NCBI GenBank assembly: GCA_025923195.1
Contig: JAICGJ010000052.1
Coordinates: 1 to 32,582 of the forward strand
Reading direction: 5' to 3'
From: Chryseolinea sp.
GTDB taxonomy: Bacteria; Bacteroidota; Bacteroidia; Cytophagales; Cyclobacteriaceae
Length of the DNA: 32,582 nucleotides
The notes beneath the pieces were generated by a model that was not told the DNA's origin, searched no databases, and saw only the letters and a list, made by a program, of their open reading frames with translations. Position numbers and translations under genes: made by a program. This document shows positions 1 through 32,582 of this stretch, in pieces (position 1 is the stretch's first letter; the number at the start of each line of letters is the position of its first letter).

Positions 1-2
1 TA

Positions 3-71
3 GATGAGGACGCATTAGCGGTTAGCAGCGGCCTTATGGCTTACATAGCGATCAGGAAGCTAGGATATTAG
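3..71 (+). CDS. Possible 3' end of a gene running in from the left edge
   Basis: One frame is open from the left edge of the window for 22 codons and closes with TAG at 69-71. The peptide ends in LMAYIAIRKLGY, a plausible hydrophobic and basic protein C-terminus. No family can be recognised from so little sequence, and a frame this short can be open by chance. It is listed because no other gene is visible here and a contig-internal window edge often cuts a gene. Confidence 0.25.
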   Translation, partial: DEDALAVSSGLMAYIAIRKLGY

Positions 72-237
72 ACCCCCCGTTTGCAAAGATTTGATAAAAT
101 AATAAAATGGAGCGCTCCGCAACAAAGCTTACCCTCGATCACGGTCTACTGATCTCCAGAATTTATTTACCCCAGGTCTAAATAAGGACCTTATGGTCGT
201 ACAATAACAACCTTTGTAAAAAGCTCCTTGTATAAAG

Positions 238-310
238 TCCACTGTTTAATTGCGGAGGAAAGACAGGAGGAAGAATGCCCAGAGGAATACCAGAGGCTTT
301 CTGAAATATT
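238..310. repeat. 73-bp perfect direct repeat, copy 1
   Basis: This segment is identical base for base to 448-520. It begins TCCACTGTTTAATTGCGG and ends GGCTTTCTGAAATATT. The copies are offset by 210 bp. The bases just after each copy (CTTGCAGA versus TTCGCAGA) are still similar, so the ancestral repeat may have been slightly longer. It is probably a segmental duplication or the relic of a dispersed repeat. Confidence 0.9.
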
Positions 311-340
311 CTTGCAGAAGTATCCAACTGACCACAAGAC

Positions 341-379
341 CTCCCCTTTCTCTGCGGGACTTTCTCCCCTTTCTCTGCG
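341..379. repeat. Twofold CTCCCCTTTCTCTGCG motif
   Basis: The 16-mer CTCCCCTTTCTCTGCG occurs at 341-356 and again at 364-379, a 23-bp period, between the two copies of the 73-bp repeat. CTCTGCG-type repeats of this look recur between genes in some Bacteroidota genomes; that statement is from memory and not from this window. Confidence 0.6.
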
Positions 380-447
380 CTAAAACGGAGCGTGGCGCAC
401 CTGCAAGCTGTCCGTAAGATAGCGCCTTTAGAGTAGCTCTTCGGTTA

Positions 448-520
448 TCCACTGTTTAATTGCGGAGGAAAGACAGGAGGAAGAATGCCCAGAGGAATAC
501 CAGAGGCTTTCTGAAATATT
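448..520. repeat. 73-bp perfect direct repeat, copy 2
   Basis: Second copy of the repeat at 238-310, in the same orientation and without mismatches. It lies about 57 bp beyond the stop codon of the DinB-like gene, which runs on the opposite strand. Confidence 0.9.
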
Positions 521-576
521 TTCGCAGAGATGTGCAATCAAGCACGATACACCCCTTTGCTACACGTCAATTTAGA

Positions 577-1077
577 TCAAAATCCTTTATCATCCGCCGA
601 AGGGCCATAAATCGAAGGTACTGCAATATTATTAAGGCGCATGTAAACCGTTAACTGTCCACGGTGGTGTACCCAATGATTAATGGATGATATTACATTT
701 TCTTTTTTTGGCGCGCTGTATAACGTCTGGCCGTTATTCTTAAGAAAGAAAGATTCGGAAAGCTCTTCATTTGAAACTTTGCTCAATGCTCTTCTCACCC
801 CATCAATATTTTCATCGTAATGTGCCACAAGCTCAGCCGCCGTGTTGAGTTTAAAATGAGGAAAAGTCGCCAGATCAATTACGGATTGTTCAATGGAATA
901 TGTAATCCATTTGGGAATTTCTGCCACCAATAAGGCAAGATATCCCATTGACATAGATTTTTCGTGTGGCTTCCAATCATAGGTTCTTTCCGGAATCCGT
1001 TCCAGGCACTTGCGGGTAGCGCCTGATTCGGCCTCAAGCTCTCTTAAGAATTCGATACCAAATGCAACTGTATCCAT
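577..1077 (-). CDS. DinB-like / DUF1572-type metal-binding fold protein
   Basis: This 166-residue protein has the four-helix DinB/YfiT-like architecture. The C-terminal part carries the family signature NHWVHHRGQLTVYMRL, in which the histidines normally bind a divalent metal. Family members include putative thiol S-transferases and damage-inducible proteins of unknown reaction. The first metal-ligand histidine, normally in a segment like LAxHxAExP, appears to be replaced: the protein reads LALLVAEIPKW around residues 47-57. Metal binding may therefore be altered. The ATG start at 1077 gives the usual family length. The gene stands alone, with a 511-base gap upstream. Family assignment is firm; substrate is unknown. 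Confidence 0.85.
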   Translation of the reverse strand: MDTVAFGIEFLRELEAESGATRKCLERIPERTYDWKPHEKSMSMGYLALLVAEIPKWITYSIEQSVIDLATFPHFKLNTAAELVAHYDENIDGVRRALSKVSNEELSESFFLKNNGQTLYSAPKKENVISSINHWVHHRGQLTVYMRLNNIAVPSIYGPSADDKGF

Positions 1078-1267
1078 AAATTAGAATTATTTATCCATTA
1101 ACATTTAAAAACAAAATTGTTCACCGCCAAGGGTGAAATATTGTAAATTATTTGCATTCGCCACGAGGGTATTACCAAGGTGGACATTTTCAAATCCTGC
1201 GCGCAGTGACTAAATTTATCCCCAGGCCACTGATCATTTAGCGATCAGCTACTATATGAAATAACTA

Positions 1268-1581
1268 GGGGCTGCTGAAAAAGTAAAAGGTTTTATAAAA
1301 GCCGTAAAAAAAAACTCATTCAATGATTAATTTTTTATAACTCGAAATAAATGCAAAGAAAACGAAGGTATAACCTTAAATACCTTGCGCTTTGAAACCT
1401 TACCTTAGTAACATGACGAATATGCATGAATCAACCTTATTACCTCATGATAGAGGCTGCAATTTATCAGCATTAATTATCGATTTCACCCAGATCAATA
1501 AGGCAATAAGGTAGAGCTGAACTAATATGCCTTACGTGCTAAGATAATAAGGTTAATTACTTCAACATTTCAGCAGACCTT
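1268..1581. repeat. Possible small inverted-repeat element (MITE-like relic)
   Basis: GGGGCTGCTGAAAAAG at 1268-1283 resembles the terminal sequence of some insertion sequences. The reverse complement of 1568-1579 is GGTCTGCTGAAA, matching the left end at 11 of 12 bases in inverted orientation. The span of about 310 bp holds no transposase frame, and no clear target duplication flanks it. It could be a non-autonomous element or coincidence. Confidence 0.3.
1433..1554. promoter_or_regulatory. Cluster of CCTTATT / AATAAGG motifs upstream of the DoxX-like gene
   Basis: AACCTTATTA at 1433-1442 is the exact inverse of TAATAAGGTT at 1545-1554. Between them CAATAAGG occurs twice head-to-tail (1496-1503 and 1504-1511). 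The motifs end 34 bp before the ATG at 1589. They look like multiple sites for one DNA-binding protein or an extended stem. No regulator is identified in the window. Confidence 0.4.
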
Positions 1582-1588
1582 AAATATT

Positions 1589-2869
1589 ATGGAATCAGCA
1601 ATTGTTAACAAACCATGGAGTCAGCAAAAACTTATTGCGTTTAGGTTCTTCTTCACCTATTTTCTATTACATACAATACCATTTCCCTTAAGTATACTGG
1701 CACTCTCTGTAGGCGTCTTGCAACACCTGACGGAGTTGTTTGGATTTTTCTATGAGGGAATCGCCAATGCTATGCTTGATTTGGACTATAAACGCCCCCA
1801 GCCCACAGGCAGCGGCGATACCCTGTTAAATTACATTCAGCTCGGCGTGTTTTTTACAATCTCCCTGCTTTCTGCAGGTATTTGGTCTTTAGTTGACCGG
1901 GGTCGTACAAACTATGAGCGCCTATTGTATTGGCTGTTCGTAGTGTTGCGCTACTACCTGGCTGCAGTATTGATTGGTTACGGATTCGCAAAAATTTTCA
2001 AGACGCAGTTTCCTTTTCCTTCTGAGCATCGTCTGTATCAATCGTATGGTGATTCATCACCTATGGGATTGCTTTGGACTTTCATGGGCTACTCCACGGT
2101 TTATAATGTATTCATCGGGCTTTCCGAAGCCATCGGCGGCGCGTTAGTACTTTTCAGGCGAACAAGACTTATTGGGGCAATGGTCATTATCGCAGTGATG
2201 TCGCACGTGGTAATACTGAATTTCGCTTATGATGTTCCAGTCAAATTGTTTTCCACGCATCTTCTCGTGATGTCGATCTTTTTGATACTGCCGGATCTGA
2301 CAAGGCTTGTGAACTTCTTTATCTTGAACGAAGCTATTGAGCCCCTTCCGGTAAAACCCATTTATCATAATATCCGAAGCAAACAGCTTTATGTAGCCCT
2401 AAAATCGGTCGTTATTGCCACGATAGTTGCTGCCAGTACTATGCAGGTGTTGGAGACACGAAGAATGACGAAGAATTATTATGCGACCACCAGAGAAGGC
2501 TTGTCAGGCGAATTTGCAGTAGAATCATTTACCCTCAATGGGAAAATCGTGCTTCCTGGCCAACTGGATACGCGTCGTTGGAAAAAAATACAATTCAAAA
2601 ATAAGGAGGTAAATATTCAGTACATGGATGAAACTGCAGGGCGCTGGCAGTTTAATAAAAATGCCGATGGCAGTAAAATGATCATACACTCAAACGACTT
2701 ATGGTCCACTGGCCAATTCAAGGCGATTACAAAGGCAGATTTATTATCACTCGAAGGCACATTGGATCAGGATTCTCTGAGGATTACGTTGCGGAAACAA
2801 AAGGCAAATTCTTTCCTACTTGTAGACCGCGGATTTCATTGGGTAAGCGAACATCCTTTCAACCGGTAG
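1589..2869 (+). CDS. DoxX-like integral membrane protein
   Basis: This 426-residue protein has about seven hydrophobic segments in the first 300 residues, starting with the stretch FRFFFTYFLLHTIPFPLSIL. The middle part (GYGFAKIFKTQFPFP, about residues 132-146, then a GLSEAIGGALVLFRR stretch) has the look of DoxX/DoxD-type membrane domains. The last 135 residues after ETRRMTKN are soluble, rich in beta-strand-like sequence, and probably face one side of the membrane. Close relatives in Bacteroidota are generally annotated as hypothetical or DoxX family; the reaction is unknown. The ATG lies behind a repeat-rich leader. It converges with the small gene at 2883-3104, with only 13 bases between the stops. 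Confidence 0.65.
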   Translation: MESAIVNKPWSQQKLIAFRFFFTYFLLHTIPFPLSILALSVGVLQHLTELFGFFYEGIANAMLDLDYKRPQPTGSGDTLLNYIQLGVFFTISLLSAGIWSLVDRGRTNYERLLYWLFVVLRYYLAAVLIGYGFAKIFKTQFPFPSEHRLYQSYGDSSPMGLLWTFMGYSTVYNVFIGLSEAIGGALVLFRRTRLIGAMVIIAVMSHVVILNFAYDVPVKLFSTHLLVMSIFLILPDLTRLVNFFILNEAIEPLPVKPIYHNIRSKQLYVALKSVVIATIVAASTMQVLETRRMTKNYYATTREGLSGEFAVESFTLNGKIVLPGQLDTRRWKKIQFKNKEVNIQYMDETAGRWQFNKNADGSKMIIHSNDLWSTGQFKAITKADLLSLEGTLDQDSLRITLRKQKANSFLLVDRGFHWVSEHPFNR

Positions 2870-2882
2870 CAACGACACTTCT

Positions 2883-3104
2883 TCACTTTTGTCCCCCCAA
2901 TTCACCCCAAAGTTTCTCCTTTTCAGCATAACCGAGCGCTTTGGCGAGTTCTTTATTGTCGATCAAAAATTCTTTGAAGTCGTGAAGAGTTTCAAATGAT
3001 TTGCTGCCGCGACTATATTGGTCCACCCAGTAGAGGTTGATCAATATTTCTTCAATGGGTTCTTTGACAGGGACTTTCATAACGATATATTGTTGTGATT
3101 TCAT
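2883..3104 (-). CDS. Small conserved-looking protein, function unknown
   Basis: This 73-residue protein reads MKSQQYIVMKVPVKEP and later FKEFLIDNKELAKALGYAEKEKLW. It has no signal peptide or membrane segment and is predicted to be a small alpha/beta cytoplasmic protein. No family is recognised. Support for a real gene comes from its ATG start, natural amino-acid composition, tight convergence with the DoxX-like gene, and two strong palindromes just upstream of its start that look like operators. Those palindromes suggest tight control, as seen in autoregulated small genes, but nothing in the protein itself proves DNA binding. Confidence 0.55.
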   Translation of the reverse strand: MKSQQYIVMKVPVKEPIEEILINLYWVDQYSRGSKSFETLHDFKEFLIDNKELAKALGYAEKEKLWGELGGQK

Positions 3105-3117
3105 CTGTTAAATATAC

Positions 3118-3132
3118 ACTAATATAATTAGT
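3118..3132. promoter_or_regulatory. Palindromic operator candidate 1 (ACTAA-N5-TTAGT)
   Basis: The sequence ACTAATATAATTAGT is a near-complete palindrome with half-sites ACTAA and TTAGT spaced by five bases. It begins 14 bases upstream of the small gene's ATG on the minus strand. The same half-sites and spacing recur at 3150-3164. Confidence 0.6.
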
Positions 3133-3149
3133 TTTGATATATAGCATTA

Positions 3150-3164
3150 ACTAAATTTATTAGT
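3150..3164. promoter_or_regulatory. Palindromic operator candidate 2 (ACTAA-N5-TTAGT)
   Basis: The sequence ACTAAATTTATTAGT repeats the architecture of 3118-3132. The two centres are 32 bp apart, close to three helical turns, so two dimers would sit on the same face of the DNA. The site lies between the divergent small gene and the DUF4251 gene. Confidence 0.6.
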
Positions 3165-3239
3165 TATAACAACCCTGGGTTGACAAATACATTAGCCCCA
3201 CTTTTTCGTTTTTTCATACATATTCAAATTTCTAAGGTT

Positions 3240-3719
3240 ATGAAACACCTCCTATCCATTTTAACTTTCATGTTATTCGGCGGTTCGATTTATGCTCAAG
3301 AAACTCAGAAAGAAGATGCCAAAGATGCCAAGGCATTAGTAGAAGGCAAACGTTTTGAATTCGTCGCTGAGTCAGCGAATCCCTTGAGAGGGCGAACGAT
3401 ATATCTTTCTCCTGGTTATACGTTTATAGTGCTGTCCGACAGCCTTGTAAGTGACCTGCCCTATTATGGAAGGGCATTCCAGGCATCCATGGATCCGAGG
3501 GACGCTGGGATAAAATTTACTTCTACCAACTTTGACTATGAAGTCAAGCCGCGAAAAAAGAGCGGTTGGGATGTAAACGTTAAGCCCAACGATGTTAGCC
3601 GTCCACCAAAGATTTTTCTTTCGATCACTGCCAGCGGAACTGGTACGCTCCGGATAACATCGGTTGACCGCGAGTCGATTTCTTACTCCGGATACATTCG
3701 AACCCCTCGAAAGGAATAA
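3240..3719 (+). CDS. Secreted DUF4251 domain protein
   Basis: From the ATG at 3240 the product is 159 residues, with a clear signal peptide (MKHLLSILTFMLFGGSIYAQ) cleaved after Ala-Gln. An upstream in-frame TTG at 3180 would bury this signal behind 20 extra residues and is rejected. The mature part matches the DUF4251 pattern: a start like ALVEGKRFEFVAESANP, a YLSPGYTFIVLSDS strand, the hallmark LPYYGRAFQ near residue 78, a GIKFTSTNFDYE strand, and a closing SISYSGYI. The family is frequent in Bacteroidota and is presumed to be periplasmic or surface-located. Its function is unknown. It is divergent from the small gene across paired palindromes. Confidence 0.85.
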   Translation: MKHLLSILTFMLFGGSIYAQETQKEDAKDAKALVEGKRFEFVAESANPLRGRTIYLSPGYTFIVLSDSLVSDLPYYGRAFQASMDPRDAGIKFTSTNFDYEVKPRKKSGWDVNVKPNDVSRPPKIFLSITASGTGTLRITSVDRESISYSGYIRTPRKE

Positions 3720-3920
3720 TATTCCTTGCGATCGAACCAACGAATTGTGAACCGCTCCGCTATCCCCTGCCGGGTGCAGAGGTGTGCCCTAATCGATCAC
3801 CTTTTTATCAGCCTCTGGGCCGCGCGGTATCATTTTCTATTGACGGGTGGCCAGGGAAGCACTCATGCTCAGTACCACCATCAGTTATATTACTGCGGAT
3901 CAATCTTATATTTGTAATGA

Positions 3921-5858
3921 TCACTTGACTATCCGCTTCTCAAGATCCACTGTCTCTAGCGATATCAAGCGTCCTAAGGGTTTATTGTTTTGATAAGTAA
4001 TAACCCTTAGCATATCCGCACCCTCCGGAAAATTAATGGCGCCGTTATATTTCGGGGCATACTGATTGGGGATTGTATTGTCAACTGTATAAAAAATGTC
4101 GACATCCTGGGCCTCTGACGTAAGTTCAATAGTGAGTTTGCCGTTGTCGTCCTTTTTCACTTCAATAATGGGATCGTAAATGCTGGGTGAGTAGTTGATC
4201 CCCCGTTCATCGAATCGCTGAAAGTGATCCTCGACCCTCATAACAAAATTATCCCATTGTCTCCTGCCGTTCGGCGACCACATCGTTTCTGCGATGGCGA
4301 AGGCCCTGGGATAAGTCATGTATTCAGCGTGTGCTTCGGTAGGTATTTGTTCGGTCCAGAGATTTCCTTGACCACCCATTACAAATGCTGAGTCGATTCC
4401 CTCGGGTAAAACATTGAATAGGTAGGTGTCCTTCAACCGTGCTGTACTATACACAGGCGGTTCGATGGATCTTTCCCCCTGAACCATATCTAAATAATAT
4501 TGTGGAGCCGGGCTCATTACCACCGGATGCTTGAGATGTGACGCTTCAATGCCACCCTTCGTTCCCCGCCAGCTCATCACGGCTGCACCAGGCGCAATAC
4601 CGCCCTCGAGAATTTCGTCCCAGCCGATCATTTTCTTCTTTTTGGCGGAGATGATTTTTGCAACGCGTTTAACAAAATAACTTTGAAGCTCTTCCCCGTT
4701 TTTAATTTTGTTTTTTTTCATGAACGCCTGAACACCGGGATCCCTTTCCCAATATCCTTTATAACACTCATCGCCTCCCATGTGGATATATTCGTATGGA
4801 AATATGGCGGCGATTTCTGTGAAAACCTTATCCAGAAATTGATACACCTTCTCGTCCGTCGGGTTGAGTGTGTTATCAATGTGCATTTCAAACTTTCCAT
4901 TGCCAAACCACGTTGAAAAATTTGTACCTGGATTTACTTTTGTCGTCGTATCCTTTGTAACGGAGAGTTCAGGATAAGAAGCGAGAGCCGCCATGCTGTG
5001 CCCAGGGACATCGATCTCAGGAACGATCTCTATAAATCTGTCTTTCGCAAACCGGACCAATTCCTTAATATCGTCCTGGGTATAAAATCCGCCATAACTT
5101 GGCTTTTCTCCAGGCTTAGGCACTGCGTTACTTCCAAAAGTCCCAGTACGTGGCACTCGCCATGCCCCCACAGAAGTCAGTTTCGGTAGACTTTTTATTT
5201 CTACCCTCCAGCCATTATCGTCTGTAAGGTGAAGGTGAAGCCGGTTGAATTTATATCGTGCAAGCTGGTCAATATATTCCATCACATAATCCTTGGAGAA
5301 GAAATGACGGCTTACATCCAGCATAATGCCACGCCATGGAAATCGCGGGTAGTCCAGGATTGAATTTGCTGGCACCTCCCACTTCACCTCTGATTGTAAA
5401 TTTTTGCTTTCAATTTCCTTAGGTAAAAGTTGAAGAAGAGTTTGGACGCCATAAAATATACCTGAAGGACTGTTAGCCGAAATACTAACCTTCACAGGAT
5501 TGATCACCAACGTGTACCCCTCTGTACCCAGCTGAGGATCTGGCTTAGAGTTTAGGAGGAAATCGATTACTGACTCACTATTACTGGATTCTGAAGTCTT
5601 TAAAGTAAATCCCGTGGGTGGGCTTACCTTTTCAGTCAAATATGCAGCAATTTTCTGCAGCTCGGGTTGTTTCGATGGAACGACAATGGTTGTTTGAGCG
5701 GAAAGCACAAAGCTCCCATTTCCGGGGTTCACACTAACCGGAATTGGAATAAGCGAATTGTCCTGGGCGGTCCCTTCGACGCAAAACAAAAAAGTCGCGC
5801 CGATGAGAAATAAAAACTTGGTCCAGGACGAAATTGAGTTCAATGATATTGCAGGCAT
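3921..5858 (-). CDS. Secreted beta-N-acetylhexosaminidase, GH20
   Basis: The enzyme removes terminal beta-linked N-acetylglucosamine or N-acetylgalactosamine from glycans by substrate-assisted catalysis. The 645-residue product starts at the ATG at 5858; the longer TTG start at 5900 puts 14 residues before the signal peptide and is less likely. Visible parts are a signal peptide ending near EGTAQ (residue 32), an N-terminal GH20b domain to about residue 165, the catalytic barrel starting at PRFPWRGIMLDVSRHF, and the Asp-Glu catalytic pair in HMGGDE (D363, E364). A C-terminal chitobiase-type beta domain begins near YDPIIEVKK. Its length is normal for the family. It diverges from the GNAT gene and probably acts in the periplasm or at the cell surface. 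Confidence 0.95.
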   Translation of the reverse strand: MPAISLNSISSWTKFLFLIGATFLFCVEGTAQDNSLIPIPVSVNPGNGSFVLSAQTTIVVPSKQPELQKIAAYLTEKVSPPTGFTLKTSESSNSESVIDFLLNSKPDPQLGTEGYTLVINPVKVSISANSPSGIFYGVQTLLQLLPKEIESKNLQSEVKWEVPANSILDYPRFPWRGIMLDVSRHFFSKDYVMEYIDQLARYKFNRLHLHLTDDNGWRVEIKSLPKLTSVGAWRVPRTGTFGSNAVPKPGEKPSYGGFYTQDDIKELVRFAKDRFIEIVPEIDVPGHSMAALASYPELSVTKDTTTKVNPGTNFSTWFGNGKFEMHIDNTLNPTDEKVYQFLDKVFTEIAAIFPYEYIHMGGDECYKGYWERDPGVQAFMKKNKIKNGEELQSYFVKRVAKIISAKKKKMIGWDEILEGGIAPGAAVMSWRGTKGGIEASHLKHPVVMSPAPQYYLDMVQGERSIEPPVYSTARLKDTYLFNVLPEGIDSAFVMGGQGNLWTEQIPTEAHAEYMTYPRAFAIAETMWSPNGRRQWDNFVMRVEDHFQRFDERGINYSPSIYDPIIEVKKDDNGKLTIELTSEAQDVDIFYTVDNTIPNQYAPKYNGAINFPEGADMLRVITYQNNKPLGRLISLETVDLEKRIVK

Positions 5859-6027
5859 TTGGTTATAGTTTTGTATGGGCGTTTTAACTGGGAACTTCAA
5901 TGTTATAACATTTTATCAAATCATTTACAAAACACACAACACATCTGAATCATTCCGCCAAGTTTCTCCGATCCACATCGCACACTTTGAATTTTGAAAA
6001 CATTAACTTATCGTTCAAAAACTCGGC

Positions 6028-6636
6028 ATGATTCACGATTATCCCCCAAGTTCCGTTACGTTGACCGGATCATATGTACAACTCATACCCATGGATGTAT
6101 CGCACCTTGCAGGGCTTCAGGAGGCAGTAAAAGACGGCGAGCTTTGGAAACTCTGGTACACGTTTGTACCCAAGCCGGAATCTATGGAAAAGTGGATAAT
6201 CAAAGCACTTCAGGAGCAGGATCAGGGTATTTCAACCCCTTTCACCGTAGCGCTGAAAGCAGACAACCGGATCATAGGATCAACACGGTATATGAATATT
6301 GAACCGGATATACGAAGGTTAGAAATTGGAACAACGTGGTATGCGGCGAGCGTCCAACGATCACCTGTCAACACGGAATGTAAATTACTTTTGTTACAGC
6401 ACGCCTTTGAAAATCTGAATTGTCTCGCGGTTGAGTTCAGGACCCACAGGTTCAACGAGCCCTCCCGCCGGGCAATCAGCAGATTAGGAGCTCAGCAGGA
6501 TGGCATCCTCCGAAACCATCGCATTAGCTCTGATGGCACCATTCGCGATACCGTTGTGTATAGCATAATTCAAAATGAATGGCCAAGTGTAAAAAGTAAC
6601 CTTCTTTTTATGCTGCGTGATAAATACCATCCTTAA
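6028..6636 (+). CDS. GNAT family N-acetyltransferase (RimJ/RimL-like)
   Basis: This 202-residue protein fits the GNAT fold of the RimJ/RimL-like subgroup, which transfers acetyl groups from acetyl-CoA to amines. It opens with TLTGSYVQLIPMDVSHLAGL, which is typical of the first strand and helix. The central strand RLEIGTTWYAASVQRSPVNTE, followed by the helix KLLLLQHAFENL, forms the acetyl-CoA-binding motif A; the usual RxxGxA-type loop is here QRSPVN, as in this subgroup. VEFRTHRFNEPSRRAISRLGA is the motif B region. The C-terminal 20 residues extend beyond the normal domain. The ATG at 6028 gives the normal start. Substrate is unknown. Confidence 0.85.
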   Translation: MIHDYPPSSVTLTGSYVQLIPMDVSHLAGLQEAVKDGELWKLWYTFVPKPESMEKWIIKALQEQDQGISTPFTVALKADNRIIGSTRYMNIEPDIRRLEIGTTWYAASVQRSPVNTECKLLLLQHAFENLNCLAVEFRTHRFNEPSRRAISRLGAQQDGILRNHRISSDGTIRDTVVYSIIQNEWPSVKSNLLFMLRDKYHP

Positions 6637-6738
6637 AAATTCCGTAGAAGAGTGTCCGGAATGTTGAGTTGAACGTGTCTCTTTGAAAAGCCCACGAGCG
6701 TAATCAAGCGAGTATTGTTTAACAACACAGAAATCCTG

Positions 6739-7491
6739 ATGGCACCATTCGTCCGCCTTGCCATTTTCATTCCGGCCGCGTTGACGGCACATGTTTCACC
6801 AGCGCTGGCAGGAACCGGCATTCCTGTTCAGTGTGACAGTAGCAATTCAATAGTTGTCACAGGAAAAATACTGATGGGTACCAGCGGATTTGCTCCCGTG
6901 CCTGCGTTCTCATTTAACAAACCTCTCGTCATGGCATTCTTTACGCTCACAAAAAAACGGTTCAGTTATGAACCTGATTTTCGAGTAGGATTGAACGGTC
7001 AGCCTTGGATGATCAACAATAACATTCGCTTTACGGCAATAAAAAACGAAAATATAATCATTAGCGGCGCCATTAATCCATCTCTTTTCTTCCAAACAGT
7101 TCCCGCTGGTTCGGGAGAAGACATTATACATGCTCAACGAAATCTTTCATTTGACATTTCCATCGTAACTAGGGTTTCCAAGCTGCTTGTGCTAACGGTC
7201 CTGTACCTGCACAACCACGCATGTGACCCCGGAGCACTCTCAGGAGACTATTACAATATTTCGATTTCAACCTCGCCAGTTTCCCTTTCGAAGAAGTTTT
7301 TGCTTCATGCAACGCAAGAATCATTCTATTTTAATTTTGGAGAATTGAACGGATTGTTTACTTCAACCAGTTTACGAGTGGCTCATCATCGCCTGCCATT
7401 GTCTGTTTTTTTTCAGGGAGTCTTACCACTTTGGGCTAATTTTTCCGGAAATCAGGCCAAATGGAATGCGGGGATAATGTATTCTTTTTAG
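6739..7491 (+). CDS. Putative outer-membrane beta-barrel protein
   Basis: From ATG 6739 the product is 250 residues. It begins with a signal peptide (MAPFVRLAIFIPAALTAHVS, cleavage probably after SPALA). An in-frame TTG at 6715 would add eight residues and has no better support. The mature protein shows alternating hydrophobic and polar strands such as NIIISGAINPSLFFQ, SFYFNFGELNGLF and KWNAGIMYSF, and ends in phenylalanine, as outer-membrane barrels usually do. No named family is recognised. The DGPF gene starts 39 bases downstream in the same direction, so co-transcription is possible. Confidence 0.55.
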   Translation: MAPFVRLAIFIPAALTAHVSPALAGTGIPVQCDSSNSIVVTGKILMGTSGFAPVPAFSFNKPLVMAFFTLTKKRFSYEPDFRVGLNGQPWMINNNIRFTAIKNENIIISGAINPSLFFQTVPAGSGEDIIHAQRNLSFDISIVTRVSKLLVLTVLYLHNHACDPGALSGDYYNISISTSPVSLSKKFLLHATQESFYFNFGELNGLFTSTSLRVAHHRLPLSVFFQGVLPLWANFSGNQAKWNAGIMYSF

Positions 7492-7530
7492 TCTTACAAT
7501 ATTACAAACGACAATCTTAAATTTAATGCT

Positions 7531-7878
7531 ATGGAAAGATTCTTATTGATCATGCGCGAAGACCTAAAAAAAATCGGGCAGTATACAGATGAAGAACGTT
7601 TCTCCAACATTCCTGAAATGGAAAAATGGATAGAAACGATCGCTGAATCTGGAAATTATGTAGAGGGAAATCCACTCAAGATAACCGGCAGGTATGTCAG
7701 CAAAAACAACGTTCTGTCTGATGGGCCTTTTATCGAAGCGAAGGAAGGCGTCAGCGGCTACGACATCATTAAAGCCGAGAATTTGGAACAGGCCGTCGCT
7801 TTCGCACAGGCGTGCCCACTGGTCGTACAGGGATTGGCCGTCATAGAGGTCCGGCCATTATTTGAACTACCCGAGTAA
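7531..7878 (+). CDS. YciI-like DGPF domain protein
   Basis: This 115-residue protein has the DGPF variant of the YCII fold. The naming motif is at residues 64-67 in LSDGPFIEAKEGVSGYDI, preceded by the N-terminal strand MERFLLIMRE. A central GNYVEGNPLK helix-turn segment follows the family pattern. The fold is a dimeric ferredoxin-like barrel; no enzyme activity is established for the DGPF group. One base separates its stop from the ATG of the sigma factor gene. This pairing is the known genomic signature of ECF42 sigma factors, so the protein is probably a partner or output of that regulator. Confidence 0.9.
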   Translation: MERFLLIMREDLKKIGQYTDEERFSNIPEMEKWIETIAESGNYVEGNPLKITGRYVSKNNVLSDGPFIEAKEGVSGYDIIKAENLEQAVAFAQACPLVVQGLAVIEVRPLFELPE

Positions 7879-7879
7879 C

Positions 7880-9109
7880 ATGGATATTGTCCGGCAGGAA
7901 GTAGACAGACTTTACAAAAAGGATTTTGGACGGCTGGTGACGGCTGTGCTCTACTCAACCCGTGATTTTGGTCTGGAAAGTGCAGAAGATATTGTGCACG
8001 ATACATATGCTGCCGCACTAAGAGACTGGGCAGCCCATGGCATACCGGAAAATGCAACGGGTTGGCTATATAAAGTATGCAGGCACAAAACACTGAATAA
8101 GATCAGAAAAGAAAAAAGGATCGAGGGCCTGCATGAGGATGCAGGGCTTGAGTCCATGGAAATCAAGTTTACAGAATCCATCCTGGAAGATCACCAGCTA
8201 AAATTGTTGTTTGCCTGCGCTCATCCGGACCTTGCCCCCAAAGCACAGGTCGTCATAACATTAAAGTATGCCATCAATTTAAAGGTCGAAGCTATTGCTA
8301 AAATACTCGGTATGACCATTGATGGTGTCGATAAACTCCTCTTGCGCGCACGTCAAAAAATACGCGACGAAAAGATATTATTCGAGGAACCGATCACCCA
8401 GCAGTTGGTCAAGCGACTTGCCATGGTTCATAAAGTGCTTTACCTGATATTCAATGAAGGCTACAAATCATCATGGGGAAAGCAAATCATGAGGGAAGAG
8501 TTATGCGAAGACGCCCTTATCATGACTAAAACGCTTATCGATACAAGATTGGCCAATAAAGAAACTTATGCATTATATGCATTGATGCTATTCAATGCCG
8601 CGCGATTTAAATCACGGTTCGGGGCATTAGGCGAACTGCTTGATCTTGAAAATCAGGATAGGTCACTTTGGAATAAAGAACTCATTTTGTTAGCAAAGAA
8701 TTTTTTGCTTCAATCCCGTGATGAAGACATTACAACTTATCATGTGGAAGCATCGATCGCATATGTACACTGTTCCGCTGCCAATTTTCAATCGACGAAT
8801 TGGAACACGATCCGGAAGCTCTATGAACAATTGCTTAGCGACAATTCGAATCCCTTCATTGAACTAAACTATGCCATTGCACTGTACCACGCGGGGGAGG
8901 CAGGCCGTGCCTTCGAAATATTAATTAGACTGCACCGACATCCGGTGATGAACCAATATTCCCTTTTAAATGCAACGTTGGGTAAGTTTTATCAACTAGA
9001 GGGAAAAGCTTCGCTTGCCCGGCAATACCTGCAACAGGCACTGAAGCAAACGAGTTTCATCGCTGAGAAGAACTTTATCTCGAAAATGATTGACAAGCTA
9101 AGCGACTAA
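7880..9109 (+). CDS. ECF42-type sigma factor with C-terminal TPR-like extension
   Basis: This is an alternative RNA polymerase sigma factor. From ATG 7880 (409 residues) it has region 2 (from DFGRLVTAVLYSTRDF to HKTLNKIRKEKR), then region 4 (from LLFACAHPDLAPKAQVVITL, with the helix-turn-helix ILGMTIDGVDKLLLRARQKI). A DUF6596-type domain follows, containing KVLYLIFNEGYKSS, and then helical TPR-like repeats to the end. At more than 400 residues it is about twice the size of a minimal ECF sigma factor, as expected for ECF42. A TTG six codons upstream overlaps the DGPF gene; the ATG directly after that gene's stop is preferred, implying translational coupling. No anti-sigma factor is adjacent, in keeping with control through the C-terminal extension. 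Confidence 0.92.
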   Translation: MDIVRQEVDRLYKKDFGRLVTAVLYSTRDFGLESAEDIVHDTYAAALRDWAAHGIPENATGWLYKVCRHKTLNKIRKEKRIEGLHEDAGLESMEIKFTESILEDHQLKLLFACAHPDLAPKAQVVITLKYAINLKVEAIAKILGMTIDGVDKLLLRARQKIRDEKILFEEPITQQLVKRLAMVHKVLYLIFNEGYKSSWGKQIMREELCEDALIMTKTLIDTRLANKETYALYALMLFNAARFKSRFGALGELLDLENQDRSLWNKELILLAKNFLLQSRDEDITTYHVEASIAYVHCSAANFQSTNWNTIRKLYEQLLSDNSNPFIELNYAIALYHAGEAGRAFEILIRLHRHPVMNQYSLLNATLGKFYQLEGKASLARQYLQQALKQTSFIAEKNFISKMIDKLSD

Positions 9110-9120
9110 CCGCAAGTCGG

Positions 9121-9139
9121 GCTTATTGAGGTTATAAGC
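9121..9139. terminator. Weak hairpin between convergent genes
   Basis: GCTTAT (9121-9126) and ATAAGC (9134-9139) form a six-base stem with a seven-base loop, between the ends of the ECF42 gene and the universal stress gene. There is no strong T-run on either side, so termination activity is doubtful. Confidence 0.25.
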
Positions 9140-9166
9140 TAAAAGTTAAGGTAAGGGATAACAAAC

Positions 9167-9979
9167 CTATTCTGTAATTACCAACACTGGTACATCGGCC
9201 TGTGTGGTCAAGTGACGCGAGACGTTTTTATGTAACAGCTTATCAAAGAAACGTGAGTTTGATCGGACAGTGCAGAGCAAATCAATCTTGTTAATACGAA
9301 TAAAATCGATAATGCCACTTAAGCGACATCCATTCTGGTGAGTCGGGCTTTTACCGTTATTGCTGGGTTTATAACTTTCATTTTCAAGCCACTTTAATAC
9401 GCCCTTTGCATTTGCAAAATAACTTGAATTGACGTTTACCACAGAAAGCTCCGTCGATACCTTCTTTATTATATCGAACACAGGTCCAAATTGAATCTGA
9501 TGATTGGCGTTGACTTCTGAGGCTAAGACAGCGCGGGAAGGAATCTTAGGGTTATGTGATTTAGGAACCACCAACACCGGCACACTTGTATTTCTTGTCA
9601 GATAACCTACCAGGCCTTTCGAATCGTGGCGCTTGCTTGTGTCTCTGCCGATCACCACCACATTCGGTCTTTTCTCGTCAATTTGTTTTATGAGCTGATT
9701 GCGAACATTTCCAATTACAATTTCATCCTTAACGTTGACGCCATCCATAGAAATTATTTCCCTGAGCGATCTTATTTTCTGTTGAGCTTTTTTTAAGAGC
9801 CGGTCCATGGCAAACGATAATACAACAGGATTTTCTGAGTCAGGCAGTTCCTCAAGGTCTATAACATGACAAATCTTTATTCTTCCCTCTGTATTTCTGG
9901 CAAGTATTGTCGCGTAATGAAGCGCGTTGTAAGAGCATTCGGTGAAATCCAGAGGAACAAAATATGTGAAGTTTTCCAT
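9167..9979 (-). CDS. Universal stress protein, tandem UspA-like domains
   Basis: This 270-residue protein has two UspA-like halves. The first (residues 1-140) starts MENFTYFVPLDFTECSYNAL and ends with VVVIGRDTSKRHDSKGLVGYL and VPVLVVP, resembling the nucleotide-binding and C-terminal motifs of UspA. The second half is degenerate but closes with the same VPVLVI pattern. Such proteins often modulate transport or stress responses and may bind ATP; the G-2x-G-9x-G type motif is not intact in the second half. The start lies 11 bases after the SulP stop, so the two genes form one transcription unit. A regulatory role for the transporter is inferred from this arrangement only. Confidence 0.85.
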   Translation of the reverse strand: MENFTYFVPLDFTECSYNALHYATILARNTEGRIKICHVIDLEELPDSENPVVLSFAMDRLLKKAQQKIRSLREIISMDGVNVKDEIVIGNVRNQLIKQIDEKRPNVVVIGRDTSKRHDSKGLVGYLTRNTSVPVLVVPKSHNPKIPSRAVLASEVNANHQIQFGPVFDIIKKVSTELSVVNVNSSYFANAKGVLKWLENESYKPSNNGKSPTHQNGCRLSGIIDFIRINKIDLLCTVRSNSRFFDKLLHKNVSRHLTTQADVPVLVITE

Positions 9980-9990
9980 AAATGTATTTG

Positions 9991-11613
9991 TTATTGTTCA
10001 ACTTCTGCTTTTTGAGGTTTTTCTTTGATGTAATTTCGACCTAACTCAGAACGGCTTTTATCCCGAATAAGTGTCACTTGAATGTTCTTATTATTAGCCT
10101 GATTCTTGAAGTCGTTAATTATCTCAAGTACGTCGTGATCCACAACGAGAGATTTGCTCATGTCAATTACTAAATGCGCTCCCTTCGGCAATTCATTTAG
10201 CTCTTTCCTAATCCTGCCTTTATTTAAGAACACCACTTCTTCCGCCAGGGTCATTTTAACCTTGTCGGATCCAGCATCAGTCTGTTCGCGATGCAGGAAG
10301 TGGGAATTCTTATAGCTATTGCGCAATATGATGACGATGGCAACAACAGTACCGATAGCTATGCCTTTAAGAAGATCGGTAAAGACAATTCCAACGATGG
10401 TCGCAATGAATGGCAGGAACTGGCTCCATCCTAGGCTTGCCATTTGCTTGAAGATTGACGGGTTAGCCAGCTTGTAGCCAATAACCAACAGGATGCTGGC
10501 CAGCACAGCCAGGGGCACCATATTTAGTATATCTGGAATAAGGATTATACAAAGTAGAAGAAGAATGCCGTGGAAGATCGCCGAAAATTTTGTCTTTCCT
10601 CCAGATTGTACATTGGCTGAACTTCTAAGGATAACCTGCGTGATCGGTAGGCCGCCGATCAATCCTGAAACAATATTCCCGGTGCCCTGTGCCATTAACT
10701 CGCGATTCGTATCCGTGACGCGTCTGTAAGGGTCCAGCCTGTCGGTGGCCTCAACGGACAAGAGAGATTCCAGGCTCGCAACTATTGCCAAGGTAAGGGC
10801 AACCATCCAAACGTCTGGCCGAAGAATGCTGGAAAAATCAGGTCCCGTAAACTGGTCAAAAAATCCACTCATACTTTTCGCCACAGGTACGTTGACCAAA
10901 TGGTCAGAGCTCAAAGACCACTGCGGAAAATATGTATTGGTAACAAGTTGGTACGTTATTCCTGCCATTACGGCAACGAGCGGACCTTGTATTAATTTTA
11001 AGACGGCATATTTTTTCACCAGATGTGCTTCCCAAAGGAATAAGATTGTCAGCGAAATGATGCTAACTACAATGGCGCCGGGAGTGATCGCATCCAACAT
11101 ATGCACGAGCTCCGAAAATGTGTTGTGTCCATCAATCTGAACGAAACTAAAATCCCCTTCGTAGTCGGCATCATATCCCAGTGCATGTGGGATTTGTTTT
11201 AGTATAATAATGATGCCGATCGCTGTCAGCATGCCTTTTATCACTGAAGAAGGAAAGTAATAAGCTATTACTCCAGCCTTAAGCAGGCCCAGAATGATCT
11301 GTAAAGCCCCTGCGATGACCAGGGCTACCAGAAAGACGGGGAAAAATTCCAATTGCTGAATCGCCGCTAGTACTATGACGGTTAGACCGGCGGCGGGGCC
11401 ACTTACTCCAAGAGATGAATTACTGAGCGATCCGACGACAATACCTCCAACAATCCCAGCAATTAGCCCTGAAAAAAGTGGCGCGCCGCTAGCTAGCGCG
11501 ATTCCCAGACACAGGGGGACTGCCACAAAAAAAACAACGATACCTGCAGGAACATCATATCGTACCGATGAAAATATACCCTCTCTCCAATGTAAAGTTG
11601 GTTTCATAGCCAT
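9991..11613 (-). CDS. SulP family inorganic anion transporter with STAS domain
   Basis: This 540-residue permease takes up an inorganic anion across the inner membrane; sulfate or bicarbonate are the usual substrates. It shows the SulP start (FSSVRYDVPAGIVVFFVAVP), the conserved GLIAGIVGGIVVGSLSNSSL and VSGPAAGLTVIV segments, about 12 membrane helices in total, and LSVEATDRLDPYRRV in the transport core. A cytoplasmic STAS domain occupies roughly the last 90 residues (HLVIDMSKSLVVDHDVLEI). The short charged tail ends in KPQKAEVEQ. The substrate cannot be read from sequence; relatives next to carbonic anhydrase are bicarbonate importers, but no carbonic anhydrase is in view. It is followed at 11 bases by the universal stress gene. 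Confidence 0.92.
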   Translation of the reverse strand: MAMKPTLHWREGIFSSVRYDVPAGIVVFFVAVPLCLGIALASGAPLFSGLIAGIVGGIVVGSLSNSSLGVSGPAAGLTVIVLAAIQQLEFFPVFLVALVIAGALQIILGLLKAGVIAYYFPSSVIKGMLTAIGIIIILKQIPHALGYDADYEGDFSFVQIDGHNTFSELVHMLDAITPGAIVVSIISLTILFLWEAHLVKKYAVLKLIQGPLVAVMAGITYQLVTNTYFPQWSLSSDHLVNVPVAKSMSGFFDQFTGPDFSSILRPDVWMVALTLAIVASLESLLSVEATDRLDPYRRVTDTNRELMAQGTGNIVSGLIGGLPITQVILRSSANVQSGGKTKFSAIFHGILLLLCIILIPDILNMVPLAVLASILLVIGYKLANPSIFKQMASLGWSQFLPFIATIVGIVFTDLLKGIAIGTVVAIVIILRNSYKNSHFLHREQTDAGSDKVKMTLAEEVVFLNKGRIRKELNELPKGAHLVIDMSKSLVVDHDVLEIINDFKNQANNKNIQVTLIRDKSRSELGRNYIKEKPQKAEVEQ

Positions 11614-11638
11614 TTGAATTATAAGGCTAGATTACAAA

Positions 11639-11671
11639 ACCGAGATTAGACTGAAATTAGAGGCAAATTAG
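11639..11671. promoter_or_regulatory. Three 11-bp direct repeats, likely response-regulator site
   Basis: Three consecutive units ACCGAGATTAG, ACTGAAATTAG and AGGCAAATTAG repeat with an exact 11-bp period. They fill the 64-bp gap between the histidine kinase stop and the SulP start. OmpR/PhoB-family regulators bind direct repeats of this spacing, and such a regulator is encoded just upstream, so the array is probably its target at the SulP promoter. Confidence 0.6.
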
Positions 11672-11677
11672 AAACAC

Positions 11678-13060
11678 CTAAGAATCAGGGTCTGGCCATT
11701 CAATATCCTCTGCCAGCGGAAGACTAATGGTTACCGTGGTGCCCTCATTCAACACCGACTTGACATCGAATATACCCTTATGAATTTCAATAATCCGTAA
11801 CGTCAGAGGAATGCCAATTCCTGTGCCTACAATTTGACGCACATTCTCCGCCCTGAAAAAAGGCTGCGTGATTTTAGGGATATCATCTGGCGGAATACCA
11901 ACACCGGCATCCGTGACCCGTATTACGACCATATCATCTTTGATACTGAAGTCTATATCAACCACGTTATCCGACGAAAACTTGCTGGCGTTGTCGTAAA
12001 TATTTATCAGCGCCGTCTCCAGCAAGTTCTTGTTACCATAAATGAAGGCTTCCGATTTCGTAGGACGGGTAATTAAATCAAGTCTTAATTGATTATTGGG
12101 ATTTAATAAATCATACTTTTTTCTGGCATCCTGAACGAGGGCTTTTGGGTCTATATTTTCCCGTTTGATGTCCATTGCCCCGTAGCTGATAGAGGACAGC
12201 TGAAACAGATTATTTACTAACAAATGGAGCCTGTCAGCTTCCAATGAAATGTTTCTTAGCGACTCTTTATAATCGTCCAGTGAACGATCCTTGGTCAACG
12301 CCACTTCCGTCTCTCCTAATATGGCCGTTAAAGGATTTCGGATCTCATGAGAGGCATTTGCGACAAATAGCTTCTGCATATTAAATGCTCCTTCCAGCCG
12401 ATCCAGAAGTTTATTAAAGGCAATAGCCATTTCTCCTAATTCATCGTCTGGATTAAAGACATTCAAGCGTTCGTGCAAATTACTTCCACTAATCGTATTT
12501 GCTTTATGGATTTTTTTTGAAATCGGCCAAATCAATCGTTTCGAAATGTAGTAACTCAAAATCGAAACAACGATGATCGCTCCCATGATACTCAGTGTGA
12601 TAATTGTGCGCAGGTTCCTTAGAACCCTCATGCCTACTTTATCAACGGCCGTTATTATTACGGCATAATTGCCTTCTCTTAAATGAAAAACACGTCCTGC
12701 TCCCTGTATGGTGTCACTATAAAAGTAGGTCTCTTCACGATCAATAAGTGATTCCAAGAAGTCGGCAGGGTATTTGTTTTTTAGATTGTCCTGCCAACCT
12801 GGAGATAGCTCTGCCACTTCTTCGGTTTCATCCGGCAGGGTATTAACAAATTGATCACGGATCTTTATGTAATCAACTTCAGAAAAGGTTGACCTTTCAA
12901 GAAAAAATTTCTCAGCGATATCTACCCTGGTCCTTAACCTTTGGAAGAATTCATTCTTCCTGTATTGCGCCGAAAAGTAAAAGACAGATATGCCAAAGGC
13001 AAGAATGATCAATGCCGAGGCCATACTGAAATACAAAGTTAATTTATGCCGTATCTTCAC
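11678..13060 (-). CDS. Sensor histidine kinase
   Basis: This 460-residue membrane kinase senses a signal outside the cytoplasm and phosphorylates the response regulator encoded immediately upstream. Domains in order are an N-terminal membrane helix (about 8-30), a periplasmic domain (about 31-150), a second helix (about 151-173) and a HAMP domain. Then come HisKA with the H-box NASHEIRNPLTA (phosphorylated H238) and HATPase_c with the N-box NIYDNASKF and the G-boxes DAGVGIP and GTGIGIPL. The GTG start at 13060 places MKIRHKLTL at the N-terminus and overlaps the regulator gene by 17 bases, so the two are translationally coupled. The signal is unknown; the adjacent anion transporter suggests an anion- or ion-related cue. 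Confidence 0.93.
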   Translation of the reverse strand: MKIRHKLTLYFSMASALIILAFGISVFYFSAQYRKNEFFQRLRTRVDIAEKFFLERSTFSEVDYIKIRDQFVNTLPDETEEVAELSPGWQDNLKNKYPADFLESLIDREETYFYSDTIQGAGRVFHLREGNYAVIITAVDKVGMRVLRNLRTIITLSIMGAIIVVSILSYYISKRLIWPISKKIHKANTISGSNLHERLNVFNPDDELGEMAIAFNKLLDRLEGAFNMQKLFVANASHEIRNPLTAILGETEVALTKDRSLDDYKESLRNISLEADRLHLLVNNLFQLSSISYGAMDIKRENIDPKALVQDARKKYDLLNPNNQLRLDLITRPTKSEAFIYGNKNLLETALINIYDNASKFSSDNVVDIDFSIKDDMVVIRVTDAGVGIPPDDIPKITQPFFRAENVRQIVGTGIGIPLTLRIIEIHKGIFDVKSVLNEGTTVTISLPLAEDIEWPDPDS

Positions 13061-13733
13061 GGTGAGTATCCTTAATCGTGTATCCCATACCCACCACGGT
13101 CTTGATTAGCGGAACCGGAAAATCGTGATCAATTTTTTTCCGAAGATAATTGATGTACACTTCTACGACGTTAGTGCCTAGATCGTGATTGATATCCCAC
13201 ACATTTTCCAGGATGTAGGTGCGTGAAACCACCTGATTTTTATTGAGTAAAAGGTACTCCAACAATCGGAATTCACGTGCGGTAAGTTCAATTCTTTTTC
13301 CGCCCCTTGTGACTTCCATTGCTTTAGTATCCATTTTAAGATCGTCCACGGTTAAAACTCTGTTCACAACGGTTTTCCTACGTGCCAATGCATATACCCT
13401 CGCCAGTAACTCGCTGAACTTAAAGGGCTTTGTCAAATAATCGTCAGCGCCTATGGTTAGGCCCTTTACTATATCATCGGTTGTACCCAATGCAGTCAGC
13501 ATCAACAATGGCGTTTGATCACCATGTTCATCTCTCAATTTTCTGCACAACTCCAGTCCATTCATACCGGGCATGACAATATCAAGGATTATCACATCAT
13601 AACTATCTGCCAAAGCGATGTTCAACCCGGTTACGCCGTCAAATGCCTGGGCAACCTGGATGTTATATTCCTCCAGGCCTTTCCGGATAAAAGAGGCCAC
13701 ACGTTGTTCATCTTCAATCAATAGTATTTTCAA
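13044..13733 (-). CDS. OmpR/PhoB-type response regulator
   Basis: This 229-residue transcription factor has a receiver domain (residues 1-120) with the acidic pair E7-D8, phosphoacceptor D51, switch T80 and lysine K102 in LTKPF. A winged-helix DNA-binding domain follows (ELTAREFRLLEYLLLNKNQVVSR to VVGMGYTIKD). The start is TTG at 13733: the conserved MKILLIEDE begins there, and no in-frame ATG precedes it, which suggests low translation. The gene overlaps the kinase gene by 17 bases. Its likely target is the 11-bp repeat array in front of SulP. OmpR-type members bind exactly such tandem direct repeats. Confidence 0.94.
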   Translation of the reverse strand: MKILLIEDEQRVASFIRKGLEEYNIQVAQAFDGVTGLNIALADSYDVIILDIVMPGMNGLELCRKLRDEHGDQTPLLMLTALGTTDDIVKGLTIGADDYLTKPFKFSELLARVYALARRKTVVNRVLTVDDLKMDTKAMEVTRGGKRIELTAREFRLLEYLLLNKNQVVSRTYILENVWDINHDLGTNVVEVYINYLRKKIDHDFPVPLIKTVVGMGYTIKDTHREDTA

Positions 13734-13931
13734 AGGTAGGTCGTTTTTATTCTGATGAATTTACGTAAAATCGATAGAAACGGCACTGGGGATTTTACCA
13801 ACGGCATCTGTGATACTTGCGAACCAAAAATTATCCTGGCCTAAAATACGTAACAGGCAATGGTCTTAAAACGAATGCGGTGCAGTATCCTGATCCGGAC
13901 TGAACGACAACCAAAATGTGTTACGTGTCGG

Positions 13932-15206
13932 CTATCCAAATAAGAAATAAGCAATTACCAGGGTAATAAGAACGTTAAAAGTCTGGGCAATCAGAAACCC
14001 GTACAACGGCCTTTTGTTGTTCTCATTAAAGAGATCTGAGAATTTTGTTTCTAACCCAATGCTAGTAAAGGCCAATACGAACCACATCCCCTGGATGCTT
14101 TTTAAACTTCCTTTGACGCTGTCTACGATTTCAGCATTTAACATAAAAGAAAATACCAGTGAGGCCAGAACAAAACCTAAAACAAATTTCGGAAAACGCT
14201 CCCAGATCAGTCGAGCCGTTGGCTTTGATACTTTTCCTTCCTTATCCACTCGACCACTGTAAGTCCAATAAACGCTTATCGCAAACGCCGCTAGCCCGAG
14301 CAATACGTTTTGTGAGAACTTCACGATGGTACTCACTTTCAGTGCTGTATCTCCTACAAGACTTCCGGACGCGACTACCGCACCCGTGGTATCAATGCTG
14401 CCTCCGAGCCACGCTCCTGTTACATCGTCCGGAAAATGAAAATACTTTGCGATATACGGCATAAAGATCATCATCGGGATGGCGGTGATGAGCACCAAAG
14501 AAATCACATACGATAATTTTTTAGTATCTCCCTTGATGGCGCCCGCCGTCGCAATGGCTGCTGAAACCCCGCAGATGGATACGGCGCTGGAGATCATCAT
14601 CGTAAGCTCCTCGTCAATTTTTAACTTTTTGCAAATCCAGAAGGCAAAATACCAAACGCTTAATACCACCAGCAAAGCCTGGATGAGCCCAAGGCCTCCT
14701 GCTATTAGTATATCTGAAAAAATTATGGTGGTACCCAATAGCACCAGCCCTATCTTTACAAACATTTCGGCAGACAGGGAATCTCGCATCCAGTCAGGCA
14801 GCGTGAAAACGTTGCTAACGGTTAGTCCGATCGCAAGACTAAATATTACCGACTCCAGGTTTAGCGCCCGCACTTGATGGTTGCCGGACAGAACTAGCGC
14901 AATGAGGGTGAGACCAAAAAGTACAGGGTAAGTGCGCAGTGCATTTGTCACCGATTTGTTGATAAGGAAAGTCGCCAGAATGGCTATCCCAAAAACAAAT
15001 GAAAATTGCAGTAACACCCTACTTAGGTTCTCCCCTGTAAGAACCTGCCCGAGGAGTTCTTCGCGATTTTTCCATGAGAAGGACGGTACAGGAATTTCAA
15101 GACCAACAATTGAAAGCAGAATAATAAGAAATCCAACGACCACCACCATCCAATCTTCATGCATGGAGAATCGTTTGAAAGTGGACGTATTGTTCTTATC
15201 AGTCAT
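13932..15206 (-). CDS. YeiH/UPF0324 family putative sulfate exporter
   Basis: This 424-residue inner-membrane protein belongs to the UPF0324/YeiH family, annotated as putative sulfate exporters; the transported substrate is not firmly established. The hallmark SICGVSAAIATAGAIKGD lies near residues 210-228, followed by DVTGAWLGGSIDTTGAVVASG and VKFSQNVLLGLAA. About ten membrane helices are visible after a cytoplasmic N-terminus of some 20 residues. It stands in the same direction as the two-component and SulP genes but is separated from the regulator by 198 bases, so it is probably transcribed on its own. Together with SulP it suggests coordinated control of an anion. Confidence 0.9.
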   Translation of the reverse strand: MTDKNNTSTFKRFSMHEDWMVVVVGFLIILLSIVGLEIPVPSFSWKNREELLGQVLTGENLSRVLLQFSFVFGIAILATFLINKSVTNALRTYPVLFGLTLIALVLSGNHQVRALNLESVIFSLAIGLTVSNVFTLPDWMRDSLSAEMFVKIGLVLLGTTIIFSDILIAGGLGLIQALLVVLSVWYFAFWICKKLKIDEELTMMISSAVSICGVSAAIATAGAIKGDTKKLSYVISLVLITAIPMMIFMPYIAKYFHFPDDVTGAWLGGSIDTTGAVVASGSLVGDTALKVSTIVKFSQNVLLGLAAFAISVYWTYSGRVDKEGKVSKPTARLIWERFPKFVLGFVLASLVFSFMLNAEIVDSVKGSLKSIQGMWFVLAFTSIGLETKFSDLFNENNKRPLYGFLIAQTFNVLITLVIAYFLFG

Positions 15207-15644
15207 TGCGAAATCAAGTTAAGGTCCGGGTCCAAGGCAAATATAGATTCTTTGGCCTTAAGTTAAGCCCACTCATGATGATGAACGTATTTATGAAGGG
15301 TTAATAGTTCTGTAAGCATATGATATAGGTTTGTATGTTAGTTGAGACACGCTCCGATGGGTAATTTTTTGCTCATTGTGAATTGGAACTGTGGATCGAG
15401 AAATTTAATTCCGGGAATTTTTTTTACAGCGATCTCACCGATCCTCAGGTATTTTTTTACACAGTCAAGTTTTATGGGACGGCTTAGGGCTGATTTGGGT
15501 CTTTATGAGTGGGCTACACGCGTAAATTGATTATTTATTCATCCCCCGTCAGAAATTGACATATTATTTGCTGGCATATCTACAAAGTCAATGCAACTCA
15601 CTGGCTATTTACCATACTGTTACCACTAGAAAAACGGCTTTGAA
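15207..15644. other. 438-base divergent intergenic region
   Basis: This gap separates the YeiH-family gene (leftward) from the single-domain receiver gene (rightward). A TAnnTTTG-type box for the leftward gene lies at 15238-15245. The 62-codon plus-strand frame inside (15342-15530) has no recognisable features and is rejected. Nothing else could be assigned. Confidence 0.5.
15238..15245 (-). promoter_or_regulatory. Candidate -7 promoter box TATATTTG
   Basis: On the minus strand the sequence reads TATATTTG, an exact match to the Bacteroidota -7 consensus TAnnTTTG, about 32 bases before the YeiH-family ATG. The expected TTTG element about 20 bases further upstream is not clear, so this rests on one box. 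Confidence 0.4.
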
Positions 15645-16049
15645 ATGTTTAAAAAAATTACGTTGGTGGAAGATGACAGCGACTGTTCAATCATTTTGAA
15701 TAAGGTGCTATCAAATGCAGGATATGAGGTCAATACGCTGTCGGAGGGTAAGTCGATCGTAGAGAACAATTTTTCGCTCCCAGATATATTTATCCTTGAC
15801 AATTTCATGCCTATGATCCAGGGAATTGCGCTTTGCAAGTTTCTCAAATTACAGGCGAGGACAAAGTCGATTCCGGTTATCATAATTTCCTCCAATAACC
15901 AACTAAAACAAAACGCTTCCGAAGCAGGCGCAACCTCTTTCTTAGGCAAACCTTTCCACACCAGAGACCTGCTAACCACTATTGACGCAATATGGAATGA
16001 GCAAAAACATGAAAAAGATAAGAAGGTCGCTTCTGGTAATGAAGATTAA
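15645..16049 (+). CDS. Single-domain response regulator (CheY-like)
   Basis: This 134-residue protein consists of one receiver domain with no output domain. Key residues are all present: E9-D10-D11 in LVEDDSD, phosphoacceptor D52 in FILDNFMP, switch S82 (a serine in place of the more common threonine) and K102 in LGKPF. The last 20 residues are a charged tail (EQKHEKDKKVASGNED). Such proteins act as phosphate shuttles or bind a partner protein. No kinase is adjacent on the same strand, so its partner is unknown. It converges with the DUF255 gene, 42 bases apart. Confidence 0.9.
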   Translation: MFKKITLVEDDSDCSIILNKVLSNAGYEVNTLSEGKSIVENNFSLPDIFILDNFMPMIQGIALCKFLKLQARTKSIPVIIISSNNQLKQNASEAGATSFLGKPFHTRDLLTTIDAIWNEQKHEKDKKVASGNED

Positions 16050-16091
16050 CTATTAAAAATTAACTAGAGATTGCTTAAGGCTCCGATTGGG

Positions 16092-18209
16092 CTATTGTGG
16101 TGGTTTCCCAGACAGCTGCATCATCGCTTTACCAACATCCTCCTCCGGTACTTTACATACTCTGTTTCTGCATACGTAAATTATCGTGCGGCCGTTTACT
16201 CCTTTATTTTCCAACAACGGCAAGTTTTCTTCCGACCCGCCCATAAATAAGGCGGTCGGCAGATAATTCCTGAGCATTTGTTTGCCCTTGGCCAGTGCAT
16301 CCCTTCCCACTATTGCAACTTCGTAGGGCTGATAAGTGACCAAACCAACAAGGCTTGCCCAATTCGCGTAGTATGGCCCACCCGTCTTCGATAACGAAGC
16401 CATTTTACTTAGCATGGAATAGCTCATTTGCGCGTAACGGTCCACACTGTAATATTCCGCCAACAGGAACAAGACCTCGGCCAAAACAGAATTCGAAGCA
16501 GGAATTACATTATCAGTGGTTTCTATTCTACGAGTGATAAGATTTTGGGCGTCCGTTGATGTGAAATAAAACATACCGCTTTCCTCGTCCCGGAAATGCG
16601 CTATCGCATATTCCGTCATAGATCTCGCCTTTTCCAGCCATTGAATATCGAAGGTAGCTTGATACAGATGAATGAAAGCTTTCGCGAGCAGCGCATAGTC
16701 TTCGAGAAACGCATCAATATACGATTCGCCGTCTTTATAGTTGCGAGACAACCGGCCATCGCGCTTCAGGATATTCTCATCCATGAAACGAGCATTTTCC
16801 AACGCTGCGTTAAGATATTGTTGATCACCCAAGGCAAAGTAGGCATCAACATAACCTTTCAGCATCAGTGCGTTCCATGAAACAAGTATTTTATCATCCA
16901 ACGAGGGCCTTATACGCGTCTTGCGTTTTCCGAACAGTGTTTTCTCTGCATTCGCTAATATAGTGGTGACCACTGGTGCCGACATCCCTTTCTCCAATGC
17001 AAAATCCTCTTTCGTCGTTCGCCGGTAAAGAATGTTTTTCCCTCCCTCCCAGTTACCTGAATCAGTTATGTTGTAGTATGCGATGAAGAGACGAGCCGCA
17101 ACTGAATCTAGTACATTCTCTATTTCGCCTTTAGTCCAGACATAAAATTTGCCTTCCTCTCCCTCACTATCGGCATTTAAAGATGAATAAAATCCTCCGT
17201 CCGGAGACGTCATTTCATTTTTTATGAAATCGAGTGTTTTTAATATGGCCTCAGAATAAATAGGATTGTTCGTAACCTGGTACGCATGTGCATATAAGCT
17301 TACAAGTTGTCCGTTGTCATACAACATTTTTTCGAAATGCGGTACCCTCCACTCGTTGTCCACAGAATATCGTGCAAAGCCGCCCGCCAATACATCATAG
17401 ATTCCTCCTTTCAAAATACCGTCAAGGGTAGTCGTTACCATTTGGAGGGCCTGTTGATCTCCAGTAAGATGATGGTATTGCAACAAGAATTCCCAGACTA
17501 CCGGCATGGGAAATTTAGGTGCTCCGGTAAGCCCGCCGGATTCATAATCGAAGTGCGATGTCCAGCTTTTGAAGATTTCACGATATAATTTCTCATTGTA
17601 GATGCTCACCGAATCTGTTGAAAAAGCAATGGACTGATTCTCGCGAATCCCGTCAGTCAGCGCCTGCGCTTGTTTCATCACGTTGTGATGGTCGTTCTTG
17701 TAGGCATCGATTACCTGCTCAAGCAAGGCTATCCATTGTTGTTTAGGAAAATATGTACCTGCATAAAAAGGCTTTCCATCCGGCATTGCAAAAGCATTTA
17801 AGGGCCATCCGCTATTTCCGGAGATCAATTGTGCAGCATCTAAATATATCTGGTCAATGTCAGGTCTCTCTTCTCTGTCAATTTTGATAGAAACAAAATT
17901 TTCATTCATGATCCTTGCTACTGCAGTATCCATGAAAGTTTCCTCTTCCATCACATGACACCAATGGCACGCAGCATAGCCGATGCTAATGATCAATGGT
18001 TTGTTTTCGTTTTTTGCTTTTTCCAGCGCTTCAGTACTCCATTCATGCCAGTCAACGGGATTGTCGGCGTGTTCCCGCAGGTATGGACTACCTGATTTTT
18101 CAAGCCGGTTTGGAGTTGCAAATTTGTCGTCGCTTTGTCTGATCCCACAGTCAGTCAGCAACAGCAGCGGAAAAAGAAATGCAATAAGGAGTCTAAGGCG
18201 GAAAAGCAT
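16092..18209 (-). CDS. DUF255 thioredoxin-domain protein (YyaL/SSP411-like)
   Basis: From ATG 18209 the product is 705 residues. After a signal peptide or membrane anchor ([21 protein letters not shown]) comes the DUF255 thioredoxin domain, with [20 protein letters not shown] and the redox-like motif CHWC (C81-C84). An alpha/alpha-barrel region like N-acylglucosamine 2-epimerases fills the rest ([35 protein letters not shown]). The activity of this family is not established. An alternative GTG start at 18236 forms a TAGTG overlap with the stop of the VCBS gene and would add nine residues; either way the two genes are coupled. The lipobox-like LTDC has Asp before Cys, so lipidation is uncertain. 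Confidence 0.9.
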
Positions 18210-18235
18210 TCGGTAAAATGTGGCTGACGTAAACA

Positions 18236-21200
18236 CTACCTGGCTAGCGCCAGCCCTGCCGTGTTTTTTGTATCTGCATCAGTGACAAAGATTCTAAGTT
18301 TATCATTATTGATACCCAAAACAATAGACCATTGGCCCTTTGTCATGATCGCCTGCATATCCTTTACGTTGTAAGGAACGAAAAATCCGCTTTCCAATGG
18401 TTTCATACATTTGAATTCAAGGCCTCCCATTCCCTTCATGAACAGACCCGGGGACGCGTCGGCTGGAGTCGTCTCCACTTCGACGTCAAATTTGTTCCCC
18501 GCCAGCAACACATCCTTCTTGCCATCGTTATCAAAGTCTTTCACCAGGATCGAGTTTACGGATGAAAGTTGCGCATCCGTCGGCAGTTTCTTGATAGTGA
18601 ATTTGCCGCCGTCGTTGATCAGCATAATACTTGAAAAAAGGTGAGCCTTTTTGTGTATCGCATTCTCAATATCCTTACCCAAAATTGTTGGAAGATCTGA
18701 TTGCGCAAATGAAAGATAAGTAGGAAACTTCTGTGCTATCGTGGGCAATTGCTGAGACGTACATTCTCTTCCGCGTATAGGGACCAGCTGGTTGCCCTTG
18801 TAATACCGGGCGAGAAATATATCGTTGGTTCCATTGCTGTCAAAGTCCTTGGCATAAACCTGAAATGGTTTTTCGCTTGTCGCCTTGAACTTATAGTTTT
18901 CACCTATATTCCCCACAATGAGATCCTGGTCACCGTCTTCATCCAGATCGTCAGCAACTACCCTGTTCCACCACCCTTCTGTTTTTTCAGTCAATAACTC
19001 GTTCGAGATGTCTTGAAAACTGCCCTGCTTATTTTGGAATATTTTTATCGGCATCCATTCTCCAACAACAATTAGTTCCGCGGAAGAATCTCCATTCAGA
19101 TCAGCCCATACAGCTGAATTAACCATGCCTACCTCTGAGAGTCCTTTGGATAACTCATTTGTTTTGTCGATGAGCGTTCCATTGTCATTAATAAACAGGT
19201 AACTCTGGGGAGCCTTTGGATATTCACCAGCTACCACCTGTCCACCTCTGAATAAATCGAAATCACCATCGCCATCGACATCATAGGGAGCGATACACGA
19301 CCCACTGCTCACCGTTTTAGGAGAATTTGTCTTCTTAAAATTCCCGGTCCCATCGTTAATATATAGTCTATCAGAATACAAATCAGATCCCTGCCTGAAT
19401 TCACTTCCACCACTGACTACATACAGATCAAGGTCGTTGTCACCGTCTACATCGAATAGCGCTGAACCGACATCTTCAAATTTCTTATCTTTTTCGAAGT
19501 CAGCGATCGACTTCCTGATAAACCTGCCGCTTTGTTGTAAAAACAATTGGCCTGCCTGTCCTGCTGCACCACCAACATAAAAATCCTCCTCTCCATCGGA
19601 ATTTACATCACCCCCTGAAATAAATGGGCCGCTCCTTGAAAACATATGGGGGAGCAAGACTTGATCCTTATATTCATTCACCTCGTTCTCCCGGTGCACA
19701 AACCCATTAGCCAGGAGATTGCCAGTAGACTCCTTAAATAGTTTTCCCGATGTCGATTTCTTTGGAGTTCCATGGACAGACTTACTATAGTCCACCACTA
19801 GCAATTTGTTTATGTCGACCTGACTCAACACATTTTTCTTTCCCCCAGGCCATTCCACTTTCAGGCTGTCAATTTTTTCGGCCTGGCCCAACCCGAAATG
19901 AACGATCGGCTCGTTGGACGAAAGGTATCCCCGAACAGTTTTGTTTTCGAAATATTGCATTTTGCCTTGCGTATAGACTGTCACCTTCGCACCAATTCCA
20001 TCCTTATTTCCGGCAGGGCCCTTCAATTGTACTTTTACGTAATTACTTCTGGCGGCAGAAGAATTTTCATACAGGAATGCATCTTCGTCCAGGTTATTAA
20101 TAACAAGATCCAGATCTCCATCGTTGTCCAAGTCACCCACAGCCGCTCCGTTAGAAAAGCTTTCCTCATTGAACCCCCACGCATCACCAACATTTTCAAA
20201 CTGCAGGTCGCCCTTATTCTTGAACAGATAGTTTTTCACTTTGATAGGATTATAAATATTTATAAAATCTTTAAAACCTTTCTCCATCATTTCCTGCGGA
20301 GAGCGATACTTATTCATGTTAGCCCGTACGTATGCACTTAACTTTCGTTGCGCATCGCCGTCGAACACATCGCGCTTATAACCGTTTGCCACGAATATGT
20401 CGCGGTTACCATCATTATCAAAATCTGATAACAAACATGACCAGCTCCATTCTGTCTTTGCGACACCGGAAAGTTGAGAGATCTCACTAAAAAAAAGATT
20501 GCCCTGATTCAGGTGCAAAGCGTTGTGCATGTATTGCCTATGCATGCCGCTGTTGACAATCTCATAAAACCCCTCGACGTCCATAGACGGCATAGATACC
20601 TTCGATCTCTGGTAATCTTCCGGCAGCATTTCACTGACGAAGATGTCTTCGAGTCCGTCGTTATTAATATCAGCCACATCCGTTCCCATGGAATACATCG
20701 ATATGTGGTTTGTTGCGCTCTTAATTTGCTCCTTGAACGTGCCGTTTCCCTGATTGATGTACATGTAATCACTTTCCGCAAAATCATTAGCAACAAAAAT
20801 ATCTGTAAAGCCATCGTTATTCAGATCAGATGTAACGACACTCAGTGCATAGCCAAAATTGCTGGTTATACCTGCCTTAAGCCCGATCTCTTTGAATTTT
20901 CCCTGCTCATTAACATATAGCTTATCCCGGCTCGCAGCAGGTGAAAGTTTTTTCTGACGCACCATTTGCGTCAAAGGCAGATCAAACGAATCGGGCCGAT
21001 TAGTAACGTACAGGTCCAGGTCATTATCATTATCCATGTCAAAAAAAGAAGCATGTATGGAATACCCAGACTCATCAATTCCATATTCATGCGCCGCTTC
21101 CTTAAATGTTAAGTCACCCTGATTAATATAGAGAAGATTTTTCCGTTGGTCGGCCGTCTCCTGCCATCCCCCTTTACACACATAGATATCCAGGAATCCA

Positions 21201-21619
21201 TCCCCGTTTACGTCTGCCATAACAACACCATTGTTCCACCTTCCATTTCCTTCGACTCCGGCAGCTTTTGAGATGTCTTTGAATTTTAAATTGCCTTCGT
21301 TCAGGTATAATTTGTTTGGCACCTCGTTGCCCGTAAAATAAATGTCTGACAAACCATCGTTATTGATATCACCAATACCAACACCCCCGCCGTTGTATAC
21401 ATACGCAAAGACGTCGAAGAAATTGTTGATGTTCTCCTCTACCTTGTTTCGAAAAGCCAGTCCGCTATGTGACGCGTCGACGCGTTTGAAGACAGGGTCC
21501 ACGGCAGCAACTACGACTTTTTCTTCCGAATTTTTCACAGCCTTCTGATCACATCCTAAAAGAAGCAACAGGGTTACAAAAAATACTGTTTGAAGGGTTG
21601 TAGTTATTCGTTTTTGCAT
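18236..21619 (-). CDS. VCBS/FG-GAP repeat lipoprotein with ASPIC/UnbV domain
   Basis: This 1127-residue surface or periplasmic lipoprotein has a lipobox in LLLLGCDQ (lipidated C23). It contains a long series of FG-GAP/VCBS repeats with calcium-binding loops such as [36 protein letters not shown] and [12 protein letters not shown], which should fold as one or two beta-propellers. Between the repeat blocks, at about residues 540-605, lies an ASPIC/UnbV-like segment ([15 protein letters not shown] to KVEWPGGK). Family members in Bacteroidota recur next to SusC/SusD pairs and may bind glycans or proteins at the surface. The precise role is unknown. It is coupled to the DUF255 gene downstream, and a heptad array lies in its leader. 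Confidence 0.9.
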
Positions 21620-21631
21620 AGGTTGATGTTG

Positions 21632-21708
21632 GGTGTAAAGGTATAAGGTATAGGGTATAAGGTATAAGGTGTAAGGTGTAAGGCATAAGGTGTAATGCGT
21701 AAGGCAGG
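21632..21708 (+). repeat. Heptanucleotide array A, unit near GGTRTAA
   Basis: Units such as GGTATAA and GGTGTAA follow one another. From 21640 to 21702 nine 7-base units run without a phase break. It lies 13 bases upstream of the VCBS gene start and reads GGTATAA on the plus strand. Single-base variants (GGCATAA, GGTATAG, TGCGTAA) indicate drift after expansion. It forms an inverted pair with array B. Confidence 0.85.
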
Positions 21709-21741
21709 CAAGGAGATCGTTGCTCTTCCCTACACATTATT

Positions 21742-21780
21742 CTATATACCTTATTCCATATACCTTATACCCTATCCCTC
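21742..21780 (-). repeat. Heptanucleotide array B, inverted relative to array A
   Basis: On the minus strand the segment reads as 7-base units GGTATAA, GGTATAT and GGAATAA. It begins one base beyond the stop codon of the four-helix-bundle gene. A perfect 17-base stretch, 21759-21775, is the inverse of 21650-21666 in array A, so the two arrays can pair in DNA or RNA. Confidence 0.8.
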
Positions 21781-21781
21781 T

Positions 21782-22195
21782 TCATCCATTTGGCTTGTCC
21801 ATTCTTGCCTGAACAAATTTAATATATCCATTCAAGGTTATCTTAGCATTTTCGATTAAAGAAATTCCTTTTGTAAGAATGTCCTTACCGATGAAACCAA
21901 GATCATAACAGGAGGTGAGATGATCCTTTAATTCGTACATAGAACCTCGCGACATACGATAAAACTGAATTCCTTCCTGGTAATGATAGCGGCCATATCC
22001 CTCCGAAATATTGGCAGTGATGCTGATGCTCGCCCTGCGTATTTGATCGCCAAGATTAAATTTTTCTTCGATGGGAAGTTTCGGAATCACTTCCCCATAG
22101 AAAAAAAGCTTGACCATTCTTGCCTTCTTCCAAGCTTCAAGAGTTATAAAATCCCTACTCTGGTCATAGTGTGTCAATATACGTTCCATTTTCAT
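21782..22195 (-). CDS. Four-helix-bundle protein (S23 / 23S rRNA-IVP family)
   Basis: From ATG 22195 the product is 137 residues; a TTG at 22210 would add five residues. It matches the four-helix-bundle family named for proteins encoded in intervening sequences of some 23S rRNA genes, and related to the Avd accessory protein of diversity-generating retroelements. Signature parts are LEAWKKARMVKLFFYGEVIP, LGDQIRRASISITANISEGY and YRMSRGSMYELKDHL. Members are basic nucleic-acid-associated helper proteins of mostly unknown function. There is no reverse transcriptase or rRNA gene nearby. The gene is bracketed by heptad arrays (21742-21780 and 22233-22290), which suggests that the gene and arrays travel together as a cassette inserted between the haloperoxidase and VCBS genes. 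Confidence 0.9.
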   Translation of the reverse strand: MKMERILTHYDQSRDFITLEAWKKARMVKLFFYGEVIPKLPIEEKFNLGDQIRRASISITANISEGYGRYHYQEGIQFYRMSRGSMYELKDHLTSCYDLGFIGKDILTKGISLIENAKITLNGYIKFVQARMDKPNG

Positions 22196-22232
22196 CCGGC
22201 TAACGTTCAATAAAAAACTTCGGCTAACGGTA

Positions 22233-22290
22233 CTATACCTTATTACCCCTATACCCCCGTACCTTATACCCTACACCTTACACCCTACCT
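22233..22290 (-). repeat. Heptanucleotide array C, overlaps the haloperoxidase stop
   Basis: On the minus strand the units run GTGTAAG, GTGTAGG, GTATAAG, GTACGGG with small phase slips. The array lies upstream of the four-helix-bundle gene and reaches into the 3' end of the haloperoxidase gene, whose final codons GGT-AGG-TAG are part of the array. Confidence 0.8.
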
Positions 22291-23736
22291 ACCCCCCACA
22301 TGATCCAAATACTTCTTCCATACTGCTTGCGCCACCTGACGTCCCAACTTCAATCCTTCAACATTATCTGATTGGATATGATAACCTCCGAGCACACGCG
22401 ATATACCCGCCATATTGGCTGTCTCCGTAAAGGTTGGAAATTTCAGTACAACAGTATCACCAAGGTTTTCAGGTTCGGTTAGTAAACCCGGTACCAGTTT
22501 GACTTCTTCACCAAACTGATCGCTTCCGGTAAAAAGTCTCAGTGCTTCAGAACACGCAGCGCTCACACAGCTGTGGCCCGAGACGTAGCTTGGAAACGGC
22601 GGACATAAGAAAGTCTCCGGAGAGTAGGGTCTCCACTCCTTTCCCTTCACCTGAATAATTCCTTTTTCCGGCCCTGCCCAAGCTTTGATCACTTGCTCTT
22701 TGTAATATTCGTGGACTAAAGCAAAAGGTCTTGCGAAATCATAATACATTTTTGCATCCCAGGCAGCAATGAACGCATCCATCGCTGAAGTCTCAACAAG
22801 AAAATACATTTTAACGTCGTCGTCTAATGTATGCTTATCCCTGACAGAAACATTTTGCGCAAAAATGAACCAGTGTCCTGCTTGCTGAACAGACTTTGGT
22901 CCATCGCGCATAAATTCTACAAGCGCGCGTTGCTCATCGGTAAGATTTGCCTGCATGTCTACTACTTCTTTGACCTCGGCAACAAGCTGCGCCGAACCAA
23001 TGGCGGGCGGCGGACCAGGTCTGAATTGCGAAGCGGAATCAAGAGCAACAGGCTTCACGTTATTCCAATGGGGCGTCAGACAGCCTGGCGCGAATTTGCC
23101 GCCTTTCCCATCTGAAAAATATTTTGGCTGCCATCTGCTGACGTCGTTCAAGTTATCGGCACTGTTTATTGGTGTATATCCTGTGTAATCAGCATAGCGT
23201 GTACCGTTAGAGTTAGGCATCGTTCCGCTTTCATTTGCACCATCTGAGCTCCGGGCGGCGATGACAGCTTTTGCTGCTAAGTTGCCAATGCCTTCTGGGG
23301 TATTGGGATCAAGCGAGGTATTATCCGGGTCGAACCCAAAGTCAACCATTTTCTGTCGCAGCATTGTTGAATCAGAAAAATAATACTCGAGCATCGTCCT
23401 GTAAGCGGCGTAGCTGATTGCTATCTCTTTGTTTTTTAAGGTACGGTCGCCTGGCGCCTGTCTTTCAACAGAAGTAAGATAGAGCGGTACGGCCTTTTCA
23501 TCGTAACGGCTCCACGCATCAAAGATGGATATCCAAATCAAAGCCAAGATCCGTGACGTAACGGTTGGCCTGGGCTTAAAATTTTCGGTATCGTTTGCTG
23601 TGCACTCCAGTGAAATTTTCCCCCATTTAAAGGCCATATTATTTTCCCCTACCGGCTCACTGACGTTGCGTGGCCTGGTACAGGATTGAGTAAATAAAAA
23701 CAGTACAAGAAATAAGTATTGCAGTACTTTAATCAT
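22285..23736 (-). CDS. Vanadium-dependent haloperoxidase / PAP2 family lipoprotein
   Basis: This 483-residue lipoprotein (lipobox in LFTQSC, C19) carries all three PAP2/vanadium-haloperoxidase signatures in order. They are K-x6-RP (K329 to R336-P337, in WDAKMYYDFARPF), the SGH motif (S386-H388, in FPSYVSGHSC) and SR-x5-H-x3-D (S446, R447, H453, D457, in SRVLGGYHIQSD). These residues bind vanadate or phosphate, so the protein may oxidise halides with hydrogen peroxide or act as an acid phosphatase; sequence alone does not decide. Its size is closer to haloperoxidases than to lipid phosphatases. The C-terminus (HVGGR) and stop lie inside a heptad array, so the native end may have been replaced. 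A promoter-like box sits about 66 bases upstream. Confidence 0.9.
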   Translation of the reverse strand: MIKVLQYLFLVLFLFTQSCTRPRNVSEPVGENNMAFKWGKISLECTANDTENFKPRPTVTSRILALIWISIFDAWSRYDEKAVPLYLTSVERQAPGDRTLKNKEIAISYAAYRTMLEYYFSDSTMLRQKMVDFGFDPDNTSLDPNTPEGIGNLAAKAVIAARSSDGANESGTMPNSNGTRYADYTGYTPINSADNLNDVSRWQPKYFSDGKGGKFAPGCLTPHWNNVKPVALDSASQFRPGPPPAIGSAQLVAEVKEVVDMQANLTDEQRALVEFMRDGPKSVQQAGHWFIFAQNVSVRDKHTLDDDVKMYFLVETSAMDAFIAAWDAKMYYDFARPFALVHEYYKEQVIKAWAGPEKGIIQVKGKEWRPYSPETFLCPPFPSYVSGHSCVSAACSEALRLFTGSDQFGEEVKLVPGLLTEPENLGDTVVLKFPTFTETANMAGISRVLGGYHIQSDNVEGLKLGRQVAQAVWKKYLDHVGGR

Positions 23737-23801
23737 CTCTAAAAAGTTTTGCCATTTGACGCAGTCTCAATCAACACACCATCGCAAAGGCGTTAAAAAA
23801 G

Positions 23802-23809
23802 CAAAGGTA
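23802..23809 (-). promoter_or_regulatory. Candidate -7 promoter box TACCTTTG
   Basis: On the minus strand the sequence is TACCTTTG, an exact match to TAnnTTTG, about 66 bases before the haloperoxidase ATG and downstream of the susD terminator. No clear -33 TTTG is seen; the expected position falls near heptad array D. It suggests a transcript separate from susCD. Confidence 0.45.
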
Positions 23810-23825
23810 GCAAGTTCTTCTTATT

Positions 23826-23864
23826 GGGGTAAGGGTATAAGGTATAAGGTGTAAGGGTACAGGG
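23826..23864 (+). repeat. Heptanucleotide array D
   Basis: The plus strand reads GGGGTAA, GGGTATA, AGGTATA, AGGTGTA and AGGGTAC in one 7-base phase. It lies between the susD terminator and the haloperoxidase promoter box. Confidence 0.8.
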
Positions 23865-23957
23865 ATTTTTGTTCCGTGTGCCTGATTTCCGAATCGTAGG
23901 TTGCGTTGCTATTCACCTCATCTAAGCTCATACTCTGAAACTCCATAGAATGAAAAG

Positions 23958-23983
23958 TGGCCGGGGAAACATACACCCGGCCA
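23958..23983 (-). terminator. Hairpin terminator after susD
   Basis: TGGCCGGG (23958-23965) and CCCGGCCA (23976-23983) form a perfect eight-base GC-rich stem with a ten-base loop. On the minus strand it begins 37 bases after the susD stop and is followed by CTTTTCATT. On the plus strand CCTTTTTCC also follows. It should end the susCD transcript. Confidence 0.7.
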
Positions 23984-24020
23984 ACCTTTTTCCAAAACAA
24001 TTTCAACTATGAACAGCCAC

Positions 24021-25844
24021 CTAGTAGCCCTCATTCTGAGGATATCCTCCAAGGGTTCTGTCACTCTGTGCTTGAGGTATTGGTCGATGAATATGGAAAT
24101 CTTTGATATTAGCCGCTCCTGCTAAGGTTCCGCCGACGTGGGCTTGAGCGTTATACAGCGTTACGCGCTCTACCAATTTTCCAGTTCTGGCCAGATCGAA
24201 CCATCGCATTTGCTCCGCGTCCATTTCAAATGCGCGTTCCAGCAGGATGCGATCAATGGTCACATCACCAGCGGTGATCTGCATTTCAGCCACTTTGCCA
24301 GGTTTTGCAGCTCTTGTTCTAACCACATTGATATCTTCCGCCGCGCCGGCATTGTTACCACTGTTGTGTCGTGCTTCGGCGCGAAGCAAATAAGCATCCG
24401 CCAATCTCATAACAAACCAATCGCGGGATCCCTGTTCATGTTGAATCGCAGGCCTTCTGGGATCGAAGAATTTAGCGATCGTGGGGAATAACCTTTCATT
24501 GTAGAAGAATGGGTCCGAAGGATAATAGTTAGGATCTGACGTGGGCAGCGTGCTTGCCGGATAAGATGCTTTTTGTTGCGTGATCACCGTGTACCTCACC
24601 TTAAGTTTTTCATCACCTAACCATTTTGCATCCTGTCCAGGACCGGGTATAAAGAGGGCGGTATCACCAAGCTCAAACCGTCTCTTGCCGACATCTGCGG
24701 CAGTAACAAGGGAGCCATCCGCCTTTTTCGCGCCTTTGTCTACGTGGACTTGTTTCCAGAGCGGGATGCTATTTCCTGAGGTTCGATTGTCATTGCAATA
24801 CCAAACGTGTTTGTAAGTATCCTCGTAACGCTGATCATTAGGACGTGCTGCGGCCCACTGGTCGATCATGTAGTCCGTAAGTCTAAAGCGCTTAAACGGC
24901 CGTCCGTTTGCGATGTCGCGAATCATACCCGGCTGAATATCGTATTCCATCCCAAAGTATAAGTGACCGCGATTTCCAACCCCTGTTCCACCGTTTAAAA
25001 TCAGGTCAGTGGAATATTGAATAGCCCATATAACTTCGCTATTCAATTGATTGTCTTGATTCCACAGATCCTTGTGAGAAGGCAGCAGCGCAAAGCTGTA
25101 ATCCTCAATAACATTTCCGAGAAGATCCTCGGCCTGCACGAAATCATTCGCACTTCCGAAAGCTTGGTAGCCTCTGGTCAAGTAGACCTGACCTAACAGA
25201 AATTCGGCAGCTGGTTTTGTCGCCCGGCCGTATTGGCTTTGAGATGCTGGCAAATTCGCGATAGCAAATTCAAGGTCAGGGATAATACCGTCGGCATAGA
25301 TAGTTGACTGCGCTGTCTTGTTAGCCGTTACTTCAGGTTCCAATGTCTCTTCGAGACTGAAATGCACGTCGCCCCAGGTGCGCACCAGATAAAAATAGTA
25401 GAAGGCACGCAAGAACCGCATTTCAGCAATGCGTATAGTTCTCGTAGCGTCGTTTATTCCAACCACCTCGGGAGCTCGTTGGATGATCGCATTTGTCTGG
25501 TTAATGCCTTGGTATAGGAAGGTCCAGGACTCAAGCAGAATCCCGGCACCGGGATTTAGACCGTTATCGTAATAGTTAAACGATTTCCAGCCACCATCCG
25601 CTCCATTCGTATGCGTATCCGTGCCAAATATTGTCAAGCTATAAGCCCGTTCATTGCTATAAATTTCCCGAAGGAAGGAATATGCGGCATCCGCGCCATC
25701 TTCCAAGCCTGCCGGTGTTGAATAATAACTGCCTGCGGCAACGCCTGAAACTAACTGTTCATCGAGGTAATCCTTGCAGGACTGCGCACTCAACGCTACC
25801 AGGGTGATCGCCATTAATATTGATTTTGTGATTTTCATCTTCAT
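24021..25844 (-). CDS. SusD/RagB family surface glycan-binding lipoprotein
   Basis: This 607-residue lipoprotein has a signal peptide ending in LSAQSC (C23). It shows the SusD/RagB pattern: an early DYLDEQLVSG segment, TPAGLEDGADAAYSFLREIY, the helical RFLRAFYYFYLVRTWGDV, and the C-terminal helix RILLERAFEMDAEQMRWFDLARTG. SusD proteins cap the SusC channel on the cell surface and hand over oligosaccharides. It ends 23 bases downstream of the susC stop, and the pair is closed by a hairpin terminator. Gene context (rhamnosidase, mutarotase) suggests rhamnose-containing glycans. The name is by family; no experimental substrate is implied. Confidence 0.95.
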   Translation of the reverse strand: MKMKITKSILMAITLVALSAQSCKDYLDEQLVSGVAAGSYYSTPAGLEDGADAAYSFLREIYSNERAYSLTIFGTDTHTNGADGGWKSFNYYDNGLNPGAGILLESWTFLYQGINQTNAIIQRAPEVVGINDATRTIRIAEMRFLRAFYYFYLVRTWGDVHFSLEETLEPEVTANKTAQSTIYADGIIPDLEFAIANLPASQSQYGRATKPAAEFLLGQVYLTRGYQAFGSANDFVQAEDLLGNVIEDYSFALLPSHKDLWNQDNQLNSEVIWAIQYSTDLILNGGTGVGNRGHLYFGMEYDIQPGMIRDIANGRPFKRFRLTDYMIDQWAAARPNDQRYEDTYKHVWYCNDNRTSGNSIPLWKQVHVDKGAKKADGSLVTAADVGKRRFELGDTALFIPGPGQDAKWLGDEKLKVRYTVITQQKASYPASTLPTSDPNYYPSDPFFYNERLFPTIAKFFDPRRPAIQHEQGSRDWFVMRLADAYLLRAEARHNSGNNAGAAEDINVVRTRAAKPGKVAEMQITAGDVTIDRILLERAFEMDAEQMRWFDLARTGKLVERVTLYNAQAHVGGTLAGAANIKDFHIHRPIPQAQSDRTLGGYPQNEGY

Positions 25845-25867
25845 GATCTTTCCAATTTATATGTTGA

Positions 25868-28800
25868 TTAGAAGGATATATTTATACCACCCAGGAATAG
25901 CCTGTTAGAAGGCATCGCTCCGGAATTGACATTGCCCGCTCTTTCAGGATCGAATAATTTATAGTCCGACCATGTTACAGGGTTTTGGGCAGTCACAAAG
26001 AGTCTGAGTTTTGTCATCTTCATTTTGCTGGAAATACTCGCGGGAAGCTCATAGCCTAACGTGATGTTGCGAATTTTTACAAAGCCACCGTCCATATAAT
26101 TGAGGGAAGAACCGTACGTAATGTTTTCCTGGTTCTTATTAGGCCTTGGATAGGCATTGGTCGGGTTATCAATCGTCCAATAGTCAACATCGAGATTGTT
26201 ATATCTTCCCTGCATCGTGGCCTGGCCATTGCTGAACTCACTATTGATCATGAAACCGAGCCTGTAGAACAAGAATATTGATAGATCAAAACCTTTGAAC
26301 TTAAACTTGTTGGTAAAGCCCCCGTAGGCCTTGGGAACATCATTGCCAAGCACTTTTCGGTCATCATTAAGGGTGATCCTCCCATCACCATTCAGATCCT
26401 CGATCTTGATCTCACCCGGGAATTGTCCGAATCCTGCGGCCGCATCTTTTTCTTCGACCTGCCAGATTCCAAGTTTATTATAATCGTAAAAGACTCTGAC
26501 AGGTTGGCCAATGAACCAGCCATTGCCAACGTCGTCAACCAATTCCCCATTGGGCCCGCGTTGGGCAAGGTCTACAATTTTCTCTTTCAGACTTCCAAAG
26601 TTAAATTCCGCCTCCCATTTCAAACCGTCTGGCTTGTCGACAACGACGGCATTGAGGGTGATTTCAAAGCCCTTTGTCTCTGTACCACCGACATTTTGCA
26701 AAATGAACGAGTAGCCCGAAGTTGGTGGCAGCTGACGGTTCAAGAGCAGCGACGTACCTGTGGACGTACTGTAAACATCAACATACCCGTTTAATCTGCC
26801 ATTGAAAAACGCAAAGTCAATTCCCGCATCAAAAGATTCAGAATACTCCCAACTCAGGTTTGGGCTCTGGATAAGGTCAAGTCTAAATCCTTTTGCGTCT
26901 ACGTTATTCCAATCATAAAACGTATTTGCAAGGGTACCTTGCGTTTGATAAGGCGCCACTGCTGTATTACCCACTTTGCCATAGGATGCTCTTAATTTCA
27001 ATTCGGTTACTGCGGTGAGGTCAGCCATAAACCCTTCGTCTTTTATTCTCCAACCCACCGACACACCTGGGAAGCTATTCCACTTGTTGCCTTCAGCTAG
27101 GCGGGAGGAACCGTCCCATCTCATGCTCGCCTGAAACAAATACTTGCCCTTATACGAATAGTTGATGCGAGCCATGTACGACAGCAACTGAAACTCTGCG
27201 AAGTTTGTCATGTTTGAGGTGAGCGTGCCTAACCCAAGGTTATACCATTTCATATGTTCGTATGGCAGATTTTGCGCACCCATGAAGCTCTCAGTGAACT
27301 CCTGTTCGGCCGCACTTTGCAACCCTGTGAGTCCGATACTATGTTCTCCGAAGGACTTGTTATACGTGATGATATTTTCCAGTGTATAACCCGATTGCTC
27401 TCCTTGATAAAAGGATGCAAAAGGTGAACCGTTCTTCCGCGTATTGGTGAATTGTCCCTCAAAAATACCACGGTCTAACGTCCACAAGTCCTGACCTAAT
27501 AGAAATTTATATTTAAGCCCTTCAATAATATTGACATCAAGGTAAACGGAGTTAAAGAACCGTTTGTATTTGCGTTCATCGATGCGTTTGCCGGGCACCA
27601 ATTCGGACAATGGATTGGACCGGATACCATCTGATATCGGCAAAAAGATAATATTGCCTTCCTCATCATAAGGCAGTCCCAGAGGAGTCTGATTCACTGC
27701 CTCCGAGATCACAGATGCGGACCCAAAATTATCTGTGATGTTCGAATAGAGGGTAGATACACCGACCTTAAACATTTTACTGATCTCGTGGTCCACGTTA
27801 ATACGTCCCGTGTAACGTTTGTAATCGACGCCTTCTATGAGCCCATCTTCCTGAAAGTTGCTAAACGCAACGAATATCCGGGTCTTTTCTGTTCCTGCCC
27901 GAATGCTCAGCTGGTTATTTAATTGGGATCCGTTTTGATAGATCAAATCCTGCCAGTCTGTTGACAAGTTATTTTGTACAGAATTGAGTTCAACTGCGTC
28001 ATTAAAAACGACCGCATCATCAGGTATTGATGAACCTACATCACCCCAGGCAGCGCGTCCAGACTGACCGTTTGCTGCAACCCGGTTGGCTTCACGCTTA
28101 AGTTGTGCGAACTGCGATCCATTCATCATGGGAATAGTCCTGAACGCTTCAGAAATACCATAAGTGGTGGTAAAATTCACCTCAGTGACGCCGGGGCGGC
28201 CTCTTTTAGTTGTAACAAGGATTACCCCGTTGGATCCTCTCGATCCATAGACTGCCTGAGACGCGGCATCCTTGAGTACTTCAACGGATTCGATATCGGC
28301 AGTATTAAAATCAGCAATTGTATTTGTACCCGCTGTCATTGGAATTCCATCGATAACGAATAGCGGGTCGTTGCTCGCGGTAAGGGATCTCCTTCCCCTA
28401 ATCCTAATCGTGGGAGCTTCTCCCGGCCGACCTCCATTTTGTAAAACATCCACGCCGGCAATTTGGCCCTTCATGGCATCCATGGCGTTAGGCGTAGGTA
28501 TTTGTGCAATAGCCTCACCGGTAACAGTGGAAATTGAGGAAGTAACGTCTCTTTTTTCCTGAGTACCGTAACCGACTACGATGACTTCCGAGAGTTCGGA
28601 GACATCAGCAACCATTCCCACATCAATTGTCGTTCTGTTATTAATAGGCTGCTCTTGGGCGGCATAACCAATAAATGAAAAGACGAGTGTGCCATTAACC
28701 TGGTCGCCTGTGAGATTCAGCCTGTATTGGCCTTCGGCATCAGTGGTTGTTCCGTTAGAAGTGCCTTTTACAATGACGTTTACACCCGGCATGCCTTGAC

Positions 28801-28954
28801 CGGCTTCGTCGGTAACTTTTCCAGTTACGGTCTGCGCTTGCAGAAAGGCTGCGTCTTCGAGGCTCCCGACGGGAGAAATTAGATCTTTTGAATAGCCACA
28901 CACAGATAAAGTGCACAACGCTATCCAGCATACATGTAGTAGTACTCTTCGCAT
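25868..28954 (-). CDS. SusC/RagA family TonB-linked outer-membrane receptor
   Basis: This 1028-residue receptor imports oligosaccharides across the outer membrane using TonB energy. It has a signal peptide (MRRVLLHVCWIALCTLSVCG), then a carboxypeptidase-regulatory-like domain (VTGKVTDEAGQGMPGVNVIV to SFIGYAAQE, about residues 43-110). A TonB-box-like stretch VIVVGYGTQEKRD and a plug domain (AMKGQIAGVDVLQNGGRPGE to PLFVIDGIPM) follow, and then the beta-barrel ending in LFLGGINISF. The length is normal for the family. It is co-directional with susD. Its 416-base leader holds a perfect 24-base palindrome, so sugar-responsive repression is likely. Confidence 0.95.
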   Translation of the reverse strand: MRRVLLHVCWIALCTLSVCGYSKDLISPVGSLEDAAFLQAQTVTGKVTDEAGQGMPGVNVIVKGTSNGTTTDAEGQYRLNLTGDQVNGTLVFSFIGYAAQEQPINNRTTIDVGMVADVSELSEVIVVGYGTQEKRDVTSSISTVTGEAIAQIPTPNAMDAMKGQIAGVDVLQNGGRPGEAPTIRIRGRRSLTASNDPLFVIDGIPMTAGTNTIADFNTADIESVEVLKDAASQAVYGSRGSNGVILVTTKRGRPGVTEVNFTTTYGISEAFRTIPMMNGSQFAQLKREANRVAANGQSGRAAWGDVGSSIPDDAVVFNDAVELNSVQNNLSTDWQDLIYQNGSQLNNQLSIRAGTEKTRIFVAFSNFQEDGLIEGVDYKRYTGRINVDHEISKMFKVGVSTLYSNITDNFGSASVISEAVNQTPLGLPYDEEGNIIFLPISDGIRSNPLSELVPGKRIDERKYKRFFNSVYLDVNIIEGLKYKFLLGQDLWTLDRGIFEGQFTNTRKNGSPFASFYQGEQSGYTLENIITYNKSFGEHSIGLTGLQSAAEQEFTESFMGAQNLPYEHMKWYNLGLGTLTSNMTNFAEFQLLSYMARINYSYKGKYLFQASMRWDGSSRLAEGNKWNSFPGVSVGWRIKDEGFMADLTAVTELKLRASYGKVGNTAVAPYQTQGTLANTFYDWNNVDAKGFRLDLIQSPNLSWEYSESFDAGIDFAFFNGRLNGYVDVYSTSTGTSLLLNRQLPPTSGYSFILQNVGGTETKGFEITLNAVVVDKPDGLKWEAEFNFGSLKEKIVDLAQRGPNGELVDDVGNGWFIGQPVRVFYDYNKLGIWQVEEKDAAAGFGQFPGEIKIEDLNGDGRITLNDDRKVLGNDVPKAYGGFTNKFKFKGFDLSIFLFYRLGFMINSEFSNGQATMQGRYNNLDVDYWTIDNPTNAYPRPNKNQENITYGSSLNYMDGGFVKIRNITLGYELPASISSKMKMTKLRLFVTAQNPVTWSDYKLFDPERAGNVNSGAMPSNRLFLGGINISF

Positions 28955-29181
28955 ATTGTTAGGGGTTAGGGAATATTAAAATTTAATGGGCGTAGGAATC
29001 ACCGGGATCTTGTCAGATAGATCCTGTTACCTCTTCATTGTTGCTCAATCAAAAACATCCAAATGGTTTTTGCGACGGAATGAGCTGGTTTGCGAGAGAA
29101 AATAAGCACGGGGGCTCGGCTTTGTTTTAGTAAAGTGTAGTGCATAGGTTGAGGTTTTGGGTTTTAAAATTTGGCTTCAAA

Positions 29182-29205
29182 AATTGCGCAATCGATTGCG
29201 CAATT
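29182..29205. promoter_or_regulatory. 24-bp perfect palindrome, LacI-family-type operator
   Basis: The half-site AATTGCGCAATC (29182-29193) is followed at once by its exact reverse complement, giving 24 bases of perfect dyad symmetry. The centre AATCGATT fits the AAnCGnTT core of LacI/GalR-family operators. It lies 228 bases upstream of the susC start and next to a near-consensus -7 box (TACTTTTA at 29210-29217, minus strand). No LacI-family gene is in the window. Confidence 0.75.
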
Positions 29206-29337
29206 AAAGTAAAAGTATCGTTTATAAAGCAAATACTATCCTGTACTGTCCTTGCATATGGTGATATGACTCGTAACACGCAGGTTATCAATAAGTTATA
29301 GACGGTAAAAAAATGCCGTAAACGGTGCCGGTGACGG

Positions 29338-29352
29338 TTGCGCTATCGATTA
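29338..29352. promoter_or_regulatory. Partial second copy of the susC operator
   Basis: TTGCGCTATCGATTA matches the operator's TTGCGCAATCGATTG at 13 of 15 positions, 154 bases away. It lies between the rhamnosidase stop and the main palindrome and lacks the right half-site's GCGCAA. It may be an auxiliary site or a decayed duplicate. Confidence 0.35.
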
Positions 29353-29370
29353 CCCATTTCGGCCTTATTA

Positions 29371-32316
29371 TTATTTGGATTGTCTGACTTCCCCAGCCAG
29401 TGGTATTAAAATCACGGGGCCCATCAACCCAGAGGGTCTCGGCTGCCAGTGTCTGGCATCAAACAAGCCGTTATTACGGTTCTCGGATTTTCGCGCAGGA
29501 AAATTGACGTTGTAGAATTTTTTCCAGAATATTTGATGCTTGTCCAGGTAGGCGATATGATTGGCCATCAGGTTGACCACCTTGACTTCAAGTGTGTTTG
29601 TGTTTTGTAACAAGGTGTCCGGCACGTGGACGCGGTACATAGGTCCCAATAGGATTCCCATCGACTTTCCGTTAAGAATTACCTCGGCACTCTCTTTCAC
29701 ATTACCGAGATCAAGGATCCAACGCGAAGTCTTTTGCCTTGGCTTTTCGAAAGTGGTCCGATAAGTCGCTGATCCGGAAAATGATCGATACACTGGATTC
29801 GCAAATGTTGTCCATGAGGCCAAGACATTTATCGTTTGATCCGGTGGCAATTCCGGTCCCCCCTGGTCAAAGGAAATTTGCCATGGACCTGATATGTCTA
29901 ACGGATTGCCTATACTTTCATGATAAGGATAAGAAACGCCATCGCGCCTGTCGGGCGATACTTCCACAATAAGAGTCTCCGCGGGTTGCATCTGCAATCG
30001 AACCTCGAGTTTCCCGTGGACTGATTCACGAGTTTCGCCCATCCCGACGTCGCCTGTCATGGGGTTGTACAAAATCGCTGACTTACCCATTATCCCCAGT
30101 GGTGTCCAACCGTCAAAACCCTTGTCATTATTTTGAATGAAATAAAGGGTTGAGTTGTCCTGCCCTTTTTTCCTCAGGAATTGCAACCCGGAATCCACCA
30201 TCTTTTCCCGCCTTGCCGACGTATTATCTAAAAGCAATTCAAGATCGCTTCCCATCAACAACTTGCCTTGTCCTATTTTCGTTTCGGTTGCTTTCTCCAA
30301 TTGTGAAGGCTTGATTTTCTCTATCAAACTATCGAACAACTTTATGTTTTCCTCCATGTTAGCGTGTCCGTTAACCGATGAGGGGATACCTTCATAGAAC
30401 ACGACGGTTGCGCCACTTTCGGCCAATGACAAGATCTTTCGCAATGTTGCGACCGGAATATATTTGCACTGAGGTATCACGACCGTTCTGTACCGTCTCT
30501 TGCCTTCTGTTACCAGGTCTCCGTTTTCGAAGTTTGTCTGTCCAAGCTGCTTGTCAGAGATGTAATCAAACGCATATCCATCAGCCAGCATCTTTTCTGA
30601 CGCGCGTTTAAATGCTGTATTTTCGAATTGGGGACCAACAGCATCGAAATGTTCGATCATTTCTTCACCAGGTGTGGAAAACCGGTCGTAAATCGGATAA
30701 TAAAGCAGCACATCATTGTCGGGGACAGAGTTTTGTAACAGCGACTGCGACCTTTCAACGTATTTATTCAATGCCCCGAAATGCGGCCACAGTGAATTTC
30801 GCGGATTCAGATGGACAGCGGCGTAGAACAACCAACCGGGCCACGGTTCTCCTGGTGGAGAATAGCAGGTGCCATGGTAAAATATATGGTTAACACCGTG
30901 CAGCATGAACCGGTCAACCGCCGTCTTAATATCCGAAAGGCTAGACTCAAAATGTTCATTAAGCCAGGTAGCAGATTCCGATGATATCAATTTCTTTCCG
31001 GTAACATTACCCGCAGAAGTGGCCATCTTGATACGGAGCGGCTCGACACCCTCGATTTCCGGTATATCGACCGTTGCATAGAGGTCCAGAATATTTGAGG
31101 GCGAGCCATGCGCCTGATTTCTGACCAATGCATTCTTTCCATGTGCCCATTTTTTCCATCGAAACGTAAAATTTTCCAGCACCAACTCTGAAATTGTCTC
31201 CCTGTAATCACACAAAACCCTCTCGTTCCTGTCGGGCACATCCTGTGCGAATAAAGCGGGGAGATGCGCCCTCAGATCGTAACCTCTCATCTTCTTAAAT
31301 TCTTCAAACAGCAAAGGCGTCCAGTCAGCATTGCCCCGGGCATCATCAACTTCATAGGAATCATTGAAGAAAGCCCGGAGTGAACTCAGGTCATAGTTTT
31401 CAAATGCTTTGTCGAAACGGGCGAGATAGTTCGCTAAGGCCGGCGCGGAAAAATGATCCATTACATTCCCTTCGCCACCGGGTCCTGCCCGTTCAACCAT
31501 CTTACCATGCCATCCCATAAACACCGCGTACAACCTCCAACTACCTTCCGGGGCAACCCAATCCAACATTCCATCTTTGTTCACCTTGGTCGTGAGGTCA
31601 AGCACCTTTCCCGAGTTGCTGTAAGCCATAAGGGCCTGCAGAGGCAGTTGCTTTCTAAACTTTACCTGGTCGAGTGCAAGCGCTTGCAAATTCTTGTTAG
31701 CAGCCACGGGTTCCACCAGATGATCTATACGAATTTCGCCTTTGCCTGACCGTAACGGTTCTTTCAATGTGCCAATTGCAGCTTCTTTGGTAATGGTAGT
31801 ATCGTGAACTTCATACACCTGGTTTCCAACTGCCCTAATATAGGGTTCCTGGATAAAGACTATTTTCTCCTTCAGACTTTCGCCAGCCTTTAATGCATAA
31901 CTTTTATACTCCAAGTTTTTACAGGCGTCGATATTGTCAACCCATGGGCCACCGAATGGCCATCCCGTCCCAGTAGCCATGTCGATACCCATATCCAGTC
32001 GTTCTGCTTCTTTCAGCGTATGTACCAATAGCTCCATCCATTGCGGAGTCAAGTAATCGACAAATTGCTTTTCCTTTCCATAAACACCATATATGGGAGT
32101 AATCTCTAGTCCACCGAGTCCCGCCTTCTTATAGGCCTCCATTTCAGCGGTGAGACCCTCCTTTGTTACCGCGCTCCCGTGCCACCACCAGCGCGACCAA
32201 GGCTTTGTCTCCCGATTTGCAGCGGGCCATTCAAGCTTTTTTGACTGCCCGACCACTGGAATTGGTACAGAAGCGGAAGTAAGGGTGATAGCAAATATGA
32301 GGTGAAGAAGTCTCAT
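29371..32316 (-). CDS. GH106-type alpha-L-rhamnosidase, secreted
   Basis: This 981-residue enzyme should release terminal alpha-L-rhamnose from plant or microbial polysaccharides. It has a signal peptide (cleavage near PIPVVGQ) and the family opening SRWWWHGSAVTKEGL with GLGGLEITPIYG (about residues 42-81). It also shows MGIDMATGTGWPFGGPW and a central ESATWLNEHFESSLSDIK. The C-terminal beta-sandwich domain is of the type found in GH2 enzymes (RWILDLGNVKESAEVILNGK to VVNLMANHIAYLD). The size is near that expected for the family. The specificity is supported by the L-rhamnose mutarotase gene upstream and the SusCD pair downstream; catalytic glutamates were not assigned by eye. A heptad array lies a few bases upstream of the start. 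Confidence 0.85.
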   Translation of the reverse strand: MRLLHLIFAITLTSASVPIPVVGQSKKLEWPAANRETKPWSRWWWHGSAVTKEGLTAEMEAYKKAGLGGLEITPIYGVYGKEKQFVDYLTPQWMELLVHTLKEAERLDMGIDMATGTGWPFGGPWVDNIDACKNLEYKSYALKAGESLKEKIVFIQEPYIRAVGNQVYEVHDTTITKEAAIGTLKEPLRSGKGEIRIDHLVEPVAANKNLQALALDQVKFRKQLPLQALMAYSNSGKVLDLTTKVNKDGMLDWVAPEGSWRLYAVFMGWHGKMVERAGPGGEGNVMDHFSAPALANYLARFDKAFENYDLSSLRAFFNDSYEVDDARGNADWTPLLFEEFKKMRGYDLRAHLPALFAQDVPDRNERVLCDYRETISELVLENFTFRWKKWAHGKNALVRNQAHGSPSNILDLYATVDIPEIEGVEPLRIKMATSAGNVTGKKLISSESATWLNEHFESSLSDIKTAVDRFMLHGVNHIFYHGTCYSPPGEPWPGWLFYAAVHLNPRNSLWPHFGALNKYVERSQSLLQNSVPDNDVLLYYPIYDRFSTPGEEMIEHFDAVGPQFENTAFKRASEKMLADGYAFDYISDKQLGQTNFENGDLVTEGKRRYRTVVIPQCKYIPVATLRKILSLAESGATVVFYEGIPSSVNGHANMEENIKLFDSLIEKIKPSQLEKATETKIGQGKLLMGSDLELLLDNTSARREKMVDSGLQFLRKKGQDNSTLYFIQNNDKGFDGWTPLGIMGKSAILYNPMTGDVGMGETRESVHGKLEVRLQMQPAETLIVEVSPDRRDGVSYPYHESIGNPLDISGPWQISFDQGGPELPPDQTINVLASWTTFANPVYRSFSGSATYRTTFEKPRQKTSRWILDLGNVKESAEVILNGKSMGILLGPMYRVHVPDTLLQNTNTLEVKVVNLMANHIAYLDKHQIFWKKFYNVNFPARKSENRNNGLFDARHWQPRPSGLMGPVILIPLAGEVRQSK

Positions 32317-32323
32317 GTGTCGA

Positions 32324-32370
32324 GTATAAGGTGTGGATATGAGGTGTAGGGTGTAAGGTGTAAGGTGTAG
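32324..32370 (+). repeat. Heptanucleotide array E
   Basis: The plus strand reads GTATAAG, GTGTGGA, then after a six-base slip GTGTAGG, GTGTAAG and GTGTAAG. It begins seven bases upstream of the rhamnosidase start, in the same orientation as arrays A and D. Confidence 0.8.
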
Positions 32371-32396
32371 TGGCGCCCAGCTCGGATAACCTTCAT

Positions 32397-32431
32397 CTGT
32401 AAGCTGTACGCTGTACGCTGTAAGCTTTGAG
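32397..32431 (+). repeat. Heptanucleotide array F with a different unit
   Basis: Five 7-base units, CTGTAAG, CTGTACG, CTGTACG, CTGTAAG and CTTTGAG, end exactly at the stop codon of the mutarotase gene. The period is the same as in arrays A-E, but the unit (GCTGTAC) is different. Confidence 0.75.
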
Positions 32432-32582
32432 CTATTCCAATCTAAACACTTCCCTCAACGGTACGGATACTGGCGAATGATCAGGATTCGTCTCCATTAT
32501 ATCCTCCATGTATTTCCACCATTCCTGAACTACATCGTGCTGTGCGAGTTGCTGCGAACCCGCACTTTCATTTGTCTTTTGA
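32432..32582 (-). CDS. rhaM: L-rhamnose mutarotase, 3' end only
   Basis: The last 49 codons of a minus-strand gene run off the right edge; the stop is at 32432-32434. The peptide includes [17 protein letters not shown] and closes with PLREVFRLE, which I recognise as the C-terminus of L-rhamnose mutarotases. These enzymes interconvert the alpha and beta anomers of L-rhamnose before isomerisation. About half of the protein (usually 104-115 residues) is missing because of the window edge, not because of a defect. It is co-directional with the rhamnosidase gene and 115 bases upstream of it. The peptide is short, so confidence is below that of full-length calls. Confidence 0.8.

Follow-up and report, generated by a model that had tools for sequence, protein, structure and literature searches.

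By 1993, reports had placed proteins of the S23/IVP family in rRNA intervening sequences. A 32,582-nt stretch of Chryseolinea sp. DNA (hereafter the window) places an S23/IVP gene between two protein-coding genes and among arrays of a seven-base repeat, which raises the question of whether gene and repeat form a unit and, if so, of what kind.

The S23 gene and its heptad arrays in the window

The relevant features, by position in the window and strand, are:

18236-21619, minus: downstream host gene, FG-GAP/ASPIC-UnbV repeat protein (PF13517, PF07593)
21620-22284, minus: extra segment between the haloperoxidase and FG-GAP genes, about 665 bp, skipped over in blastn alignments to same-genus loci
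21632-21706 (also bounded from 21638), plus: array A, outer downstream arm, inverted relative to array C
21726-21779 (also bounded 21745-21779), minus: array B, inner downstream, oriented as upstream arm C
21782-22195, minus: S23/IVP four-helix-bundle gene, ATG start, 138 residues plus stop; a TTG start is also possible at 22210
22230-22291 (core about 22233-22288), minus: array C, upstream arm, GGTGTAA/GGTATAA on the S23 sense strand, beginning at the haloperoxidase stop codon
22285-23736, minus: upstream host gene, vanadium haloperoxidase/PAP2-type protein (PF22778, PF01569, PF21167)
23826-23864, plus: gene-free array of the window's heptad unit, upstream of the haloperoxidase gene
32323-32372, plus: gene-free array of the window's heptad unit, just upstream of the start of a GH106 gene
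32393-32433, plus: adjoining period-7 array of the related unit CTGTAAG, from the array scan

The S23 gene matches PF05635 (E 3.6e-25, 88.7 bits; curated cut-off 33.8) and TIGR02436 (E 6.9e-23, 80.9 bits; curated cut-off 24), and its protein matches the solved chain 2GSC (E 6e-8). A profile search of PDB sequences from S23 recovered 2GSC and 2RLD, relatives whose structures were solved with five chains each. Avd was not recovered in this search; PF05635 is said to resemble it in a passage that also treats 2GSC and 4DWL as homologous (PMC10053308).

The initial annotation had arrays directly abutting the gene on both sides. This holds downstream, where array B begins 2 bp past the stop, but about 38 bp separate the end of array C from the ATG at 22195. 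Array C has a lag-7 score of 20/28. Arrays A and C are predicted to pair over 27 consecutive bp (22286-22260 with 21638-21664), and array B pairs in part with array A in the predicted RNA fold. The minus-strand fold of 21620-22300 reaches -213.7 kcal/mol (z -5.4), with none of 20 shuffles equally stable. No rRNA match was found in the window at the Rfam gathering threshold.

Allowing up to three mismatches, GGTRTAAGGTRTAA is matched 33 times in the window versus 6.7 expected, a count reached in 0 of 100 shuffles. All 19 matches with at most two mismatches fall within 21640-22284, 23834-23854, and 32343-32370, so it was right to describe the heptad as recurring at 23826-23864 and 32324-32370 and absent from the left half; the left half holds only three isolated matches, each with three mismatches.

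Arrays, arms and operon gaps across S23 loci

The association of gene and repeat is real at the window's S23 gene and general across S23 genes. With a lag-7 score of 20/28 or more in a 200-bp flank as the threshold, 79 of 145 S23 genes carry arrays, 11 others do so at lag 8, and 55 have neither at threshold. Lag-7 arrays flank other genes of the same stretches in only 20 of 274 cases (Fisher p 1.4e-26), bearing out the expectation that S23 genes elsewhere would be richer in heptad arrays than other genes. The gene set derives from 159 S23 entries (79 + 80), of which 146 were kept after dropping those too near a contig end or shorter than 300 bp, and one exact duplicate (L133, identical to L062) was then removed; weak or unlisted matches of the genome survey lie outside it. 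Among control small genes, lag-7 arrays lie beside 0 of 26 GxxExxY genes (26 of 30 loci scored) and 1 of 20 small GIY-YIG genes (20 of 22 small-gene loci scored, 8 of 30 loci having been excluded beforehand for an open frame of about 600 residues).

The arrays are also concentrated in space. In the window's genome and its relatives, 6.0% of the bases in the first 100 bp next to S23 domains belong to period-7 arrays, versus 0.07-0.27% in bins beyond 400 bp, and in a separate 80-locus set the values are 7.0% and at most 0.23%. This set holds the best 80 of 581 confirmed matches to one pattern from seven Bacteroidota sequences, and the fadB-fadA gap is over-sampled in it because at least four of the seven come from that gap. 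Periods 5, 6, 9, and 11 stay at or below 0.17% in every near bin, period 14 mirrors period 7, and period 8 is weakly raised. The association reaches beyond Bacteroidota, with lag-7 flanks in 8 of the 10 plasmid loci opened from 39 matching records (eight cyanobacterial, one Azospirillum, one Gemmatirosa). Two S23 genes near tRNA genes in the window's own genome have no arms. The repeat unit varies from one S23 locus to another, and a stop-codon reason for the heptads (a stop in all frames) found no support: a stop occurs in 41 of 58 upstream-arm units, and shuffling the units predicts 37.9.

The upstream and downstream arrays of a locus are mostly reverse complements of each other, which gives the cassette the layout (U)n - S23 - (rcU)n. 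In the 37 loci with both arms, a reverse-complement match of at least 6/7 occurs in 21 (3.3% of mismatched loci) and a direct match in 6 (0.9% of mismatched loci). Plain insertion into a pre-existing array predicts direct flanks and was rejected on these counts. Comparison of the upstream with the reverse-complemented downstream flank gives a score of at least 18 in 63 of 146 loci, versus 1.5% of 723 mismatched pairs. On the sense strand, upstream arms are 25% G and 10% C, and downstream arms 26% C and 8% G. The arms also change in concert: the within-locus match exceeds the cross-ortholog match in 221 of 224 pairs at identity below 0.5 and in 198 of 205 pairs at identity 0.5-0.6, counts in which pairs share loci and are not independent.

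S23 genes favor gaps inside operons. With neighbors called by simple ORF picking, which gave one on each side for 143 of the 145 genes, 129 of 143 lie between parallel genes, and 119 of 143 are co-directional with both neighbors, compared with 81 of 166 controls; given parallel flanks, the figures are 119 of 129 and 81 of 106 (p 8e-4). ORF picking misses part of a metH gene at one locus (L043), an error that counts against co-direction. The occupied gaps include argC-argD, nuoF-nuoG, fadB-fadA, and cas6-cas4, and the host operons are unrelated in function. Ten of the 129 S23 genes between parallel genes are antisense, and strictly RNA-guided sense insertion is unlikely since 8 of these 10 carry arrays. 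Movement via an RNA intermediate, which the sense bias had prompted as a candidate, is likewise weakened by these copies and by the lack of a reverse transcriptase match (PF00078, 0 matches) in the window's genome.

Presence, absence and relatedness of the cassettes

The segment is not fixed among relatives, in line with the initial annotation. In two same-genus genomes with a clear ortholog (L119 and L120), the gap between the haloperoxidase and FG-GAP genes is shorter than about 30 bp, the segment is missing, and the junction has no S23 match. More widely, among 26 orthologous junctions in same-genus genomes (G001-G005), one holds a whole S23 gene and 23 show no trace. The metH-metH junction in G005 retains a 74-bp S23 remnant at 70% identity, and another of the 26 gaps a 33-bp match. 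Because the metH-metH remnant shows decay in place, cassettes are evidently lost as well. The same-genus sites are 68-82% identical in DNA, too diverged to place an insertion junction, or a target-site duplication of the sort made by conventional transposons, to the base.

Related S23 genes at different sites tend to share their repeat. Across 34 pairs with identity of at least 0.62 and different neighbors, the shared unit averages 4.9/7 versus 3.83 permuted (0 of 2000), in pairs that share loci and are not independent. One lineage, with the unit GAGATNT, occupies the fadB-fadA, fadA-fadE, and sdhA-sdhB gaps and a gap between GNAT and amino-acid kinase genes. By these comparisons, the heptad is a property of the S23 lineage rather than one sequence, and the repeat travels with the gene. 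At some sites the upstream gene ends, to the eye, in sequence resembling the heptad. Seeding of units by the host was set aside as the leading explanation, since closely related S23 genes have units in common even where their sites differ.

The S23 genes in the fadB-fadA gap do not form one clade (AU p 0.0015). Estimates of dN/dS in nine close pairs are 0.03-0.09, with two further comparisons saturated, and indicate strong purifying selection on S23. Together with the low dN/dS, long conservation in the fadB-fadA gap suggests a role over and above selfish propagation. No transposase or recombinase was found inside the cassette, and carriage by phages found no support, tblastn with one S23 query giving no match in 50,697 phage records.

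Gene-free arrays of the window's unit also lie elsewhere in its genome, at ten further sites; in this genome gene-free arrays form inverted doublets at several sites and single arrays at others. Period-7 arrays number 19 in 600 kb of this genome, 8 of the 19 within one operon region, and separately 6 in 200 kb. Random stretches of five S23-rich relatives contain one such array in 400 kb, and those of five of the seven S23-null genomes contain none in 400 kb. A general tie between S23 number and genome-wide repeats did not emerge from this comparison, only the window's genome being array-rich.

A candidate mobile cassette and its alternatives

The initial annotation left open a mobile unit or a repeat-binding system. 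We consider it probable that the segment is an intercistronic, hairpin-forming mobile cassette, the mRNA-operon counterpart of the S23-bearing 23S rRNA intervening sequences. This reading combines the anatomy, inversion, lineage-specific unit, co-travel, concerted arms, operon-gap and sense bias, presence and absence within the genus, and purifying selection, all documented here by sequence comparison, with movement of the cassette, to which presence/absence and co-travel point. The term 'non-autonomous', which had been applied to the S23 copy, fits the gene-free inverted arrays of the window's unit better.

We further infer hairpin formation and cutting in the cell, binding of the arms by S23, and a chemistry of movement along the following lines. 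A cassette (U)n - S23 - (rcU)n, with U the 7-base (in a minority, 8-base) unit of its S23 lineage, would lie in the gap between two operon genes and presumably be co-transcribed. Its arms would pair in the polycistronic RNA, giving a long hairpin with the S23 frame in its loop and with the host cistrons excluded, and RNase III would probably cut the stem, by analogy with the 23S rRNA intervening sequences, for which RNase III excision has been shown and a mobile origin proposed (PMC4990558). As RNA or single-stranded DNA, the arms would probably be bound by the S23 pentamer, which with host enzymes would probably assist insertion of the hairpin into new gaps in operons. The cassette's non-autonomous satellites would be the inverted arrays of its unit that lack a gene.

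The 23S rRNA intervening sequences described in PMC4990558 resemble the cassette in carrying an S23 gene in the loop of terminal inverted repeats within a longer transcript, in compactness (428 nt there, about 665 bp in the window), and in sporadic distribution. Unlike them, the cassettes lie between protein genes: ten stretches of the window's genome with other S23 genes gave no rRNA match, Rfam returning only five tRNAs and a SAM riboswitch. A further difference is the predicted cassette stem, a tandem run of 7- or 8-base units that belong to the S23 lineage. The lack of a reverse transcriptase match separates the window's genome from the setting of Avd in diversity-generating retroelements.

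That S23 is instead a repeat-binding regulator, which recognizes its own heptad as RNA or DNA and controls the operon or itself, seems unlikely. In that case the arrays would be coevolving sites and movement an incidental horizontal transfer of gene and control region. The joint divergence of unit and protein, the arms that remain matched at orthologous sites, the strong purifying selection, and the five chains each of 2GSC and 2RLD would suit a regulator, yet the occupied operons are functionally unrelated, the junctions of close relatives mostly lack S23, gene-free arrays lie in other gaps, and the inverted geometry exceeds the needs of binding sites. Nor do we think it at all probable that S23 is a passenger on an inverted heptad hairpin moved in trans, for example by a Y1 tyrosine transposase as in REPIN/RAYT systems. 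Those systems likewise join hairpin-capable inverted short repeats in extragenic space to a gene-bearing locus for the repeat family (PMC3116915), and the window's genome offers both gene-free inverted arrays at several sites and four Y1 transposase genes. However, the cassette gene is S23 rather than a Y1 transposase, its repeats are period-7 arrays, none of which lies at the four Y1 loci, and S23 cassettes themselves occupy different places; the unit follows the relationships among S23 genes, and random stretches of five S23-null genomes gave no arrays in 400 kb, although those of S23-rich relatives gave only one.

We give the least credence to a mutational by-product, in which S23 has no role and any 7-base unit can grow by replication slippage and hairpin-templated repair where intercistronic DNA is weakly constrained. 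Heptameric repeats are over-represented in bacteria (PMC4692102), and in the nuo-type operon at locus L377 the units drift along one array, as such a process would produce. Against it stand the GxxExxY and GIY-YIG small genes of the same genomes, almost all free of period-7 arrays, the travel of the unit with S23 to new sites, and the strand bias of the arms relative to S23.

The preferred reading, that of a mobile cassette, joins two old questions: the role of S23/IVP proteins, and the over-representation of heptameric tandem repeats in many bacteria. STRR is a heptameric repeat family of cyanobacteria. Reports on the heptamers TAACTGA (PMC4679880) and GGGAATC and GGGGA(C/T)T (PMC4692102) describe intergenic tandem heptamers in Bacteroidetes and Cyanobacteria, and in its 2015 abstract the former suspects that such repeats spread horizontally, 'but no mechanism is evident'. 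The main text of PMC4679880 has no occurrence of S23, IVS, intervening, or 23S rRNA, and PMC4692102 has none of 'intervening' or 'four helix'. No link between S23/IVP genes and heptad arrays appeared among the best-ranked matches in open-licence PMC text. The lineage-bound heptad, the inverted arms, the co-directional placement in operon gaps, and the repeat travelling with the gene go beyond the initial annotation. Its remark that S23/IVP genes otherwise reside in rRNA intervening sequences needs amending, S23 genes having been noted in cas loci in 2013 (PMC3936711).

More speculatively, and with rather less than even expectation, S23/IVP proteins might both generate and mobilize the heptameric repeats of bacteria, a class of transposase-less hairpin elements spanning many phyla. 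The pentamer would set the 7-base register, keeping the arms alike under drift, drive insertion into operon gaps, and leave gene-free satellites, and the 23S rRNA intervening sequences would be a special case that landed in rRNA.

For annotation, S23 genes that turn up within operons or cas loci may represent cassettes rather than members of the pathway. If the cassette reading is true, widespread and very small mobile elements have been overlooked in core operons (nuo, trp, arg, met, sdh, fad, cas, nrd), and their heptad arms provide a ready starting point for testing binding, processing, and mobility. Such a mobile cassette could account for a perplexing class of repeats in bacteria.

An S23 gene and its inverted heptad arrays

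The S23/IVP gene lies between a haloperoxidase-type gene and an FG-GAP/ASPIC-UnbV gene, all three on the minus strand, and is bracketed by 7-base arrays as the initial annotation had described, with array C upstream and arrays B and A downstream.

18236-21619, minus strand, FG-GAP/ASPIC-UnbV gene, neighbour of the S23 gene
21632-21706, array A, unit GGTRTAA, downstream of S23, inverted relative to C and B
21726-21779, array B, unit GGTRTAA, downstream of S23
21782-22195, minus strand, S23/IVP four-helix-bundle gene (PF05635, E 3.6e-25; TIGR02436, E 6.9e-23)
about 22230-22291, array C, unit GGTRTAA, upstream of S23
22285-23736, minus strand, haloperoxidase-type gene, neighbour of the S23 gene

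As RNA, the segment has a predicted fold of -213.7 kcal/mol (z -5.4 versus 20 shuffles), with 27 unbroken pairs joining C (22286-22260) to A (21638-21664). The solved chain 2GSC is a relative of the encoded protein (E 6e-8), and a profile built from 19 S23 sequences matches 2RLD as well. Elsewhere in the window, a SusC/SusD-like pair adjoining a GH106 rhamnosidase-type gene (24021-32316) constitutes an ordinary polysaccharide-use locus.

Periodic flanks and matched arms across S23 genes

Whole-genome search of the window's own genome (G000) returned 13 S23 matches, representing 11 whole genes and one split into two pieces, and S23 genes occur in 32 of the 39 genomes searched, G000 included. 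In a first set of stretches around many S23 genes of these genomes, G000 included, period-7 array coverage next to the S23 domain is 6.0% within 100 bp and 4.3% from 100 to 200 bp, compared with 0.07-0.27% beyond 400 bp. All other periods but 8 (1.3%) and 14 give values close to zero. A second set of 80 loci from a separate collection, genome_contigs (best 80 of 581), gave 7.0% for the first 100 bp. A more sensitive lag-7 score (threshold 20/28 in a 200-bp flank) bore out the suggested association, being positive for 79 of 145 S23 genes (34/73 in the first set; 45/72 in the second, from the best 80 of 581) versus 20 of 274 other genes taken from the same stretches at a distance of >1.5 kb, 0/26 GxxExxY genes and 1/20 small GIY-YIG genes. 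Period-8 flanks in 11 further S23 genes bring the total for either period to 90/145.

Nine of the 11 whole S23 genes in G000 have flanking arrays, or arms, when read by eye; by score, six of 10 testable genes have period 7 and two period 8. Period-8 arms mark a minority of S23 genes (L043 at 11413-11802, L044, L092, L099 and, by eye, L344), and the copy between metH and metF keeps its octads in both G000 and the same-genus relative G004. The two armless G000 genes (L045, L046) lie near tRNA genes, L046 having tRNAs on both sides within 40 bp, and S23 genes of similar sequence were found in the relatives G001 and G002.

Near-array S23 loci among the best 80 of 581 in genome_contigs are titled Ignavibacteriae, Treponema, Nitrospirae, Alphaproteobacteria, Clostridia and Syntrophus, labels that derive mostly from metagenome bins and can be wrong. 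Of 10 plasmid loci examined (from 39 matching records), eight have one flank or both at or above the lag-7 threshold, namely seven of the eight cyanobacterial loci and the Azospirillum one; in the Gemmatirosa plasmid locus a different short period is seen (8 by eye). One S23 query against phage records gave no match.

The unit varies between loci (GGTRTAA, ACAGCTT, GTTTGAA, CCGTTAT, GGTAAGT and others), and the two sides of one gene have it in common, mostly inverted. An inverted match of at least 6/7 was found in 21 of 37 two-armed loci versus 3.3% of mismatched pairings, and a direct-orientation match in 6/37. Upstream flanks aligned to reverse-complemented downstream flanks score at least 18 in 63/146 loci, compared with 1.5% of 723 mismatched pairings. 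Read along the sense strand, upstream arms are rich in G and poor in C, and downstream arms the mirror image (58 arms each). By eye, the flanks of L127 and L129 are themselves hairpins, and in a few loci the S23 frame continues at its 3′ end into the downstream array.

At orthologous sites, arms were compared within and across loci for 502 locus pairs, which are drawn from 52 loci and non-independent because pairs share loci.

Arm-to-arm similarity by S23 identity (within locus versus across loci; pairs with within greater)
<50%: 17.5 versus 9.4; 221/224
50-60%: 17.2 versus 10.6; 198/205
60-75%: 19.2 versus 16.9; 26/34
at least 75%: no different; 18/39

The unit thus drifts while the two arms remain complementary, which points either to selection that maintains pairing or to one arm correcting the other.

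Presence and absence at junctions, and co-travel with the heptad

The segment proved not to be fixed among relatives, the outcome on which its suggested mobility had been made to depend: the haloperoxidase/FG-GAP junction has clear orthologs in two same-genus genomes (protein identity 77% and 75%), both without the S23 segment. S23 is likewise missing at argC/argD in 5/5 relatives and at nuoF/nuoG in 4/4 relatives with a match, and a whole S23 is missing at trpE/trpG and at metH/metH (gaps 147-257 bp) in 5/5 each. In relative G005, the 238-bp trpE/trpG gap matches the S23 region over 33 bp, and the metH/metH gap (L269) holds a 74-bp S23 remnant, 70% identical, with array-like flanks. The metH/metF copy is present in one relative (G004) and absent from four. 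Over 26 orthologous junctions, a whole S23 was found in one, short matches in two and none in 23. Gain in the window's lineage is the simplest reading for most S23 sites, and the L269 remnant, a cassette decaying in place, shows that loss occurs as well.

Among 34 S23 pairs at least 62% identical with unrelated neighbours, units match at 4.9 of 7 positions on average, a value reached in 0/2000 permutations (mean 3.83, sd 0.18); pairs <50% identical with different neighbours share no unit above background. The clearest co-travel case is one S23 lineage with GAGATNT units at several different junctions.

Junctions of the GAGATNT lineage
L126, L128: fadB/fadA (L126 by Pfam domains, 3-hydroxyacyl-CoA dehydrogenase/thiolase)
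L067, L135, L141: fadA/fadE (L067 by Pfam domains, thiolase/acyl-CoA dehydrogenase)
L127: sdhA/sdhB (by Pfam domains, succinate dehydrogenase flavoprotein/iron-sulphur)
L147: upstream of an sdhB-like gene (by Pfam domains, only the downstream iron-sulphur neighbour recognised)
L129: GNAT/amino-acid kinase (by Pfam domains)

Neighbour clustering placed 29 loci at fadB/fadA and 14 at fadA/fadE. The 30 fadB/fadA S23 proteins require 15 changes on a quick tree, versus at least 22 in 200 label shuffles (mean 27.7), and a single clade is rejected for them (AU p 0.0015); the gap has thus been entered more than once.

Gene-free arrays occur as well. Three GGTRTAA copies with at most one mismatch occur as 28 matches merged into 11 sites in G000, one being the S23 cassette, and as three sites (six matches) in G005, with none in G001-G004 and none for the reversed control pattern. 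In 600 kb of G000 there are 19 period-7 arrays, all intergenic by simple ORF calling, versus a single array for periods 5, 6 and 8-11 combined. Thirteen of the 19 agree with a cassette unit of that genome in at least six of seven positions (null 24%), and three match one exactly (null 0.6%). Eight lie in one operon region, so that the 19 are non-independent. In that region, three consecutive gaps of a nuo-type operon (L377, 11780-13240; gene names read from translations) contain inverted CCGTTAT-type pairs without S23, and the unit of these pairs is that of the nuoF/nuoG cassette on another contig. Units in L377 drift along an array.

Other small genes also have flanking repeats. GxxExxY (PF13366) nuclease-like genes (L206-L235) have their own, inverted in 13/26 and direct in 11/26; by eye many of these repeats belong to a degenerate ACGCAAAG/CACAGAG type rather than having period 7. 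The genes are possibly another small cassette family. Small GIY-YIG genes have direct repeats in 13/20, and in L239, L243 and L251 the repeat looks by eye like the 3′ end of a tRNA, as though a duplicated tRNA end adjoined the gene.

Operon setting and a proposed hairpin cassette

Of 143 S23 genes, 129 are flanked by a parallel pair of genes and 119 are co-directional with both, versus 106 and 81 of 166 control genes of 90-220 residues. Junctions in G000 (NCBIfam models) include argC/argD, pyrG/yidC, nuoF/nuoG and trpE/trpG, with two copies beside metH parts and metF. The second metH part (L043, 8620-11400) was missed as a single long frame by simple ORF calling, possibly through a frameshift or assembly error. 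Annotated junctions on cyanobacterial plasmids are nrdB/nrdA, where S23 is antisense, cas6/cas4 twice and cas10/cmr3, the cas junctions placing S23 inside CRISPR operons (L338, L339, L340). Both cas6/cas4 copies have heptad arms, one mainly in direct orientation. S23 genes in cas loci have been on record since 2013 (PMC3936711); the cyanobacterial L338 and L339 point to some of them being heptad-armed cassettes.

S23 dN/dS is 0.03-0.09 in nine close pairs (two more comparisons were saturated), so the S23 protein matters. A profile search of G000 found no PF00078 reverse transcriptase, and none of the loci examined for its four Y1 transposases has a period-7 array. Among the matches listed from open-licence PMC text, there is no report of an S23-heptad link. 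For heptamer spread, PMC4679880 describes the transfer mechanism as not evident, and its main text contains none of the terms S23, IVS, intervening or 23S rRNA; "intervening" and "four helix" are absent from a second heptamer paper, PMC4692102.

The closest precedent is the 23S rRNA intervening sequence, in which an S23 frame occupies the loop of a 28-bp stem and is excised by RNase III (PMC4990558). On this precedent, we propose that S23 and its heptad arms would form an intercistronic hairpin cassette, which may be transcribed with its operon, processed, bound and moved.
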